Below, piece after piece: positions 1 through 61,287 of a DNA stretch of 61,287 bases. Within the stretch, counting starts at the first letter, position 1, and the number at the start of each line of letters is the position of its first letter. The position numbers were made by a program, and so were the translations under genes. The notes beneath the pieces were generated by a model. That model saw nothing but the letters and a program-made list of their open reading frames with translations, did not search any database and had not been told where the DNA came from. This DNA is from a virus: positions 1-61,287 of the IMG/VR virus record IMGVR_UViG_3300050014_000138; one strand, given 5' to 3'.

Positions 1-405
1 GTATTGGATAAAGCAATTCTTAGAAGGTTTCCAGTGAAACTGGAAATGGATTTATTGGATGCAGAGCAATTGGAAAAGTTATTTAGTATTCTTTTTTCAA
101 GTAGAACTTCCAATGAAATTATTATGACGAAATCACTGGCTAGTATATCGGATGATTTAATTTCTCAATGTAATCTTGATGATGCGAAAATATCTACTAT
201 AATCTCACCTGCCAATATGGTTGAAATTGCAGAATTGGTTATGGATGGATTCTCGTTGGAAGAGATTGCCGAAACTGCAATATATCCAGAATATCCCGAT
301 GATGGAGGAGCAGATTCTGAACGAACATTTGTTAAATCTATTCTACAAAAGTATTTTCCGAAAAATGTAAAAAATCCATTTAATGATCCTCTTATGAAAT
401 CATAA
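1..405 (+). CDS. AAA+ ATPase, C-terminal part (MoxR/CobS-like), cut by window edge
   Basis: The frame is open from the first base, so the gene starts upstream of the window. The visible part begins with LDKAILRRF, which resembles the sensor-2/lid entry of MoxR- and CobS-type AAA+ ATPases (alternatives 'DPALRRRF'), followed by a helical C-terminal lid rich in acidic residues. Walker A and B are outside the window. It ends 3 nt before a large VWA protein. AAA+ MoxR/CobS proteins are commonly encoded next to a VWA partner and act as chaperone or metal-insertion machines, so the pairing supports the call. The substrate is unknown. The identity of the fragment alone is only moderately secure. Confidence 0.6.
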   Translation, partial: VLDKAILRRFPVKLEMDLLDAEQLEKLFSILFSSRTSNEIIMTKSLASISDDLISQCNLDDAKISTIISPANMVEIAELVMDGFSLEEIAETAIYPEYPDDGGADSERTFVKSILQKYFPKNVKNPFNDPLMKS

Positions 406-408
406 CCT

Positions 409-2610
409 ATGAAACGTGGTCATATCATATCTCCCGCTGAAGTTGATTTTTGGTTGGATTCGGATAAGTATTCAAATTTTATTGAAGAAAATCTAGATCC
501 ATCTAATGATACATTAATTTTTAGTATTGATATGGTTCGTCTATCGTCCATCCGTGCAGCAATATCCAATTTCGTTCGTATATTAACCCGTCAAATTATT
601 CCTGTATATTTTAATGATGATGGAAATAATTTTAATGTTGGAGGAAAAATAATTTATTTATCTGCGAAAATAAATTCCAAGCAAGATTTTGATTGTGCGG
701 TTGGACAATCCCTTCATGAGGCAGCACACACGTTAAAATCGGATTTTGATGTAATTAAAACTGCTTGGGCAAATATTCCTCATAAAATTTTTAAAATGTC
801 AGATTCCAAAAATATTAGACGAGCATCATTGGAGAAATTTGTTCATAATGTTTGTAATGTAATTGAAGATAGATATATTGATAATTATGTATTTAATGAA
901 GCTCCTGGATATAGGGGATATTATGTTGCACTTTATGATAAGTTTTGGAATTGTCCAGAAATAGATGAATATTTAAAAAGTGATAATTTTAGATATCCTA
1001 GTTTGAAATCATATGATTTTAGAATTACGAATTTTACTAATGAAAATACAGATCTTATGGCGTTGCCGAGACTGGATGATATTGCTAGAGAAGTAGATAT
1101 TTCCCATATTGATAGGTTAAAAACGACCAAGGATAGAGTTGAAGTTTCATTTAAAATTATTGAAATAGTATTGGATTGTATAGATAAACAGGAAAAATTG
1201 GATTCTATAAAAATACATGGTCAGGGAGGAAAAAAACCAAAAAATGGTTTGGCAACTCCAAGTGATTTTTTTGATTTCGGGGATGATGAAGTTTCTAATG
1301 AGGATGATAAAAAAGATAATGGAAGTGAGTCTGATGTTGGTAAAAAAATGATTGATGAAATATCCAACATAATGAATGGTAAAGGTAAGGAATCTGATAA
1401 TTTGAATGAGAATTTTAAAGCGGTTGGTAAAATATCAAACGAGGAGGATGTTCCAAAAGAAGTGGATAAAGAAATATCTAAAATTTTAGAAAATCAAAGA
1501 AAGTTCTTACAAGGAGATATTCCAAAAGAGATGGTTACCAAATATCAAAAAGATTTATTGGATTTAATTGAAAAACATGGTATAATACTTGTTCGTGTAG
1601 ATTTGCCTAATGTTTCTGATGGTAATAATTTAAAAGTTGACTGTATTGTTGTAAAGAAAATGACAAAGGATCTTATTTTATCTGGAAAAGATGTTTTTCC
1701 TTTGTGTGGTATAATGAAAATCGGAAAAGATATCCCATGTCCCCCCATAGAGGTATCTAAAGCAGTTACGAATGGTGTTTTACTCGGAATTAAGTTGGGG
1801 AGAAAATTACAAATAAGATCTGAGTTACATCCTGTTAAAATAATTCGGAAAAAATCTGGAAAAATTAATAAACGTCAACTTCACGAAGCTGCATTTGACG
1901 CAGAAGATTTATTCTATAAAATACATATAGACGAACATCATAATGCAAATCTTCATATAACAGTGGATGCAAGCAGTTCAATGTCTATTGGAAATAAGTG
2001 GGAACAAACTATGACTGCTGTAGTAGCTATATGCAAAGCGGCATCTATGGTTAATAATATTCATGTTACTGTATCTTTTAGAACAACACAAGTATCTGGA
2101 AGTGCTTTTTTACCATATGTTGTAATGGCATATGATTCAGATATAGATAAATTTTCAAAAATAAAACATTTGTTTCCATATCTTTTGCCTGATGGATGCA
2201 CTCCAGAAGGATTAGCGTTTGGAGCAATTATGGATTTGTTTGATGGAATTACCCCAGATGAAGAAGATAGATATTTTCTTAATTTATCGGATGGAGAGCC
2301 ATATTATTCATTAAATTCTCCAGAAACTGGGGCACATGTAATGTATAGTGATGATGTTGGTGTAAACCATACAAAATCTCAAGTTGATAAAATACGTCAA
2401 CATGGCGTAGAAATATTGAGTTATTTTATTGATGACAGTAAATCTTTATCTGATACAATATCTGAAGAACATGATATAAAACTGGATGATAATCCTCTTC
2501 GTAAGAATTTTCGTAAAATGTATGGCAAAAATGCAAAATTCATCGGTGTAAATAACGTTGTTGACCTTGCTAAAACAATAAACGAACTTTTTTTATTAAA
2601 AAAAGTATGA
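409..2610 (+). CDS. VWA-domain protein with zincin-like N-terminus (CobT-like)
   Basis: 733 aa. The C-terminal third carries a von Willebrand A domain with a complete MIDAS start, D520-A-S522-S-S524 (DxSxS), after the strand LHITVD. The N-terminal third has H103-E-A-A-H107 followed about 45 residues later by NVIEDRYID. That HExxH-plus-ED arrangement is seen in CobT-type proteins, where it forms a zincin-like fold. A charged, low-complexity linker (about residues 265-340) separates the parts. It lies 3 nt after the AAA+ gene, so the two are probably co-translated and work as an AAA+/VWA complex that remodels a protein or inserts a metal. Phage targets of such pairs are not established. A real cobaltochelatase role is unlikely without cobalamin genes nearby. 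Confidence 0.8.
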   Translation: MKRGHIISPAEVDFWLDSDKYSNFIEENLDPSNDTLIFSIDMVRLSSIRAAISNFVRILTRQIIPVYFNDDGNNFNVGGKIIYLSAKINSKQDFDCAVGQSLHEAAHTLKSDFDVIKTAWANIPHKIFKMSDSKNIRRASLEKFVHNVCNVIEDRYIDNYVFNEAPGYRGYYVALYDKFWNCPEIDEYLKSDNFRYPSLKSYDFRITNFTNENTDLMALPRLDDIAREVDISHIDRLKTTKDRVEVSFKIIEIVLDCIDKQEKLDSIKIHGQGGKKPKNGLATPSDFFDFGDDEVSNEDDKKDNGSESDVGKKMIDEISNIMNGKGKESDNLNENFKAVGKISNEEDVPKEVDKEISKILENQRKFLQGDIPKEMVTKYQKDLLDLIEKHGIILVRVDLPNVSDGNNLKVDCIVVKKMTKDLILSGKDVFPLCGIMKIGKDIPCPPIEVSKAVTNGVLLGIKLGRKLQIRSELHPVKIIRKKSGKINKRQLHEAAFDAEDLFYKIHIDEHHNANLHITVDASSSMSIGNKWEQTMTAVVAICKAASMVNNIHVTVSFRTTQVSGSAFLPYVVMAYDSDIDKFSKIKHLFPYLLPDGCTPEGLAFGAIMDLFDGITPDEEDRYFLNLSDGEPYYSLNSPETGAHVMYSDDVGVNHTKSQVDKIRQHGVEILSYFIDDSKSLSDTISEEHDIKLDDNPLRKNFRKMYGKNAKFIGVNNVVDLAKTINELFLLKKV

Positions 2611-2617
2611 AACTGAC

Positions 2618-2646
2618 TTGACATATTATAGATTTTATAGTAATAT
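2618..2646 (+). promoter_or_regulatory. sigma70-like promoter
   Basis: TTGACA at 2618-2623, a 17-nt spacer, and TAATAT at 2641-2646. The -35 is perfect and starts just after the VWA stop codon. It would drive the 2693 gene. It also argues against a translation start at the upstream TTG codon at 2618, which lies inside the -35 box. Confidence 0.7.
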
Positions 2647-2692
2647 TCATTCATTATATCATAGTGGTATAATAAATAAATTAGTTAAACAT

Positions 2693-3070
2693 ATGAAACA
2701 AATACGTAAAAATAAAACAAATCAACCAACTGTATGGCCCAGTTTGGCATATTTTACCATTCAAGACATTATCGCATCTAACCCTCCAGAAGCTAAAGTA
2801 ATTACATTGAGAACACACCTCATTAAAGCAATTGAATATCAAACTATTTCTCAAATAGGATCAATTCCTGGAGGAAAAGGAGCACCACCCAAGGTATATT
2901 CCATGACTCCCGTTACAAAACTGACATTAGAAAAAGCACAGGCAGCTAATATTAACCTAGTTGATAATGTCGATAAGTTGGTTAACGTAATCTCAGTATC
3001 AACTCCTAAGCAATCTACCCCTGCACCAAGTGTGTCTGCGGAAAAATCAGTTGAAACTGTTGTTCATTAA
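2693..3070 (+). CDS. putative winged-helix DNA-binding protein
   Basis: 125 aa from the ATG at 2693. An in-frame upstream extension to 2618 would overlap the promoter, so it is rejected. Residues about 25-80 read as helix, helix (ITLRTHLIKAIE), then a glycine-rich wing (GSIPGGKGAPPKVYSMT), the layout of a winged helix-turn-helix in which the hairpin ends in a 'GRP..vY'-like segment. The C-terminal 40 residues are Ser/Thr/Pro-rich and probably disordered. It follows its own strong promoter, consistent with an early regulator. The family was not recognised, and the wHTH assignment is by pattern only. Confidence 0.45.
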   Translation: MKQIRKNKTNQPTVWPSLAYFTIQDIIASNPPEAKVITLRTHLIKAIEYQTISQIGSIPGGKGAPPKVYSMTPVTKLTLEKAQAANINLVDNVDKLVNVISVSTPKQSTPAPSVSAEKSVETVVH

Positions 3071-3094
3071 ATAATAACAGATGCCATATATTTT

Positions 3095-3295
3095 ATGAAT
3101 AATAATAATAAAAAACGGAAAAAATTATCTAATTTAAAACCAAGAACATATAAAATATATGGCATTTTCAATTTTATAACTGATGATTTGATATATGTGA
3201 ATTTAGATATGGAGAAAACAACATTGGAATTTGAATTAGAAGGATATGACTCGGAACAATATGATATTATATCATTTGATGTAGTCGTATCTTAA
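3095..3295 (+). CDS. small conserved phage-type protein, unknown function
   Basis: 66 aa, with a basic N-terminus (KKRKK) followed by a compact beta-rich segment containing YKIYGIFNF, LIYVNLD and LEGYD. The pattern resembles short proteins repeatedly seen in large myoviruses, but no function is known to me. Its stop overlaps the 3' end of the convergent gene at 3292-3597 by 4 nt. Confidence 0.55.
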   Translation: MNNNNKKRKKLSNLKPRTYKIYGIFNFITDDLIYVNLDMEKTTLEFELEGYDSEQYDIISFDVVVS

Positions 3296-3597
3296 ATTCG
3301 TTTAATATATTTTCCAATTGTTTCTATTGGTCCATTATATGTGTCGGTTCGTCTATATCCATCCCCCGTTGTTAAAATATATGAATAAATTCTAACTTTT
3401 GTTGTGGGCGGGACATCCATCAATTCATCAATCTTTTTTAAACAACTCATGACAACATTTTTAGATCCCCATATAATAGGATACGATAAATCACTATCGA
3501 ATAAAATTGAAGAGTGGAGATCAAAATAAAATAAATTGAATACTTGTCCTTGGATATTCTTCTTTTTATTTATATTTATTACATTTTTTGGTAACAT
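3292..3597 (-). CDS. hypothetical protein
   Basis: 101 aa, not recognised. It has an Asn/Lys-rich N-terminus, a central hydrophobic segment (YPIIWGSKNVVMSCLKKI) and a C-terminus ending in a basic stretch. It is transcribed against both neighbours. Its start codon is preceded, at exactly 3 nt, by CTATTTATA (minus strand), the motif also found ahead of several other genes in this window, so it probably has its own transcript. Confidence 0.5.
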   Translation of the reverse strand: MLPKNVININKKKNIQGQVFNLFYFDLHSSILFDSDLSYPIIWGSKNVVMSCLKKIDELMDVPPTTKVRIYSYILTTGDGYRRTDTYNGPIETIGKYIKRI

Positions 3598-3600
3598 AAC

Positions 3601-3609
3601 TATAAATAG
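3601..3609 (-). promoter_or_regulatory. ATATTTATA-type start-proximal motif
   Basis: On the minus strand, CTATTTATA is followed by 3 nt (GTT) and the ATG of the 3292-3597 gene. The spacing is identical to sites at 6035, 34122, 42751 and 59034. It is possibly a late-type -10 element for a nearly leaderless mRNA; inference only. Confidence 0.35.
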
Positions 3610-3621
3610 TGTTAAAATAAC

Positions 3622-3650
3622 TTGAAAACATAAATGAGACGTGATAACAT
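3622..3650 (+). promoter_or_regulatory. sigma70-like promoter
   Basis: TTGAAA at 3622-3627, a 17-nt spacer, and TAACAT at 3645-3650. It precedes the small gene at 3676, which also has an AGGA Shine-Dalgarno at 3667-3670. It probably reads through the 3676-5426 run that includes gp62 and dNMP kinase. Confidence 0.5.
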
Positions 3651-3675
3651 AGTTTTATGAAAAATAAGGAAGTAT

Positions 3676-3849
3676 ATGGGTAAAACATTTAGACGTGATA
3701 ATCAATTTCGTCCTAAGAAACAAGGGAAAACCTTTACTAAAGATAAAAACTGGAAAAAGAATAAACATAAACCTTTACCAAATAAAGAATTGGATGAATC
3801 TAATATACCTCTTCCAAACATTCTTACTGATATAGATAACGATATATGA
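3676..3849 (+). CDS. small very basic protein, unknown function
   Basis: 57 aa from ATG at 3676 to TGA at 3847-3849. The first half is strongly basic (MGKTFRRDNQFRPKKQ, then KDKNWKKNKHK) and the last 20 residues are acidic. AGGA lies 5 nt before the start, a promoter lies upstream, and the stop overlaps the next start as ATGA, all of which support it being real. It may bind nucleic acid; no family recognised. Confidence 0.6.
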   Translation: MGKTFRRDNQFRPKKQGKTFTKDKNWKKNKHKPLPNKELDESNIPLPNILTDIDNDI

Positions 3850-4061
3850 TTATACTTTTATTCTGTATTGTGTATATAACGTGTATATGTTTATGTATTC
3901 TTTTTTATTATACAAATAAAAAGGTTGAAATTCTTTTGAAAAATCATTCTACGATGGTTGGTTGGTGCAATACCCTTCGTCAAAATGAAGATATACTTTT
4001 AAAAGATATAAAAAAATTATCCTATGACCTCAAAAGTTACAAAAAAGAAATCAATAAATAA
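3846..4061 (+). CDS. small single-pass membrane protein
   Basis: 71 aa. Residues about 2-22 are a continuous hydrophobic helix with several cysteines (LLFCIVYITCICLCILFYY) followed by basic residues, so it is an N-terminal membrane anchor with a cytoplasmic, possibly coiled-coil tail ending in Lys-rich sequence. It starts at ATGA, overlapping the upstream stop, and its 3' end overlaps the gp62-like gene by 38 nt. Function unknown. Confidence 0.55.
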   Translation: MIILLFCIVYITCICLCILFYYTNKKVEILLKNHSTMVGWCNTLRQNEDILLKDIKKLSYDLKSYKKEINK

Positions 4062-4527
4062 TGGTACTCCCAAAAAAATATCTTTTTTTGATCATGTAAA
4101 ATCTATACGTCAAGTTAAAGACCCAAACTATTATACTAATTTATCGGAAGATGATAAGAAAAGTTTTAATCATTTTATGATACTTCGGGCGTTGGCAATG
4201 GATGATAGTATTGTAGAAGATATTGCTCAATTATATCAAATTTTTGATAAAATCCCCTCTGCACAATTTTATCAACTTTTAATAGCACTTGTTCCAAAAA
4301 GTACTCAATATTATCCATGGATAAAAACGAAAGTAATGAAACATAATGTAAAACTTTTAGAACTTGTTTCTGACAGATTTAACATTTCAAAATACCAGGC
4401 GAATGAATATATTAATATATTGTTAAAAACTCCCGAAGGACAGACCGAGTTGGTAGATACATGTAAAATGTTTGGTTTAGAAGATAAAGAAATAGAAGAA
4501 ATGTTTGAAAGTAAAAAAGATGAGTAA
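4024..4527 (+). CDS. 62: clamp-loader small subunit, T4 gp62-like
   Basis: 167 aa against 187 for T4 gp62. The order of features matches gp62: a lysine-rich N-terminus; a helical segment with FNHFMILRALAMDDS; then FYQLLIALVPKSTQYYPWIK, which parallels T4's FNYLMAAVPRGKRYGKWAK; then a helix containing LLELVSDRFNISKYQANEYINIL, which parallels T4's IKLLAKRYQVNTNDAINYKSIL. In T4, gp62 binds four gp44 subunits to load the gp45 clamp. gp44 and gp45 are present here but about 29 kb away, whereas T4 keeps 45-44-62 together. The extreme N-terminus differs from T4. Confidence 0.75.
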   Translation: MTSKVTKKKSINNGTPKKISFFDHVKSIRQVKDPNYYTNLSEDDKKSFNHFMILRALAMDDSIVEDIAQLYQIFDKIPSAQFYQLLIALVPKSTQYYPWIKTKVMKHNVKLLELVSDRFNISKYQANEYINILLKTPEGQTELVDTCKMFGLEDKEIEEMFESKKDE

Positions 4528-4732
4528 TAGCGTACCACACGATTTAATGTGCTCTCTCAGGAGAGCAGAACGAGCTAAACATATGATTATGAGATATCCT
4601 CATTATTCAGACGAGACACGGAATGCAATGTTGGATGCCATAGATGGTAGCTTAGACTGTCGGGTTCAATCTTATAAAAATGCTCACAAAATAATAGAAG
4701 ATATGTTTGAAAATAAAAACTATGATAAATAA
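4520..4732 (+). CDS. hypothetical protein
   Basis: 70 aa from ATG at 4520, which overlaps the gp62-like stop (ATGAGTAA). It is rich in Arg/His with two Cys and is predicted helical (LRRAERAKHMIMRYP, then DETRNAMLDAIDGSL). An in-frame ATG 15 nt earlier would deepen the overlap and is less likely. Not recognised. It sits between two T4 replication/nucleotide genes in one transcription unit. Confidence 0.5.
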   Translation: MSNSVPHDLMCSLRRAERAKHMIMRYPHYSDETRNAMLDAIDGSLDCRVQSYKNAHKIIEDMFENKNYDK

Positions 4733-5426
4733 TGATATAAAAGTAATTGGTATAGGTGGTTATGCAAAATCGGGTAAAGATACGTTTGTATCAATAGCAA
4801 AAAATATTCTACAAAGAAATGGATATAAACCATATAGAGTAGCATTTGCCGACACTTTAAAACGTGAAGTTGTTGATATGCTAAAAAATAATTCATTTAC
4901 TATTGATATGTCCAATTTAACCCCTGAAGAAAAAGAGACTATTCGTCCATTGCTCGTATGGTGGGGTTGTCAACGAAGGCGGGAAAGTCCTGATGGTCTT
5001 TATTGGATAGCCGAAGTGAATTACAACATTGATAAGAAAGTGGATATATGTTGTAAAATGGATGGAGATCCAACCGACAAATTAGTATTTTTAGTTAGCG
5101 ATTGTAGATTCGTTAATGAGTGTGAATGGGTACAAACAAATAGAACAGGTGTATTTATTCATTTAAAAAGATATTCTACAACGTTAGTATATGATGAATT
5201 TACTGGTCAAGAGGTTGGAAAAATCGAAAAAATATATGATGATGCTCCAAATGACGAAGAAAGAAAGAATGATCCATTAATACAGAAAATAGCAGATTTT
5301 TGTATTGAGTGGGAAAATATTAAATCATTTACACCAAATGATGCGGTTAATAACCCTTTTCTTCAAGAGATTGTATTAAATACATTAAATAATACCAAAT
5401 ATTTTATCGACTCAAAATTGAAATAA
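4722..5426 (+). CDS. 1: deoxynucleoside monophosphate kinase (T4 gp1-like)
   Basis: About 234 aa from the ATG at 4722 (an ATG 15 nt upstream is possible). A P-loop sits right at the N-terminus, IGIGGYAKSGKDTF, the GxxxxGKD form typical of phage dNMP kinases, with FADTLKREV and a RRRESPDGLYW segment in the nucleoside-binding/lid region. The enzyme phosphorylates dNMPs to dNDPs for phage DNA synthesis; in T4 it also accepts hydroxymethyl-dCMP. It overlaps the preceding gene. Its 3' end overlaps the convergent gene at 5404 by 23 nt, so transcription from both sides meets here without a visible terminator. Confidence 0.8.
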   Translation: MINNDIKVIGIGGYAKSGKDTFVSIAKNILQRNGYKPYRVAFADTLKREVVDMLKNNSFTIDMSNLTPEEKETIRPLLVWWGCQRRRESPDGLYWIAEVNYNIDKKVDICCKMDGDPTDKLVFLVSDCRFVNECEWVQTNRTGVFIHLKRYSTTLVYDEFTGQEVGKIEKIYDDAPNDEERKNDPLIQKIADFCIEWENIKSFTPNDAVNNPFLQEIVLNTLNNTKYFIDSKLK

Positions 5427-5697
5427 TTGTACCATTATCCAGTTTAAATATGATTTTATTATCGGATGTTTTTGATAATATATCATATTTAAATTTAGGA
5501 ATAATATTTTTTATTGCATTGGAATATAGTTTGTTGCAATTTACATACATCGCCTGTTTATCAGATAGTTTATAACAATTACAAGAAGCATTGTAATTGT
5601 TAATACAATTTGTTATTTCCTGAAATATTCCGTCCAATCTAATTAAATTATTGGATGATATAAAATTTGAGAATTGAGTTACGTTTCCTATTTCCAT
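5404..5697 (-). CDS. hypothetical protein
   Basis: 97 aa with four cysteines, three of them near CNNYNASCNCYKL in the middle, and a beta-rich C-terminus (KIIFKLDNGTIISIL). Not recognised. It lies 1 nt downstream of the DUF1360-like membrane protein on the same strand, so the two are probably co-expressed. Confidence 0.5.
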   Translation of the reverse strand: MEIGNVTQFSNFISSNNLIRLDGIFQEITNCINNYNASCNCYKLSDKQAMYVNCNKLYSNAIKNIIPKFKYDILSKTSDNKIIFKLDNGTIISILSR

Positions 5698-5698
5698 A

Positions 5699-6031
5699 TT
5701 ATCCTAATAGTTTGTCTATAATAGTAAATAACAGAAGTCCACCGACTATAGAGAGTGGAATTAATGAGATTGAAGTAAATATAGAAATTATTATTCCTAA
5801 CCACACCGATAAACAAATTGGGCACGTTATTAATCTTACAAAGAAACAGTTGTGGTATAATCTAAGATATAGTAGATATGTGAGGGATGCATCTTCTCTA
5901 TGTTTTATATCAAAGTCTTTATAATGTGATAGACGGGGTAATTTTAACATTCTTGTATATTCCAACCAAGCATCAGTTCGGAACCATCCAAGTAAAATTA
6001 GAGCGACTATGGCACAGTTTGTAAATATCAT
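5699..6031 (-). CDS. DUF1360-like membrane protein
   Basis: 110 aa with an N-terminal hydrophobic helix (CAIVALILLGW) and a C-terminal helical hairpin. Just before the hairpin is CPICLSVW, the CPxCxSxW signature of DUF1360-type small membrane proteins found in bacteria and phages. The region between the helices is charged and includes a HRED segment. Function unknown; probably inner membrane. Its start is preceded at 3 nt by ATATTTATA. Confidence 0.6.
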   Translation of the reverse strand: MIFTNCAIVALILLGWFRTDAWLEYTRMLKLPRLSHYKDFDIKHREDASLTYLLYLRLYHNCFFVRLITCPICLSVWLGIIISIFTSISLIPLSIVGGLLLFTIIDKLLG

Positions 6032-6034
6032 ACA

Positions 6035-6043
6035 TATAAATAT
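6035..6043 (-). promoter_or_regulatory. ATATTTATA-type start-proximal motif
   Basis: Minus strand: ATATTTATA, then TGT, then the ATG of the DUF1360-like gene. Same motif and same 3-nt gap as at 3601, 34122, 42751 and 59034. Confidence 0.35.
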
Positions 6044-7255
6044 TTATGATATTAATTTGGATTTATAAAATGTATTATTTACATCAACAAGAGCAATTTC
6101 TGTTCGATTTAGTGTTTTAATATCGTATGTAAATATATCATATTCCATCATACCAAGTTCACCACTATCCATTAGAATTTTTGGAGTATTCATTAAATAG
6201 TTAAAATTAGTGTTATTTAATAAGTTTCCATCAAATGAGATAATAATATCGTTTGTTTTCTCGTTGGATATGGGTTTAATGCGGTTTGTCATATCGAATG
6301 ATGATTTTGGTTGTAATTTGTTTAATACAGATTGAATATTATTATAATCACAATATAATGTAGAACACCAAGGTTCTAATGTTTCTATTATTGGTATATT
6401 ACTGTTTGTAACAACAAATCCAACATCATATTTTGGAGTTACTATGGGTTTCATAAGTTCATCGTGTAAAATTACACTTCCCCATTTCCTTATAAACTCA
6501 ACAAATGATCTATTTTGCATTTCTACTACTCGTTGTGAACGTGTTGTAATGCCGTTTTCAAATATTCCTGCTCTACAGGTTAAGTGATATACCATTGCGT
6601 TCCAAGATTGTTTTATTGTATAATTATTTAATAAGAATCGGTTAAATATGTCTGAGTCTTCATGATATGAATGAAAAATTTTATCATGACCTCCCATAGA
6701 AAGAAAATCTTTTCTACGAATCATCCAAGGTGCAAATAATCCATCAGTAACTTTTGGGGTATTTTCGTTTATATTAGATTTTACAAATACATTAAATTCT
6801 TCTCGTTTAAATCCATCTTGTATGTTTTCTTCTGGCCACATTCCAAAGTTTTGTATTATTTTCTCAGGTCCAGATGGATGTAAAGGTGGTTCTATTCTTG
6901 TAGCACATACTACTGCATGAACATGTTTTAATACTTCCTCGGATAAATAATAATCAGCATAATGTCCGAGCATCATATCTGCATGAAACATGAAACAAAG
7001 GTCTGTGGTAGAGTTTTCAACACATATGTTATACCCTTCCCCAATACCTTTTAATATTCCACTAGTATTTTCTATATATTTAATATTAGGATTAGTTAAA
7101 GATTTTAACCACTCAATAGTTCCATCTTTATCTTCATCAACATAAATAATAATTTGATTTTTGTGGTATGAGTTTTCTATTATGGAAGCAATACATGCTT
7201 TTAAATAACGTAAATTGCTTTTACTTGGTATGCAAAATGTAATAGTTCTATTCAT
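6044..7255 (-). CDS. GT2-family glycosyltransferase with C-terminal extension
   Basis: 403 aa from the ATG at 7255, which overlaps the upstream methyltransferase stop as ATGA; a longer in-frame extension is rejected for that reason. The N-terminus reads ITFCIPSKSNLRYLKACIASI with YVDEDKDGT, the nucleotide-binding half of a GT-A fold, and FHADMM near residue 95 stands at the DxD position. A GGHDKIFHSYHEDSD segment resembles the acceptor-side ED motif of GT2 enzymes. About 150 C-terminal residues form an extra domain of unknown type. It is the last gene of the first glycan island and presumably transfers a sugar within that pathway; donor and acceptor are unknown. Confidence 0.75.
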   Translation of the reverse strand: MNRTITFCIPSKSNLRYLKACIASIIENSYHKNQIIIYVDEDKDGTIEWLKSLTNPNIKYIENTSGILKGIGEGYNICVENSTTDLCFMFHADMMLGHYADYYLSEEVLKHVHAVVCATRIEPPLHPSGPEKIIQNFGMWPEENIQDGFKREEFNVFVKSNINENTPKVTDGLFAPWMIRRKDFLSMGGHDKIFHSYHEDSDIFNRFLLNNYTIKQSWNAMVYHLTCRAGIFENGITTRSQRVVEMQNRSFVEFIRKWGSVILHDELMKPIVTPKYDVGFVVTNSNIPIIETLEPWCSTLYCDYNNIQSVLNKLQPKSSFDMTNRIKPISNEKTNDIIISFDGNLLNNTNFNYLMNTPKILMDSGELGMMEYDIFTYDIKTLNRTEIALVDVNNTFYKSKLIS

Positions 7256-7944
7256 ATTTTTCTTCTTTTTACTACTAGATAAAAATTCCAACTGTTTAAT
7301 AGTTCTTCTGGCATACAAGATTCTGTATCTAATTTTTTATAAAATGGTGTTTTCAATGGTGATGGATATACACTTTCTACTGTTAATCCATGGACATACA
7401 TAAAATATAATATGTTATCATAATCCCATAGACCACGATAAATAAATTGATGCCCCATTCTCCAGTTCGGAATACTAATTACCGATAGTGAGTCATCAGT
7501 CATTAAATCGTGTATTTTTCTAACTATATTTGTTGGTGCCAGCAAATGTTCTAATACATCATTACAAATGATTAAATCATATTTTTTAGATAATCCTTCG
7601 GTATTAAGGTCCATAGAAATATCTTTAACAAAAAATGTTCCTTTTAATTTATTCTCTCTAAAATATTTTTCTGCAAATGGTTTATCTATAAGATGATAAT
7701 TAACATCAATATTTTTTTGAATTAATTGACTTAAAATTCCTGGACCACTTCCAATCTCTAGTATGGTTTTTAAATTATTTTCACTTATAATTTCTTTAAT
7801 TAAATTGGATTCATATTCATATCTATTCATCCATCCATCACAACTTAATCTACTTGTATTTTCCCATTCATTCATATCTAATGTATCTGAACTTATATAT
7901 ACATCAAACGTTTTTTCAAATGGAACATGAGTTAATCTAAACAT
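7252..7944 (-). CDS. class I SAM-dependent methyltransferase
   Basis: 230 aa. LEIGSGPGILSQLI is the SAM-binding motif I, followed by HLIDKP (motif II region) and YDLIICNDVLEHLLAP (motif IV/post-I with the typical DVLEH). The fold is therefore Rossmann-type, similar to UbiE/Methyltransf_23 proteins that methylate small molecules or sugars. It overlaps the GT2 gene downstream by 4 nt. Methylating a sugar of the island's glycan is the likely role, inferred from context. Confidence 0.75.
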   Translation of the reverse strand: MFRLTHVPFEKTFDVYISSDTLDMNEWENTSRLSCDGWMNRYEYESNLIKEIISENNLKTILEIGSGPGILSQLIQKNIDVNYHLIDKPFAEKYFRENKLKGTFFVKDISMDLNTEGLSKKYDLIICNDVLEHLLAPTNIVRKIHDLMTDDSLSVISIPNWRMGHQFIYRGLWDYDNILYFMYVHGLTVESVYPSPLKTPFYKKLDTESCMPEELLNSWNFYLVVKRRKI

Positions 7945-7973
7945 ATAATATTGTTTTAAAAGTTATCTAGTAT

Positions 7974-8636
7974 TTATTCTACAATGAATGCCGTTTGTCC
8001 ATCATTTTCTGTTTTAAACAATGGTTTACATTTCACATTGTACATTTCACATATTTCTTTAAATGCTCTACTTTCCCCAAATTTTCCAAATGTAAATGTT
8101 GGTTCCCATTGCTGGTTCCAATCATCAAATCCAATAATTGTTCCTGTTGATATTAGTTTATGATGTATCATAAATTCAAATACATAAAATGTGGGTGAAT
8201 ATATATCCATATCAAAATCTACATATGATGCTTGTTTTAAGTTATATTTTTTTATTAAATCATCATTTAATGTGTTTTGAACTAATCCTGGTATTAATGT
8301 TAATTTTCCATTTAAATTTGTTTCTATATCAAATTGAAGCATTCTTATTGCATCTGTTAAATTGATTACTCCATAGTGTTTTAATAAATTAAACATTCCT
8401 GGATCATCTTTTTGTTGAATCGGTTCGTTTTCTTCTAATGGCATTCCTGTAAATACATCAAACCCAAAATAATTTGGTGTTTTTAATATGTGTTTATACA
8501 TATTTCCCAAAACTTGTAATGAAAATCCATCCCATACTCCAAATTGATAAACATCACCGTTTATAGATGATTCTTTCAAATGTGTAAATAAATTTGCTCT
8601 CCAGCCGAATCCATGTTGTTCTATGTTATATTTCAT
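7974..8636 (-). CDS. TylF/macrocin-like O-methyltransferase
   Basis: 220 aa. QFGVWDGFSL near the N-terminus is the SAM-binding loop form used in TylF-type enzymes. FGFDVFTGMPLEE and YVDFDMDIYSPTFYVFEF are close to the TylF signature 'FDsFeGLPe..' and 'yiDgDlYePt...l'; the acidic residues there bind the metal/catechol-like hydroxyls in the family. It therefore probably O-methylates a sugar hydroxyl. Its stop overlaps the start region of the next methyltransferase gene by 4 nt. Confidence 0.75.
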   Translation of the reverse strand: MKYNIEQHGFGWRANLFTHLKESSINGDVYQFGVWDGFSLQVLGNMYKHILKTPNYFGFDVFTGMPLEENEPIQQKDDPGMFNLLKHYGVINLTDAIRMLQFDIETNLNGKLTLIPGLVQNTLNDDLIKKYNLKQASYVDFDMDIYSPTFYVFEFMIHHKLISTGTIIGFDDWNQQWEPTFTFGKFGESRAFKEICEMYNVKCKPLFKTENDGQTAFIVE

Positions 8637-9250
8637 ATGTGATACTTATTAGAATATTTTTTTCTAAGTATGGTTAATCCATGATTAACTGGTATTGTTG
8701 AGAATTCCCAAAAGTTTGAGTCAAGTTCGGCAACGGCTCTATAAGGTCCACCATTTCCCCATTGTCCGTCTTTAACGGCCAAATCACAATGATAATGTGG
8801 TTCCCAATGTCCATACATAGTATCGTGTAATACAATTAAACTTCTTGGGGATACCAACTTATCTAATAATTCCAATTCTTTTTTTACATGGTCATATGAA
8901 TGCCAATCATCAACAAATATTAAATCTATTATTTTATTACTTGGCCATTTATTTAAAAAGTCAAGTGCATCAGTTTCAGGATAAGATATCCACGATTTAT
9001 ATAGTTCTTTGGATGGTTTATATGGTATTTTATTCAAATCTACAGAATGTAATATTCCTTTATTAACATGTGCTGCCATTAATAATGGTAAAGTAGTTCC
9101 TCCATTTCTAACTCCTAATTCTACAATAGTTTTTGCTTTCAATGATATTGCTAAACTAAAAAGAGTTAATTCGTGCAAACTTGAATCTGTAGAACAAGTT
9201 GGGTTTTGAGAATCCGTTACAAAGTTTTTTAATTGTTGTGTTATATTCAT
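8633..9250 (-). CDS. class I SAM methyltransferase (Methyltransf_24/CmcI-like)
   Basis: 205 aa from ATG at 9250, which overlaps the epimerase stop (ATGA). An upstream in-frame ATG would run 66 nt into the epimerase gene. IVELGVRNGGTTLPLL is motif I; HSVDLN, then DLIFVDDWHSYDHVKKEL and LIVLHDT follow the order of CmcI/rhamnosyl O-methyltransferase-type enzymes, where the VDD..H residues bind a divalent metal. Probably a sugar O-methyltransferase of the glycan island. Confidence 0.75.
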   Translation of the reverse strand: MNITQQLKNFVTDSQNPTCSTDSSLHELTLFSLAISLKAKTIVELGVRNGGTTLPLLMAAHVNKGILHSVDLNKIPYKPSKELYKSWISYPETDALDFLNKWPSNKIIDLIFVDDWHSYDHVKKELELLDKLVSPRSLIVLHDTMYGHWEPHYHCDLAVKDGQWGNGGPYRAVAELDSNFWEFSTIPVNHGLTILRKKYSNKYHI

Positions 9251-10074
9251 TGGTTTTCTAAAGTGTGTTTTATAATCTCCGATATTCCGCTTTTTAGTGA
9301 ATAGTTTGGTGTCCACAATGTTTTAATATATGGGTCTGGGATATTCTTTTTTAGTTTTTGAATTTCATCTTTTACATTAGATTTTTCTATATTTACATTT
9401 TTAATTTCTTCCGCAACAATATTTGCTATATCTATTATTTTTGACCATTCAAAACTAGTTATATGAATTTCTTTATTTTTAGGTATATCATTAAATTTAT
9501 TAGCTAAAATATGTAATGCATTGGAACAATCTCTTACATAAAGAAACTGTCTTTCTTCTTCACCATCTGTTTGTAATTTTATGTATTTATTCTTTATAGC
9601 CGAATTAACAAAATCTGTTACAACGTGGGTTTTGGATGGATCGTGTTCAATACCATATACATTCCAAAATTTAACAATCATTCCATTTAATGATTTTGTA
9701 TAATACTCTCCAATTGATTTTAATACTCCATAGCTAGAATATAACATGTTTGACATTTGAGATGATGAAAACATAAATGGTTTATCATACTTTTTTAAAG
9801 ACGTAAATGTATTTTGCATTAATCTAACATTATTATCAATAAATTCAAATTTTGATTGGTGTTCTCTAAGATAATTAGCACCACCCGCATCATATGCTAG
9901 AAAAAATACAAAATCCGAATTCTTAATATAATCATCAACAGTTCCATTAATTCTTAGATCCATTGCTTTACATTCTACTATATCGAATGTGGTGACTGGT
10001 TCATTTAAATATTTTATATATTTAACTAAGTCGTAACCAATTTGTCCTTCCGATCCTAATACTAAAAATTTCAT
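9247..10074 (-). CDS. NAD(P)-dependent sugar epimerase/dehydratase (extended SDR)
   Basis: 275 aa. The N-terminal Rossmann signature is FLVLGSEGQIG (GxxGxxG), followed by TFDIVE. SSSQMSN with YSSYGVLKSIGE supplies the catalytic Ser and YxxxK. KFWNVYGIEHD is the substrate-side motif of nucleotide-sugar SDRs. It most likely epimerises, dehydrates or reduces an NDP-sugar for the adjacent transferases. It overlaps genes on both sides by 4 nt. Confidence 0.8.
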   Translation of the reverse strand: MKFLVLGSEGQIGYDLVKYIKYLNEPVTTFDIVECKAMDLRINGTVDDYIKNSDFVFFLAYDAGGANYLREHQSKFEFIDNNVRLMQNTFTSLKKYDKPFMFSSSQMSNMLYSSYGVLKSIGEYYTKSLNGMIVKFWNVYGIEHDPSKTHVVTDFVNSAIKNKYIKLQTDGEEERQFLYVRDCSNALHILANKFNDIPKNKEIHITSFEWSKIIDIANIVAEEIKNVNIEKSNVKDEIQKLKKNIPDPYIKTLWTPNYSLKSGISEIIKHTLENQ

Positions 10075-10943
10075 AATGATTCAAATTTTGGTTTAAGGTT
10101 TTTATATATCCATTCAAATCTTGATGAATATAATTTTGCTTTTTCTATATTTTCTAAAATTGCATTGGTTTTTGATGCATATAGTTCTGGGGTTAATGTT
10201 GGTATGATTAAATCTAACTCTTCTACTGTATTAAATGAAATAATTCCATCCATATTAAAATATTTACTTATATTCTTAGTTCCCCACCAAATCGGTATTG
10301 TACCTGTTGCTAATACATCTGTCAATACTTCTGTAAAAAAATCATCATGAATAGAGTTCATTATTGCAAATGAATAATAATACGGAGCTACCGCTATTAT
10401 TTTACCCATTCTGGTACCATTATAATTATCTATTATGTTATTATATCCACTCCCATATGTATCTATTTTTCCTGGGTATCGTTTAATAATTTCATGTCTA
10501 AGTTTATGTCCAGTTGTCCAAGTTTTATTAGATGCAACTATAGATATAAGACGTTCTTTTTCATATATACCAAAATCTTCTAATAATATTCTAGAACCAC
10601 ATGGAGGAGTCCATATATATCTACTTCCAACAAGGTTTTCAATATAATTATATGGACTCATAATATAATTAAAATATTGGTGATTTTGTTTTATCCATTC
10701 ATGTGGATTAAATATTGACGGATCACAAGTGGAACAATAATTAAAAATGTCTGGGCATTCTAGAAGAAATGCTATTTTTATTTTACCATTGTATTGTAAA
10801 TGATTTATTAGTAACGTATCTTCAAATATATGAACATCTCCATTGGGTGTGTTTTTAACCCAATTCCACGATACATCGGTTGGAGGAATCATGTCTATAA
10901 AATTAGAGTATTCTTCCGTTGTATGGTATGTAACTAGTTTCAT
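10071..10943 (-). CDS. GT10-like (fucosyltransferase-type) glycosyltransferase
   Basis: 290 aa. The C-terminal half contains YYYSFAIMNSIHDDFFTEVLTDVLATGTIPIWWG, which aligns by eye with the alpha-1,3-fucosyltransferase motif 'fyLaFENS...DYvTEKlw.aL..GtvPVv.G', with the EN replaced. A central SIVASNKTWTTGHKLRHEII resembles the donor-binding region. GT10 enzymes have a GT-B fold and use GDP-fucose; the divergent ENS makes the donor uncertain. The N-terminus is unlike known GT10 stems. Confidence 0.6.
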   Translation of the reverse strand: MKLVTYHTTEEYSNFIDMIPPTDVSWNWVKNTPNGDVHIFEDTLLINHLQYNGKIKIAFLLECPDIFNYCSTCDPSIFNPHEWIKQNHQYFNYIMSPYNYIENLVGSRYIWTPPCGSRILLEDFGIYEKERLISIVASNKTWTTGHKLRHEIIKRYPGKIDTYGSGYNNIIDNYNGTRMGKIIAVAPYYYSFAIMNSIHDDFFTEVLTDVLATGTIPIWWGTKNISKYFNMDGIISFNTVEELDLIIPTLTPELYASKTNAILENIEKAKLYSSRFEWIYKNLKPKFESL

Positions 10944-10947
10944 ATGT

Positions 10948-11568
10948 TTATATATTTTTCCTTACAAAAACTCTAAACTCGCCAGGTTCTGTATTATAAT
11001 TATCTAGAATATTTGTTAATCGGTATAGTTCATCCCAGTCGTGATTTGGATTTCCTTCCGACATGACTATATGTTTAGGATTCATTCCTATCATATTCTT
11101 TATAAACGATACTGCTTTTTCAGTGTTTAAATGCATAATGACTGCATTAGTATATAAAACATCGTATTCATATGCAATTAGTTTATGTGTGTCTGGAATG
11201 GACCAGTCTCCAATTGAAAATCTATCATTGTGAAAGAATTCTTGGTCAATATTAAAATGATTTATTCCAAACTCTATTTGGGTGTCTAACAGTTCAACCC
11301 CTCCTACAGAAATGTTTGGAAATAATTTTTTAATGGAGTATATATATTGCCCTCCACCAAACCCACATTCAAATACTGATTCGGCATTTACTTTCAAAAT
11401 ATATTCCATTATAAATTTAATATTTGGATGAATTGCATCACCATTCCAATTTATTTTCCCATCTTTAATTTCTGCATTTTTTATAATAAATTCATCTGTC
11501 ATATTAATTACTTGGTTAGAGTATATTTTAGTATAATCTTTCCAATAATATTCTTCATCAATTTTCAT
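10948..11568 (-). CDS. SAM-dependent methyltransferase
   Basis: 206 aa from ATG at 11568, chosen because it overlaps the upstream GT stop as ATGA; an in-frame ATG 12 nt earlier also exists. VFECGFGGGQYIYSI is a motif I variant, GVELLD motif II, and YDVLYTNAVIMHL motif IV. Unlike the TylF-type neighbours there is no obvious metal-binding motif. The substrate is unknown; it is in the middle of the sugar island. Confidence 0.65.
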   Translation of the reverse strand: MKIDEEYYWKDYTKIYSNQVINMTDEFIIKNAEIKDGKINWNGDAIHPNIKFIMEYILKVNAESVFECGFGGGQYIYSIKKLFPNISVGGVELLDTQIEFGINHFNIDQEFFHNDRFSIGDWSIPDTHKLIAYEYDVLYTNAVIMHLNTEKAVSFIKNMIGMNPKHIVMSEGNPNHDWDELYRLTNILDNYNTEPGEFRVFVRKNI

Positions 11569-13094
11569 ATTCTTATCCATTCTGGAAGAATTAAATCATC
11601 CATATTAAATCCATCGTTTACAATTATTTCTCCAAACCAAGTGGATGGAACATATACTTTTTTATCATGTCTAGTGTTTAAGTATGCTCCCCACCATCCA
11701 AAGCTACTGTTAGATATTATAACATTTTTACATAATGATATCAAGTACAATTCTATGTAATCTTCTTCATTAATATATTTTACAGGACAATTAAATTTTA
11801 AATTCTCTTTACACCATTCTATACTATCACTAAATATCCAAATTTCTGATGGGTTGATCATGTTAACGGCATCATTATAGTATTTTTCTGATAGTAATGG
11901 ATGATGGTTTGGAAATTTAGCGTAATCTCCTCTACGTACTTGTATTGCCGTTATATCATTAATTGATGTATATTTGTCTTGTATATATTGTTTAATTTCA
12001 TCCGTTGGTGAGAATAATGTTTGAATATATTCTCTATGGTGATCAAAATATTTGTATGATTGAAAATGTCCTCTAAGTTTTATATTTTCTTTGAACTGAA
12101 TTGGTTTATACGTGCTTTTTGACCATTCATACACGTTTATGGGGTTACATGTTGTATCCGTAACTATACGTGAAAATATGTTTGTTAAATAAGTGTTTAT
12201 GTTTCTTCCCTGATTTGGAAGAATATGCTCCGTTGGGTTTATTATAGTTACTGCATTGTTATCTTTTGAAAGAGCGATTGCAGCAGCTACTTCAAACATT
12301 TGATTCCCCAAACCTCCCGCAAGTGTGGGAGTTACAAATGATAATGTGTTATATGGTGTTTTTGACCTTATAATTATTTCCAAATTCGATTTTGTTTTTA
12401 ATTCAGTACATCCTCTACTTCCTCCATTTTCAGGAGTTCCATTATATAAGTATATTGTTTCAGATACTCTAAATATTTTTTCTGGAGGACACATTTCCAA
12501 CGCAGAATACATAATTGCTAAATCGTCTTGACATGGTTCATATATTCCTTCGGGACATAAATCTTTTTTATTAAAATTTTTCCATATAAATCCCCTCATT
12601 GATTTGAGATGTGAAGTTCTCCAAATATCTTTTCTATAGGATTTAGTAGATGTTATGGAATAAGGAATTTCCAAATTTTGGGGGTATGGTTCTTTAAATG
12701 TATCTCCGCCTTCCCATACAATCATTCCACCATATGTCATCCAACAGTTTGTCTTATTGTAAACTACATTTAAATAAGATAATACATTTTCACAATAAAA
12801 CATATCATCCCCATCTAAAAATACTAAAATATCATTGTCTTGAACATCAAAATACTTGTCTAAATTTGCAAAAAACCAAGTTTTATATACTCGTGTATCG
12901 GATCTATCTAATATAAACCTTTGGTCAGAATTTATTAACAAGTTTGCTTTAATAAATGTATCATCTTCAGATGCATCATCAAAATATATTACTTTATAAT
13001 TGATATAATCTTGATTTAGTATGGAATTGATATTATCTTCAACCCATCGTGAATTGTTTCTGCTTCCAACAATAATTACAAACCTGTTATTCAT
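11565..13094 (-). CDS. bifunctional GT2 + GT11 (alpha-1,2-fucosyltransferase-like) glycosyltransferase
   Basis: 509 aa with two transferase domains. Residues about 1-240 are GT2: VIIVGSRNNSRWVEDNINSI, YFDDASEDDT, and a DxD as LDGDDMF. Residues about 255-509 are GT11: GGLGNQMFEVAAAIAL at the start, IQVRRGDYAKF (HxRRxD-type motif with Q for H), and ISNSSFGWWGAYLN near the end, all hallmarks of alpha-1,2-fucosyltransferases. One chain could add two successive sugars. It overlaps genes on both sides. A GDP-fucose route is not visible in the window, so the donor would come from the host or another locus. Confidence 0.85.
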   Translation of the reverse strand: MNNRFVIIVGSRNNSRWVEDNINSILNQDYINYKVIYFDDASEDDTFIKANLLINSDQRFILDRSDTRVYKTWFFANLDKYFDVQDNDILVFLDGDDMFYCENVLSYLNVVYNKTNCWMTYGGMIVWEGGDTFKEPYPQNLEIPYSITSTKSYRKDIWRTSHLKSMRGFIWKNFNKKDLCPEGIYEPCQDDLAIMYSALEMCPPEKIFRVSETIYLYNGTPENGGSRGCTELKTKSNLEIIIRSKTPYNTLSFVTPTLAGGLGNQMFEVAAAIALSKDNNAVTIINPTEHILPNQGRNINTYLTNIFSRIVTDTTCNPINVYEWSKSTYKPIQFKENIKLRGHFQSYKYFDHHREYIQTLFSPTDEIKQYIQDKYTSINDITAIQVRRGDYAKFPNHHPLLSEKYYNDAVNMINPSEIWIFSDSIEWCKENLKFNCPVKYINEEDYIELYLISLCKNVIISNSSFGWWGAYLNTRHDKKVYVPSTWFGEIIVNDGFNMDDLILPEWIRI

Positions 13095-14082
13095 TTATAA
13101 TATTCTCCATATGTGTTAACCACTGCTTTGTATCTAAAAATAAACTATTTTCTAATTTTTTCTTAGCATAAAATCCAATATGCTCATAAAAATCACGGTC
13201 ATTAATTAGTTGTATTGCAAGATATCTTGCAGCATGAACATCGTTTATATCTACACTTAGTTCGGGAAATAGTATCTGTTGTGTATCTACTTTTTCATTT
13301 CCTATACAAGGTATTCCAAAATATGCACAATTCATATTAAATGTTCCAGCAGCAATGGTTGGCATTAGATTAACTGCATATTTAAACGTTGATAGTTGTG
13401 TCATCCAATCATTCCACATTACCCATGGTAAATGTTTTAAATTTTGAACTTGTTCTTCTCCTTTACGTTTGCAATGAGATGATGGGACATATATTGGACA
13501 TCCAAATTCAGTAGCAGTAATATAACTTTGGAACCCTCCATACCAATGACAAAAATTCCCACCAATTATTGTTTTATTTTCTTTTTGTATATTAGATAAT
13601 GACAATTGGTTTGTAAACATATGTGTGGGTATTACATTAACTTTTGTTTCTGGAAATAACCCCTTATAAAAATGTGTATCATAGTCATTATGAGCAAATA
13701 ATATATCACATTCTGATAATTGATTATAAAAATTAAATTGTGTAATCATGTCATAATCATTAAAGAACCAAGTTGGTCCTTCTTGGATGTTACATACTTT
13801 TTTATTATTTTTTTTAAGAGTTTCTACCACTGGTTTAGAATATATTGTCATATCCTTATTCGTTGAGGATAATGGCATTTCCATTCCAATGGCGTTTAAA
13901 TTTGTTGTTATTTTAGGAAATATAATAAATATAACATCATATTCTTTTACTTTTTCAAATTCATGAACATTGTAATGATCTGATTGTAATGCACACATCC
14001 ATGCAAATTCCGTTCTCATGTTAGTATGATTAGGAGGAATTTTTCCATTAAAATTCATTTCGGTTAAAAATGCCGTTTTCAT
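13087..14082 (-). CDS. GT-B fold glycosyltransferase-like protein
   Basis: 331 aa. The N-terminal half reads as a Rossmann-like acceptor domain (VIFIIFPK, VCNIQEGPTWFF, CDILFAHNDYDTHFY, VIPTHMF). The second half has a glycine-rich entry (TIIGGNFCHWYGGFQSY) and AAGTFNMNCAYFGIPCIGNEKVDTQ, resembling the donor-binding 'E..a.G.PvI' region of GT4-type enzymes. The usual EGFG is not present, so the subfamily is uncertain. It is co-transcribed in the island. Confidence 0.55.
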   Translation of the reverse strand: MKTAFLTEMNFNGKIPPNHTNMRTEFAWMCALQSDHYNVHEFEKVKEYDVIFIIFPKITTNLNAIGMEMPLSSTNKDMTIYSKPVVETLKKNNKKVCNIQEGPTWFFNDYDMITQFNFYNQLSECDILFAHNDYDTHFYKGLFPETKVNVIPTHMFTNQLSLSNIQKENKTIIGGNFCHWYGGFQSYITATEFGCPIYVPSSHCKRKGEEQVQNLKHLPWVMWNDWMTQLSTFKYAVNLMPTIAAGTFNMNCAYFGIPCIGNEKVDTQQILFPELSVDINDVHAARYLAIQLINDRDFYEHIGFYAKKKLENSLFLDTKQWLTHMENIINE

Positions 14083-14084
14083 AT

Positions 14085-14549
14085 TTATTTGTAATTCTTT
14101 ATGTTATCTGAACAAATTCCATAACATTTGGATAATTCACTTGGGGTCCATGTACATAATTCGGGCAATACACAAATTGATATTTCAGACAATGGTTTTC
14201 TAGGGAATGTCCAAATAAACCCTCCATTTGTTATTGCGTAATCATCGTTTTGATGCCAAAAATAATTAAAATATTTGGAATAAATATGTCCACCATCTCG
14301 TCTTGTTAATTTATGTAATGCACTTAATTCTTTACAATGAATCCACAGTTTCGTATAACGTTGAAATATCCATTTATATGTGATTTTATATTGTGGTTCA
14401 TTATGCCCCAACCACCATTGATTTAACTGATACCACACATCAATTTCTACATCAAATCCTTTATCTAATGCAGTTTGAATATAGGATGGTTTATTTTCTT
14501 TTTTTGGGATTGGACCATTTATGTTACCTCTATGTGATATTAGTATCAT
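14085..14549 (-). CDS. glycerophosphodiester phosphodiesterase-like protein (PI-PLC-like barrel, short form)
   Basis: 154 aa from ATG at 14549 (ATGA overlap with the upstream methyltransferase). ISHRGN near the start, ENKPSYIQTALDKGFDVEIDVW and WWLGHNEPQY reproduce the GDPD/PI-PLC active-site order: catalytic HR, E..D metal ligands, then the second catalytic His. The protein is about half the length of cellular GDPDs. Short homologues of this kind do occur in polysaccharide gene clusters. It may cleave or transfer a phosphodiester-linked group on the glycan; the substrate is unknown. Confidence 0.65.
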   Translation of the reverse strand: MILISHRGNINGPIPKKENKPSYIQTALDKGFDVEIDVWYQLNQWWLGHNEPQYKITYKWIFQRYTKLWIHCKELSALHKLTRRDGGHIYSKYFNYFWHQNDDYAITNGGFIWTFPRKPLSEISICVLPELCTWTPSELSKCYGICSDNIKNYK

Positions 14550-15280
14550 TTTTTTCCTACTATAATATAGTTTGGCCAATGGGTAACTGGATATTCTGGT
14601 AAAATTTCTACATCAAAATCTTCAGTCATACGATGTATAAATGCTTGTTTACGTTGTTCATCATGAAGATTCATCATTAAATATGTATTTTTAGCGTCTT
14701 TTACGTATTTATCATAAAAAGAGTATAATTCTATATCATCAAACTCGGATAAACAAAACTCCGATATAAAAATATCAACTGATTGAGGAGGTGTCTCCAT
14801 AGTTGCATTAATTCCAAACTTATTTAGATATTTTAAAGCAAATGATTGAACATCTGGTAAATCTATTAAATGGTATGATGTTGGTTTATAACAAGTGTTT
14901 ACCATAAATGCGGTCGCACCATATCCAACCCCCAACTCACTTATAATTTTACCATCCAAATTACCAAAGTGGTGATATAAATCACATAATGTGTTAATGT
15001 GTCTTAATGTATTAGGTGAAACTTTTATATCTCTAAATTCCATTATATCAATTGGATTCCCAATGGTATCATTACGAACTAAATCTTTTATTTTAGAATA
15101 TATTTCGGGATACTCTCTAATTTTATCATAAAAGAATACTGCTTGCCATGGTTGAGACATTCCTACTATGGATATATAATCATTATTACTTTTAAATTTG
15201 TCAAATGCTTTTTCATCTGTTAAACATTGTTTAACAGATTCTAAGTAACGTTCTGCGGTATCTTTTTCTGTTTTCCACAT
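14546..15280 (-). CDS. putative sugar O-methyltransferase
   Basis: 244 aa. A helical N-terminal region with the SQPWQAVFFYDKI segment is followed by a SAM-binding core: ISELGVGYGATAFMV (motif I), YHLIDLPDVQSFALKYL and IFISEFCLSEFDD. LIDLP after motif I is typical of the putative sugar O-methyltransferase family found in O-antigen and capsule loci. A possible promoter lies just upstream, so this gene may start a sub-operon that continues through the GDPD-like gene. Confidence 0.7.
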   Translation of the reverse strand: MWKTEKDTAERYLESVKQCLTDEKAFDKFKSNNDYISIVGMSQPWQAVFFYDKIREYPEIYSKIKDLVRNDTIGNPIDIMEFRDIKVSPNTLRHINTLCDLYHHFGNLDGKIISELGVGYGATAFMVNTCYKPTSYHLIDLPDVQSFALKYLNKFGINATMETPPQSVDIFISEFCLSEFDDIELYSFYDKYVKDAKNTYLMMNLHDEQRKQAFIHRMTEDFDVEILPEYPVTHWPNYIIVGKK

Positions 15281-15292
15281 ATTAATTTTTAT

Positions 15293-15319
15293 ATTATACT
15301 ATATAAATTATTTTGTCAA
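15293..15319 (-). promoter_or_regulatory. possible sigma70-like promoter (short spacer)
   Basis: Minus strand: TTGACA (15314-15319), a 15-nt spacer, and TATAAT (15293-15298), then 12 nt to the ATG at 15280. Both hexamers are consensus, but the spacer is shorter than normal and the -35 overlaps the end of the cupin gene, so activity is uncertain. Confidence 0.35.
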
Positions 15320-15631
15320 GTATTTATCTCCTTTTACACTAGGCATTTTTACTACACATGTAATTGCATCAGTTAATGCCAAAAAATCTGTAATATCCCC
15401 CTTCTCTATCCATAAAATATCATCGGTATGATATTTTATTTTATTCATTGATACCATACCTTCTACTATAACCGTTATTTCATCTGCCTCTTTATGATAA
15501 TGTGCTTGATCATAATCACCCGCTTTATATCGTTTGATAGAGACTTCTACTTCGTTTGATGGTATAATTGTTGGAATAAAATTCCCAATAAACCATCCAC
15601 CTATAAAATTATTTCGGTTGTATAATTTCAT
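15308..15631 (-). CDS. small cupin-fold protein
   Basis: 107 aa with AHYHKEADEITVIVEG, the first cupin motif (H-x-H...E), and ILWIEKGDITDF near the second. Single-domain cupins include sugar isomerases and epimerases as well as sensor proteins. Its position between two sugar genes suggests it acts on a sugar or sugar nucleotide, but the metal-site residues of the second motif are incomplete. Its start overlaps the end of the upstream GT gene by 23 nt. Confidence 0.6.
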   Translation of the reverse strand: MKLYNRNNFIGGWFIGNFIPTIIPSNEVEVSIKRYKAGDYDQAHYHKEADEITVIVEGMVSMNKIKYHTDDILWIEKGDITDFLALTDAITCVVKMPSVKGDKYLTK

Positions 15632-16267
15632 TTTGTAATTTAATTAGTAATTCAGGGTTTATGGGATGAACTACTGGATCTTTTAATTTTTGTAGTTTAA
15701 CTGATGAATGTACATTCATGGAAAATGTATAATGTTCCCTAACTTGTTTTGACCATAACACGTCTTCACTTTCTCCCCAACTAAGTGATTCATCTAAAGG
15801 AAATCGTTGCATAACTTCTTTTTTTGCTATCCAATACGCACCAGAAAAATACATATATTTTGATAAATTTGTAACATCATATGGCAACGCAACATTTAAA
15901 TCCATTATTCCAAACTTTTTAGCATCATCTGGCCACAATGTCCAATCTCTATACCGAGATCCGTTTTGATTTTCGATACGAGTCATACATATATTAAACT
16001 TATCACCAAACGTTTCGAATCCTTTAAACCATCCTGGGTTAAGAACAATATAATCATGCATATATACAATGTTATCATATTTAGCATTTTCAGTAATTAT
16101 ATTTTTTTTACGAGTTATCCAGTTAGGTTTAATAGACTCGTCAAATGAAATAAATTTGTAGTGTTCCCACGTTTTATTTATTTTTCCACCTACCACAATT
16201 ATTTCAACATCGTCATATGAAGTATCATTGGATTTACATTTGTTATTACACCAAAAGTAAATTTCAT
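15609..16267 (-). CDS. GT-A glycosyltransferase-like protein with apparent 5' frameshift
   Basis: The upstream gene's stop overlaps an ATG at 16267 (ATGA), which opens a frame reading MKFTFGVITN, a standard GT2-type first strand. That frame stops after 22 codons. The -1 frame, open across the same stretch, continues as SNDTSYDDVEIIVVGGK and runs to 15609 with the rest of a GT-A domain: NIVYMHDYIVLNPGWF (acceptor-side/DxD-like) and ESLSWGESEDVLW. The native protein was therefore about 218 aa. Either one extra or missing base near 16235, a programmed -1 shift, or a later GTG start (16196) explains the gap. No canonical slippery heptamer was seen. Confidence 0.55.
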
Positions 16268-17640
16268 ATTTTGTATTTATCTTGAAAATATGTCAAATCT
16301 TCAGGAGTACCTAACCCCCACATTTTATCAATATGAAATATTTTTATCTTTTTGTTATCTTTAATTGCTTCGTTATATACTGGTGCAACATAAAATTCAT
16401 TATTTACTCGGATGTTATTAGAAACCATTTTTTCTGCATATTTAACGTAATCTTCACCATGAGACCAATAGTATATCCCAACGGTTGCTTCATTACTAAT
16501 AACTTCTTTTTCTTTAACTTCTGTAACAAATTTATTGTCATCTAAACGAACATAACTCCATTTTGGATGAGAATTGTTAAAAGTTAAAATACCTCCATCT
16601 ACATTATCTCCAGTCATTGAATACATAAACTCATTACTATCCCATTCAACGAATTGATCTGAGTTCGCAATTAGAAGAGGTTCATTATTATTAATATATT
16701 CTTTTGCAAGTAAGGTTGTGCAGGCGGCACCTTCCGTAATATGATCAATTACGACTATTTTACAGTTTGGTGATATTACGTTTAGTAACTGTTTTAAATT
16801 ATATTTCTCACAATGTTCTTTTTGCACAATAAAGACATGATCGGCATCAATATTTAAATTTTCCACAATGACTTGTATCATTGGTTTGTCATTCATATTT
16901 TTAACTGAAATTAGAGGTTTAGGAAATGTATATCCTGCTTTAACAAATCTACTTCCCGCTCCTGCCATTGGTATTAATACTTTCATACGTCCTCCTTGCC
17001 ACTTGGGTTTAATCAATTTTTCATTAATAGATTCAATATAGTTATTTATATCAATATAATTTATATTGTAAGAGTTTTGAACTGCAAATAAATATGCTCC
17101 GCTATCCAATGCTGCTTTACGTCCAATATGAGAGTCTTCTATTATGACGGTCTCTTTTGGGGATACTCCTGCTTTAATCATACATTGTAGATACATTTCT
17201 ACATTGGGTTTGGGATTAATAACGTCTTGATTTGAATAATAGAAATCTATATAATCTATAAATCCTTTTCTTACAAGCATCATTTTAACTGTTTCTCTAA
17301 TAGAGTTTGATGCCACTGCAATGCAATAACCATCTTTTTTTAGTTTGTTTAAAATTTCTCTTATTCTATCATCATATTTAAATTCATTTATTATGTTAAT
17401 AGTTTCTTTTTGTTTTAATTGCCATACCAAATTGTGGGATTCTTTTGGTAATCCTTTTGTATTGGTAAGCATATTAAGTTTTTTAGTAGTATTAAGTCCA
17501 TCATAACTTGATAAATGTTCTAGTTTATTAATTATATATTTTTTATCTATTGATGCTAGTGCTCTATTAAGTGCTTCGTAATGAATATCTTTTGCATCTA
17601 CCAAAACTCCATCTAAATCAAATATGATAAGTTTAATCAT
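16264..17640 (-). CDS. fusion of HAD-family phosphatase/mutase and sugar nucleotidyltransferase
   Basis: 458 aa. Residues 1-205: HAD motif I FDLDGVLVD, motif II ASNSIRE, motif III/IV NPKPNVEMY...VIIEDSHIGRKAA, in the beta-phosphoglucomutase/phosphatase subfamily layout. Residues about 218-458: an NTP_transferase domain starting MKVLIPMAGAGSRF with FPKPLISV (the GxGxRl...PKpl signature), IANSDQFVEW and GIYYW. Together they could dephosphorylate or isomerise a sugar phosphate and then activate a sugar as an NDP-sugar, or make the donor for the flanking transferases. The ATG after a GG-rich linker (MKVLIPMAG) shows where the two ancestral genes fused. Confidence 0.8.
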   Translation of the reverse strand: MIKLIIFDLDGVLVDAKDIHYEALNRALASIDKKYIINKLEHLSSYDGLNTTKKLNMLTNTKGLPKESHNLVWQLKQKETINIINEFKYDDRIREILNKLKKDGYCIAVASNSIRETVKMMLVRKGFIDYIDFYYSNQDVINPKPNVEMYLQCMIKAGVSPKETVIIEDSHIGRKAALDSGAYLFAVQNSYNINYIDINNYIESINEKLIKPKWQGGRMKVLIPMAGAGSRFVKAGYTFPKPLISVKNMNDKPMIQVIVENLNIDADHVFIVQKEHCEKYNLKQLLNVISPNCKIVVIDHITEGAACTTLLAKEYINNNEPLLIANSDQFVEWDSNEFMYSMTGDNVDGGILTFNNSHPKWSYVRLDDNKFVTEVKEKEVISNEATVGIYYWSHGEDYVKYAEKMVSNNIRVNNEFYVAPVYNEAIKDNKKIKIFHIDKMWGLGTPEDLTYFQDKYKI

Positions 17641-17642
17641 GA

Positions 17643-17903
17643 TTATTTAATTCCTGCGTGTCCACGATTTTCTTCTTCTGTAAACCATTCATTATATCTA
17701 ATGTTGGTTTTTATTTGAGTTTCTATAGTTTTATCATGATATAACGACATCTCGACTGTATTAGGAAGATTTGCAAATTTTACATATCCTTCCAGTTTTT
17801 CATGTAAACGTCTATTCCATTTTATTTTTGGATCGTTTTTGTAGAGCCTCCCTTGAAAATCGGGGGCGTTTACTATAACTGCTTTATATTTTATTTTTAC
17901 CAT
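17643..17903 (-). CDS. C-terminal fragment of a split GT2 glycosyltransferase
   Basis: 87 aa or fewer. It contains PDFQGRLYKNDPKIKW and LHEKLEGY, then a conserved LYHDKTIETQ...NIRY ending, the usual C-terminus of a GT2 subfamily whose N-terminal half is at 18595-19110. Reading directly from EETKV of that fragment into KIKYKAVIVNAPDF restores one continuous protein. The ATGs at 17901-17906 lie inside the end of the intervening endonuclease gene, so this piece may be separately translated, as in split phage genes such as Aeh1 nrdA. It may assemble with the N-terminal piece or be dead. Confidence 0.6.
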   Translation of the reverse strand: MVKIKYKAVIVNAPDFQGRLYKNDPKIKWNRRLHEKLEGYVKFANLPNTVEMSLYHDKTIETQIKTNIRYNEWFTEEENRGHAGIK

Positions 17904-18561
17904 CATATTTAAGTCCTTTTAATAAATTATCCATCCACGGAATGAATTGTAAATTAATTGGTGCTGCAATCTCTTCTGGTGGAATTTTGTTTAAGAATCC
18001 ATATTTTATAGGCATTATATGGTCTATTTGATATGCTCCATCTACTCCACATCGGCCTCGTTTTGATGGATCATAATTTTGGATTTCTAATATGGTTTTT
18101 CTTGTTAATGTAGTAACCTTATTTCTATACACTATCCATTCATCAGTCTTTCTTCCTCCCCAACATCCACTATCCCACAACTTTTTAGTATATTTTCCAA
18201 TAAGTTCTTTGGTTTCTTGGGAATGTTTAATTCCTTTACGACACTCACCAATATATTTTATAATTTCATTATCTTCTTTTGTTAATCCACTATTCCATGG
18301 TGGAAGTGTTTTTCTTAATTTTTTCATGGATTCTGAAACTTTAAGTGACATTTTTTTAATGGATTCATTAGTTTCTTTCGTCAATCCTCGATTCCATGAT
18401 CCACATTTACAACATAATCTATTTTGTTTATAAGAAGTTTTTGCGGATAAAAAATTTTTATGTATGATATCAGAATTACACCGTGAGCATTTTCTAATCC
18501 AATATGGAATATTTGTATCGTCAATTTTTTCTATTAAATATGGTGGAATTTTTTTACTCAT
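17884..18561 (-). CDS. HNH homing endonuclease with NUMOD3 repeats
   Basis: 225 aa. The N-terminus has a zinc-binding pair (CSRCNSD...CCKCG). Two NUMOD3-like DNA-binding motifs follow (WNRGLTKETNESIKKMS and WNSGLTKEDNEIIKYIG, plus GIKHSQETKELIG). The C-terminus has the HNH core QIDHIMPIKYGFLN...NLQFIPWMDN. The gene sits between the N- and C-terminal pieces of a GT2 gene and fills almost the whole 700-nt insertion, leaving no room for a group I ribozyme. It is likely a free-standing mobile element that targets the uninterrupted GT2 gene. A 10-bp palindrome, ACCTTAAGGT, lies just upstream of its start. Confidence 0.8.
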   Translation of the reverse strand: MSKKIPPYLIEKIDDTNIPYWIRKCSRCNSDIIHKNFLSAKTSYKQNRLCCKCGSWNRGLTKETNESIKKMSLKVSESMKKLRKTLPPWNSGLTKEDNEIIKYIGECRKGIKHSQETKELIGKYTKKLWDSGCWGGRKTDEWIVYRNKVTTLTRKTILEIQNYDPSKRGRCGVDGAYQIDHIMPIKYGFLNKIPPEEIAAPINLQFIPWMDNLLKGLKYDGKNKI

Positions 18562-18568
18562 ATACTCA

Positions 18569-18578
18569 ACCTTAAGGT
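18569..18578. repeat. palindrome ACCTTAAGGT upstream of HNH gene
   Basis: A perfect 10-bp palindrome inside the 33-nt gap between the GT2 N-terminal fragment and the HNH start, with partly extended arms (TC/GA). It could be an operator, a translational-control hairpin, or an insertion relic. Confidence 0.4.
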
Positions 18579-18594
18579 CGAATATACATATTAT

Positions 18595-19110
18595 CTAAAC
18601 CTTTGTTTCTTCAATAATATATCCATTTTCTTTTAAAAATTTATATTCTGAAGAATTAGTATCTATTATTTTTTCATGTATAATAGATGGTTCTGGGGTT
18701 AATCTCCATCCCCATTGTTTAGCATCTTCTGAAGTTACACCTTTAAAATCATTTACTCTTGGTATTGCGTATAAATCAATCTCAGGATTACTTTGAATAA
18801 TATCTTTTATGTTTATTAAAAGAGTTTCATTGGGAAGTTCATCCCCATCTAATTGAAATATCCATTCTTTACTACATTTTGAGTTACCATAATTTTTATG
18901 CCCACCGTAGTTTTTGTCTAAGGCATGTTGATATATTTTAATTTTATCTGAAAACCTAGACAATATATTTTTTGTTAATTGAGAATCTGAAAAGTCATCT
19001 AATACGATGATTTCATCTTCTGGATCAATTAAAGATACCACTCTAGTAAGTAAATTTTCTAGAGTGGTATCTTCGTTATGACAAGTAATGAGATATGATA
19101 TGCTTGGCAT
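18595..19110 (-). CDS. N-terminal fragment of a split GT2 glycosyltransferase
   Basis: 171 aa holding the complete catalytic half of a GT2 enzyme: ISYLITCHNEDTTLENLLTRV, EIIVLDDFSDSQ, YGGHKNYGNS and FQLDGDELPNE (DxD) in the expected order. It ends at EETKV-stop, exactly where the HNH insertion begins; the matching C-terminal piece lies at 17643-17903. The donor-binding core is intact, so this fragment might still bind nucleotide sugar, but the acceptor-side C-terminus is missing. Activity would need re-association of the pieces or loss of the insert. Confidence 0.75.
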   Translation of the reverse strand: MPSISYLITCHNEDTTLENLLTRVVSLIDPEDEIIVLDDFSDSQLTKNILSRFSDKIKIYQHALDKNYGGHKNYGNSKCSKEWIFQLDGDELPNETLLINIKDIIQSNPEIDLYAIPRVNDFKGVTSEDAKQWGWRLTPEPSIIHEKIIDTNSSEYKFLKENGYIIEETKV

Positions 19111-19114
19111 ATTA

Positions 19115-20488
19115 TTAACTAACAGGTGTTATAGATGTATTTACACTTGTTGTTTTCATAGTATCGGGTTGTGGAGAACATCCTCCAGTCGGCATCTTCA
19201 ATCTTTTTAGTTTTGGAAGTATAATTGATTCTTCCATAGCAAATGTTGGAACATATTTGTTTAGATATTCATGAAATATTTTATCCATTGCTTTTAAAGA
19301 AAATGACTGTTCATTTTCTGCTCTAAGACTTTCTGCATCTTTTATAATATTTTCATCATAATTGCTGAAATAATGTTTCATTTTCTTTCCCGCTTCAAGA
19401 TAATCTACTTCAAACCATCTAGCATCTTTAACAAACCAATCATTCACTGCTTCATCTGGAATTGGTTGAAGACTTCCATCGAAGAATTTGGCATATTTAT
19501 GATTTAAGAAATCTAAATGTCCACTCCATCTTGGTGTAATTACTGGTTTACCACTTAATGTTGCTAACAATAATGGATGTCCAAACCCTTCTCCATGAGT
19601 AAAACTAAGATGAACTTTCACTTTTTCATGATTGAATAATGCATTCATTTCATTATCTTCCAATTCACCATGTAAAAGATATACGTTTGGTAGTTTTGCA
19701 CCTGGATTTTCTTGTTTAACCATATTAGTAACTTCGTGAATTTTGTTAATACAATCATATTTATCCATAATACAAAGTTGTGCTCCACTTGTTTTGAGAA
19801 TTAACGCAGGAGGATTATCAATATTTTTAAAACTTTCTAAAAATGTTTTGATCAAAAATCCAATCGCTTTTCTATCTGATTTCATATTTCCAGCAGTCCA
19901 TTGACCAACAAATAGAAATGTAAATGTTTCTGGTATATTTTTCATTGATTCTTCCAATGTAGATACCTTTTCATCTGTTTTTTTGTATATGTTTGTATTT
20001 GCACCCCAAAATAGAACTTCCATTGGTGATTTAACTTTAAGATCTTCGGATGTTCCATTAGGAAGTTTTTTGGAGTATATTGCATTAACGAATACATCTT
20101 TGGCATGTTGTGATGTCACAAAGTTGACATTCATTCTATTAAGACCTTCTATCCATTCCGCACGGGGAACTGTAGTTTCTATACCTGCGGTCATACCAAT
20201 ATTGAATTTTGCGGGTGTCGCAAACTCGTTTGGTATTGTCATTTGAATGAATACTTCTGGTTGACGAGGCAACTGATTTTTGAGAATTCTGTTAATAAGT
20301 TCTTTTCCTTCTGGATCATTAATCTCAGAATCTAAATTCTTTTTACTGCACGCACCCCATACTGTTGGCGCAAGATGTAGGTCGAATTTATCGTAACGAA
20401 GCAGACTTTTGGCCACTGCTAATGCCCATTCCCCATAACCACTTCGGGTAAAGATTGGACTTTGTAATACACAAATAGGTTTACTCAT
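19115..20488 (-). CDS. GT4-like glycosyltransferase
   Basis: 457 aa, GT-B fold. The N-terminal domain starts VLQSPIFTRSGYGEWALAVAKSLL, the usual 'G.G..a..L...L' start of GT4 enzymes. The C-terminal domain has FLFVGQWTAGNMKSDRKAIGFLI, then SFTHGEGFGHPLLLATLSGKPVITPRWSGHLDFL, the donor-binding E-x7-E region (here GEGFG.PL). About 50 extra C-terminal residues are Ser/Thr/Pro-rich. Transferases of this type are common in T4-like phages of aquatic bacteria. Sugar and acceptor are unknown. Confidence 0.75.
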   Translation of the reverse strand: MSKPICVLQSPIFTRSGYGEWALAVAKSLLRYDKFDLHLAPTVWGACSKKNLDSEINDPEGKELINRILKNQLPRQPEVFIQMTIPNEFATPAKFNIGMTAGIETTVPRAEWIEGLNRMNVNFVTSQHAKDVFVNAIYSKKLPNGTSEDLKVKSPMEVLFWGANTNIYKKTDEKVSTLEESMKNIPETFTFLFVGQWTAGNMKSDRKAIGFLIKTFLESFKNIDNPPALILKTSGAQLCIMDKYDCINKIHEVTNMVKQENPGAKLPNVYLLHGELEDNEMNALFNHEKVKVHLSFTHGEGFGHPLLLATLSGKPVITPRWSGHLDFLNHKYAKFFDGSLQPIPDEAVNDWFVKDARWFEVDYLEAGKKMKHYFSNYDENIIKDAESLRAENEQSFSLKAMDKIFHEYLNKYVPTFAMEESIILPKLKRLKMPTGGCSPQPDTMKTTSVNTSITPVS

Positions 20489-20512
20489 ATTATATTTCTA
20501 GTTCTTTTGGAG

Positions 20513-21040
20513 TTATTTTGTTTCACGGTTTTTAATTTCATCGCTGTATTTCTGTTTAACTGGAATTCCACCCACTTTAGAATATTGTTCTTCAATAGTG
20601 CTGCGTATTGGAGTTTTTAAATCGGTGTGACCAAATCCTCCTGCACCACGGTCAGTTATAGGAAGATTTGATGTTTCTTCAAATTTAACTTCATTATAAT
20701 TTTCAAATATAATTTGAGCTATTTTATCATTAACTAATATTTTCTTATCAACCGATCCGAGATTGATAAGAATCACACCAACATCACCACGATAATCACA
20801 ATCAATTACTCCAGCCATTGTATCTAATCCATCTTTATATGCTAATCCGCTTCGTGGAGCGATTCTTCCATACATTCCATAAGGAATAGCGACTGTAAGA
20901 CCCGTTTTGAATAGTTTGCGTTCCAATGGTTTAAGTGTATATTCTTCGGTCGAATATAAATCATACCCCGCAGAAAAATCGGTTCCGTGGGTAGGTGTAG
21001 TAATTGTATCGTTTGCTTTTTTAATTTGAATTTTAATCAT
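20513..21040 (-). CDS. dut: dUTPase (dUTP diphosphatase)
   Basis: 175 aa from the ATG at 21040; an upstream TTG adding four residues would sit in the leader and is less likely. All five trimeric-dUTPase motifs are present in order: AGYDLYS, GRIAPRSGLA, AGVIDCDYRG, VNDKIAQIIF and RGAGGFGHT. The enzyme converts dUTP to dUMP, preventing uracil incorporation and feeding dTMP synthesis. About 30 residues follow motif 5, longer than E. coli Dut. It has its own promoter just upstream and so can be expressed apart from the glycan genes that flank it. Confidence 0.95.
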   Translation of the reverse strand: MIKIQIKKANDTITTPTHGTDFSAGYDLYSTEEYTLKPLERKLFKTGLTVAIPYGMYGRIAPRSGLAYKDGLDTMAGVIDCDYRGDVGVILINLGSVDKKILVNDKIAQIIFENYNEVKFEETSNLPITDRGAGGFGHTDLKTPIRSTIEEQYSKVGGIPVKQKYSDEIKNRETK

Positions 21041-21052
21041 ATATTGTAACAA

Positions 21053-21081
21053 ATATTATCATAACTCTATTAATAAAACAA
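21053..21081 (-). promoter_or_regulatory. sigma70-like promoter for dUTPase gene
   Basis: Minus strand: TTGTTT (21076-21081), a 17-nt spacer, TAATAT (21053-21058), then 12 nt to the dut ATG, giving a leader of only a few nucleotides. Confidence 0.6.
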
Positions 21082-21085
21082 CTTA

Positions 21086-22027
21086 TTATACTGGAATTAC
21101 ATTAAAAATATTTCCAGTTTTACCCGTGTTGGTTTTATTAACGTATGATTCGGTTGTTATAATTTCTTTACTGTATAATTCTTGCATATTACCATATTCT
21201 GGTAATATCCAATGATAGTATTCATTTGTAGCTGTAACATATCCCAATATTGCTACTCTTGGTAGTTTAGGAGTTTTATTCAATGATAAATGGTTATTTA
21301 ACGATGGTGCAACAATAACATCATTTTCCATTAATTCATTATAAGCAACTGCTAGACGTGTTCCCAATGCTTCTACATCTGGATCAACTTTCCATATATA
21401 ATTTAACATGGGGTGTCGATTCATTGAAAACGACCCAGTAATACCCGCTATCATTCTACAAAGAGAATTTGTTTCTGCGCCACAGCATAAACATCTAGGA
21501 TTATTTGTAAGATATGCCAATTCAACTAGATTAGTTCTGTTATTATACATTATACCAATATCGTTCATTATTCTGTCAATAGTCCATGGTCTCGGTGATT
21601 TATTGTGATCAGAAAATATAGACGTATCTTCCATAGTTAATGTAAGAATATCATACCTTCTTTTGATAGGTGCATTGGCATTTCTTCCAAGAGGATCTAC
21701 AATTCCGAATATATCATTGTCACATTTTGTTTTAAGAAATTCAAACTCATCACATGGAACAAACCTTCCCCATATATCTTTATTGGTTTGAATGTTTCTA
21801 ATTATTTTAAAATATAATTTTAAATCATCGGTTTCGTAATAATATCCTTCGGTAGGATACTCTATAAGTTCGTCAATATTTATATTGGATTTTTCAAGAA
21901 ACTTTTTTGCTTTTGGCAAACAAATTTCCGTCTCATACTTTTTTATATGTCGGCGGATTTGATTCTCCAACATATAAAAATAATCGGTGTTTGTAATGTC
22001 AACGTCTATTGTGGGTGTGTTATTCAT
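21086..22027 (-). CDS. unknown protein in glycan island
   Basis: 313 aa, not recognised. The N-terminal 60 residues are helical. A central segment holds RYDILTLTMEDTS and FSDHNKSPRPWTIDR, then NPRCLCCGAETNSLCRMIAGITGS with three clustered cysteines (a possible metal site), and a beta-rich C-terminus. It is translationally linked to the upstream GT4 gene through a 4-nt overlap. It may be a glycan-related or virion-related accessory protein; no function is claimed. Confidence 0.5.
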   Translation of the reverse strand: MNNTPTIDVDITNTDYFYMLENQIRRHIKKYETEICLPKAKKFLEKSNINIDELIEYPTEGYYYETDDLKLYFKIIRNIQTNKDIWGRFVPCDEFEFLKTKCDNDIFGIVDPLGRNANAPIKRRYDILTLTMEDTSIFSDHNKSPRPWTIDRIMNDIGIMYNNRTNLVELAYLTNNPRCLCCGAETNSLCRMIAGITGSFSMNRHPMLNYIWKVDPDVEALGTRLAVAYNELMENDVIVAPSLNNHLSLNKTPKLPRVAILGYVTATNEYYHWILPEYGNMQELYSKEIITTESYVNKTNTGKTGNIFNVIPV

Positions 22028-23523
22028 ATTTTTATTTCCTCTACTTTTTTATTTAATGCTTCTTTATCAATTTTTGGAATCTCAAATCCCATATTTCCAT
22101 TAAGCATTGTATTTCCAACATAATCTTTATCAGAATATATTCCGAACTTGTCTGGTTTTTTCCAATTTGAGAATACGTATTCCATTCCATCAATAAATTG
22201 TTGACCCATATTTTTTGAATTAAGTCCACCTTCATTAAGTGCCCAACGTCTTCCTTCAGCACCACATGCTTTACGTTTCTGTTCACCCATAAGATACCAA
22301 TACATAAATGCTTCCGCAAAGTCTTCCCATTTAGTTAAATCATCAAATATATAAGGTGTTGGAATACTACCTTGAATAAGACGAGTTACTGGCCAAACAG
22401 GATATGCCCAACAACCGTGTTTTTTATAACGTCCAATGTTGTTAGATCCAAAATTAGCGTCAAATTCCACAGGAGAACCATCATCTTTTGTTTGTCCAAT
22501 TTGATCCTGTAATCCTCCCGTTACTGCAACCGACACTGGAGTTCCACACATAATACTTTCTGCAATAGATAACCCAAATCCTTCATTAGATGATGCATTA
22601 ACAGTCATATCAGCAGCGTTATATAACATACACATATCTTGTGGACTCAATTTTCCAGGAGAAAATACAACATTGTTATCAGGACAAAACGCTTCTTTAA
22701 CCGCAATTAAATTAGTACCTGCATCTTGCATAATCTCAGTATGTAGAATAAGAACACATTTGTCAGCATCTTCTTTTGAAAGATTTTCACAAAATGTCCG
22801 ATATGCCATCATAATATTACTGGTACGTTTTCGATGAACATTTCTACTGTTATACAACATAACAAATTTATATTCTTTATCACCAAAAAGTCGTTTACGA
22901 AATTCAACCATTCTAGGATCATTTTTTGGAATTGGAACAAACGTTTCACTATCAATACCATGAGGACAATATTGTAATAAAGTTCTGCCATTCATTGGAC
23001 CATCATTAATGGTGCAACAATTTTTTTCTCCCATAACCCATTTGTTTAGGTTATATGTTTGTTTACTAATAGAAAACAATGCATCACAACTTTCATAGAA
23101 TGGACGATTGTACATTGGGTATGGTACGTCGTCCCATATATTCAGGTAGGTTAATGGAATTGTATTTCTTATTTGTTTTTCCAAGGCATACAACCACCCC
23201 CAAAATCTAGGATCTGTAAAATGAATAATTGCATCTGGTTTTTCCATTGCTATGATTTGAAATAACATTTGTTCATTACCATAACCATCAGTTGGATATA
23301 GTTTTACATATGCGTCTTTCATTTTTTTAATATCATTAGTCGATTGTGATAAATCGAATACATTTCCTTTCTCGGGGTGTGTTATGGCACCTGCAATTTG
23401 TATAAAATTATATTTATGAACCGTTGATAATACTAATTCTCGTGACATTGTGGCAATTCCACTATTCATCCGTAGGTCGTCACTTAACAATAAAATAGTT
23501 CTTTTTCCATTATTTGCTGGCAT
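22024..23523 (-). CDS. GT4-family glycosyltransferase
   Basis: 499 aa. ILLLSDDLRMNSGIATMSRELV begins a GT-B acceptor domain. The donor domain has FVMLYNSRNVHRKRTSNIMMAY, a VVFSPGKLSPQDMCMLYNAAD segment and ASSNEGFGLSIAESIMCGTPVSVAVTGG, a textbook GT4 EGFGL...E motif. It is about 100 aa longer than the average GT4 and ends with a Lys/Glu-rich tail. Its start codon overlaps the end of the homing endonuclease gene by 14 nt, suggesting that endonuclease inserted right at its 5' end. Confidence 0.8.
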   Translation of the reverse strand: MPANNGKRTILLLSDDLRMNSGIATMSRELVLSTVHKYNFIQIAGAITHPEKGNVFDLSQSTNDIKKMKDAYVKLYPTDGYGNEQMLFQIIAMEKPDAIIHFTDPRFWGWLYALEKQIRNTIPLTYLNIWDDVPYPMYNRPFYESCDALFSISKQTYNLNKWVMGEKNCCTINDGPMNGRTLLQYCPHGIDSETFVPIPKNDPRMVEFRKRLFGDKEYKFVMLYNSRNVHRKRTSNIMMAYRTFCENLSKEDADKCVLILHTEIMQDAGTNLIAVKEAFCPDNNVVFSPGKLSPQDMCMLYNAADMTVNASSNEGFGLSIAESIMCGTPVSVAVTGGLQDQIGQTKDDGSPVEFDANFGSNNIGRYKKHGCWAYPVWPVTRLIQGSIPTPYIFDDLTKWEDFAEAFMYWYLMGEQKRKACGAEGRRWALNEGGLNSKNMGQQFIDGMEYVFSNWKKPDKFGIYSDKDYVGNTMLNGNMGFEIPKIDKEALNKKVEEIKI

Positions 23524-24562
23524 AGGTTTTGATAGTTTCTACTAAGGTTTGTTGTTTATTAAAAATCCATATTTCATGAAGATACCCCATTTCTAAACAT
23601 GTATTATGTTTTATTAATGTTTCTTCTTTTTTAGATTGAAATGTATATTCTGATTTTACTTCTATAAATTTGTTTTGTGATTTTACAAAAATATCTGGAT
23701 AATATCTATGTTTATCATTATTTAAAATATACCATATCTCTGGAATATTTCTTTTTTTAGTTATAATATCATCTTCTAAAATTGTTTTTAGAAGTAAATT
23801 AATGGCGGCGGGTTCATATCCTTGAACTTTTATTTCATTTCCACTTGGATATGTAAACAATTTCCAATTTTTATAACATTTCTCTACTATATCGGGATGT
23901 TGTGATGGAAACCTGACTCCAAAATTTTTTAAATTGGTTTGTGCAGATTTTTCTTTCATTTCGGAAGTTTGTGTTACAAAATCACATCCATATTTTTCTC
24001 TACAAGTTTTTTTAAGATTTCCTACTTGTTTAATATATGACCCATTTTTAATTTTGGTTTCTATTGATTTTTCTGGATTATTCCAAGTTCTACTTCCGTG
24101 CAATTTTTCATTTGTATCATAACATTTTTCACGAGAAATACTATTTTTATTCCAATTATGAGTTACGCCATATTTATTCATCATTGTTTTTTGTTGTAAT
24201 GGTAAATTATTATATGATGAATTTCCATATCGTTCCAATTTAGTTTTTTTAATATTGGTTATTCTGTCAATACTATGAAGAGCACATTTTTTACTACAGA
24301 ATTCTTTCACATATCCATCAAAAAAGGATCGAAATTGTTTACTTGTTAATAAGTTATTACATTTTTTACAATGCTTCTCACCATAAACGTGTTTATAAAG
24401 TTTTTCGGAAAATTTGATTCCATCATATGTAGAGTTAATATAAGAAAATGTGTTACCATAAAGATTATAATTCTTTTTTGATCGAAATATTTGAGTAAAG
24501 TTATCTGGAAATTGATTAACTATATTTAATATTTCATTATGTGATAAAATATTATTTTCCAT
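23510..24562 (-). CDS. homing endonuclease, PD-(D/E)XK (Vsr-like/DUF7487-type)
   Basis: 350 aa from ATG at 24562, which overlaps the 3' end of the small RHH gene by 11 nt. The N-terminal half has a Cys4 zinc finger (CKKCNNLL...FCSKKC) and repeated modules of the form 'KKTKLERYGNSSYNN', 'MMNKYGVTHNWN', 'KKTCREKYGCDFVTQ' and 'NFGVRFPSQHP', a DNA-binding repeat seen in phage endonucleases. The C-terminus has the nuclease core YYPDIFVKSQNKFIEVKSEY (PD...ExK). No ribozyme is visible around it. It probably cleaves a GT- or RHH-region allele lacking it. Confidence 0.7.
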   Translation of the reverse strand: MENNILSHNEILNIVNQFPDNFTQIFRSKKNYNLYGNTFSYINSTYDGIKFSEKLYKHVYGEKHCKKCNNLLTSKQFRSFFDGYVKEFCSKKCALHSIDRITNIKKTKLERYGNSSYNNLPLQQKTMMNKYGVTHNWNKNSISREKCYDTNEKLHGSRTWNNPEKSIETKIKNGSYIKQVGNLKKTCREKYGCDFVTQTSEMKEKSAQTNLKNFGVRFPSQHPDIVEKCYKNWKLFTYPSGNEIKVQGYEPAAINLLLKTILEDDIITKKRNIPEIWYILNNDKHRYYPDIFVKSQNKFIEVKSEYTFQSKKEETLIKHNTCLEMGYLHEIWIFNKQQTLVETIKTYASK

Positions 24563-24707
24563 ATTGAGATCCACTGATGGCATTTATAATTGCTATTTGA
24601 GTAAATCCACTCATTGTAAATCCATATTTTTTACAATGAGTTTTTAATATTTCTGCCAAACAATTAGAAATTTGTATAGACCATTTATCTGATTTTTTAC
24701 TGTTCAT
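24552..24707 (-). CDS. small ribbon-helix-helix-like protein
   Basis: 51 aa from ATG at 24707 to a TAA at 24552-24554. It reads as strand WSIQIS, helix NCLAEILKTHCKKYG, then TMSGFTQIAIINAI, the Arc/CopG ribbon-helix-helix layout (strand, helix, 'G.s.S.f...A'). It is a possible repressor. The downstream endonuclease start lies inside its last codons. It lies directly after a second RHH-like gene. Confidence 0.5.
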   Translation of the reverse strand: MNSKKSDKWSIQISNCLAEILKTHCKKYGFTMSGFTQIAIINAISGSQYGK

Positions 24708-24726
24708 ATACTATACATATAATCAA

Positions 24727-24744
24727 ATCTTACGAAAGTAAGAT
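24727..24744 (-). other. stem-loop between the two RHH-like genes
   Basis: A perfect 7-bp inverted repeat, ATCTTAC/GTAAGAT, with a 4-nt loop (GAAA on the plus strand, TTTC on the minus). It lies between the stop of the 24757-24978 gene and the start of the 24707 gene. It could be a weak terminator, an mRNA-processing hairpin, or an operator for one of the RHH proteins. Confidence 0.35.
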
Positions 24745-24756
24745 AAATCTTATTTA

Positions 24757-24978
24757 TTATTGCGTTGAGATTGAAGATGTAACTGACGTAATAAACGTTG
24801 CAGTTACTGGTAAAATGAAGTTATTTATATCGTTCCTGAATATTTCATCATTCACGTATCTAAATACCGTTTTTTCTACAAGTCCTTGTAATGTAAGCTT
24901 ATGCCTAATACCAAGTAATTTAAACTCGTCATATAAAATGGGAGCTACTTTAACTGTTGTTGCAATTTTGTTCGTCAT
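24757..24978 (-). CDS. ribbon-helix-helix-like DNA-binding protein
   Basis: 73 aa. KIATTVKVAPILYDEFKLLGIRHKLTLQGLVEKTVFRYV has the RHH order: N-terminal strand (TTVKV), a helix, then a LTLQGLVEK turn-helix, and a hydrophobic C-terminal tail. It is probably a small repressor or antitoxin-like regulator; no toxin partner is visible next to it. The 76 nt upstream are AT-rich with no clear promoter. Confidence 0.5.
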   Translation of the reverse strand: MTNKIATTVKVAPILYDEFKLLGIRHKLTLQGLVEKTVFRYVNDEIFRNDINNFILPVTATFITSVTSSISTQ

Positions 24979-25054
24979 ATATGTATATACATTAATGTGT
25001 ATGCAAATACATATGTGAAGAATTTCAAAAATATTATTTATATTTCAAAAATAA

Positions 25055-25318
25055 TTATTTTATTTCAGGAAATGATTTTATATTAATTGGAGATCTTGGA
25101 CAAAACAAATCTGTATAATCTACACAAAAATCATATGATGATATCCATCCTTCATTATATAAATAACGTGCTACATTAACTGTGGCGTATATTGCATACG
25201 TGTTATAATAAAGTTGGTTGGCATCTAGTGGATTATTAAACAACGGAAATGGAATATGGATACAATATTTATTCCATTCTTCATTATAATCTATATTGTA
25301 TCCATTTATTTTAAACAT
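25055..25318 (-). CDS. hypothetical protein
   Basis: 87 aa, rich in Tyr/Asn, with CIHIPFPLFNNPLDANQLYYNTYAIYA and two C-terminal Cys. Not recognised. It starts 2 nt after the nuclease gene stop on the same strand, so it is co-transcribed with it. Confidence 0.45.
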   Translation of the reverse strand: MFKINGYNIDYNEEWNKYCIHIPFPLFNNPLDANQLYYNTYAIYATVNVARYLYNEGWISSYDFCVDYTDLFCPRSPINIKSFPEIK

Positions 25319-25320
25319 AA

Positions 25321-26214
25321 TTATTCCAACCGTTCTTTTTTACCATCACATTTTCCATTTTTTAAATATGGACAATATTTACAATTTTTCTTATCTTTTC
25401 CTGGATTTTTTGGATACTTTATGTCGGGTTTGTATGTACCTTCGGAGGTAAAACAAGTATCAATAAATTTTCCAAACTTTTTAATAACTTCTAATACATC
25501 AGATTGGCTAGACGATGGTTTAAAGATTTGAATGCGACTTTGTTCATATCTGCAATTTTCATATAGTTTTCTTCTAAGAATAAAGAATTCAATATTGATC
25601 TTACTAAGAGGAATATTATGAGTTTTACTATATAATGCTTTATATAATAATAATTGAGATATTTTTAACCAATCCTCCCGTTGAGAAGCGTTCCATCCAC
25701 TATTACTGGTTTTAATATCTATAATACGTATGTTTCCCGATTGTTTTTCTCTAAGTAACAAATCTATGAATCCAGTTAAATTTATATTATTTCTAATTTC
25801 GGCATTTAGTTCATCTTCAATTCCAATTAATTCCCATTTATCTCTTGGGAAATGTTGAAGTCTATTTTCTGGAGCACGGAATTCTGAAATAACATTTTTG
25901 GCGTCTTCGACAAATTCATCAAATTCTTCTTTGGTATGGGGAATTTTCTTTTTCTCAATTTCACGCTTAAATGTTTCCATGAATTGTGCCATCATATCAA
26001 CTGCTTCGGCTTCTTTATCACCTTGTTCGTATAACGTTTTTATGTATAATTGGATTGCTTCATGAATAGACGTTCCAAATGTCATGATTAGGTTATCTTC
26101 AAATGTTTTCTCATGAAGAATATAATCACGGTACCATTTGTGTGGACAAGTCCACCAGTTGGAAAATTGTGAATATGATACCGTCTTTTTCTTTTTAATT
26201 ATTTCATCAGTCAT
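25321..26214 (-). CDS. RecB/Cas4-like PD-(D/E)XK nuclease with Fe-S cysteines
   Basis: 297 aa. VSYSQFSNWWTCPHKWYRDYIL at the N-terminus and FGTSIHEAI (GxxxH) are RecB-family motifs. GFIDLLLRE supplies the D and IIDIKTS the D-x-K. At the C-terminus is CKYCPYLKNGKC. Together with the N-terminal Cys this gives the four-cysteine set that holds a 4Fe-4S cluster in AddB/Cas4-type exonucleases. It probably acts in phage recombination or end processing. There are no cas1/cas2 genes or CRISPR repeats nearby, so an adaptation role is unlikely. It has a strong, nearly leaderless promoter. Confidence 0.8.
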   Translation of the reverse strand: MTDEIIKKKKTVSYSQFSNWWTCPHKWYRDYILHEKTFEDNLIMTFGTSIHEAIQLYIKTLYEQGDKEAEAVDMMAQFMETFKREIEKKKIPHTKEEFDEFVEDAKNVISEFRAPENRLQHFPRDKWELIGIEDELNAEIRNNINLTGFIDLLLREKQSGNIRIIDIKTSNSGWNASQREDWLKISQLLLYKALYSKTHNIPLSKINIEFFILRRKLYENCRYEQSRIQIFKPSSSQSDVLEVIKKFGKFIDTCFTSEGTYKPDIKYPKNPGKDKKNCKYCPYLKNGKCDGKKERLE

Positions 26215-26220
26215 TTATGA

Positions 26221-26249
26221 ATAATATCATATTTTATGCTGGTCATCAA
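26221..26249 (-). promoter_or_regulatory. sigma70-like promoter, extended -35 type
   Basis: Minus strand: TTGATG (26244-26249) inside TATAAAAAGTTGATG, a 17-nt spacer, and TATTAT (26221-26226), then only 6 nt to the ATG at 26214. The predicted transcript starts at or within a base or two of the AUG. Confidence 0.65.
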
Positions 26250-26279
26250 CTTTTTATACTATAGCCATATATTTATTCG

Positions 26280-26285
26280 TATAAT
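26280..26285 (+). promoter_or_regulatory. possible -10 box
   Basis: TATAAT 14 nt before the 26300 start, in the divergent gap. No convincing -35 hexamer was found 16-18 nt upstream (TACTAT is the best). Confidence 0.3.
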
Positions 26286-26299
26286 ATTTTTTAAAACAT

Positions 26300-26515
26300 A
26301 TGGCTAATATAACAATTTCAATACCCGATGCACAACTAACCAGAGTAGTAGATGCATTTGCGATAAAATTTAACTGGGATGGTAGCATATCTAAACCATT
26401 ATTTGCAAAACAGAAATTAATGGAAATGATTATCAAAACCGTTTATGAAACAGAAACAAATGCAGCGGTAGTCACCGCAATGAATTCTATTAACCAAAAT
26501 TTAACAATAACGTAA
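26300..26515 (+). CDS. small conserved phage protein, unknown function
   Basis: 71 aa. ITISIPDAQLTRVVDAFAIKFNW, then KPLFAKQKLMEMIIKTVYETETNAAVVTAMN. This short layout ('vsIPDa...rv.dAfa..y..', 'pp.FAk......ik..V...E..aA..aa') is a pattern I associate with small proteins in many siphoviruses and myoviruses, often among virion genes. Mechanism unknown. It is divergent from the nuclease gene. Confidence 0.55.
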   Translation: MANITISIPDAQLTRVVDAFAIKFNWDGSISKPLFAKQKLMEMIIKTVYETETNAAVVTAMNSINQNLTIT

Positions 26516-26573
26516 TATTTTTAATTACGAATTCATTTTCAGAATCTGGATAAATTTTTAATTTTATAAAAAG

Positions 26574-26602
26574 TTGTAATATTTTTATTCTTCAGGTAAT
26601 CT
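26574..26602 (+). promoter_or_regulatory. sigma70-like promoter, extended -35 type
   Basis: TTGTAA (26574-26579) inside TTATAAAAAGTTGTAA, a 17-nt spacer, and TAATCT (26597-26602), then 7 nt to the ATG at 26610. Predicted leaderless. An inverted repeat covers the -10 and start point. Confidence 0.6.
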
Positions 26603-26609
26603 ACCTGAA
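26591..26609. promoter_or_regulatory. operator-like inverted repeat over -10 and start point
   Basis: TTCAGGTA - ATC - TACCTGAA is a perfect 8-bp inverted repeat with a 3-nt centre, ending one base before the ATG at 26610. It contains the whole -10 box. A dimeric repressor bound here would block the promoter. In RNA it would form a hairpin abutting the start codon. Confidence 0.55.
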
Positions 26610-27050
26610 ATGAATAGAAGAAATTTTTTTAAAAGTCTTGGTATGTCGTCTTTAGTAGCGACAATTCTTCCATCTGTGTTGCTTAACGCAAAAGAAGTTC
26701 CATCAAAAGAAATTGCTCAAAAAGTAGGAGATATATATGAAATTATGTCTCCTGATGACATTAAAGAATGGTTGGGCGAAGATAGATATATGGAAACTCC
26801 TGTTAAAATGTATAATGGAAAAGCATATGTTGCGAGAATGTATAGACTTAAACTTCGAATCTGTGGAAATGCTTTAAGTTTAAAAAATCATTGGATTGAA
26901 GATGCCAAGGAAGACGCAAAAAATGAGATTAATGAATTGAAATTAACACATCTTTGTTCGGTTAGATTTCATAGTTCTCCAATTTTTTATTCAGATGAAA
27001 CCTTTGGATATCATTCATATGTTAGGGGAGTTAAAGTTATAAATGTATGA
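26610..27050 (+). CDS. Tat-exported protein, unknown function
   Basis: 146 aa. The N-terminus is MNRRNFFKSLGMSSLVAT followed by a hydrophobic run to about VLLNA: a twin-arginine signal (R3-R4-x-F-F-K, like SRRxFLK) with an A-x-A-like cleavage region near residue 27. The mature domain is about 115 aa with no recognised motif. Tat export carries folded, often cofactor-containing proteins to the periplasm, so this is a phage-encoded periplasmic protein expressed during infection. A related signal occurs two genes downstream. It ends with ATGA overlapping the next start. Confidence 0.7.
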   Translation: MNRRNFFKSLGMSSLVATILPSVLLNAKEVPSKEIAQKVGDIYEIMSPDDIKEWLGEDRYMETPVKMYNGKAYVARMYRLKLRICGNALSLKNHWIEDAKEDAKNEINELKLTHLCSVRFHSSPIFYSDETFGYHSYVRGVKVINV

Positions 27051-27343
27051 CATTAAATCAACTTAATATTTTAAATGAACAAGAATTAGCAATGATATTA
27101 TATGTTGTTAATGTCATTTCTCCACCAGAATCTCCAAAAATGGAATTTGAAAAACGGCATCTTGTATGGTTTAAGCATGATCAACTTGTAAAAAAGATGG
27201 TTGATGCTTTCCCAAAACTGTTGCCAGAAGGATATCCTATTTATCTTACATTGATGAATAAACTGGGTGTAAAAGGAGAAATAAAATATCCACACCCACC
27301 ATTGCCAGTTACAGAATCAACTCAAAACACAGGATCTATATGA
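27047..27343 (+). CDS. hypothetical protein
   Basis: 98 aa without a signal peptide. Helical, with LNEQELAMILYVVNVIS and FKHDQLVKKMVDAF. The last 15 residues are Pro/Thr/Ser-rich. It is linked by 4-nt overlaps to a Tat-signal gene on each side, so the three are one translational unit. Not recognised. Confidence 0.5.
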   Translation: MTLNQLNILNEQELAMILYVVNVISPPESPKMEFEKRHLVWFKHDQLVKKMVDAFPKLLPEGYPIYLTLMNKLGVKGEIKYPHPPLPVTESTQNTGSI

Positions 27344-27741
27344 ATAAAAGAAACTTTATAAAATATGCTACATTAGGCGTTGCTAGTTGTATAACTAGTC
27401 CAATATCACTTGTTAAAACAACCGAACCAGTCCCAGGATTAGGATCTGAAAAAGATTATCTCTGTCCATCTGATAGGATAGTAATGGAAGAAATTAAAGT
27501 TAAAATGAGCGGTTGTGCTGAACAATTCTGTTTTGAACCAATGGATAATACTGTTATAACTAGAGCACATTGTAAATTTAATAATATGTTAGAAGATTTT
27601 AAAAAGAATGGACAATGTCGAGAGATTGGAGTTGACTCTCTCAGTTTAAATGATAAAGTTTTATATGGACAAGTTTGGATTAGACCAAATAATTTTGAAG
27701 ATTATATCATACTTGATTTTCATATTTTTGCGAATTCATAA
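27340..27741 (+). CDS. second Tat-like exported protein, unknown function
   Basis: 133 aa. It starts MNKRNFIKYATLGVASCITS: a Lys-Arg version of the twin-arginine motif (K3-R4-N-F-I-K) followed by a moderately hydrophobic stretch. KR signals are used by some Tat substrates but are weaker. The mature part has four Cys and shares the Asn/Lys/Glu character of the 26610 product, though no clear alignment was seen beyond the signal. Export is probable, not certain. C17 is not in a good lipobox. Confidence 0.55.
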   Translation: MNKRNFIKYATLGVASCITSPISLVKTTEPVPGLGSEKDYLCPSDRIVMEEIKVKMSGCAEQFCFEPMDNTVITRAHCKFNNMLEDFKKNGQCREIGVDSLSLNDKVLYGQVWIRPNNFEDYIILDFHIFANS

Positions 27742-27756
27742 ATGTGAAATAAAGTC

Positions 27757-27785
27757 TTGTATTGATTGACATTATCAGTTAATAT
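27757..27785 (+). promoter_or_regulatory. possible promoter for HNH-like endonuclease gene
   Basis: TTGTAT (27757-27762), a 17-nt spacer, and TAATAT (27780-27785), 19 nt before the ATG at 27805. A perfect TTGACA at 27766 has no -10 at a usable distance. Confidence 0.4.
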
Positions 27786-27804
27786 GGTGAGATTAATAAA
27801 TTAT

Positions 27805-28410
27805 ATGAATGTGGGAAATAAAAGACGAGTATTTATAAACTCGGGTGAACGATTTGGGAAACTTGTTGTAATAGGTGAATCTTCTTTAGAAGAAAGACCT
27901 TTGTGTGATAATAGTCATGTTTATTATAAATGTAGATGTGATTGTGGAAATATTAAAATAGTAAGATCTGCTAATCTTAAACGAAAGCATAATGTGTCTT
28001 GTGGATGCCAAAAGAAAATAAGTGGAACAAAAAATATACAACAATGGATATCCGATGGAGGTATTAATCCCAATCGAGAATTCGTAGGACAAATAAGTGG
28101 AGCATTGTGGTGTCATATTAAAAATAATGCCAAAGAAAGAAACCACAAGATTGATATAACAAAAGAATATATATGGGAACTTTTCTTGAAACAAAATGGT
28201 AAGTGTGCATTGACAGGGTTAAAATTGAAATTATCTCCATTAAGTATAAATCGTTATGATAATGATGCATCTTTAGATAGGATAGATTCAAAAATTGGAT
28301 ATGTAATTGGGAATGTTCAATGGGTTCATAAGGATGTTAATTTTATGAAAATGGATTTCCCAGAAGATTATTTTGTGAAAATGTGTAAGTTAGTATCTAT
28401 AAATAAATAA
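27805..28410 (+). CDS. HNH-like homing endonuclease beside DNA polymerase
   Basis: About 201 aa from ATG at 27805; ATGs upstream overlap the putative -10. The N-terminus GERFGKLVVIGE...CRCDCGN...SCGC is a DNA-binding/zinc module common in phage endonucleases. The C-terminus KCALTGLKL...ASLDRIDSKIGYVIGNVQWVHKDVNFMK is the HNH-type core used in this family (RID...GY..GNVQWV...N.mK). It sits 1 nt before the polymerase start, the position expected for a free-standing endonuclease that targets the conserved polymerase gene of relatives. Confidence 0.7.
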   Translation: MNVGNKRRVFINSGERFGKLVVIGESSLEERPLCDNSHVYYKCRCDCGNIKIVRSANLKRKHNVSCGCQKKISGTKNIQQWISDGGINPNREFVGQISGALWCHIKNNAKERNHKIDITKEYIWELFLKQNGKCALTGLKLKLSPLSINRYDNDASLDRIDSKIGYVIGNVQWVHKDVNFMKMDFPEDYFVKMCKLVSINK

Positions 28411-28411
28411 T

Positions 28412-30988
28412 ATGTATAAAAATATATTTCATGATAGAAAAACCGAAATGGTTTATTTATGGGATGATGAAGCTGGAATGATAAATATTCCATCATGCAA
28501 ACTACATTATGCATATCGTCGATGTGTCGGTGGAAAATATAAATCTCTTTACGGGGATGAACTTGAAAAGGTAACTAATTATGATGATAGAGATCCATCA
28601 TTATTTGAATCTGATGTAAGTATAGAGATGAAGTGCTTGATCGATGCTTACGGAGGTAATGATGAAGTTTCTAAGGGGCATAAAATAATTATAATCGATA
28701 TAGAAGTAAGCACCGAAGGAGGTTTTCCTGATATTATGGCAGGTGATAAAGCAATTACCGCAATTGCACTTTATGATCAAGCAGGAAGTAAATATTATCA
28801 GTTTGTTCTTGATCCAGATAAAAAGATTGTTAATAAAGACGAGAATGGGATTGATTTACGATCTTTTAAAAATGAAGAAAATTTATTGGAAGTATTTTTA
28901 AATAAGTGGGGAGAAATTAATCCAACGATCGTAACTGGATGGAATACTAATGGATTTGATATTCCATACATGTTTAATAGAATTCGTGCGGTTCTTGGGA
29001 AACAACAAGCATATAGATTATCTCCAATCAATATTGCCTATCAAAATAGGTTTAATAGGAAGATGGTTATTGCAGGAATTTCTTGTTTGGATTATATGGA
29101 TCTTTATAAGAAGTTCATTGGCGTTATGAAACCATCTTGGTCATTATCAAATGTGGCTAAAGATGAAGAATTAAAACATCAGAAAATAACGTATAAGGGT
29201 AGTTTAAATGATCTTTATAAGAATGATCTTCAACGATATGTTGAATACAATTTAATGGATGTGGAAGTTGTTGTAGAATTAGATAAGAAATATGATTTTA
29301 TTTATTTGGCAAGATCTGTTTGTCACAAGGGTCATGTTCCATATGAATGGTTTCAAATGTCTAGTAGGTTCATTGATGGTGCTATATTGGATTATTTACA
29401 TTCCAATAGTTTGATAGGTCCAAACAAACCAGTTGGTGGTCGAGAAGAGTATGAAGAGATGGAGAAAGAAGGAGAAGATGGGTTTACGGGTGCATATGTT
29501 AAAGAACCTATTCCAGGTTTATATGATTGGATATATTCTGTTGATATTACATCACTGTATCCTTCTGCCATTATGACGTTAAATATATCCAACGAAACGA
29601 AAGTTGGAAAGATTGAAGGATGGGATAAAATTGAATTTGATAAGGGGAATATCCCTATTGTTAGAGTATCCGATCACGCTTATACGTCTGATGAATTTAA
29701 GAAGATGATTGATAATTATACATTTTCAATCGCAAGTAGTGGTGCGGTATATCGTCAAGATGTTAAAGGTGTTATTCCAACTATTCTTGATACTTGGTTT
29801 TCAGAACGTGTTGAGTATCGTCAACTTGCACATAAGTTTGGTCAAGAAGGTGATAAAGAAAAAGAAGGATTTTATGATCGTCGTCAGAAGAGACAGAAAA
29901 TATTCTTAAACTCTGTGTATGGAGTAATGGGACTTCCTATTTTTAGATTCTATGATAGAGATAATGCCGAAGCAACAACTATTAGTGGTCAAACAATCAT
30001 TAAATCTGCCGAGAGGTTGGTTAATGATACATATTTACAAAAGTTTAAAGATAAGAATGTAGTTCCCAAGGAAGAATCATTTGTTAAATATATTGATACT
30101 GATTCGTTGTATATTTCTTCCCTTCCTCTTGCACAACTTGATGGTAATGTAACAGATATGACAAAGTTTTCGGTTGACTTATCATTAGAAATTTCTGATA
30201 AGATTAACCGATTCTATAAATATATGGTTCCTCGTATATTTAATGTTTCTCCAGAACATAATCGTATTAAAATTGTTCCCGATGTAATTGCCAAGAAAGC
30301 ACTTTGGGTTGCTAAAAAGCGATATGCCATGCTTAAAGTGTATGACATGGAAAAAAATAAAGCAGTCAAAGATAAAGCTGGCAATGAAGGTAAACTTGAG
30401 GTAAAAGGTATTGATACAGTCAGGTCTAGTTTTCCAAGTGCGTTTAGAAAGTTTGCAGGAGAAATATTGGATCAGTTGCTTCGGGGTGTTCCTCGTGAAA
30501 TATTGGACGAGAAAATTATGAAATTTGAAGAGACTATAGACAGTCATAGTATATTTGATATGTCCAAAACTAGTTCTGCAAAATTTGTGTCAAAAGATGG
30601 AGAAAAAAATTATAATCCTCCAGGAAGACATATTTTTCAATTTGTGCAAGGGTCTCCACCTCAAGTTAAAGCAGCGTTAGCATACAACGATTTTCTTAAG
30701 GTTTGGAAGTTGGATAAAACGATTGAAAAAATTGAAAATGGAGCAAAAGTAAAATGGACATATTTATTGCCTAATGATTTTAATGTTGAACAATTAGCAA
30801 TGAAAGCAGATGATACTGACCCAGATCAAATATTGGAATTTGTTACAACTCATATTGATCGCCGTAAAGTATATGATAGAGAATTGCACAGTAAATTGGA
30901 AGAAATCTATACTGTGGTAGGTTGGCATTATCCAAATCGTGGATCTCAATTAGCATCAAAAACATTTAATTTTGATGAAGTTTGGTAA
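28412..30988 (+). CDS. 43: DNA polymerase, family B (T4 gp43-like)
   Basis: 858 aa (T4 gp43: 898). All exonuclease and polymerase motifs are visible: Exo I D96-I-E98, Exo II GWNTNGFDIPYMFNR, Exo III YNLMDVEVV; motif A D378-ITSLYP, motif B KIFLNSVYGVMG, motif C YIDTDS (D562, D564), and the KKRYAM thumb motif. It is therefore a replicative polymerase with intact proofreading. It is uninterrupted here, with no intein or intron, although an endonuclease gene lies directly upstream. The sliding clamp and clamp loader follow within 5 kb. Confidence 0.97.
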   Translation: MYKNIFHDRKTEMVYLWDDEAGMINIPSCKLHYAYRRCVGGKYKSLYGDELEKVTNYDDRDPSLFESDVSIEMKCLIDAYGGNDEVSKGHKIIIIDIEVSTEGGFPDIMAGDKAITAIALYDQAGSKYYQFVLDPDKKIVNKDENGIDLRSFKNEENLLEVFLNKWGEINPTIVTGWNTNGFDIPYMFNRIRAVLGKQQAYRLSPINIAYQNRFNRKMVIAGISCLDYMDLYKKFIGVMKPSWSLSNVAKDEELKHQKITYKGSLNDLYKNDLQRYVEYNLMDVEVVVELDKKYDFIYLARSVCHKGHVPYEWFQMSSRFIDGAILDYLHSNSLIGPNKPVGGREEYEEMEKEGEDGFTGAYVKEPIPGLYDWIYSVDITSLYPSAIMTLNISNETKVGKIEGWDKIEFDKGNIPIVRVSDHAYTSDEFKKMIDNYTFSIASSGAVYRQDVKGVIPTILDTWFSERVEYRQLAHKFGQEGDKEKEGFYDRRQKRQKIFLNSVYGVMGLPIFRFYDRDNAEATTISGQTIIKSAERLVNDTYLQKFKDKNVVPKEESFVKYIDTDSLYISSLPLAQLDGNVTDMTKFSVDLSLEISDKINRFYKYMVPRIFNVSPEHNRIKIVPDVIAKKALWVAKKRYAMLKVYDMEKNKAVKDKAGNEGKLEVKGIDTVRSSFPSAFRKFAGEILDQLLRGVPREILDEKIMKFEETIDSHSIFDMSKTSSAKFVSKDGEKNYNPPGRHIFQFVQGSPPQVKAALAYNDFLKVWKLDKTIEKIENGAKVKWTYLLPNDFNVEQLAMKADDTDPDQILEFVTTHIDRRKVYDRELHSKLEEIYTVVGWHYPNRGSQLASKTFNFDEVW

Positions 30989-31012
30989 AATTATATAATT
31001 TTTAGTAAAAAT

Positions 31013-31453
31013 ATGAAAATTAAAAGAGAAATAAAATTTAGAGTGTGGGATAATGGTTCTGATTGTTGGATTACTTCTGATTCTACCGATTGGGTTGGAA
31101 CTGGTATTGGTAACGTGGGAAGTGCGGATGAACAACCTTGGAAATGTATGTCTTTCAAGGGAGAAATAATGTCAAATGATAACATGGGTGGATTTGTTGA
31201 TTCTAACCAAAAAGATTACATTATTCAACAATTCATTGGATTAAAAGATGTAAATGGAAAAGACATTTTTGAGGGAGATATTATTGAAAATCAAGCGGGA
31301 AGAAAGTTTTTAGTTGAATACGTTTATAACGGATACCAATATAAAGAGATTAATAAAAATAAACCAGAGAGTGATTGGATTTATATTTCATCTATTGGGG
31401 ATGAAAGTTTATGTAATGTAGTGGGAAATATTTTTGAGAATAATAAATTATGA
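31013..31453 (+). CDS. YopX-like domain protein
   Basis: 146 aa. REIKFRVWD at the start, MSFKGEIM, then QFIGLKDVNGKDIFEGDIIE and VGNIFEN at the end. 'R...FRvWd', 'QyTGLkDknGkeIyEGDIv' and 'v.GNIyeN' are the YopX family signatures, common in phages and prophages; the molecular function is unknown. It overlaps the next gene by 4 nt. Confidence 0.75.
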   Translation: MKIKREIKFRVWDNGSDCWITSDSTDWVGTGIGNVGSADEQPWKCMSFKGEIMSNDNMGGFVDSNQKDYIIQQFIGLKDVNGKDIFEGDIIENQAGRKFLVEYVYNGYQYKEINKNKPESDWIYISSIGDESLCNVVGNIFENNKL

Positions 31454-31674
31454 AAACATATATCGTTAATATAGAAACCAGAAAAAATGATAGAGATGAC
31501 GTACTTGGTCCTTATAGAACGTTTGAAAAGGCGAAAGAAGCAATGCGGGAACATTTGGATTTGTGGACAGATGAAGAATTGGAATCATATAAAGAATATG
31601 ACTCTGATTTTAATAAAGGATGTATATACACCGAGGAAGAAAGTATTGAAATTATAGAGCGAGAGATGGAATAA
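31450..31674 (+). CDS. hypothetical protein
   Basis: 74 aa, acidic. It opens with YIVNIETRKNDRDDVLGPYRTFEKAKEAMREHL, a strand-helix pattern, and has a Glu-rich C-terminus. Not recognised. Translationally linked to the YopX-like gene. Confidence 0.45.
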   Translation: MKTYIVNIETRKNDRDDVLGPYRTFEKAKEAMREHLDLWTDEELESYKEYDSDFNKGCIYTEEESIEIIEREME

Positions 31675-31686
31675 ATAAAGGATAAT

Positions 31687-32271
31687 ATGATGACTGGAAG
31701 TTTTGATGATAATAGTTCTAATACCAAGAAACCTAAAGAATATGTTAGAGCATATTTTGAACGACTTGGGTATGAAGTGGATTTGGATTTTAATTTAGCA
31801 TTGGATCAAGAATGGTGGCAAATAATGCGTGATGGGAAACTCATTGTTCAAATTGATAAGGGTGTACCATTGGACGATATAGTAATGGATATTTGTCAAT
31901 TTCATCAAGGTAAACTTGGTATAAGTAAATCGGATTATGAACTACGTGGTCCCGATAGTCCTGAGATGACGGAGTTATTTAAAAAAGTATATGATGATAT
32001 TATAAAATGTGAGGTATGTGGAAAAATAGCAGTTTGGCATGACCAAGCATATCCAGATATAGACGAAATTACTGCTGCGTGTGATGAACATCTTCCGTTT
32101 TGTGGTCATGAAAATTGTATTAGATTTTCTGAATGGGATGTTTTTGGTAAACGTTCCAGTACTTGTTTTCACAGAACTTGGAGATATAATGATGCTGGAT
32201 GGTATAATACAAAAGATAGTTGTGTATGCCCAATTGGACAAATTTATGGGTTACAATCAAAACCATTTTAA
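31687..32271 (+). CDS. hypothetical zinc-binding protein
   Basis: 194 aa, with AAGGA 4-8 nt before the start. The N-terminal half is a small alpha/beta unit (YFERLGYEVDLDFNLALDQEWWQI). From residue 100 come CEVCGK, H-rich segments, CDEHLPFCGHENC and a C-terminal CVC, enough ligands for one or two zinc sites. Function not recognised. It lies between polymerase and clamp genes. Confidence 0.5.
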   Translation: MMTGSFDDNSSNTKKPKEYVRAYFERLGYEVDLDFNLALDQEWWQIMRDGKLIVQIDKGVPLDDIVMDICQFHQGKLGISKSDYELRGPDSPEMTELFKKVYDDIIKCEVCGKIAVWHDQAYPDIDEITAACDEHLPFCGHENCIRFSEWDVFGKRSSTCFHRTWRYNDAGWYNTKDSCVCPIGQIYGLQSKPF

Positions 32272-32277
32272 AATAAA

Positions 32278-32305
32278 TAGACAAATGATATAGGTGTGAT
32301 AGAAT
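32278..32305 (+). promoter_or_regulatory. sigma70-like promoter for sliding-clamp gene
   Basis: TAGACA (32278-32283), a 16-nt spacer, and TAGAAT (32300-32305). The leader of about 20 nt includes AGGAA at 32320-32324, so this transcript uses a Shine-Dalgarno. Confidence 0.5.
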
Positions 32306-32329
32306 ATACACACATTATAGGAATATTAC

Positions 32330-33073
32330 ATGAAAAAAGAAGTATTACAGACATTTATTCGCCGTTACACTTTAGGTGGAGAGATTAATAAAGTAAAGTG
32401 GAAATATAACGCTACTGACAAAACTTTGCATACTCGTGCTGCGATTGATAATCGTAGTTTTGTTGCAGATGTGATAATGAATGATTTTAGTGATCTAGGA
32501 GCAGAAGATGTTATAATTTGTATCGGTGATACTGGAAAAGTAAAATTAATGTTAACTCCTTTTGGGGAAGACGTTACATTAGCAATTAACAAAAGTGGTG
32601 ACAGAATTCTTGGATTTACTGTTTCAGATTCGGATTGTGAAAGTTATTGTACCGCTGCTGATCCAACATCTATAGATCCTATAGCAAAGAATTTACAGGA
32701 TGTCCCTGAATATCATGTTGTTATTCCACTCACCGAGGAGTTTTTAGATAAGTTTTTAAAAGCGAGATCTGCACTTCAGGATGTTGATTCTTTTTCGGTT
32801 GGAATGAATAAAAAGGGAATATTTGAAGTTGTAATGGGATATACTACCGCAAATTCTAATAGAATTAGAATAACTCCAGTTACAGAACCAGATAAAAACA
32901 AATTGGATGGAGCATTGGCGTTTCCAATTAAGAATTTAGTTGAAATTTTTAAAGTTAATTCAGATATTACTGGAGGAACATTGTCAATTAATAGTGCGGG
33001 TATTATTAGATTGTATTTTAAAAATGATAAATATACCTGTACATTTTATCAATTTTGTAATAAAAAAGCTTAA
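32330..33073 (+). CDS. 45: sliding clamp (T4 gp45-like)
   Basis: 247 aa (T4 gp45: 228). The order fits the T4-type clamp: an N-terminal helix/strand with a lysine patch (KVKWKYN), the AAIDNRSFVADVIMNDF strand pair, the VVIPLTEEFLDKFLKARSAL interdomain helix and FYQFCNK at the C-terminus, where the last residues of T4 gp45 family members form a strand. Trimeric clamps tether polymerase and, in T4, also activate late transcription. The location directly before the clamp-loader gene matches T4 order (45-44). Confidence 0.8.
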   Translation: MKKEVLQTFIRRYTLGGEINKVKWKYNATDKTLHTRAAIDNRSFVADVIMNDFSDLGAEDVIICIGDTGKVKLMLTPFGEDVTLAINKSGDRILGFTVSDSDCESYCTAADPTSIDPIAKNLQDVPEYHVVIPLTEEFLDKFLKARSALQDVDSFSVGMNKKGIFEVVMGYTTANSNRIRITPVTEPDKNKLDGALAFPIKNLVEIFKVNSDITGGTLSINSAGIIRLYFKNDKYTCTFYQFCNKKA

Positions 33074-33078
33074 AATAT

Positions 33079-33432
33079 ATGATAGCATTTACAAAAAGTT
33101 ATAAAACATCGGACGATAAAGTTTTTGGTGACATTAAACATGCACAATTACATGAATTGGAACTTGTAATTAAAAAACATCCAACATTTAAATTAAATGG
33201 AGCAACTGGTGAATTGCCCGAGACAGTTGTGGCTGGTATATTACTTGATTGCAAAGATGTTATTATGGATATTCTTACAACCACTGCTAATAGTAAACCA
33301 AAAGCAAGAGTTGTTAATGGTGGATCCAAGAAAAGACCATCTAAAACAGTTATAACAGATGCAAATACATCTGTACAGTCAATCACCAATGCAATGACTA
33401 CACCAAATAGTATTCCAACTACCGTTGTATAA
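33079..33432 (+). CDS. hypothetical protein between clamp and clamp-loader genes
   Basis: 117 aa. The first 75 residues look like a small helical domain (KSYKTSDDKVFGDIKHAQLHELELVIKKH; VVAGILLDCKDVIMDIL). The rest is a Lys/Ser/Thr-rich tail (KKRPSKTV). Not recognised; its position suggests a replication accessory role, by context only. Confidence 0.45.
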   Translation: MIAFTKSYKTSDDKVFGDIKHAQLHELELVIKKHPTFKLNGATGELPETVVAGILLDCKDVIMDILTTTANSKPKARVVNGGSKKRPSKTVITDANTSVQSITNAMTTPNSIPTTVV

Positions 33433-33438
33433 TTTATT

Positions 33439-34122
33439 ATGTTTAAAATTGAAATGGAAGAAAAAGAAACTCCGATTCAATCTACGCTTTGGGCGGAAAA
33501 ATACCGCCCAAATCAATTAGATGATTTTGTCGGAAATAGTGTAATAATGGAATCAATTAAATTGTGGATTGAAAAAAAAGACATACCACAAGTTTTTTTG
33601 TTTGGTTCTCCTGGATGTGGTAAAACGAGTCTGGCGAAAATCCTTATTAAACATATTCCTTGTGATGTATTGTTTCTTAATGCGTCCGATGAAAACTCAG
33701 TAGATATAATGCGAAATAAGGTTCAAGATTTCGCTATGACAATGGGAATGGAACCTTTAAAAATTATCATACTGGATGAATGTTTAGATGAAAATACTAT
33801 TATATGGGTATTACGAGATGGAAAAGAACAAGGAATCCCCATAAAAGATGTTAACTCGAATGATGATTTAGTTAAATCATTAAATATAGATCAGAATAGA
33901 ATAGAGTGGAGACCTTTTTATTTAATAAATCAAGGGGAGAAAGAAGTGTATGAAATTGAATTTAATAATGGAGAAGTTGTTATATGTACTGATACACATA
34001 AGTGGTATGTAAAAGATGATAATGATAAAATTATTCGTGTTAAAACGATTGATTTAATCCGTGGTAAATATAACTCTATTCTAACAACAGAAGAAAATCG
34101 GATGATTTCCGAATCTCAATGA
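33439..34122 (+). CDS. 44: clamp-loader ATPase gp44, N-extein plus N-terminal split intein
   Basis: 227 aa. Residues 1-114 are the gp44 AAA+ start: WAEKYRPNQLDDFVGN, Walker A GSPGCGKTS (about 56-64) and Walker B IIILDE (to E114). At C115 the sequence becomes an intein: C115-LDENTIIWV (block A) and VVICTDTHKWY (block B, TxxH), then it stops. The 113-residue N-intein matches naturally split inteins in length. The partner (39-aa C-intein plus C-extein) is 945 nt downstream, beyond an endonuclease gene. Splicing in trans would rebuild DE-CDR, i.e. the DExD ATPase motif, so the loader is presumably inactive until splicing occurs. Confidence 0.9.
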   Translation: MFKIEMEEKETPIQSTLWAEKYRPNQLDDFVGNSVIMESIKLWIEKKDIPQVFLFGSPGCGKTSLAKILIKHIPCDVLFLNASDENSVDIMRNKVQDFAMTMGMEPLKIIILDECLDENTIIWVLRDGKEQGIPIKDVNSNDDLVKSLNIDQNRIEWRPFYLINQGEKEVYEIEFNNGEVVICTDTHKWYVKDDNDKIIRVKTIDLIRGKYNSILTTEENRMISESQ

Positions 34123-34130
34123 TATTTATT
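34122..34130 (+). promoter_or_regulatory. ATATTTATA-type start-proximal motif
   Basis: ATATTTATT, then 3 nt, then the ATG of the endonuclease at 34134. It suggests the endonuclease has its own (late?) transcript, independent of the clamp-loader operon. Confidence 0.3.
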
Positions 34131-34133
34131 ATT

Positions 34134-35075
34134 ATGAATAATAAATCTAGATATCATAGACAATTTTTTTCGGATTGTGAGATACAATATTTGGTAGAAA
34201 AATATAGGGGTGGGGTTAAATGGAAATCGTTATGGAATGAAACAATATTTGATTCCGAATATAAATGGAGAAATGATATTATTAGACATATGGATAATTT
34301 GTCGTGTAATAAATTTTTTTATGAATTAGAATTTCCACTGTTTTGTAAACATTGTGGAATTAGATTGTTGGAAAGTTCATATTGTTATGGAGGTAAATGG
34401 AAAGGAGCAGATAAAGGATTTCATAAATATTGTCCTTTATGTGAGTCTAAATGTGTTTGGAAATCTATAATAAAATCTTCACAGGAATGTGAAAATATAT
34501 CTAATGGATTAAAAAAATGGGCTAAAACATCCGAAGGTAAAAATTATTATAAATTAAGAGGTAACGCAAATAGTCAATTTATGAAAGATTTTTCCCTCAG
34601 TGTTAATGGAAAAAAAATTAAAAAACAAGCATCCAAAAAACAATCCATCACAATGCGAGAAAAAATTAAAAACGGAGAATTTACTCCTAATATAACTAAT
34701 TCGTGGACACATTGGGATGCAAAAATAAAAATTGATGGTAAAATAAAAAAATTCAGAAGTTCGTGGGAAGCTTGTTTTTATATATGCAATTCTAATTTAA
34801 AATATGAAATGTTAAGAATTCCATATGGTGATAAAATTTATATTGCGGATTTTTATGATGAAAAAAATAGAATTTTATACGAATTGAAACCAAGAGCATC
34901 ATATAATACACAAATAAAAAAAATAACCGAAATTATAGAATATTGTAAAGAAAATGGAATAATATTTAAATGGATTAATGAAAATAACATTTTGAAATAT
35001 ATTGATTCTTCCAAAATTAACGGATATAATAGGAAACAGTATAATAAGATGATGCGAGGATTAAAATATGTATGA
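34134..35075 (+). CDS. homing endonuclease inside split-intein clamp-loader locus (Vsr-like PD-(D/E)XK)
   Basis: 313 aa; a start 15 nt earlier (ATG overlapping the upstream TGA) is possible. The N-terminal region carries a Cys4 zinc finger (CKHCG...CPLCESKC) after an RYHRQFFSDCEIQYL segment. The C-terminal nuclease core is SSWEACFYI, then YIADFYDEKNRILYELKPRA: D..(about 12)..E-x-K with a preceding acidic helix, the PD-(D/E)XK/Vsr-like layout described for endonucleases in fractured split-intein loci. It is free-standing, not fused to the intein, and would home into intein-less gp44 alleles at the Walker B codons. Confidence 0.75.
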   Translation: MNNKSRYHRQFFSDCEIQYLVEKYRGGVKWKSLWNETIFDSEYKWRNDIIRHMDNLSCNKFFYELEFPLFCKHCGIRLLESSYCYGGKWKGADKGFHKYCPLCESKCVWKSIIKSSQECENISNGLKKWAKTSEGKNYYKLRGNANSQFMKDFSLSVNGKKIKKQASKKQSITMREKIKNGEFTPNITNSWTHWDAKIKIDGKIKKFRSSWEACFYICNSNLKYEMLRIPYGDKIYIADFYDEKNRILYELKPRASYNTQIKKITEIIEYCKENGIIFKWINENNILKYIDSSKINGYNRKQYNKMMRGLKYV

Positions 35076-35799
35076 ATTAAAAATAAAATCTATTAAAAAA
35101 TCTGGAATTAGGAAAACGTTGGATATATCGGTAGATGGAACTCATAATTTTTTTATTGGTAAGTCTAAAATATTAACATCTAATTGTGATCGTCTCACAC
35201 CCGAAGCACAATGTTGTATGCGTAATCTTACTGAAACATATTCACAATCAACGAGGTTTATTTTAACCGCAAATTATCAAGAGAAAATAATACCTGCAAT
35301 TAAATCAAGGTTTCAAAGTTTTGAGATTAAACCTCCTTCTAAAGCTGAAGTGATGAAACATCTGGTTAAAGTATTAAATAAGGAAAATATTAAATATAAA
35401 CCAGAAGATGTGGCATTCATTGTATCATCATATTTCCCTGATATGAGAAAAATAATTAATTTTTCTCAACAATCATCTATCAATGGTGAATTGAAGATTG
35501 CCAAAGCTAATTCAGCAGATCATGATTTTAAGACGAAATTGATTGAATTACTTAAAACTCCTAGTAAAGCGGGTATATTCACCGAGATTAGACAACTTGT
35601 TGCTGATGCATCGTTTTCTAATTATGAAGAAGTATATAAATATCTTTTCGATCATGTTAATGAATATGCCCCAAATAAAGCACCCGAAGTCATTTTACAT
35701 CTTGCAGACGCAGTATATCAATCTGCTCTTGTATTTGAACGTGAAATTACATTTGTAGCAGCAATGCACAAGTTATTAACGGTATTGAATAGTAAATAA
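35068..35799 (+). CDS. 44: C-terminal split intein plus clamp-loader gp44 C-extein
   Basis: 243 aa. Residues 1-39 are a C-intein: LKIKSIKKSGIRKTLDISVD, then THNFFIGKSKILTSN (blocks F and G) ending in N39, followed by C40 as the +1 nucleophile. From C40 on it is gp44: CDRLTPEAQCCMRNLTETYSQSTRFILTANY (sensor 1 TAN; SRFQSFEI around sensor/arginine-finger region). N-extein (114) plus C-extein (204) gives 318 aa, matching the 319 aa of T4 gp44. The penultimate intein residue is Ser rather than the common His. It overlaps the endonuclease gene by 8 nt. Confidence 0.9.
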   Translation: MYELKIKSIKKSGIRKTLDISVDGTHNFFIGKSKILTSNCDRLTPEAQCCMRNLTETYSQSTRFILTANYQEKIIPAIKSRFQSFEIKPPSKAEVMKHLVKVLNKENIKYKPEDVAFIVSSYFPDMRKIINFSQQSSINGELKIAKANSADHDFKTKLIELLKTPSKAGIFTEIRQLVADASFSNYEEVYKYLFDHVNEYAPNKAPEVILHLADAVYQSALVFEREITFVAAMHKLLTVLNSK

Positions 35800-35800
35800 T

Positions 35801-36013
35801 ATGAAATGTATAAAATGTGGGAAAGAACCAAGTTGGTGGCAACCTCAGTGGATTAGAGTATGTGATTGTTCTCAAGGAGTTGCAACATCCGAATTAGATG
35901 AAATTCAATTCGATGAGTTAAGTGACGAAGATTATATCATGATATCAGATATAAGTAAAAAATCTTCATTGAAAGTTTCACTTGCAACTCTCAAAAAATT
36001 TATAAAAAGTTGA
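35801..36013 (+). CDS. small zinc-ribbon-like protein
   Basis: 70 aa. MKCIKCGKEPSWWQPQWIRVCDCSQG gives a CxxC...CxC zinc site. The middle is acidic (DEIQFDELSDEDY) and the C-terminus Lys-rich. It begins 1 nt after the gp44 stop, so it is part of the replication unit. Function unknown. Confidence 0.5.
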   Translation: MKCIKCGKEPSWWQPQWIRVCDCSQGVATSELDEIQFDELSDEDYIMISDISKKSSLKVSLATLKKFIKS

Positions 36014-36037
36014 CCTTTAGAATAAAACTGATATAAT
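36010..36037 (+). promoter_or_regulatory. sigma70-like promoter, extended -35 type
   Basis: TTGACC (36010-36015) inside TATAAAAAGTTGACC, a 16-nt spacer, and TATAAT (36032-36037). The -35 overlaps the stop codon of the zinc-ribbon gene. The leader to ATG 36061 has AGGAAA at 36050-36055. Confidence 0.7.
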
Positions 36038-36060
36038 GATAATAAGAATAGGAAATATAT

Positions 36061-36291
36061 ATGACACAACAACAAATTTTAAATGAAACAGTTAGAGAAT
36101 TCGGTCGTAAAGAATGGTTTAGAGATGCGACCGTTTATGATAAACATCCAGACAGTGGAGAAGCTACATTGGAATTTAAAGTTAATTATGTTCCATTGTT
36201 TGAGCGAACCGAAGTGAAAACATTCTGCTTACGGTTTGGATTGGCAGATAGGTTCCTCGTAGTTGATCGCAATGGAAAACCCGCACAATAA
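36061..36291 (+). CDS. hypothetical protein
   Basis: 76 aa. A helix (QILNETVREFGRKEWF) is followed by beta strands (TLEFKVNYVPLFE; TFCLRFGLADRFLVVDRNG). It has a strong promoter and a Shine-Dalgarno, so it is probably abundantly made early. Not recognised. Confidence 0.5.
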   Translation: MTQQQILNETVREFGRKEWFRDATVYDKHPDSGEATLEFKVNYVPLFERTEVKTFCLRFGLADRFLVVDRNGKPAQ

Positions 36292-36332
36292 TAAAGTATA
36301 TTCTATTGCATATGACCAATATGTATGGGTAT

Positions 36333-37094
36333 ATGAAATACAAAATATACAAATTACAAAATAAGATAAATGGAAAAATTTATATTGGTAAAACTAAACG
36401 ATCTATTGTAGCGAGGATGAAGGATCATAGAAATAGTAAATGTTGTATTTATCTTTATAATGCGTTGAAAAAATATGGAGAAGATGGATTCGATATAAAC
36501 ATTATTTACGAGACTGATAATGAGGATGATATATGTCGAAAAGAAAAAGAATATATTTTACAATATAATTCATTAGTTCCGAATGGATATAATTTAGTAT
36601 TGGATACAGATCAAGGACGAACATTTCATAGTTCTACCAAACAATTAATGAGTAATAATACTCAAGGTGGTTGTAAAACTGTTAAAATATGGTCTAAGTA
36701 TATTGGTGTTAGATCTCGTAAAAATAGCAAATTATATTCTGTTAGAGTTACTAAAAATCAAAAAACATACTTCCATTATTATACTAACGAGTTAGATGCG
36801 GCGAAGGCATATGATAAAGTTGTTTTGTATTTATATGGATTAAATGCTAAATTAAATTTTCCAGAGAAGTTTGAAATATATAAAACTATTAATTTAAAAG
36901 AATTTTTTTGTGAATTTTGTAAAAAACATACAAAAACATCGAAATATATAGGTGTATCTAAAATGTCTTATTATGAAAATTCTCCTTGGAGAGCATATGT
37001 TTATAAAGATAAAAAACAAATAAATTTAGGAATATATAAAACAGAAAAAGAGGCTTATGACGCAAGAAAAAAATATAATGATAAAATCAAATAA
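36333..37094 (+). CDS. GIY-YIG homing endonuclease with two AP2-type DNA-binding domains
   Basis: 253 aa from ATG at 36333, just before the domain; in-frame starts 21-27 nt earlier exist. The nuclease is YKIYKLQNKINGKIYIGKT (GIY-YIG as KIY-YIG) with R at RSIVARMKDH and a catalytic-type E (EKEYILQYN). Residues about 120-175 (SKYIGVRSRKNSKLYSVRV...AKAYDKVVLYLYGLNAKLNFP) and 200-250 (SKYIGVSKMSYYENSPWRAYVY...LGIYKTEKEAYDAR) are two AP2/ERF-like domains. It probably recognises a site in a neighbouring gene. It overlaps the start of the next gene by 17 nt. Confidence 0.8.
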   Translation: MKYKIYKLQNKINGKIYIGKTKRSIVARMKDHRNSKCCIYLYNALKKYGEDGFDINIIYETDNEDDICRKEKEYILQYNSLVPNGYNLVLDTDQGRTFHSSTKQLMSNNTQGGCKTVKIWSKYIGVRSRKNSKLYSVRVTKNQKTYFHYYTNELDAAKAYDKVVLYLYGLNAKLNFPEKFEIYKTINLKEFFCEFCKKHTKTSKYIGVSKMSYYENSPWRAYVYKDKKQINLGIYKTEKEAYDARKKYNDKIK

Positions 37095-37629
37095 AAATGT
37101 GTTGGAAAAAACAAAAACATATTTGTGCGGAGCAATGCAATATAAAAATGGAGAAGAGTGGAGAAATATAATAACGAAACAATTAAATAAAGTTGGAATA
37201 ATAGTTTTTAATCCATATGATAAGCCGTTTTTAAAAGATATCCAGGAAGGAGATGTTACACGACATAATTTATTGAATCTGATGGATAAAGAAGAATATG
37301 ACGAGGTAGAAATTAAAATGCGAGAAATACGATATTATGATTTAAACCTTGTAGATAGATCCGATTTCATTATTGCGAATATAAATCCATCTGTTCCAAC
37401 GTTTGGATCTATAGAAGAATTGACAACTGCCGTGAGAATGAAGAAACCAATATTTTTATCAATAGAAGGATCAAAACGAAAATGTCCTCTATGGTTAATG
37501 GGAATGATACCACATAAATATATCTATGATAATATGGATGATATGATGGAAATGATAATGAAAATTAATAGTGGAGAACAAAAAATAGACTCTAATAGAT
37601 GGAGACTATTAAAAAAACAATATCGATAA
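37078..37629 (+). CDS. nucleoside 2-deoxyribosyltransferase-like protein
   Basis: 183 aa from ATG at 37078. KTYLCGAMQYKNGEEWRNII at the N-terminus, FNPYDKP, YDLNLVDRSDFIIANIN, then PTFGSIEELTTAVRMKKPIFL: the 'vYlagp', 'D...i..aD.via.l' and 'Gt..Ei..A....kPv' order of the nucleoside 2-deoxyribosyltransferase fold, with the conserved Glu of GSIEE as candidate nucleophile. It could salvage or swap bases on deoxynucleosides, or hydrolyse a dNMP. Its 5' end is overlapped by the GIY-YIG gene. Confidence 0.65.
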   Translation: MIKSNKNVLEKTKTYLCGAMQYKNGEEWRNIITKQLNKVGIIVFNPYDKPFLKDIQEGDVTRHNLLNLMDKEEYDEVEIKMREIRYYDLNLVDRSDFIIANINPSVPTFGSIEELTTAVRMKKPIFLSIEGSKRKCPLWLMGMIPHKYIYDNMDDMMEMIMKINSGEQKIDSNRWRLLKKQYR

Positions 37630-37654
37630 ACGATACAAACGAAAACTATAAATT

Positions 37655-37927
37655 ATGCCATATATACAACCAGACCATAGAGTAAGATTTGATGTTCCCA
37701 TTGCCGATGTTATAAAAGAACTAACGGACGGCGGGGCAGAAGCAATTAATGTTGGAGAATTAAATTATGTTATGTCCTCTATTATATGGGGAATATTTGA
37801 TAAAAAACCATCATATACCCTTGGCAATAATCTAATTGGAGTTTTAGAATGTGTTAAACAAGAATTTGTAAGACGCAGACTAAATGATTACGAAAATACA
37901 AAAATAGTAGAAAATGGTGATTTATGA
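37655..37927 (+). CDS. conserved DUF6899-like protein
   Basis: 90 aa. MPYIQPDHRVRFD, GELNYVMSSIIW, YTLGNNLIGVLECVKQEFVRRRLNDYENTKIVENGDL. This compact pattern (PYI.pe.R, GeLNY, N...GvLe.v..EfyrR...pyE..K...NGD) is widespread in phages and bacteria but functionally unknown. Its stop overlaps the next start (ATGA). Confidence 0.65.
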   Translation: MPYIQPDHRVRFDVPIADVIKELTDGGAEAINVGELNYVMSSIIWGIFDKKPSYTLGNNLIGVLECVKQEFVRRRLNDYENTKIVENGDL

Positions 37928-38073
37928 ATGATTTTACAATAAGTTTTCCAGGTAAAAGTGCTATTATATATTCCCATCTTCAACTATTAGAATTTGGTTT
38001 TAATATAAAATTTAGTGTATCAACATACGATAATGATGATGTTTGGATAGATACTATTATATCTGTAATTTGA
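37924..38073 (+). CDS. very small protein
   Basis: 49 aa from ATG at 37924, overlapping the upstream stop, to TGA at 38071-38073. Mostly beta-type residues (FTISFPGKSAIIYSHLQLLEFGFNIKFSVS). Its support is the ATGA coupling and the otherwise empty interval. No function known. Confidence 0.4.
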   Translation: MNDFTISFPGKSAIIYSHLQLLEFGFNIKFSVSTYDNDDVWIDTIISVI

Positions 38074-38095
38074 TGTGGTATGATAGTTATTCAAT

Positions 38096-39196
38096 ATGAT
38101 TGACAATAAGTTAATATCATCTGTAATTACAGTTATCCCAACTTTACCAATTCGTGGTCTATATTATATTGGGCAGTATGGTACTAGCGGATATGCTTCA
38201 GCGGCAAGAGGATATCTATATCATTATTTTACAAACGGGATCCCAATAACTTGGGATCCTTTATATTTTGATAATTCAAAATTGAGTGATGAAGACGTAT
38301 ATGATGTAGTTATTAAATCATTAATAAATAAACCATTACCAAATTGTGATATGGTTATAATGCATAGCACTCCTGATTTATGGCCAAAGTTTTGGAATGA
38401 TAAACGCAATATATTAAACAATAAAGTTGTTAATGGGTATTGTACTTGGGAAACAAATAGATTACCAGTTGATTGGGTAAAATGTATAAATGGATATGTT
38501 AATGAAGTATGGTGTCCATCAACATACAATGAAACTACATTTAAAGAATCTGGAGTAACTAAACCAATACGAGTGGTTCCACATATATTTCTTCCTCATA
38601 AACTACCGAATCGTAAAATGATTAAGATAACCAGTTTTTCAAACGAAGAACTGTTGAAAGACAATAATAGATTTACATTTTATTCCATTGGAGAAATGAA
38701 CGCTCGGAAGGGAATTGATGATACTATTAAATCATTCTGTACCGCATTCAAAGAATCTGATCCAGTACGACTAATTCTTAAAGTTCATTATAAAGATTAT
38801 TCTTATAAAAATAAGAAAAAGTGTGAAGATATGGTTTCTGATATAATTAAAGAATTTCCTTCTCATGCACCAATTATTTGTTTATTTGATAATATGACAA
38901 ACAATGAAATGCTTGCATTACATTCTATTGGAGATTGTTATGTGAGTTTAACTAAATCAGAAGGATTTGGGTTAACTATATTTGATGCATTTAATTATAA
39001 TAAAAAAATTATTTGTACTGGATATGGTGGACATATGGATTTTCTTGGTAATAGTTATTCAGGACTTATTGATTATAAAATTGGTTCAGTTAATGGAATG
39101 AGTTCTTTTTCGTCCAATTATACCGAAGACCAATCATGGGCATATCCAAACTTGGATCATGCAGTTGAATTAATGAGAAGAGAAGTCAATATATGA
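38096..39196 (+). CDS. GT4-like glycosyltransferase
   Basis: 366 aa, GT-B fold. An early GTSGYASAARGYLYHYF segment contacts the acceptor in related enzymes. The donor domain has FTFYSIGEMNARKGIDDTIKSF and VSLTKSEGFGLTIFDAFNYNKKIICTGYGGHMDFL (EGFGL...E replaced by D). It resembles the 19115 enzyme of the first island in the GGHMDFL/SGHLDFL ending. It opens the second glycan island. Confidence 0.75.
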   Translation: MIDNKLISSVITVIPTLPIRGLYYIGQYGTSGYASAARGYLYHYFTNGIPITWDPLYFDNSKLSDEDVYDVVIKSLINKPLPNCDMVIMHSTPDLWPKFWNDKRNILNNKVVNGYCTWETNRLPVDWVKCINGYVNEVWCPSTYNETTFKESGVTKPIRVVPHIFLPHKLPNRKMIKITSFSNEELLKDNNRFTFYSIGEMNARKGIDDTIKSFCTAFKESDPVRLILKVHYKDYSYKNKKKCEDMVSDIIKEFPSHAPIICLFDNMTNNEMLALHSIGDCYVSLTKSEGFGLTIFDAFNYNKKIICTGYGGHMDFLGNSYSGLIDYKIGSVNGMSSFSSNYTEDQSWAYPNLDHAVELMRREVNI

Positions 39197-39906
39197 ATTA
39201 TCCAAAATCTTTAGCAATAGAAACTTCAACAGTTTGTAATTTAAAATGTATAATGTGTACTCATTCCGCAGTAAATTTTGGAAGACCTAAGATTTTTTTA
39301 CCTAATGATATAATTGATAAGTTAATTCCATATATTGAACATGCTGAAAGTTTACAGTTACATGGAATTGGTGAACCGTTGTTGAGTCCATCTTTTTGGA
39401 AAGTTTTATCTCACGTATCAAAAGACTGTTGGGCAACCGTTAATTCTAATTTTGTAAATGTAACAACGGATCAAATGGAAAATTTAGCAACATCGAATTT
39501 AAAAAATATATCAGTATCTATAGATTCTCCAAATCGTGATACATATTATATAATACGAGGTGCTGATTTGGATAAGGTTATTGAGAATATTAAAAAAATG
39601 ATATCAATTATTAAAAAAACCGAATCCAAATTGTTTGTTGTATTAAATATGACAATAATGAAAGAAAATATTGACCAAATAAATGAAACATTGGATTTAT
39701 GTAAAAAATTAGAATGTTTCAGAGTCGATACTTGGCCAATGAATAATTGGGATTCTATAGAGTTAGATAGAGATATTAGAAATTTTAAATTTTCGTATAA
39801 TGATCAAAAACCAGCATCTTTTAAAGAATTGTATAATAGTAAAATACAAGAGTCAGTTGATTATTCCAAACTTATAAATATGAATTTTACTTATAATTTT
39901 ATTTAA
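39193..39906 (+). CDS. radical SAM enzyme, core domain (separated from its SPASM domain)
   Basis: 237 aa. C15-NLK-C19-IM-C22 is the CxxxCxxC motif that binds the SAM-reducing 4Fe-4S cluster. HGIGEPLLSP is the GE motif, SVSIDSPNRDTYYIIRG the ribose/SAM region, all in the SPASM-type subfamily order. The frame ends shortly after residue 230, and the next gene holds the missing SPASM domain. Deleting one copy of an imperfect 29-nt repeat at the junction (39880-39908) would fuse the two in frame. Such enzymes modify peptides or sugars; the target here is unknown. Confidence 0.75.
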   Translation: MNYPKSLAIETSTVCNLKCIMCTHSAVNFGRPKIFLPNDIIDKLIPYIEHAESLQLHGIGEPLLSPSFWKVLSHVSKDCWATVNSNFVNVTTDQMENLATSNLKNISVSIDSPNRDTYYIIRGADLDKVIENIKKMISIIKKTESKLFVVLNMTIMKENIDQINETLDLCKKLECFRVDTWPMNNWDSIELDRDIRNFKFSYNDQKPASFKELYNSKIQESVDYSKLINMNFTYNFI

Positions 39907-39937
39907 ATATGAATTTAACTGTTAAAGACTGTAAACA
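39880..39937 (+). repeat. imperfect 29-nt tandem duplication at radical SAM/SPASM junction
   Basis: ATGAATTTTACTTATAA (from 39880) and ATGAATTTAACTGTTAA (from 39909) are offset by 29 nt, a length that is not a multiple of three. Upstream flanks also match (ATAAAT/TTAAAT). The offset shifts frame and supplies the ATG of the SPASM open frame. Removing 29 nt gives one 308-aa protein. Confidence 0.5.
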
Positions 39938-40148
39938 TCCTTGGGAAAATTTACAAATATTATCAAATGGAGAAGTTCGAGTATGTTGTTGGGCGAATTA
40001 TCCTATAGGAAATTTAAATACATCTACTATGGATGAAATTTGGAATGGGAGTTTATTAACTAAAATTAGAGAGTTAGTTAGTAAAGGTGAAACACATTCT
40101 ATGTGTAAAAACGCTGCATGTCCATATATTCAAAAATATAAAAAATAA
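39909..40148 (+). CDS. stand-alone SPASM domain (radical SAM C-terminal half)
   Basis: 79 aa. C8, then C26-C27 in GEVRVCCWANYPIGNL, then C66 and C71 (MCKNAACPYI). CxxPW...i..nG.v..CCw....iGNl.......iWng..l...R is the SPASM/auxiliary Fe-S signature. It is normally fused behind a radical SAM core, which here ends 2 nt upstream in another frame. It could still act in trans, or the locus may be recently broken. Confidence 0.7.
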   Translation: MNLTVKDCKHPWENLQILSNGEVRVCCWANYPIGNLNTSTMDEIWNGSLLTKIRELVSKGETHSMCKNAACPYIQKYKK

Positions 40149-40149
40149 T

Positions 40150-41259
40150 ATGAAAATACTTGAGTTTGAATCGGGGGATATACAACATCCATTTTTTAAA
40201 AATAAAAGTAAGTGTTTAGTGTTAAACGACGTTTATTATAGATTAGTTGGTGACCGTGCGGAAGTATATTATGAAAATAAACGATTGTATGGATTTATTA
40301 ATAGAGATTATAAAAATGCAGATGTTTTATACTGGGGAAGGGAAAAGGAAGTAGATTTATATTTTGGAGAAATACAACCACAATTATCTGTGAATGAAGA
40401 AATAGATTCTTTATTTTTATTATATGATGATTATGAGTGGCAGTATGCTCATTTTGTAATGGATAGTTTCCCAAAACTGTGGTATTGGATTAAACTTCAA
40501 GAAACCGAACATATAAAAATTGGAATAAACAATTTGATTGAATGTCCATGTAAAACTGTAGATATGACAGATAAAGTTAAATATAATACATCATTTATAT
40601 ATGAATATATTGATCTATATTTAAAAAGATATAATTTAAACTATAAAGATAACGTAAAACTTCTAGATAGAAATAAATGTTACTTCATAAAACGTTTAAT
40701 TATACCTATACCATATCAATCAGTCGATACAGGATTATATCCATATAGAAGCTGGGAAATGTTAGATATATTAAAACGTGATATTCCAATTTCAATGGAA
40801 TATGAAAATATATATATTTCACGAAAGGATGTTAGTTCTAAAAAATGGATGCATTATAGAGTTTTATTAAATGAAAACGATATTATAAATAAATTAAATG
40901 AGGTTGGATTTCGTGAAATACAACTAATGAACTATTCGGTTGAAGAAAAAATTCAAATTTTCAAATCTGCTAAAAAAATAATACAAACTGTTGGATCAAA
41001 TTGTTATAATTTAAGGTTTATAGAACCAAAAACGTGGTGTTGTATATTATATCATCCTGAGTATTATTGTTGGTCGGATGATTTGCATAGAATAGTAAAC
41101 TATAAAAATGGAGTTTATAAAGAATATATAGATTCATGTAAAGTTGTAGATAATTCCAATTCATATTATCCAGATGAATATAATACTATGAAGAAAAAAA
41201 TTGATTCTCCGTGGAAGTTTACTGATATAGATAATTTAGTAAAGGAAACAATAATATGA
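40150..41259 (+). CDS. GT61-family glycosyltransferase
   Basis: 369 aa from ATG at 40150, 1 nt after the SPASM stop; an earlier in-frame ATG lies inside the SPASM gene. YEWQYAHFVMDSFPKLWYW matches the 'n..H.l.D.lprl' start of GT61 (DUF563) enzymes. IYISRKD, a later R..LNEN.II..L...GF, then SVEEKIQIFKSAKKIIQTVGSNCYNLRFIEP give the 'isR...R.i.NE', 's...qi.l...a..iig..Gs.l.n..f' signatures. GT61 enzymes act in capsule and N-glycan-like pathways, often transferring xylose or GlcNAc. Confidence 0.75.
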   Translation: MKILEFESGDIQHPFFKNKSKCLVLNDVYYRLVGDRAEVYYENKRLYGFINRDYKNADVLYWGREKEVDLYFGEIQPQLSVNEEIDSLFLLYDDYEWQYAHFVMDSFPKLWYWIKLQETEHIKIGINNLIECPCKTVDMTDKVKYNTSFIYEYIDLYLKRYNLNYKDNVKLLDRNKCYFIKRLIIPIPYQSVDTGLYPYRSWEMLDILKRDIPISMEYENIYISRKDVSSKKWMHYRVLLNENDIINKLNEVGFREIQLMNYSVEEKIQIFKSAKKIIQTVGSNCYNLRFIEPKTWCCILYHPEYYCWSDDLHRIVNYKNGVYKEYIDSCKVVDNSNSYYPDEYNTMKKKIDSPWKFTDIDNLVKETII

Positions 41260-41864
41260 AAAATACATTTAACAATTGGGAAAAAATTGCAAAAATGGAT
41301 ATAGATTCGGTTACTAATTACATATTAACTGGACATAAGGCTTCGACGGCTAAACCAGATATTTGGATTTTAAATATCATTGGAAAAGAAGATAAACCAA
41401 TGACAATTCTAGATTTTGGATGTGGAATTGGTAGAAATACTCTTGGGTTGGCCAAAATTAATCAAAAATGGAATATTGTGGGATATGATAGTGAAAACAT
41501 AATATCTCGTGTTCCTGAGTTTGTGGATATTAATTATAATGGAATAATGCCATCAAATGTTCAATTTGTTTCAGATTGGAATCAATTAAAAACAACAAAA
41601 TTCGACAAAATTATAGCTGTAATTGTATTGCAACATATTATGGAGAAGGTGCTTATAGAATATATACGAGATTTTAAAAATATGACTAATTTTCTATGTG
41701 TTTCGGGTCGTAGATTTAATGATGATGTTAAAAAACGAAGCACATGGACTATTATAGAAGAACAGGGACTTATACCATCTAAGTTTTATAAGGGGCATAT
41801 ACCAATAATATACTCCCCATTGGGAGATCCTAATGAGCATAATATTGCGTGTTATCATTTATAA
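41256..41864 (+). CDS. SAM-dependent methyltransferase
   Basis: 202 aa. ILDFGCGIGRNTLGLAKI is motif I, IVGYDSEN motif II, and FDKIIAVIVLQHIME motif IV, of the generic class I Methyltransf_11/25 type. It begins at ATGA overlapping the GT61 stop. A sugar or aglycone methylation role is inferred from neighbours. Confidence 0.75.
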   Translation: MKNTFNNWEKIAKMDIDSVTNYILTGHKASTAKPDIWILNIIGKEDKPMTILDFGCGIGRNTLGLAKINQKWNIVGYDSENIISRVPEFVDINYNGIMPSNVQFVSDWNQLKTTKFDKIIAVIVLQHIMEKVLIEYIRDFKNMTNFLCVSGRRFNDDVKKRSTWTIIEEQGLIPSKFYKGHIPIIYSPLGDPNEHNIACYHL

Positions 41865-41870
41865 TTCTAT

Positions 41871-42707
41871 ATGAAAAGTGTAATTATTTCTCTTCATAAT
41901 GGATTGGGAGATATAATAATGACATTTCCATTTTTGTTTGAACTTTTAAAAAGTGGATATGATGTAACATTTGAGACTACAAAAGACAAAATGGAGTGGT
42001 TACAATATATGGTTCCCGAATTAAAAGTAAAAGAGTTATTGGTTATAGATGTATATAGTGATTGTAGAACATTTGAACCTGGGTTTGATATTTTAATTAA
42101 TTTAAACAGAATGATGTTTTGTAATACAGCAGCATATGTTTTAAATGATCAAATCGCAATGAAATTAAATCAACAGGTGTTACTTGCTATGTTATTTAAT
42201 TTACATGGTTTACCATTCCCAACTGAATTATCTCCTTCGGCATATATTCATAAAGAGAAACATCCTACTGATAAAATTTTAGTATTTGCAAAATCTAAAA
42301 AGTATAATAGAACCGTTAGTAAAGAAATATTAATAGAACTTGAAAAAATATGTGATAATAAACGTATATTTTTAAACCCACAATATGAAAATTATATAAA
42401 GTTTACCGAAGAAGTAAATAATGCTAAATTTGTATTGTCGGTTGATACAGGAGCTTTACATTTAGCAGAAGCATTATCAACCAAATGGTTTGGTTTATTT
42501 ACTAATATGGGAGGATATACTAGAACAAAATATTATAAACACGGATCATATATTCAATCCAACGTTGTTTGTTCACCATGTAATAGTCATGGTCGAATTC
42601 CTCATGGTGGTGATGATGTTTGTAAATTGGATAACCAAAACCAATACACTTGTGTTTCAGGATTTGATGTGAATTTTATAATAAATAAAGTATATGAAAA
42701 TTTATAA
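41871..42707 (+). CDS. GT9-like (heptosyltransferase-type) glycosyltransferase
   Basis: 278 aa. SLHNGLGDIIMTFPFLFELLKSGYDVTFETT is the GT9 N-terminal motif (GxGDxxxt.P.l..L). VLSVDTGALHLAEALSTKWFGLFT is the donor-site 'v.sdTG..HlA.al..p...lfG' motif. C-terminal Cys residues (VCSPCNSHGR...CKLDNQNQYTC) resemble those of many GT9 enzymes. Family members transfer heptose or other sugars in LPS core or related glycans. Confidence 0.8.
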   Translation: MKSVIISLHNGLGDIIMTFPFLFELLKSGYDVTFETTKDKMEWLQYMVPELKVKELLVIDVYSDCRTFEPGFDILINLNRMMFCNTAAYVLNDQIAMKLNQQVLLAMLFNLHGLPFPTELSPSAYIHKEKHPTDKILVFAKSKKYNRTVSKEILIELEKICDNKRIFLNPQYENYIKFTEEVNNAKFVLSVDTGALHLAEALSTKWFGLFTNMGGYTRTKYYKHGSYIQSNVVCSPCNSHGRIPHGGDDVCKLDNQNQYTCVSGFDVNFIINKVYENL

Positions 42708-42750
42708 TTTTAATAAGTTCACTATTAATCTGGTTTTTGTTTAATAAATG

Positions 42751-42759
42751 ATATTTATA
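42751..42759 (+). promoter_or_regulatory. ATATTTATA-type start-proximal motif
   Basis: ATATTTATA, then TAC, then ATG at 42763. It is the clearest example ahead of a probable late gene. Confidence 0.4.
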
Positions 42760-42762
42760 TAC

Positions 42763-43362
42763 ATGAATAAGCAACAAGTTAAAGAAAATGAATTTGCAGG
42801 TGCTCCTGGAGGAACTAATGGTACTGATAATTACCAAACTGGATATGGTACGTTTGGTTCCCCTGATGTATCCCAGAATCCAAATTTATTTGCCAATAGT
42901 AATAATAACAAAGCGGTTAATCAAAATAGTAATACTGTAAAAGATGCTCCAAACAAAGTTTCTACTGATCAACAAGTTAACGCATTATTCTCTAAAAAAG
43001 AGACCCCAACTCCAGATGAAATTGTAACTGGTATTAAATACGAACTTGGTCAACAGATTAAAAAAGATAAAGCGATGGCAAAAGATACAGTATTAAAGAA
43101 TTTACGTAAAGATCCAAAGTTTTATACTAGTCTTAAAATGATGAATATAGATGATAAAAGTATGGTTGATAATATGACTGAAAATAAACACCCCAACGAT
43201 TCTCCAGAACGAATGAAAATTACTGCGAATCCTGAAGCAACGAAACAAATTTTTGCTGAGTTAGCAAAAGGTCACGATCAAAAATATGTAGTTAATTCAC
43301 AAATTTGTGATGTTATGAAAGAAATGTGGGCAGCGAAACATGCTAGAAGGTTAAATAAATAA
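42763..43362 (+). CDS. probable phage structural or late protein, unknown function
   Basis: 199 aa from ATG at 42763; an ATG at 42748 lies within the ATATTTATA-containing leader. The first 85 residues are Gly/Asn/Gln-rich and look disordered (AGAPGGTNGTDNYQTGYGTFG). The rest is helical and charged (DEIVTGIKYELGQQIKKDKAMAKDTVLKNLRKDPKFYTSLKMM). The style, and the motif shared with the 50972 and 59046 genes, suggest a virion or scaffold-associated protein. No family recognised. Confidence 0.5.
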   Translation: MNKQQVKENEFAGAPGGTNGTDNYQTGYGTFGSPDVSQNPNLFANSNNNKAVNQNSNTVKDAPNKVSTDQQVNALFSKKETPTPDEIVTGIKYELGQQIKKDKAMAKDTVLKNLRKDPKFYTSLKMMNIDDKSMVDNMTENKHPNDSPERMKITANPEATKQIFAELAKGHDQKYVVNSQICDVMKEMWAAKHARRLNK

Positions 43363-43373
43363 ATTATAAAAAG

Positions 43374-43403
43374 TTGACTTTTCTTCTATTAAACAGTTAT
43401 AAT
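43374..43403 (+). promoter_or_regulatory. sigma70-like promoter, extended -35 type
   Basis: TTGACT (43374-43379) inside TTATAAAAAGTTGACT, an 18-nt spacer, and TATAAT (43398-43403), then 7 nt to ATG 43411. Predicted leaderless; it rules out the ATG at 43402, which overlaps the -10. Confidence 0.7.
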
Positions 43404-43410
43404 GGTTAAT

Positions 43411-44475
43411 ATGAATAATATACCACGGGCTTTTTGTATAACGTTAAAAGAAACTCAACTTAGAACTAATGGATTTTTAGAATTATCTAAAAATGCTGGA
43501 CTAAATGTAGAGTTGTTTTATGGAATTTTAGGAAATCGGTTGGGACTTTCCCCCAAGTTTACAAACGAAATTGAACGTCCAGGAAAAAATATATCATTGA
43601 ATGATCAAGCAATTGGATGTACTTTGTCTCATTTTACATTGTGGAATTTATTAAAGTATCTTCCCGAAGATGAATTTCTTATTTTTGAAGATGATGCAGT
43701 AATTAATCCCGATTTTGTAGATAAATTTACTGAGTTATATAATAAACTTCCATTGGATTGGGAAATGGTTTATGTTGGTTGGGTACCAAATGGTAATGAT
43801 GTTCATACTATAATTGTAAATGATGGAATAAGTATCCGAACAGTAAGTGCAACTCACGCATATTTGATTAAGAAGACTATTATTAATAAATTGTGTGATT
43901 GTGTTTTACCCATTCAATCTCCATTAGATTTAACAATCATAAACAAAGTTCTTCCGTTAATAAAATATTATGTTTTTGATCCATGTTTAGTAGAACAAAG
44001 AAGTTATTTGAATTCTACTGATCCAATTTGGGCATCATTAATCTATGATTGGAAAAATGATTTATATGAACAAAAACAAAAAATATTAAATGAGTTATCT
44101 TTAAATGATGATGAATGGTACATGGTAGAAAGTAATGGTGATGAACGATGGAAATGGAGCAAAGATAAATTCACTATTAAAATTCCAAAATTAATTAATT
44201 CTTTACAATTATTCTGTAGTGTCCCATTAGAAAATGTTCTTACAATTACATGTGGTGATCAAACTAAAGATTATAATATGGTTGGTGGAGAAGATGTTAT
44301 TTATATTAAATTAAATGGAAATGCTGATACAATAGAAGGAAAAATGAAATTTCCTTATATTCCAAGTCAAAATGATTCTAACACGACCGATGATAGAACG
44401 TTGGGAATTTGTTTAAGGCAGATAGTAATTGGGGTTGGTAGTGTAAATATACCATTAGAAGTTGTTGATATATGA
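43411..44475 (+). CDS. GT25-family glycosyltransferase with C-terminal extension
   Basis: 354 aa from ATG at 43411. PRAFCITLKETQLRTNGFLELSKNAGL, then ISLNDQAIGCTLSHFTLWNLL...DEFLIFEDDAVINPDF: the GT25 (LPS beta-galactosyltransferase) signature 'L...eiGC.lSH...w......ealIlEDDa.....F'. A STDPIWASL tail ends the transferase at about residue 215. The last 140 residues are a separate beta-rich domain. It has its own strong leaderless promoter and so heads the 43.4-47.7 kb sub-operon. Confidence 0.8.
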   Translation: MNNIPRAFCITLKETQLRTNGFLELSKNAGLNVELFYGILGNRLGLSPKFTNEIERPGKNISLNDQAIGCTLSHFTLWNLLKYLPEDEFLIFEDDAVINPDFVDKFTELYNKLPLDWEMVYVGWVPNGNDVHTIIVNDGISIRTVSATHAYLIKKTIINKLCDCVLPIQSPLDLTIINKVLPLIKYYVFDPCLVEQRSYLNSTDPIWASLIYDWKNDLYEQKQKILNELSLNDDEWYMVESNGDERWKWSKDKFTIKIPKLINSLQLFCSVPLENVLTITCGDQTKDYNMVGGEDVIYIKLNGNADTIEGKMKFPYIPSQNDSNTTDDRTLGICLRQIVIGVGSVNIPLEVVDI

Positions 44476-45005
44476 AAAATATATATTTTATTGCGAATAA
44501 TCACAATGTTAATCTAAATATATTTAGTGATTATAAGAAGGATATCTATAATGGAGATGTTTTACATTTTAATACAATGTATTATTTTGACTTGTTTAAG
44601 GACCATCCAAAAAATATAATATATCATAATATAAATGCATCTGATAAAGGCGTAAGTTGGTGGGGGGTTGATCAGGTGAAGTATTATATGCAATTTTATA
44701 TTAAAGATCGTTATCTTTATTACAATGAATATATACCATTTCATAACCCAGAGTGTAATCCGGTTATTGATAACTGGAAAAAGGACGGTGGGAAACTATT
44801 ATTGCATAGTAAGGAAGATATAGGTAATTATGTTCCACCAACTCAATGTTCATCTGCTGGGTTTATGTGTTATAAGTACTTTAAAGATTTATACGATATG
44901 ATATATTTAATCGGGTTTACGTTTGAAGGATCTAAGAGGCATAACTGGGAATATGAAAAAAGTGTTATGATGGAAGATCATAAAGTTAAAGAATTAACAG
45001 AATAA
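44472..45005 (+). CDS. possible GT29-like (sialyltransferase-type) protein
   Basis: 177 aa. The second half reads PPTQCSSAGFMCYKYFKDLYDMIYLIGFTFEGSKRHNWEYEKSVM, similar in order to sialylmotif S (P.sG......al....v.vyGF) and a terminal HyyE-type motif in GT29-like bacterial and phage proteins. The N-terminal third is a Rossmann-like start (IYFIANN...NGDVLHFNTM). It is short for GT29 and the match is by eye only. Position and 4-nt overlap with the GT25 gene favour a sugar role. Confidence 0.4.
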   Translation: MKNIYFIANNHNVNLNIFSDYKKDIYNGDVLHFNTMYYFDLFKDHPKNIIYHNINASDKGVSWWGVDQVKYYMQFYIKDRYLYYNEYIPFHNPECNPVIDNWKKDGGKLLLHSKEDIGNYVPPTQCSSAGFMCYKYFKDLYDMIYLIGFTFEGSKRHNWEYEKSVMMEDHKVKELTE

Positions 45006-45007
45006 TT

Positions 45008-45601
45008 ATGGGTCCATATAAAATAATTAGTTTCTATACAAAAAATACACCTTATGAGCAAGAAATATTAAATTTAAAAAACTCTTGTGAAATTTTTAAT
45101 TTGAATTATAGTATAGAAGGTGTTGATAATTTTGGAAGTTGGATTAAAAATATTAATCATAAACCAAGATTTATTTATGAGAAATGGAAATTATCCGATA
45201 TTCCAATTGTATGGATAGATGCAGATGGAATATTACGACAGAATCCAACATTATTTAATAATATCATAGAAGATTTTGCCATACATAATATTACACATTC
45301 AGATGGACACCGTGAGTTTAATAGTTCAGTTACATTCTGGAACAAAACTCCATCTGCTGAGATTGCATTACAGAAATGGATTAATGTATCGGAGGCGGAT
45401 TATACAATAATGGACCAACTTCATTTGCAATGGATTTGGCCGGAACTGACTGAAAAATATAATCTAAAAACAAAATGGCTACCTCAAAATTATGCAAAAA
45501 TATTTGATTGGAAAGGTCCAATTGATACAAGTGATTCAGTAGTAATTGAACAATTTCAGGCATCTCGTAGATTTAAAAAAATTATTAATAAACAAATATA
45601 A
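45008..45601 (+). CDS. DxD nucleotide-sugar transferase (GT77-like fold)
   Basis: 197 aa. IISFYTKNTPYEQEILNLKNSC, KPRFIYEKWKLSDIPIVWIDADGILRQNP (K.e.l......V.WiDaD), then FNSSVTFWN and DYTIMDQLHLQWIW match the order of 'nucleotide-diphospho-sugar transferase' (GT77-like) proteins, with the DAD metal-binding motif intact. Sugar and acceptor unknown. Confidence 0.65.
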   Translation: MGPYKIISFYTKNTPYEQEILNLKNSCEIFNLNYSIEGVDNFGSWIKNINHKPRFIYEKWKLSDIPIVWIDADGILRQNPTLFNNIIEDFAIHNITHSDGHREFNSSVTFWNKTPSAEIALQKWINVSEADYTIMDQLHLQWIWPELTEKYNLKTKWLPQNYAKIFDWKGPIDTSDSVVIEQFQASRRFKKIINKQI

Positions 45602-45603
45602 AT

Positions 45604-46320
45604 ATGTTTAAAAATTCGATCGTTGTTTTAAATATTGGAAATGTATTGTGTGATAATGCCAGAAATAGCATATTAAATGCTTGTAAACGGTGGAATTGTA
45701 ATTTTTATGAAATAACCAAAAATAGAGTTGATGATAAAAATATTTGGATTAATAAAATTGTTGGAATATATGAATACTATCAATTAAATCCTAATGTTGA
45801 ACGTATAATGTATTTAGATGCTGACATATTAATACGGGATGATGCTCCAAACCCGTTTGAATTGTTGGACGATAAAGATAAAGTTTATGCTGTATTGGAC
45901 TATAATGATGGATGGGCAACAAAAGAATTATATATACATCGAATGATAGAACCACGGTTGAGAATAGTTCATGATAATTTAAAATACAATGTAGATATAA
46001 ATAATTTAATATCTACTTCTTGTGATTGGTTTTTTAATGCTGGGATGTTTATTCTTTCTCCATTAAGTTGTAAATATGAAATGGATACATTTATAAACAA
46101 TATTCCATTTATATGGAACAATCCACATTTGGAGCAACCAATGTGGAATTACATTCTTAAATGTAGTAATAAAGTTGAATTGATTGACTCAACGTGGAAT
46201 TTATTAAACCCACAAACAAATTTTAACAAAATGGATGCATATATTTACCATTTTACTGGAACTAGGTTTGTGGAATTAAAACCACTATTGCCTTGTTATA
46301 ATTGGAAAACTGAAATATAA
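45604..46320 (+). CDS. GT8-like glycosyltransferase (paralogue A)
   Basis: 238 aa. CDNARNSILNACKRWNC, NPNVERIMYLDADILIRDD (DxD), WFFNAGMFILSP (the N-A-G-M of GT8), EQPMWNYILK and IYHFTG (the C-terminal His ligand) follow GT8 order. It is about 40% identical by eye to the 46989 product, with the same block order and length, so the two arose by duplication; a GT6 gene now separates them. Confidence 0.75.
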   Translation: MFKNSIVVLNIGNVLCDNARNSILNACKRWNCNFYEITKNRVDDKNIWINKIVGIYEYYQLNPNVERIMYLDADILIRDDAPNPFELLDDKDKVYAVLDYNDGWATKELYIHRMIEPRLRIVHDNLKYNVDINNLISTSCDWFFNAGMFILSPLSCKYEMDTFINNIPFIWNNPHLEQPMWNYILKCSNKVELIDSTWNLLNPQTNFNKMDAYIYHFTGTRFVELKPLLPCYNWKTEI

Positions 46321-46326
46321 TGATAT

Positions 46327-46992
46327 ATGAAAAATATTGCTATAGTAACTCTTGCTACTGGAGAATATAATAAGTTTATAGACCCATTGTATAAATCAAT
46401 AGACGAAAAATTTCTTCCAAATCATAATAGAAAAATTTTTGTTTTTTCTGATGTTGATAAAAATGGTTATTATCATATAGATGCATTGCCTTGGCCATTG
46501 AATACATTATTAAAAACGTTTTATTTGAATAGAATTAAATCCGAATTATCTAATTTTGATTATATCTACAATATAGATTCGGATTGTTTGGTTCATTCCG
46601 AAATAACTGAAGAAATATTATATCCAGAAGATTGTTTAGTTGCTCCGTTACATCCTCTTATAAGGAAAACCGAAAACTCATTTGAAACAAATCCATTATC
46701 TACTGCATACGTTGATAATGGATTGAATAGGCCATATTTTCAAGCATGTTTTTTTGGTGGATATACACAATCTATGTTTAATTTAATATCCACATTAAAT
46801 AAAAATATTAAAACTGATATGGATAATAGAATTATTGCAAAATGGCACGACGAATCTCATATAAATAAATATTTAGTTGATCATCCACCGAAAATATTAG
46901 ATGGTGGATATGCATACCCAGATCCAAATAGGTGGCCGAACACATGGGCATTTTCTCCTAAAATAATTCACTACAATAATAATTCAAAATGA
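46327..46992 (+). CDS. GT6-family (ABO blood-group-like) glycosyltransferase
   Basis: 221 aa. IAIVTLATGEYNKFIDPLYKSI, KIFVFSDVD, YIYNIDSDCLVHSEI (DxD as DSD), VAPLHPLI, FQACFFGGYTQSM and KWHDESHINKYLVDHPPKIL. The WHDESHLNKYfl..P.K.L block is diagnostic of GT6, the family of human ABO transferases and bacterial relatives, which add alpha-1,3-Gal or GalNAc. Size matches the short bacterial/phage GT6 form lacking a membrane stem. Acceptors of GT6 are often fucosylated, which fits the GT10/GT11-like genes in the other island. Confidence 0.85.
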   Translation: MKNIAIVTLATGEYNKFIDPLYKSIDEKFLPNHNRKIFVFSDVDKNGYYHIDALPWPLNTLLKTFYLNRIKSELSNFDYIYNIDSDCLVHSEITEEILYPEDCLVAPLHPLIRKTENSFETNPLSTAYVDNGLNRPYFQACFFGGYTQSMFNLISTLNKNIKTDMDNRIIAKWHDESHINKYLVDHPPKILDGGYAYPDPNRWPNTWAFSPKIIHYNNNSK

Positions 46993-47702
46993 ATTGTATT
47001 TTTACATTAAATATAAATAACCATTTGTGTAATAATGCCAGAGATAGTATGATTTCTGCCAGCCAACGATGGAATTGTAAATTTTATGAGATGACTGAAA
47101 ATTTGGTTGGAAGTCAGAATGTGTGTTTCAATAAAGTGGTCGGTATAAAAGACTACTGGTCTAAACATCCAGAAATAGACAGAATACTATATATAGATTC
47201 AGATATTTTAATTAGGAATGATACCCCAAATCCATTTGAACTATTCAATGATTGTAATTACATATATGCGGTAAAAGATGTATATGCTGATATATGGGAT
47301 TCTAATAGGTTAGAAGAATATAGAAGGGATGTAATAGATCCGTGGGTAATGAAAGTGCATCATACTTTAAAATATGATGTAGATATAAATGAGTGGATTA
47401 ATACATACCCCAAGTGGTTTTTTAATGCTGGAATGTTTATTATAACACCAAAAAATCATATTAATGAAATAAATTTATTCATTGATAATATACCAATAGA
47501 AAATGTACATGGACGCATAGAACAAGCAATGTGGAATTATATTTTGAAATATAGTGACAAAGTTCGTCTTATTGGATATGAATGGAATTATATAAATCCA
47601 GATATATCAGATGGTAATATGAAGCATTATATATACCATTTTACTGGAAAAAATTGGATACTTCTAAAGCAAAAATTGCCTACTTATAATTGGAAAATTT
47701 AG
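46989..47702 (+). CDS. GT8-like glycosyltransferase (paralogue B)
   Basis: 237 aa. CNNARDSMISASQRWNC, RILYIDSDILIRND (DSD), WFFNAGMFIITP, EQAMWNYILK and IYHFTG, matching paralogue A block by block. It overlaps the GT6 gene by 4 nt. It ends directly against the convergent 47703 gene with no terminator between them. Confidence 0.75.
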   Translation: MNCIFTLNINNHLCNNARDSMISASQRWNCKFYEMTENLVGSQNVCFNKVVGIKDYWSKHPEIDRILYIDSDILIRNDTPNPFELFNDCNYIYAVKDVYADIWDSNRLEEYRRDVIDPWVMKVHHTLKYDVDINEWINTYPKWFFNAGMFIITPKNHINEINLFIDNIPIENVHGRIEQAMWNYILKYSDKVRLIGYEWNYINPDISDGNMKHYIYHFTGKNWILLKQKLPTYNWKI

Positions 47703-48593
47703 TTATCCAATTGTTGGTAATATTTTTTTGAAGAAATCATTATACTTTTTATAGTCATCCGATAAAATATTATTCTCCAAAACATCCGTTTTATATTTTT
47801 CTAATAAATACGGTGTTATTGTTGTTATATTGTAATATACCATATAAAGTTTAAGAATAAAATCGTGATACAATATATAATTATCATTTTTAAATGGGTA
47901 TGTATCCGATGATATTGACACGAATCGTTTATATTTTATATCTATATCCATTGGAATAAATTTGTGTTTTCCAAAATACATAGCGAAGAATATTTCATCT
48001 GGGAATGATTTTCTAAATTGTTTCTTTATATTATAATATTTATGATTTTTAATAAAGTGGTCTATAGATAAATCATATTCTATAGAACTTTTGGATTTGT
48101 CATAATATACTGCGGTGCCATGTACTTGTGGTATCTCAAATCCACAGGATTCTTCTACAGATCTAATTCCTCCCCAATGCCATGAACTTGGAGCACGGTA
48201 TCCATTTCCTAGTTTTCCTGTTATTGATATGAATTGATTGGATGATTTAAACATATCCCACATATACTCTGTAGATTCTAAAACGAAACAATCAGTATCT
48301 ATACATATTGTTTTTTTGTATGGAGAAAATAAGTATGCTTTCATTTTTGGTAATGCTCCAAACATTTCATGTTCTTCAGTTAAACTATAATTTTGTGAAA
48401 ACTCCAATGGATTAAAGTTTATAACATTAACATTATTTCCATAATTATAGTTTATATCATCCGTTAATATACTTACGGGTCTAACATCTCCTACATTTCT
48501 AATTGATTCCACGAAGTTTTTAGCGAATAGTTTATATACATTATGTCCAAATGACATTATAATATATCCTTCTTCAAGATTATTTGAGTTCAT
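47703..48593 (-). CDS. glycosyltransferase-like protein (GT-A, DxD)
   Basis: 296 aa. YIIMSFGHNVYKLFAKNFVESIRNVG, SILTDD, LPKMKAYLFSPYKKTICIDTDCFVLES (K...l..sP...t..lDtD, the GT8-like DxD) and a later DEIFFAMYF block. It is the only minus-strand gene in the second island and starts 18 nt from the divergent methyltransferase gene. Subfamily uncertain; possibly a later insertion. Confidence 0.65.
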   Translation of the reverse strand: MNSNNLEEGYIIMSFGHNVYKLFAKNFVESIRNVGDVRPVSILTDDINYNYGNNVNVINFNPLEFSQNYSLTEEHEMFGALPKMKAYLFSPYKKTICIDTDCFVLESTEYMWDMFKSSNQFISITGKLGNGYRAPSSWHWGGIRSVEESCGFEIPQVHGTAVYYDKSKSSIEYDLSIDHFIKNHKYYNIKKQFRKSFPDEIFFAMYFGKHKFIPMDIDIKYKRFVSISSDTYPFKNDNYILYHDFILKLYMVYYNITTITPYLLEKYKTDVLENNILSDDYKKYNDFFKKILPTIG

Positions 48594-48611
48594 AATGATA
48601 TATATTCGTAT

Positions 48612-49295
48612 ATGGATGAAATGTTATCTAATCGTATAAAAGAAGAAGTTTATTTTTGGGATATGTTTTTAAAAGAAACTACTGTCCCCAATCATCCAAG
48701 TAGAGAATACTTGTTAAAACAATTTAACAAAGAAATAGAAGGTTCTCCATACATTACAAATTTAATTGATACATTACAAACTTCAAAATGTAAAATACTT
48801 GATGTTGGATCTGGACCTATACCAGTTTTATACAAAAAATATAAAACAAATACACAAATTGTATGTGTTGATTTATTAGCAAAAGAGTATTATAAACTAT
48901 ATAAAAAGTATAGAATATATCCTCCAATCATTCCTTTAGAATGTGACTGTGAACATTTATCCGATGTTTTTCCAGAAGATTATTTTGATATAGTATATGC
49001 CAAAAACAGTATAGATCATACTCAGAATCCATTAAAATGTATAGAAGAAATGGTTCGTGTTAGTAATAGTTATGTTATGTTAGATAGTTATGTTAATACT
49101 GGTACAAGTCAACGTTTTAATGGATTACATCAATGGGATTTTTATGTGAACGACAATAGTTTCTTTATAAAACATAAAGATGGAAGTATTGTTCTTGTAA
49201 ATGATGCATTTCCAAATATAGAATGCGTTAATTATGTCGAACACTGGAGAGAAAATGAAGATTTTGAATCAATTAATGTTATAATAAAAAAATGA
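48612..49295 (+). CDS. SAM-dependent methyltransferase (tandem copy 1)
   Basis: 227 aa. ILDVGSGPIPVLYKKY (motif I), IVCVDLLAKEYYKLYKKYRI (motif II) and DIVYAKNSIDHTQNPLKCIEEMVRVS (motif IV). The next gene is a tandem homologue; the core from motif II to IV is nearly identical while the ends differ, and a 40-nt stretch is identical at DNA level. They probably methylate related sugar positions. Confidence 0.75.
   Translation: MDEMLSNRIKEEVYFWDMFLKETTVPNHPSREYLLKQFNKEIEGSPYITNLIDTLQTSKCKILDVGSGPIPVLYKKYKTNTQIVCVDLLAKEYYKLYKKYRIYPPIIPLECDCEHLSDVFPEDYFDIVYAKNSIDHTQNPLKCIEEMVRVSNSYVMLDSYVNTGTSQRFNGLHQWDFYVNDNSFFIKHKDGSIVLVNDAFPNIECVNYVEHWRENEDFESINVIIKK
49004..49043 (+). repeat. 40-nt identical repeat in tandem methyltransferase genes, copy 1
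   Basis: From AAACAGTATAGATCATACTC on, 40 nt are identical to 49690-49729, at the N-S-I-D-H-T-Q-N-P codons. Confidence 0.75.
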
Positions 49296-49984
49296 AGATT
49301 TCACAATTGAATGATGGGTTAACCAGGGAATTATTTTGTTGGGATGGATTTTTTTATTCTTCTACGAATGATAGAGATAAATTACATCGAAAATATTTAA
49401 ATAATAGATTAGATACAAATTTTTCAATTGGGAACCTTGTAAAATCAGCAATGGATCCAAATGAACAAGTATATAATATTTTAGATGTTGGATCAGGTCC
49501 ACTTCCATTCTTGGGTAGAAAATGGGATAATAAAGTTTTAAATATTATATGCGTAGATTTGTTGGCAGAAGAATATTATAAACTATATAAAAAGTATAGG
49601 ATATACCCTCCAAACATACCAATCAAATGTGATATTGAAAGTTTATCTGATATGTTTCCTGACAACTATTTTGATTTGGTTTATGCTAGAAACAGTATAG
49701 ATCATACTCAGAATCCATTAAAATGTATAAAAGAAATGATGGTTGTATCTAAAAAAACTATTTTATTGGAACATACTCTTAATGAAGGTTTAAAAGAACA
49801 ATATGATGGATTGCATCAATGGAATTTTAACATGAAAAATGAAAATTTTATAATAGGTGATAAAAATGGTGTTGAAACTGTTGTGAATAATGTTTTAACT
49901 AATGTTAGTATATGTTGTAATATTGGAGTTGAGGAAGAAGAAGGTCATGATAATTGGTTGTCGGTAATAATAAAAAAATTATGA
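49292..49984 (+). CDS. SAM-dependent methyltransferase (tandem copy 2)
   Basis: 230 aa, paralogue of the preceding gene: ILDVGSGPLPFLGRKW, IICVDLLAEEYYKLYKKYRI, DLVYARNSIDHTQNPLKCIKEM. N- and C-termini have diverged (different substrate-side regions). It starts at ATGA overlapping copy 1's stop and likewise overlaps the following GT4-like gene. Confidence 0.75.
   Translation: MKISQLNDGLTRELFCWDGFFYSSTNDRDKLHRKYLNNRLDTNFSIGNLVKSAMDPNEQVYNILDVGSGPLPFLGRKWDNKVLNIICVDLLAEEYYKLYKKYRIYPPNIPIKCDIESLSDMFPDNYFDLVYARNSIDHTQNPLKCIKEMMVVSKKTILLEHTLNEGLKEQYDGLHQWNFNMKNENFIIGDKNGVETVVNNVLTNVSICCNIGVEEEEGHDNWLSVIIKKL
49690..49729 (+). repeat. 40-nt identical repeat in tandem methyltransferase genes, copy 2
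   Basis: Identical to 49004-49043. A second shared block (TATTATAAACTATATAAAAA region, about 26 nt) lies about 120 nt upstream in each copy, suggesting recent duplication or gene conversion of the core. Confidence 0.75.
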
Positions 49985-50907
49985 ATATTTTATTGGTAGT
50001 TCATAGAACGTATCCATATCCTGGTGGATCGGAATATCTTGTTAAAGTTGTAAGTGAAGAATTGGATAGTCGTGGGCATAATGTTACAATTTTGACAGAT
50101 GTATGTGATTTAAATTATACTAAGATTAATATTACAACTGATAGAACTGAACTATTTAACGATAAATATGATTGGATTATTATACATGGATCGGATATGC
50201 CAACACAAAATTTTGCATTGGATAACATACAGAAGTTAAAAAGTAAAGTTTTTTACTGGATAATTTTTCCATCAAATAGTAAGTCCGCTATGAACGGACT
50301 ATATAATGCTAATAAATTAGGATATGGAACAAGTTTTGATTTGGATCATATAAAAAAGTTTAATCTTTTAAACAAATCCTATTTTATACGTTATTCTATA
50401 GACTCGAACGATTGTATTGGACGATATGGGTTTAAAACCAAGTATAACATAACAACTGATAAAATGATTTTGGCTTCTGCAAAGAATTCTAATCAATTAA
50501 TAACACATTTCAGAAACAATCCAATTGAAAACACTACGTTAGTAACATGTGGATATTACCCGCAAGGTACTATAGATGAAAGTAATATAAAAACGTTTTC
50601 CTTCAACAATAGGCAAGATTATTTAGATGCGTTAATTGAAAGTGATTATTATATATCCAATAGTTTGGAGGAGGGATTTGGACTTGTAATATTAGATTGT
50701 ATGCTAAATAAAATTCCATGGTTTTTTAGGCACACCGGCGGTGGTCTAGAGTTATATATGTATGGAAACCTATTTACTAGTATGGAAGATTTATTTTATA
50801 AAATTAGAAATTGTGACATAAATAAAGTTAACCTTGCATACGATTATGTCATTTCTAATAGATTATCTAAAAATATAGGCGATGATTTTGAAAATGCGTT
50901 AAAATAA
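49981..50907 (+). CDS. GT4-like glycosyltransferase
   Basis: 308 aa from ATG at 49981 (ATGA overlap with the methyltransferase stop). ILLVVHRTYPYPGGSEYLVKVVSEEL is the standard GT4 N-terminus with its PGGSE loop. The donor domain contains ILASAKNSNQLITHF and SNSLEEGFGLVILDCMLNKIPWFFRHTGGG (EGFGL..lD with D for the second E). It is shorter than usual GT4s. It is the last gene of the second glycan island. Confidence 0.75.
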   Translation: MNILLVVHRTYPYPGGSEYLVKVVSEELDSRGHNVTILTDVCDLNYTKINITTDRTELFNDKYDWIIIHGSDMPTQNFALDNIQKLKSKVFYWIIFPSNSKSAMNGLYNANKLGYGTSFDLDHIKKFNLLNKSYFIRYSIDSNDCIGRYGFKTKYNITTDKMILASAKNSNQLITHFRNNPIENTTLVTCGYYPQGTIDESNIKTFSFNNRQDYLDALIESDYYISNSLEEGFGLVILDCMLNKIPWFFRHTGGGLELYMYGNLFTSMEDLFYKIRNCDINKVNLAYDYVISNRLSKNIGDDFENALK

Positions 50908-50955
50908 TACATTATTTTAGTGGTTATATATCATATAGTTTGCCCGTTGTGTTTT

Positions 50956-50964
50956 ATATTTATA
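50956..50964 (+). promoter_or_regulatory. ATATTTATA-type start-proximal motif
   Basis: ATATTTATA, then 7 nt (CACATAT), then ATG at 50972: same motif, longer gap than the 3-nt group. The 64-nt gap before this gene holds no other good promoter. Confidence 0.35.
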
Positions 50965-50971
50965 CACATAT

Positions 50972-52372
50972 ATGAGCGATTATAAGAAATACCTTTTGCG
51001 TCAGTTGGGCATTAAAGAGTCTCAACTTCCACGTTCCGTTGTAGAAAAAAATGAATTTCCTGGTATAGATCCAGACGAATTGGAAGCGGGGACTAAAGAT
51101 GAAGAGGGAGAACATAATATGTCTCCTGAGAAAGCTAAACAAACGGCAATTCAACATCTTAAAGAACCAGATCAAGCGCATTATTATAGTGGAATGGAAA
51201 AGGCGCAAGAAAAAGGTATGTTGAAAGATATGCTTATGGGAAAAGTTCCATCAGCAGCGCAACAAATGGTATCCCCTACGGCAATACGTGTTCCAATAAT
51301 TGGAGTATCAGTTAGAGGTAGTTCTACGGGTGGACTTCCATCGGGAATAGATCAAACTCAAAAAAATATTACTCCATCTAACTTTGGTGGATATCAAAAA
51401 ATTCCAGTAGATTCGCCTAATAGTAAACTTATAAATAAAACTCCAGTTAATCCTCAGATTGGTTCTGATGAACCAATTGCTAATACAACTGAACCAACTC
51501 CAGAAGATCCACATCCACATCAGTCTCAGAATTCATCTGGTGAACCTCCACAAGCAGTTACGGGAGCATCTACAGATAGTGATAATTCGCTTACATTAAA
51601 ATCTGCAATGCCTAAAGAAATTGATATTGATGTATCTGAAGAAGATGATCATAAGTTTGAACCCGTTGCAGATGAAAATCCAGAATCAACTTCTCCTAAT
51701 AAAGAAGGTATGGTGAATGAAGGTAAACATAAAGCAGGGTGTAAATGTGGATTTTGTGCTAATAAAGGAACTTTCGGAAAGAAGAAAAAAGAAAATGATG
51801 ATTCCGATGATAAAGATGAATCTGATAAAGACGACAAGAACGATTACAAAGTTAAAAAGAAATTTGGAAAAGATGAGGAAGAAGTAAATGAAACATTTGC
51901 TCGTCATAAAAAGTTTCTAAATAATAAACTTTCAGAATCTACTGAAAAAGTAAAATGTAAAAAATGTGGAAAAATGTTTACTCCAAATTATGGAGAGTAT
52001 AGTAGATGTCCTGATTGCCTTGCGTCAGAACATGAGGCTGGTGAAAAGGCAACTGGTGTTCAAGAAAATGTAAAAATACCTACAGAAAAATTAATATCTA
52101 TTAATGAGTCATTACGTGCTAAGTTTTTAACAGGTAATGGGTTATCTGAAAAAGAATCAAAACTTTCACGTAGAGTTAATGCAGCATTAAATATGAGGAA
52201 GGCGAATGAAGGAATTGCAACAACTGCATTGGCTGCTTATGGTGCAGGAGCACTTGCTCGAAATGTATATGATTCTGGTAAACGGTTTTTACAAACAAGA
52301 AAATGTAAAAAATGTGGAAAGATAAAAACTGATTGTAAATGTAAAGATAATACACAATCAGATAAAAAATAA
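50972..52372 (+). CDS. large probable virion-associated protein with zinc ribbons
   Basis: 466 aa, modular. Residues 1-30: MSDYKKYLLRQLGIKES. About 45-80: EHNMSPEKAKQTAIQHLKEPDQAHYY, resembling the DUF5661 'eHt.dp..A..IA.dHL.E.pdYY' motif. About 115-250: a long Pro/Ser/Thr/Asp-rich linker. Then cysteine clusters CKCGFC, CKKCG...CPDC and CKKCG...CKC (three likely zinc sites), and a short hydrophobic TTALAAYGAGALARNVY. The acidic/basic block DDSDDKDESDKDDKN resembles disordered scaffold segments. Its role is unknown; the context is late/structural. Confidence 0.5.
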   Translation: MSDYKKYLLRQLGIKESQLPRSVVEKNEFPGIDPDELEAGTKDEEGEHNMSPEKAKQTAIQHLKEPDQAHYYSGMEKAQEKGMLKDMLMGKVPSAAQQMVSPTAIRVPIIGVSVRGSSTGGLPSGIDQTQKNITPSNFGGYQKIPVDSPNSKLINKTPVNPQIGSDEPIANTTEPTPEDPHPHQSQNSSGEPPQAVTGASTDSDNSLTLKSAMPKEIDIDVSEEDDHKFEPVADENPESTSPNKEGMVNEGKHKAGCKCGFCANKGTFGKKKKENDDSDDKDESDKDDKNDYKVKKKFGKDEEEVNETFARHKKFLNNKLSESTEKVKCKKCGKMFTPNYGEYSRCPDCLASEHEAGEKATGVQENVKIPTEKLISINESLRAKFLTGNGLSEKESKLSRRVNAALNMRKANEGIATTALAAYGAGALARNVYDSGKRFLQTRKCKKCGKIKTDCKCKDNTQSDKK

Positions 52373-52375
52373 TCT

Positions 52376-53212
52376 ATGTCTGAACAATTGACTAACCCTC
52401 AAGAAACGAATGGGAGTCCAGAGTTAAAACAGAAACTTGGCTCCCTATATGTATATCTTGCACAGAAACTTGGGATTAAATCATCACCAAGTAAAGTAGT
52501 GTTTACTAAAAATATAAAAAATGCAGAAAATCCATTCGGATTAACTGGGTATTATGATCAAAAAACACGAATTATTAGATTATACGTTACGGATAGACAT
52601 GAAACCGATATTCTACGTTCATTTGCTCATGAAATAATTCATCATTGGCAAAATGAACGTGGAACTCTCAATCCTGTGGGGAAACCTGAACCAGCAAAAT
52701 CACATTATGCACAAACTGATTCAAATCTTCGGAGAAGAGAAATGGAAGCATATTTGTTTGGAAATATATTATTTCGTGATTGGCAAGATGAAAATAGATA
52801 TGGACCTCCATCGGTTCAACCAGTTCTTCCACAACCTTTAGACGAAAATTTAGAGTTGTCAGATGGTAGAGGATTGAGACTTAAGGTTCAAGAGTTTGTT
52901 AAACAGTTAATAGGTGATGGAGTACTAAATTCACGACATAGAAAATTAACATCTGGAGATATGGATCCTTCAGATTTTGCTGAAGATTTACAACACAAAT
53001 TAATATCATCTATTGAAGAATGGATTCAGACAGTTAATAATCGTGGGAACTGGGAAAACCAGTCTGATATGATTAAAGAAAATAATGTGGTTTGTCAGAA
53101 TTGTGGACATGGGTGTAATTATTCCCAAGTAGGAGAATGTTGTATGGGAGCTATAAAATGTCCTAATTGTAAAATGACTATGAATCAAGAAGGAATAGTA
53201 TATGGCGGATGA
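52376..53212 (+). CDS. zinc metallopeptidase-like protein
   Basis: 278 aa. FAHEIIHHWQNERG holds H85-E-x-x-H89; RRREMEAYLFG about 35 residues later offers a Glu as third ligand, a gluzincin-like arrangement. The C-terminus has a separate zinc ribbon (CQNCGHGCNY...CCMGAIKCPNC). It sits in the late gene block between the 50972 protein and another probable virion protein (10-nt overlap). It may process a virion protein or act on the host envelope. No signal peptide is present. Confidence 0.65.
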   Translation: MSEQLTNPQETNGSPELKQKLGSLYVYLAQKLGIKSSPSKVVFTKNIKNAENPFGLTGYYDQKTRIIRLYVTDRHETDILRSFAHEIIHHWQNERGTLNPVGKPEPAKSHYAQTDSNLRRREMEAYLFGNILFRDWQDENRYGPPSVQPVLPQPLDENLELSDGRGLRLKVQEFVKQLIGDGVLNSRHRKLTSGDMDPSDFAEDLQHKLISSIEEWIQTVNNRGNWENQSDMIKENNVVCQNCGHGCNYSQVGECCMGAIKCPNCKMTMNQEGIVYGG

Positions 53213-53648
53213 ATTTGAAAATATTAATAGTAGAATACCTGATTTATCTTCAGCACTTGCCCAACGTATAGCATCTAAATCAGGAACTAATATTAATGGA
53301 ACATTACCACCTCCTGGAACGGTTGATCCTTATAAGATAATGCTTAAGAGAAAACAGGATGAAATTGGTGAAGTAGATCCAAATACAATTCAAAAATGGC
53401 CCGATGATTCGGTTAAAAAATTACAAGATTATTGTAATAAAATGGGAATTTATGGGTATAATAGTGGACGAATGAACCCACTTGCGGCTTTAGCATTATT
53501 AAAAAAACAATTTGGAGATGATTATACCGATGTTCCTTTAGAGCAGCGTGTTCCAGAAGGTTATGAAAAACGTGGTACACCTTCTGGATATGGTCCTAAC
53601 TATCCATATACTCAGGCAATGAATAAAAAACAGATAATCCACGGATAA
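53202..53648 (+). CDS. hypothetical late protein
   Basis: 148 aa. The first 60 residues are flexible (GTLPPPGTVDPYK). A helical core IQKWPDDSVKKLQDYCNKMGIYGYNSGRMNPLAALALLKKQFGDDY follows, then a Gly/Pro/Tyr-rich tail. It overlaps the metallopeptidase by 11 nt. Not recognised; probably virion-associated by context. Confidence 0.5.
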   Translation: MADEFENINSRIPDLSSALAQRIASKSGTNINGTLPPPGTVDPYKIMLKRKQDEIGEVDPNTIQKWPDDSVKKLQDYCNKMGIYGYNSGRMNPLAALALLKKQFGDDYTDVPLEQRVPEGYEKRGTPSGYGPNYPYTQAMNKKQIIHG

Positions 53649-53677
53649 ATTTGTTATAAGTTAAATAAGTTAATTTT

Positions 53678-54601
53678 ATGAAGATATATAATATAAAAAA
53701 TATTGGGTTGATTATTGTTTTAGCACTGTCAATGTTAGTTACAAGTTGTAGTACCAGTGGCACTTATGGTGAACGTTCTATAAAAGAAGATGCTGGCAAA
53801 TCAAAAATTGAACAGGTTGATAAAAGTATAAACAATAACAATATAAAGAGACTGGATTATATTGGGGAGTATAGTTACGGTATTCAATATTCATTAGACC
53901 AAACCAATAATATAATAATGATTGAACAATTAAATAAAAGGATACAATCATTAAGTAATTTGCCGTCCATTGAGAAGATGAAATCAATGGAATTATTGGT
54001 TAATGAATTAAAGACAAATAACAATACATTATTACTCAAAAAGGATACCGAGATAGAAATTTTACAAAATAAAAATAAACAATTAACTATAGATAAAGAT
54101 ACCGCAGTGAATAATTATATTATATTAGCACATAATGCGTCATTACAGGCAGATACTTTTCAAGTATCATTAAATGAATATAAAGGTTGGTTTGGATTAA
54201 AAGCCGTATGGTTGGGATTAGTGCAATTTACTACCACTTCGTTTTGGACACTAATTATAATTGGGGTTATATTGTTGGTATTAAGAATATTTACATCTAC
54301 TAATCCTATTGCAGGGGCAATATTTAGTATATTCAATGTAATAGGTGGATATTTTATTAAATTCATTAAAGTATTAATACCTAAAGCAGTTGAATATTCA
54401 GGCAACATAGCAACAACTGCATATACCAATATGAAATCATTATTAACAAAAATAGTGGATAATATACAAGCCCTCAAAGATATGCAAACAAAATTGGGGC
54501 ATGATATTACGTTGAAAGAATTATTTGTTGAATTAGATAAGAGTCTGGACGTTAACGAAAAAGAAGTAATTGATAAGATAAAGAAGGGGTTGGGGTATTA
54601 A
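53678..54601 (+). CDS. envelope-spanning lipoprotein (spanin-like architecture)
   Basis: 307 aa. MKIYNIKNIGLIIVLALSML then V-T-S-C24: a signal peptidase II lipobox, so an outer-membrane or membrane-attached lipoprotein. Residues about 75-150 are a long coiled coil (NKRIQSLSNL...IEILQNKNKQLTIDKD). About 185-235 are one or two transmembrane helices (FWTLIIIGVILLVLRIF; IFSIFNVIGGYFIKFI), then a 70-aa charged helical tail. N-terminal lipid anchor, periplasmic coiled coil and downstream TM is the layout of u-spanins, though the cytoplasmic tail is long for one. No holin or endolysin is visible beside it. Confidence 0.6.
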   Translation: MKIYNIKNIGLIIVLALSMLVTSCSTSGTYGERSIKEDAGKSKIEQVDKSINNNNIKRLDYIGEYSYGIQYSLDQTNNIIMIEQLNKRIQSLSNLPSIEKMKSMELLVNELKTNNNTLLLKKDTEIEILQNKNKQLTIDKDTAVNNYIILAHNASLQADTFQVSLNEYKGWFGLKAVWLGLVQFTTTSFWTLIIIGVILLVLRIFTSTNPIAGAIFSIFNVIGGYFIKFIKVLIPKAVEYSGNIATTAYTNMKSLLTKIVDNIQALKDMQTKLGHDITLKELFVELDKSLDVNEKEVIDKIKKGLGY

Positions 54602-54604
54602 ACA

Positions 54605-54613
54605 ATATTTATG
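54605..54613 (+). promoter_or_regulatory. ATATTTATA-like motif
   Basis: ATATTTATG, overlapping a possible ATG at 54611 and 18 nt before the preferred ATG at 54632. A weaker member of the motif group. Confidence 0.25.
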
Positions 54614-54631
54614 TATAACGATTATAAAATT

Positions 54632-54976
54632 ATGAAAAAACAAGATTTAAAAAATGTTATTAAGGAGGTTGTTCGTGAAAGTTTGAACGAATGTGAATAC
54701 AAACAACTTTTGAAAGAAGTTTCTCCTCCTGGAGAAAAATCTGAAAAAATGATTCAACACGTTAAAGCATCGTTGCGTAAATCTCATCCAGATTGGAGTG
54801 AAGATAAAATTACAGGAGTTGCAATAGCAACTGGATGGAAAGCATATAATAATGGAAGTGTAAAAGAAGCAGGATTAACAAGTGAGACTGCTTATAAGAT
54901 TCAGGGTCCAAGTTCAAAGACATTTGATGACTCACAACAGTTTCCAGATGCGGTAAATAATCCAGAAAACGCATAA
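54632..54976 (+). CDS. conserved phage late-type protein
   Basis: 114 aa from ATG at 54632 (MKKQDLKNVIKEVVRESL); an in-frame ATG at 54611 would add 7 residues. Residues about 35-70, PPGEKSEKMIQHVKASLRKSHPDWSEDKITGVAIATGWKAYN, match a motif frequent in phage proteins ('ekmv.hvK.s..k......e..AyaIAwa..yk'). Function unknown. It follows the lipoprotein. Confidence 0.55.
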   Translation: MKKQDLKNVIKEVVRESLNECEYKQLLKEVSPPGEKSEKMIQHVKASLRKSHPDWSEDKITGVAIATGWKAYNNGSVKEAGLTSETAYKIQGPSSKTFDDSQQFPDAVNNPENA

Positions 54977-54991
54977 ACATATTAAAATAAG

Positions 54992-55020
54992 TTGCAATTT
55001 AATTGAATTTAAGTCATAAT
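54992..55020 (+). promoter_or_regulatory. sigma70-like promoter
   Basis: TTGCAA (54992-54997), a 17-nt spacer, and CATAAT (55015-55020). The 64-nt leader carries AAGGA before ATG 55085. It would drive the helicase unit. Confidence 0.5.
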
Positions 55021-55084
55021 ATGAACCGTGATAATATATTATGATTATTGTTAGTTATATCACACAGACACTAAGGAAAATTAT

Positions 55085-55393
55085 ATGACGTTTTATGTAG
55101 TTGATACAACACTAAATCCGCCTCAAACGAGGCAATTTGAATACTATACACAAATTGTAAAGTATCTTGAGGAAATGTGTCAAAGAACATTTGGACAAAG
55201 TAGGAAATCCAGAATGCTAATGTTAGAAGAAATTGGTTATGGGTATGATGATACTCAAGGAGTTTCGTTTGTTAGATCCATGGCAGAAAAATTTAATATG
55301 GGAATATATAGAAACGATGCGGGAAATGTTCATCCAATGAGATGTGATATAGCAAATGTTGCATTGTATCAAAACGAAGATTTTGGGAATTAA
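55085..55393 (+). CDS. conserved hypothetical protein
   Basis: 102 aa, with Shine-Dalgarno AAGGAA 7 nt upstream. QFEYYTQIVKYLEEMCQRTFGQSRKSRMLMLEEIGYGYDD, then FNMGIYRN. The compact arrangement looks conserved (it reads like a family of short phage proteins), but I cannot name a function. It is transcribed just ahead of the helicase. Confidence 0.5.
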   Translation: MTFYVVDTTLNPPQTRQFEYYTQIVKYLEEMCQRTFGQSRKSRMLMLEEIGYGYDDTQGVSFVRSMAEKFNMGIYRNDAGNVHPMRCDIANVALYQNEDFGN

Positions 55394-55409
55394 TAATATT
55401 AAATAAGTT

Positions 55410-57026
55410 ATGTTAGATATTCGGTGGAGTTCACCAACAGAAATTAAAGATGGGTTCACTTCTAAGTGGAAACGGGAGTGGTGCATTCCAACCGAAATGA
55501 CTAATGGATTTTTTGAATTTTGGAAGCGTAATCGGTTCAAACTTCTATCTGAAGGATTTACTGTAACTAAAAGTAAATTGACTGGAAAGTGGTATTTATA
55601 TGAAACGAAAGATGATGTATCTTTGTTTAAATCTTTTGGAACTTCCGAACCTTCTAATAAACCCGTTGTTAAGTTTGAGTTACCTCCATATGATATAATA
55701 AAAAAAGATGGTCTTCGTTCATGGCAAGTTGGTGCGGTTGGTAAAATAATTTCTGCAATAAATCATTGGGGATCTGCGATTGACGGTTCTGAGTTAGGTA
55801 CTGGAAAAACCTATACTTCATGTGGAGTAGCTAGAGAAATGGATATACCATTTGTTATTGTATGCCCAAAACCAGTCATACATCAATGGAATAAAGTTAT
55901 TAAAAATCATTTTAAATTAAATGATTCTTTTAAAGGAATAATAAATTACGAACTTCTTATTCGTGGTAGAAAAGATTCTAACATAGCTTCTTATGTTTTA
56001 AGCCGACAAACTAAACGTAAACGGTTTGAATGGAAAGTCCCAAAAAAGACTCTTATTATATGGGATGAAGCTCACCGATTAAAAAACTGGAAAACAAAAG
56101 CATCCAAATCTTGCATAGAAGCATATAAACAAGGTTATCATCAATTGTTTTTGAGTGCTACACTAGCATCTAGTCCTCTTGATTTAAGAACAGTTGGTAC
56201 ATGTACAGGATTGTTTACTACAGCAAAAGAATATTATACGTGGGCAAAAGAGCATGGTGTGTATCTTGGTAATTGGGGTATGGAATTTAATAATGATCCA
56301 AAAGTATTAAAAAAGATACATACATACTTGTTTGAGCATCGTGGGGTAAGGTTATTAAGAGATATTATTCCAAACTTCCCAGAAACTGAAATCATCGTTA
56401 ATTCATATGATATGGATGAAGAAAGTGCAAGTAAAATACGAGATATCTATGATGAAATGAAGAAGGAGTTAAAAGTATTAACTACTAAAGAAAAACAGGA
56501 TGAAAGTGAAATGGCAATTAGAATTAGAGCACTTCAAAAAACTGAAATGTTAAAAGTTCCTTTAATGGAGGAAATGATTAGGGAAAGTATGGATGCTGGA
56601 ATGTCTGTTGTAGTATTTTTGAACTATTCAGATTCCATAGATGCGTTAGCAAGTCGTATGAATACTACATGTATTTATGATGGAAGAAATCAAAAAATAA
56701 GACAACGGAATATTGAATTGTTTCAATCTAATAAAGAAACACTTCTTATTACTAATATTGCTGCTGCAAGAGAGGGGTTAAATTTACAAGATTTGGATGG
56801 TAAACATCCTCGCTTATCACTTATATCTCCAACATATTCCATTGTCCATATAAAACAAGCGTTAGGACGTATTCATAGAGAAAGTTCTATGTCAAAAAGT
56901 ATCCAGAAGATAATTTATGTAGCAAATACTCAAGAAGATAATGTTGTTGATAGAATCGGTCAAAAATTGGAAAATCTTACATTAATAAATAATGGTGAAG
57001 TAACGGATAATGATTTAAAGATATAA
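55410..57026 (+). CDS. SF2 helicase, SNF2/UvsW-like
   Basis: 538 aa. Motif I G-T-G-K133-T, motif II D219-E-A-H, motif III FLSATLAS, motif V-like TNIAAAREGLNLQDLD, and motif VI IKQALGRIHRES: both RecA lobes of an SF2 (SNF2-type) ATPase. The 110-residue N-terminus resembles the small DNA-binding lobe of T4 UvsW, which unwinds branched recombination and origin R-loop intermediates. A SNF2-type remodeller without UvsW function is the alternative. Confidence 0.8.
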   Translation: MLDIRWSSPTEIKDGFTSKWKREWCIPTEMTNGFFEFWKRNRFKLLSEGFTVTKSKLTGKWYLYETKDDVSLFKSFGTSEPSNKPVVKFELPPYDIIKKDGLRSWQVGAVGKIISAINHWGSAIDGSELGTGKTYTSCGVAREMDIPFVIVCPKPVIHQWNKVIKNHFKLNDSFKGIINYELLIRGRKDSNIASYVLSRQTKRKRFEWKVPKKTLIIWDEAHRLKNWKTKASKSCIEAYKQGYHQLFLSATLASSPLDLRTVGTCTGLFTTAKEYYTWAKEHGVYLGNWGMEFNNDPKVLKKIHTYLFEHRGVRLLRDIIPNFPETEIIVNSYDMDEESASKIRDIYDEMKKELKVLTTKEKQDESEMAIRIRALQKTEMLKVPLMEEMIRESMDAGMSVVVFLNYSDSIDALASRMNTTCIYDGRNQKIRQRNIELFQSNKETLLITNIAAAREGLNLQDLDGKHPRLSLISPTYSIVHIKQALGRIHRESSMSKSIQKIIYVANTQEDNVVDRIGQKLENLTLINNGEVTDNDLKI

Positions 57027-57064
57027 TAAATATTTCTACGTTATATTTATATAAAAAGAAAGTT

Positions 57065-57223
57065 ATGGGAAGAAAATTAAAATCTAAAGAAGAAAAAGAT
57101 GAAAAACGAAGAGACAGACAAAACCGATACTATACCCGTCACAAAGAACGACTTAAACAAAGTAGAATGGATTATTATTGGCGGAAAAAAGAAATGGAAA
57201 AGAAATTGCCCCAATTGCCATAA
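57065..57223 (+). CDS. small basic protein overlapped by endonuclease gene
   Basis: 52 aa from ATG at 57065 to TAA at 57221-57223, with AAAGAAAG upstream. MGRKLKSKEEKDEKRRDRQ, then NRYYTRHKERLKQSRMDYYWRKKEME: the repeating 'RxRxxRYYxxHKExxxxxxxxYYxxxK' helix is typical of short phage DNA- or RNA-binding helical proteins. The homing endonuclease at 57099 starts inside it in another frame, so 125 nt are shared. Confidence 0.55.
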   Translation: MGRKLKSKEEKDEKRRDRQNRYYTRHKERLKQSRMDYYWRKKEMEKKLPQLP

Positions 57224-57908
57224 AGATATGTTATACGTGGAAAAATGTGGATGCGTTCGTGCTATAAAAAATAATAGTATGTGTTTAAGTTGTAATACCT
57301 CTATAAATAATAAGAAAAGAAATTCATGGTCGGGTCAAAACAATCCTTGGTATGGTATATCTAGATGTGGTGAGTCAAATCCATTTTATAAGAAAACTCA
57401 TTCGGAACAAACAAAGGAAATAATAGCAGAGAATACAAAAAAATCTTTAACTGGCACTAAACGCAGTATAGATACAAAATTAAAAATTTCACACGCATTA
57501 ATCGGAAAACCAAAATCACCAGAACATAAACTAAAATGTATAGTGAATGGTAAATGTGGATATATCGAATGGAAACGTAAAAATGGTATATTGAAAAGTG
57601 GATATAATCCGACTGCGTGTGAATATTTTAATAAGTTAAATGAAAAGATGGGGTGGAATTTACAACACGCACGCAATGGCGGTGAAATTAGATGTAATGT
57701 ATATTTTTTAGATGCGTATGATAAAAAGAATGGTATCGTGGTAGAATATGATGAACCATATCATTATGATGTATATGGGAAATTAAAAGAAAAAGATGTT
57801 ATAAGAATGAAATATATAATAAATAAGTTTCGATGTAGATTTTTTAGATATAAAGAAGAAACTCAAGAGTTAATGGAAATAACAGATAGTGATTTAAAAA
57901 TAGGATGA
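57099..57908 (+). CDS. homing endonuclease with NUMOD3 motifs (EDxHD/PD-(D/E)XK-like)
   Basis: 269 aa. The first 20 residues are the out-of-frame reading of the 57065 gene; domain sequence starts at WIIIGGKKKWKRNCPNCHKDM. Zinc ligands are CPNCHK...CLSC. NUMOD3-like repeats follow: NNPWYGISRCGESNPFYKKTHSEQTKEII, then KRSIDTKLKIS and GKPKSPEHKLK. The C-terminus has a nuclease-like core, FLDAYDKKNGIVVEYDEPYHYD (D..E.D..H.D), seen in phage EDxHD-type endonucleases. It probably inserted after the helicase gene, truncating or capturing a neighbour's 3' end. Confidence 0.7.
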   Translation: MKNEETDKTDTIPVTKNDLNKVEWIIIGGKKKWKRNCPNCHKDMLYVEKCGCVRAIKNNSMCLSCNTSINNKKRNSWSGQNNPWYGISRCGESNPFYKKTHSEQTKEIIAENTKKSLTGTKRSIDTKLKISHALIGKPKSPEHKLKCIVNGKCGYIEWKRKNGILKSGYNPTACEYFNKLNEKMGWNLQHARNGGEIRCNVYFLDAYDKKNGIVVEYDEPYHYDVYGKLKEKDVIRMKYIINKFRCRFFRYKEETQELMEITDSDLKIG

Positions 57909-57916
57909 TATTTATA
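57908..57916 (+). promoter_or_regulatory. ATATTTATA-type start-proximal motif
   Basis: ATATTTATA, then 1 nt, then ATG 57918; an in-frame ATG at 57942 lies 25 nt after it and may be the real start. Confidence 0.3.
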
Positions 57917-57917
57917 T

Positions 57918-58283
57918 ATGAAGATACATGACAAAAAAAATATGAAACAATCATCGACTATTAAAACAGTAGTAGTTAGATTAACAGCGGATAATGTGAC
58001 TGAATATGACATTGATACTGATATTTTTGATGATCCATATTTAGAAGCAGCTACTAGAGCAGTGGAAATATCCAAGGCTGAAATGCATAGTATTATTCGT
58101 GCGGTAGCTGAATGTTGGGATAAGAAAATTCCAAAAAAGTCATATATGTATAATTCATATTGGATCCTTGTTAATGCGGCATGTTATAATAAAGCAGAAC
58201 TATTACGAGAAAAATTTAAAGCACAAACAGATTGTGATTTAGCATTGGAACCAAAACATGGACGAAATCCCACAAACTCTTAA
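57918..58283 (+). CDS. hypothetical protein
   Basis: 121 aa from 57918, or 113 aa from ATG 57942, which is preferred if the motif at 57908 is a promoter. TIKTVVVRLTADNVTEYDIDTDIFDDPYLEAATRAVE, then a helix and a VNAACYNKAELLREKF segment. The acidic N-terminal beta unit is not recognised. It overlaps the HNH-motif gene by 26 nt. Confidence 0.45.
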   Translation: MKIHDKKNMKQSSTIKTVVVRLTADNVTEYDIDTDIFDDPYLEAATRAVEISKAEMHSIIRAVAECWDKKIPKKSYMYNSYWILVNAACYNKAELLREKFKAQTDCDLALEPKHGRNPTNS

Positions 58284-59034
58284 TACATCTTCTGTTCCAG
58301 AAGTTCCTTTAAGTTTAAGTCATAGTATAGTTGGTAATGATCGTATAGTTGCTGTTCTCTATAAAAAAGTAGAGGAGATGGAAAAGAAAATTTACGATAT
58401 AGAAACTAAAAAGATATTAGATGAAACACAACTTCCTGTAGAATTATTAGAACAAAATGGTCTTTTACCTCAACGAAGAACAAAACTAAAATGTGGTTCG
58501 GGATATAGACCATTACTCCAAAGTGAAATAGAAGAAGCAAAGACACATTCAGTTTTTGCGGCGGCACAAGCAAGATATCTTGGTGTATCACATGAAACAT
58601 ATAAAAAATATGCTAAGATGTATGGAATATATGAACCGAGACCTAATGAAAAGGGAAAACGAAATTTATATAGTCCTTCAAGAGGAAAATATCCATTAGA
58701 AAGAATTTTAAGTGGTGAATTTAATGGAAACCCCGCTGTAACTAATTGGATGGTAAGAGATAAAGTTATTAGAGGTAATATATTTCCGCCTAAATGTAAT
58801 ATATGTGGGTATGATAAAAGAAGAATTGGAGATAATAAAATATGCATATTATTGGATCATAAAGACGGTAATACAAGTAATTTTATAAAAGATAATTTAC
58901 AATTGTTATGTTTAAATTGCACATTTGAATGTGGTAGAGGGTATATACGGAGAGGGAATCATATGTATGATTTAGACCCAGATGTAATTGAAGGTAATAT
59001 AGAACGTGATATAGATAAACGAGCTAGATACTAA
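58258..59034 (+). CDS. HNH-motif protein with N-terminal coiled coil
   Basis: 258 aa. Residues about 30-55 are coiled coil (VLYKKVEEMEKKIYDIETKK). 100-130 look like a recognition helix pair (FAAAQARYLGVSHETYKKYAKMYGIY). 165-215 have CNICGYDKRRIG...ICILLDHKDGNTSNFIKDNLQLLCLNCTFECG: DH...N...N with zinc CxxC pairs, an HNH fold. The HTH-like segment suggests a site-specific nuclease; it may be virion- or packaging-linked, or mobile. No insertion signs in neighbours were seen. Confidence 0.6.
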   Translation: MDEIPQTLNTSSVPEVPLSLSHSIVGNDRIVAVLYKKVEEMEKKIYDIETKKILDETQLPVELLEQNGLLPQRRTKLKCGSGYRPLLQSEIEEAKTHSVFAAAQARYLGVSHETYKKYAKMYGIYEPRPNEKGKRNLYSPSRGKYPLERILSGEFNGNPAVTNWMVRDKVIRGNIFPPKCNICGYDKRRIGDNKICILLDHKDGNTSNFIKDNLQLLCLNCTFECGRGYIRRGNHMYDLDPDVIEGNIERDIDKRARY

Positions 59035-59042
59035 TATTTATA
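59034..59042 (+). promoter_or_regulatory. ATATTTATA-type start-proximal motif
   Basis: ATATTTATA, then CAT, then ATG at 59046 (3-nt gap). It begins at the stop codon of the HNH gene. Confidence 0.4.
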
Positions 59043-59045
59043 CAT

Positions 59046-59519
59046 ATGAACAATAAACCAATCCATATATTAAACCAGATGGGCGTAATGTCTTCTTTCT
59101 CTGTAGCTAAAAAAGTCACCGATCAAGACATTAATAAGTTTTTTAAAATTCATAAAAAATTAGGTGAAAAAAACTCTAAAATAGAAAAATTATTAAAAGA
59201 ACGTATTATTAAAGATATAGAAAAAGCTATAATGAGTAATGAAATTCCTGGATTATTAAGTACCCAAGAATTGTCAGATGAGATGGGAGTAGATAAAGAT
59301 GTTGTTTTAAATATTCCATATATAAACAAATTGATTGTTGTTATAGTTCATAAACTGGTGGAGAAAAAATATGATAAAACATCTTTATGTTATTTTATAA
59401 ATGGATTGGTTAATGTCCTTGGATTAACCGAAGAGGATTTTGAAAAAATAAATCCTGAAGACAAAGATAATGAAGATGGTGATGAAGATGGTGATGAAGA
59501 TGGTGGCGAGTATAAATAA
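59046..59519 (+). CDS. probable late protein with acidic repeat tail
   Basis: 157 aa. The N-terminus ILNQMGVMSSFSVAKKVTDQDI is followed by a helical body. The last 25 residues are an acidic repeat built from GDED units (EDGDEDGDEDGGEYK). Not recognised. It is the last gene before a strong bidirectional terminator and has the ATATTTATA motif at its start. Confidence 0.55.
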   Translation: MNNKPIHILNQMGVMSSFSVAKKVTDQDINKFFKIHKKLGEKNSKIEKLLKERIIKDIEKAIMSNEIPGLLSTQELSDEMGVDKDVVLNIPYINKLIVVIVHKLVEKKYDKTSLCYFINGLVNVLGLTEEDFEKINPEDKDNEDGDEDGDEDGGEYK

Positions 59520-59520
59520 T

Positions 59521-59542
59521 CAACCCCACCGAAGTGGGGTTG
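59521..59542. terminator. bidirectional intrinsic terminator
   Basis: CAACCCCAC - CGAA - GTGGGGTTG is a perfect 9-bp stem with a 4-nt loop, lying between convergent genes. On the minus strand the loop is TTCG closed by C-G (a very stable cUUCGg tetraloop), followed by ATTATTTAT. On the plus strand it is followed by ACAATTGTTTT. It is the only strong terminator seen in the window. Confidence 0.85.
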
Positions 59543-59556
59543 ACAATTGTTTTGAT

Positions 59557-60183
59557 TTATTTATTCTTTGATAAGAAATGACGCCAATCTTGGTGTCTAG
59601 CTTTTCTAATTGTATGACTTACTAATACTGGTTTTGGGGTATAAGGATTAAATAATAGTTTTAATCCAGCCTCGGAATTTAATTTATTACCCTTTTTATT
59701 GTTAATTTCCTTAGTAGTCAATACAACGTTATCATAAGTGTCGGTTCCACCACGAGACAGTGGAATAACATGATCTTTGGTTGCTTCCTCAAATTTCAAC
59801 TCGTCTCCAGTGTAAGCATCAATTAGATGATCTCGAATTGCCAAACCTTCCGTAGTAGGCTTTCCTCTGAACTTTTTCTCAGGAATCTTGGCATAATTTT
59901 TAGATATAACAACCGTTGGTACTCGTATGTTAAGACGTGGGGAATTAATATTCAAATCCCAATCTCTTACGGGCAAGTTAATCCACGTATCCCAATCAAC
60001 TGGGTTAACATATTCTTGAACATCAAAGTTTGGAGTGCCATCTTTGTTCATGGCATATACAATGTCCATTGATAAAATGACTCCATTCATTAAGTCACAT
60101 ATTGCCTTGGACACCAAATCCACTCCAACTGGATGCCAGTTTTTATTAAGTTTAAGTACAATCGCTTTCTGTGATATATTCAT
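59557..60183 (-). CDS. HNH endonuclease
   Basis: 208 aa from ATG at 60183; a GTG 18 nt earlier would overlap the -10 box. The N-terminus AIVLKLNKNWHPVGVDLVSKAICDLMNG is typical of phage HNH proteins of this group. The core is TKDHVIPLSRGGTDTYDNVVLTTKEINNKKGN (DH...N...N-K-K), without the usual CxxC zinc pair. Widespread in T4-like phages; roles proposed include DNA processing and packaging support. It has a perfect -35 promoter and a predicted leaderless start. Confidence 0.75.
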   Translation of the reverse strand: MNISQKAIVLKLNKNWHPVGVDLVSKAICDLMNGVILSMDIVYAMNKDGTPNFDVQEYVNPVDWDTWINLPVRDWDLNINSPRLNIRVPTVVISKNYAKIPEKKFRGKPTTEGLAIRDHLIDAYTGDELKFEEATKDHVIPLSRGGTDTYDNVVLTTKEINNKKGNKLNSEAGLKLLFNPYTPKPVLVSHTIRKARHQDWRHFLSKNK

Positions 60184-60188
60184 ACGTT

Positions 60189-60401
60189 CTATATTACGCA
60201 CTTTTTAGACATTGTCAAGAATGAGGATATAAAAAGTTCTGAGATTTCATCATTCTTATCAAGTATTTTTATTTGCTTACATTTGGATATATATTCATAG
60301 GGTATTATGCGAATGTCTTCATCACACATACATCTAAATCCTACATATCCATCTCTTATTCTAAGAGGTATATTACATATATTACATATAGGTATTTTCA
60401 T
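60189..60401 (-). CDS. small zinc-ribbon-like protein
   Basis: 70 aa from ATG at 60401, preferred over an ATG at 60443 because a promoter covers 60415-60443. KIPICNICNIPLRIRDGYVGFRCMCDED gives CxxC...CxC ligands. The C-terminus is hydrophilic, ending near CVI. Its 3' end overlaps the promoter of the HNH gene. Function unknown. Confidence 0.5.
   Translation of the reverse strand: MKIPICNICNIPLRIRDGYVGFRCMCDEDIRIIPYEYISKCKQIKILDKNDEISELFISSFLTMSKKCVI
60191..60218 (-). promoter_or_regulatory. sigma70-like promoter for HNH gene
   Basis: Minus strand: TTGACA (60213-60218), a 16-nt spacer, and TAATAT (60191-60196), then 7 nt to ATG 60183. Predicted leaderless. Confidence 0.7.
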
Positions 60402-60414
60402 AGCATCAATAACT

Positions 60415-60443
60415 ATTTTACAGTTATTGACACTTATAATCAA
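60415..60443 (-). promoter_or_regulatory. sigma70-like promoter for zinc-ribbon gene
   Basis: Minus strand: TTGATT (60438-60443), a 17-nt spacer, and TAAAAT (60415-60420), then 13 nt to ATG 60401. Confidence 0.5.
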
Positions 60444-60495
60444 TACATATAATGTTACATATATGACACAATACTATGGATTTGTAACCCGTTTG

Positions 60496-61287
60496 TCACA
60501 AATCTTTGTAATTTCCAAATGTTAATTTGGTTCCATTCCATACTGCCCAATGCATGTTTCCCCAAACATCAATATCAATATTACATGATTGTTTTGTATC
60601 ATCCAATTGTTCTATGGTTGGGCACCATTCTATAGCTGGATCATGTTTTATTTTTCCATCAAAACATGTTCCATTCATTTCAGGAATACGACACCATTTT
60701 ACTTGTCTCTGTTGAGCCGTATGTCCTACGATTTGGTTAATTCCTTTAATTGGATAAAACTCTTGTAAAAAGTCGCACCATGTAATTCCACCGAATGCTT
60801 GACCTCCCCCACGAGAGAATCCTGCATTGAATACCCAAGAAGATTTTCCTTGAGCACCCATTTTCAACCCTGTCCGAATTTCATTATCAAGCCAATCATT
60901 AATTTTTTCAATAACTACTTTTCGGTCATCCATAAAACTATGAATTCTTTTTGGAACATTTGAATTATGTAATCCTCCGTGGGTTAATAACCAACGGTTA
61001 TCAAGAAAATGATACCATTTAAGTTTATCCCATACTTTTTGATCAACCATATCACGGATAATAAAATATTTCCATTGTGCAAATCCACTGCATTGAAATG
61101 TCCTATAAGGATACATGTATTGAATATCGTGATTTCCTCCGATAAAAATATGATTGGGAGTATTTACAAAATTTATCAACCATTCACACGTATGTTTGAC
61201 CATATCTGGTGTATCGTCAAAATCGTCGAATGCGTCTCCAAGGCAGATTACTTCATCTGCCCCAACATTTCGAATAATTTTATCCAC
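60496..61287 (-). CDS. calcineurin-like metallophosphoesterase, N-terminus cut by window edge
   Basis: 263 visible residues; the frame is open to the last base, so the real start (and the first D-x-H motif) probably lies beyond the window. Remaining motifs: ICLGDAFDD (GD), FIGGNHDIQYM (GNHD), LLTHGGLH and QIVGHTAQQR (GH), the metal-binding set of calcineurin-type phosphoesterases and Ser/Thr phosphatases. The YPYRTF and WKYF region is specific to phage homologues of unknown substrate. It might be a protein phosphatase, nucleotidase or RNA-processing enzyme. Confidence 0.8.
   Translation of the reverse strand: MDKIIRNVGADEVICLGDAFDDFDDTPDMVKHTCEWLINFVNTPNHIFIGGNHDIQYMYPYRTFQCSGFAQWKYFIIRDMVDQKVWDKLKWYHFLDNRWLLTHGGLHNSNVPKRIHSFMDDRKVVIEKINDWLDNEIRTGLKMGAQGKSSWVFNAGFSRGGGQAFGGITWCDFLQEFYPIKGINQIVGHTAQQRQVKWCRIPEMNGTCFDGKIKHDPAIEWCPTIEQLDDTKQSCNIDIDVWGNMHWAVWNGTKLTFGNYKDL

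What the first reader, a model, noticed from the sequence alone, without database searches (positions are those of the whole stretch)
33439..35799. Clamp-loader gene fractured at Walker B by a split intein with a free-standing endonuclease between the halves
gp44 is in two pieces: N-extein (114 aa) plus a 113-aa N-intein starting at C115, then a separate PD-(D/E)XK-like endonuclease gene, then a 39-aa C-intein plus a 204-aa C-extein. Extein lengths sum to 318, T4 gp44 being 319, and the break falls exactly inside the DExD ATPase motif (DE / CD). This is the 'fractured gene' arrangement known from a few metagenomic helicase, NrdJ and IMPDH loci. I do not know of it in a T4-type clamp loader. 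DNA replication would depend on trans-splicing, and the short C-intein could be a useful new split-intein pair.
Basis: partly seen in the sequence, partly recalled or inferred. Interest (0 to 1): 0.9.

Follow-up and report, generated by a model that had tools for sequence, protein, structure and literature searches.

The report
Mobile split intein breaks clamp-loader gene
A phage gene needed to copy DNA is cut in two at its ATPase active site by a self-splicing protein element that encloses a separate DNA-cutting gene. This is not a one-off: the same arrangement recurs, at the same residue, in at least 38 phage clamp-loader alleles, and related elements sit at the same ATPase motif in other phage genes.

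Summary
gp44 is split LDE|C...SN|CD at Walker B into N-extein (114 aa) + N-intein (113), an overlapping 318-aa endonuclease gene, then C-intein (39) + C-extein (204). It is not an artefact: 36 other non-redundant viral alleles, plus one in a GTDB MAG contig, are split at exactly this residue, 33 of the 37 viral ones (window included) with a full-length relative of the same endonuclease inside. Splicing residues are conserved. The +1 residue is Cys in 38/38 intein alleles but 3/83 intein-free ones (p=3e-28). The cassette is mobile: the allele is scattered on the gp44 tree. In L020/L025, third-position identity jumps from about 0.35 in the exteins to 0.64-0.95 across the cassette and falls back to 0.40. 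The endonuclease is a TnsA-like PD-(D/E)XK enzyme, not the Vsr-like type I recall for 'fractured genes'. Its relatives lie in split inteins at the Walker B of UvsW, terminase, PhoH and SNF2-like genes, including cultured T4-like phages. Six phages carry it beside an intact gp44. So this is a new, widespread, mobile variant of the known fractured-gene kind. Splicing and cutting are inferred, not shown.

The parts
33439..33780 (+). gp44 N-extein (114 codons): N terminus, Walker A, up to Walker B ...IIILDE
   Evidence: phrog_168 5.7e-31
33781..34119 (+). N-intein, 113 codons: Cys1 and block B TDTH; stop codon 34120-34122
   Evidence: TIGR01445 1.2e-7; Intein_splicing 6.5e-7; motif census
34119..35075 (+). 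free-standing homing-type endonuclease gene, 318 aa
   Evidence: phrog_15427 endonuclease 4e-20; AlphaFold2 pLDDT 90; Foldseek best match TnsA
34632..35072 (+). C-terminal PD-(D/E)XK catalytic domain; invariant E217 (34767), D244 (34848), E255-x-K257 (34881-34889)
   Evidence: invariant columns of 39 homologues; strand/helix pattern of model
35068..35184 (+). C-intein, 39 codons, ending T-S-N, own ATG overlapping the endonuclease 3' end
35185..35799 (+). gp44 C-extein, 204 codons starting Cys+1-Asp (rest of Walker B, sensor 1, lid, collar); includes stop
   Evidence: phrog_168 7.7e-36
32330..33073 (+). neighbour: sliding clamp (gp45-like), same order in intein-free relatives
   Evidence: phrog_223 E=0.019; synteny in L002, L003, L005, L007

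Best explanation
This is a mobile 'fractured' split-intein cassette, N-intein / endonuclease gene / C-intein, inserted between the second acidic residue and the next residue of the Walker B motif (DE|CD) of a T4-type clamp-loader gene. The two precursor proteins are translated from overlapping ORFs. The intein halves associate, Cys1 and Cys+1 carry out the acyl shift and transesterification, terminal Asn cyclises, and a 318-aa gp44 with an intact DECD motif results. The endonuclease is a TnsA-like PD-(D/E)XK enzyme. It cuts intein-free gp44 at or near the DE|C codons in a co-infecting phage, and repair copies the whole cassette, the Cys+1 codon included. The family persists because its target encodes an invariant active site, and it has spread to the same motif in other P-loop NTPases. 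Shown here: anatomy, conservation of splicing and nuclease residues, recurrence, purifying selection on intein and nuclease in close pairs, and one historical transfer of the cassette with sharp boundaries. Inferred: actual splicing, actual cleavage, and the route between host genes.
For: Recurrence at one residue: 37 non-redundant fractured gp44 alleles (window included), plus L197 from a MAG contig and one unsplit cis-intein, L096. Splicing chemistry: Cys1 38/38, block-B His 38/38, terminal Asn 38/38, +1 Cys 38/38 against 3/83 intein-free alleles, Fisher p=2.7e-28. Mobility: the fracture needs 22 changes on the gp44 tree, at least 11 forced by well-supported branches. Inteins are more alike (median 51%) than the gp44 proteins they sit in (36%); window vs L025 is 58% intein, 31% extein. 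Homing-like boundary: L020 vs L025 third-position identity 0.32-0.40 in nearly all of the upstream extein, 0.64-0.95 across N-intein, endonuclease and C-intein, 0.36-0.52 downstream starting at 0.40. Selection: L020/L025 dN/dS 0.07 (N-intein), 0.14 (endonuclease), 0.05 (C-intein). Nuclease: E..D..ExK invariant in 39 homologues; TnsA is the best fold match. Intein-free alleles exist next to the window's lineage (L003-L007).
Against: No splicing or cleavage was measured. The window's penultimate intein residue is Ser rather than the usual His (Ser in 12 of 38), which can slow Asn cyclisation. The window's own cassette has no close relative (best endonuclease identity 59%), so its own transfer cannot be dated; intein sisterhood of window and L002 is not rejected (p-AU 0.19). 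Foldseek hits are weak (best E 0.05), so the nuclease assignment rests on the motif plus a TnsA-like Pfam hit below cut-off.
Confidence: 0.88

Rival explanations
1. Genes in pieces without splicing: the two gp44 chains work as a non-covalent complex, as reported for the split NrdA of an Aeromonas phage, and the intein remnants are dead.
For: [quoted passage not shown] 2007, cited in PMC3322345 and PMC10448857). Window penultimate residue is Ser.
Against: Splicing residues kept in 38/38 alleles and +1 Cys enforced against a background of Ala; N-intein and C-intein dN/dS as low as 0.07 and 0.05; the break lies inside the ATP site.
Confidence: 0.05
2. RNA intron or sequencing/assembly artefact of one continuous intein.
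For: A continuous intein at the same site exists (L096).
Against: No Rfam intron match; protein-level intein motifs on both sides; the same arrangement of split halves in 36 other alleles from independent assemblies.
Confidence: 0.01
3. Real trans-splicing intein, but the endonuclease is a passenger or decayed and no longer drives spread; its main target is elsewhere.
For: Some relatives have lost or broken the endonuclease (L097, L111 none; L037, L049 truncated), so the split intein survives without it. In L098/L105 the endonuclease groups with UvsW endonucleases (p-AU 0.036) while their intein groups with gp44 inteins (UvsW grouping rejected, p-AU 0.0098), so nucleases are exchanged.
Against: Catalytic residues intact in the window; purifying selection on the nuclease in close pairs (0.14 in L020/L025); the cassette moved as a unit in L020/L025.
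Confidence: 0.12

Closest known systems
Fractured genes (Dassa et al. 2009, Nucleic Acids Res 37:2560; cited via PMC7090010, paper itself not held)
   Same: Conserved DNA-metabolism enzyme broken in two by a split intein with a free-standing endonuclease gene between; mainly phage; split at the usual endonuclease position of the intein (description from my own knowledge).
   Different: Clamp loader as host, Walker B as a common site over several ATPase families, and a TnsA-like nuclease instead of the Vsr-related one. The eight enzyme types of that paper could not be read here, so a clamp loader among them is not excluded.
MIJ3 DNA polymerase B split intein with HNH endonuclease (PMC6892783)
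   Same: Fractured replication gene in a phage.
   Different: Other gene, other site, other nuclease family.
Campylobacter phage IBB_35 split phoH and terminase genes (PMC3322345)
   Same: Split genes with inteins in a phage; in the related CPt10 the phoH is fractured at VDE|C..KN|CQN with a relative of this endonuclease.
   Different: Not described as split inteins at Walker B or as part of one family.
Mycobacteriophage TerL1-e inteins at Walker B (PMC5050341)
   Same: Intein in the Walker B motif of a phage ATPase.
   Different: Reported there as inteins within TerL, not as fractured loci.
NrdJ-1 split intein (PDB 8ubs)
   Same: Among the solved inteins nearest to the unsplit allele L096 at this site (5e-7).
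   Different: Different host protein.

Membership tests
Fractured gene (Dassa type) | Enzyme ORF broken in two at one codon by N- and C-intein halves | tested here: met
Fractured gene (Dassa type) | Free-standing endonuclease gene between the halves | tested here: met
   ORF 34119-35075; phrog_15427, model and motif
Fractured gene (Dassa type) | Products ligate in trans | not testable with these tools
   only indirect: conserved residues and +1 Cys
Class 1 intein | Cys1, block B T-x-x-H, block F Asp, terminal Asn, nucleophile at +1 | tested here: met
   window has all; family census
Class 1 intein | Penultimate His (usual, not obligatory) | tested here: not met
   window Ser; His 25, Ser 12, Gly 1 of 38
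PD-(D/E)XK (TnsA-like) homing endonuclease | E..D..(D/E)xK catalytic set in a restriction-endonuclease-like core | tested here: met
   E217, D244, E255-x-K257 invariant in 39; model; TnsA best Foldseek match, prob 0.97-0.99 but E only 0.05-0.11
PD-(D/E)XK (TnsA-like) homing endonuclease | Cuts the intein-free allele | not testable with these tools
   historical transfer with sharp boundaries in L020/L025
Vsr-related (EDxHD, I-Bth0305I) homing endonuclease | Catalytic core of the I-Bth0305I/Vsr type | tested here: inconclusive
   weaker fold match (3r3p E about 1, Vsr E 0.9) than TnsA; no sequence match to any PDB chain; invariant set differs
T4-type clamp loader gp44 | Clamp-loader family match over both exteins, next to sliding clamp and polymerase genes | tested here: met
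   phrog_168 on both halves; order pol - clamp - gp44 in the window and relatives

The most novel reading that the evidence does not exclude
One family of TnsA-like endonucleases with split inteins specialises in the Walker B codons (DE|C) of phage P-loop NTPases. It passes between clamp loader, UvsW, SNF2-like helicase, PhoH and terminase genes because the DNA encoding that motif is similar in all of them, swaps nucleases between inteins, and also lives as a free-standing gene beside intact gp44. The latter stage may be how an endonuclease and a mini-intein first come together, or what remains after the intein is lost.
Probability: 0.5. Interest if true: 0.8.

Novelty: new variant of a known kind. 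Interest (0 to 1): 0.66.

Why it matters
How split inteins and their endonucleases come together, and why they sit in active sites, has been argued from scattered examples. Here is a large natural series at one codon: no intein; nuclease beside an intact gene; unsplit intein; fractured with nuclease; fractured with broken or no nuclease; and twice-fractured genes. At least one transfer event is visible in the DNA. Cultured T4-like phages carry the same kind of element in terminase or UvsW, so cutting, homing and trans-splicing can be tested in ordinary E. coli phage crosses. The roughly 101-113 / 35-42 residue intein pairs, evolved at LDE|CD, are also candidate new split-intein tools.

Tried and rejected
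RNA intron: Rfam scan empty. Vsr/EDxHD nuclease as in the classic fractured genes: the fold match favours TnsA; a Vsr/DUF559-like nuclease does occur in the separate fractured DnaE loci L008-L010. Separate acquisition of the cassette by window and L002, suggested by 72% extein but 48% intein identity: not claimed, because the AU test does not reject sister inteins (p 0.19). AlphaFold2 of the cis allele L096 gave a poor model (pLDDT 72, pTM 0.33) and was not used. T4-late-promoter-like TATAAATA upstream of the endonuclease: 7 of 35 loci against 1.8 expected, but absent in the window, so no part of the explanation. PDB search with the endonuclease profile: no hit. A profile scan of the GTDB genome collection gave three relatives only.

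Full report
What is there. Three + strand ORFs, 33439-34122, 34119-35075 and 35068-35799, overlap end to end. The first encodes gp44 residues 1-114 up to IIILDE and then a 113-residue N-intein. The second encodes a 318-aa nuclease. The third encodes a 39-residue C-intein ending TSN and then gp44 from CDRLTP for 204 residues. Family searches agree: clamp loader on both exteins (phrog_168), intein N-terminal region (TIGR01445) and an endonuclease family (phrog_15427). No RNA intron family matches.

It is not unique. Scans of 2.9 million viral contigs with alignments of the nuclease and of each gp44 half, read with profiles of the two exteins, the two intein halves and the nuclease domain, gave 37 non-redundant fractured gp44 alleles including the window, one cis-intein allele (L096) and 87 intact ones. 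All intein alleles are at DE|C...N|CD. Of the 37, 33 have a full-length nuclease of the same family between the halves; two (L097, L111) have none of it; in two (L037, L049) it is broken. A further fractured allele lies in a contig binned as a Nitrosarchaeum MAG (L197). One allele is in a public but unannotated 462-kb phage record, LR756500.1.

Why it very probably splices. Cys1, the block B His and the terminal Asn are present in 38/38 intein alleles. The residue after the intein is Cys in 38/38, while intein-free gp44s have Ala (60), Phe (14), Ser (5), Cys (3) or Val (1), Fisher p=2.7e-28. Cys at that place is therefore a feature of the intein, not of gp44. In close pairs the intein and nuclease are under purifying selection (L020/L025 dN/dS 0.07, 0.14 and 0.05 for N-intein, nuclease and C-intein). 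The break removes sensor 1 and the lid from the Walker A half, so unligated halves are unlikely to hydrolyse ATP (inference).

Why it is mobile. On a tree of 124 gp44 exteins the fracture needs 22 changes, at least 11 forced by well-supported branches. Inteins (median identity 51%) are more alike than their host proteins (36%); the window's intein is 58% identical to that of L025 although the gp44s are 31% identical. The clearest case is L020 against L025: third-codon-position identity is 0.32-0.40 in the extein upstream, rises in the last four codons, is 0.64-0.95 across N-intein, nuclease and C-intein, and is 0.40 again in the first 25 codons downstream, staying at 0.36-0.52. The cassette moved as one piece between two diverged genes.

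The nuclease. AlphaFold2 gives pLDDT 90. E217, D244 and E255-x-K257 are invariant in 39 homologues. The best PDB fold match is the Tn7 nuclease TnsA (prob 0.97-0.99, E 0.05-0.11); Vsr and I-Bth0305I are weaker. Pfam also points to TnsA-like, below cut-off. The N-terminal parts differ strongly between relatives, as expected of DNA-binding modules (inference).

Beyond gp44. The same nuclease family lies in split inteins at the Walker B motif of UvsW-type helicases (L065, L070, L071, L074, L081), an SNF2-like helicase (L057), and, among isolates, terminase of Salmonella phage SG1 and Krischvirus TB34 (IDE|C..HN|CA), UvsW of Proteus phage PM2 (NDE|C..HN|CH) and PhoH of Campylobacter phage CPt10 (VDE|C..KN|CQ); a Prevotella Lak phage helicase-like gene also breaks at IDE|C. 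SG1 terminase is virtually identical to T4 gp17 up to the junction. T4 UvsW and gp17 naturally read DEC at this place, whereas intein-free gp44 rarely does. The element may therefore have entered gp44 from such genes and carried the Cys with it (inference).

Modules recombine. In L098 and L105 the nuclease groups with UvsW nucleases (tree; one gp44 clade rejected, p-AU 0.036), but the intein groups inside gp44 inteins (grouping with UvsW rejected, p-AU 0.0098). In L070 and TB34 the N-intein and nuclease are fused in one ORF. Six phage types carry the nuclease directly upstream of an intact gp44, always with Phe at +1; these nucleases form one clade within the gp44 nucleases. This resembles collaborative homing, whose origin is called unclear in PMC10448857, but direction cannot be read from an unrooted tree.

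Known or new. Fractured genes are known since Dassa et al. 2009 (not held; from memory it lists eight enzyme types and a Vsr-related nuclease in half of the loci). Full-text searches found no fractured or split-intein clamp loader in phages and no account of a Walker B family. Closest reports are MIJ3 polB, IBB_35 phoH and terminase, and mycobacteriophage TerL1-e inteins. I file it as a new variant of a known kind.

Limits. No splicing or cutting was measured. Copies counted as non-redundant are from contigs of unknown hosts. The window's own cassette has no close relative, so its own transfer cannot be shown. The gp44 search kept the best 80 hits per scan, so the fractured-to-intact ratio is not a frequency. 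The two AU tests at p 0.036 and 0.0098 were run on groups named after the trees were seen, so they are weaker than the numbers suggest.

Noticed in passing
L041:676-4573, L037:1122-5667, L025:1201-5654: gp44 in three pieces: besides the Walker B fracture, a second split intein at Walker A (GK|C..HN|T) with a very short N part (about 28-33 aa) and a different nuclease in between (HNH in L041, Vsr/MTES_1575-like in L025). Two trans-splicing reactions would be needed. L020 and L012 carry an unsplit intein at the same Walker A site.
   Followed up: partly
L105:2294-4582: The C half of this fractured gp44 holds a further large cis-intein (about 500 aa insert, ending HN|CNYP), so one gp44 carries two inteins of different kinds.
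   Followed up: no
L008, L009, L010: Fractured phage DnaE (PolIII alpha) with split intein at N|SH and a Vsr/DUF559-like endonuclease between the halves.
   Followed up: no
L046, L051, L052, L053, L055, L056: Same-family endonuclease directly upstream of, and overlapping, an intact intein-free gp44; all six have Phe at the +1 residue.
   Followed up: partly
L005:3689-4516, L007:3476-4396: Other homing-type endonucleases directly upstream of intact gp44 in the window's nearest relatives.
   Followed up: no
L198, L199: Fractured UvsW-type helicase (VDE|C..HN|CQ) on contigs binned as Methanobrevibacter; phage contig, archaeal virus or mis-binning not resolved (read for L198 only).
   Followed up: no
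window 17884-18561, 23510-24583, 27766-28410, 36306-37094, 57099-57908: Several more endonuclease-like ORFs (GIY-YIG at 36306 by Pfam; the others HNH-like or PD-(D/E)XK-like by eye), flanking polymerase, helicase and glycosyltransferase genes.
   Followed up: no
window 6044-23523 and 38096-50907: Two large blocks of glycosyltransferase, methyltransferase and sugar-metabolism genes, unusual in density for a T4-type phage fragment (by eye).
   Followed up: no
L020:3862-3926, L025:3862-3926, L033, L038, L044, L098, L011: TATAAATA, like the T4 late promoter, just upstream of the endonuclease start in 7 of 35 fractured gp44 loci (1.8 expected).
   Followed up: partly
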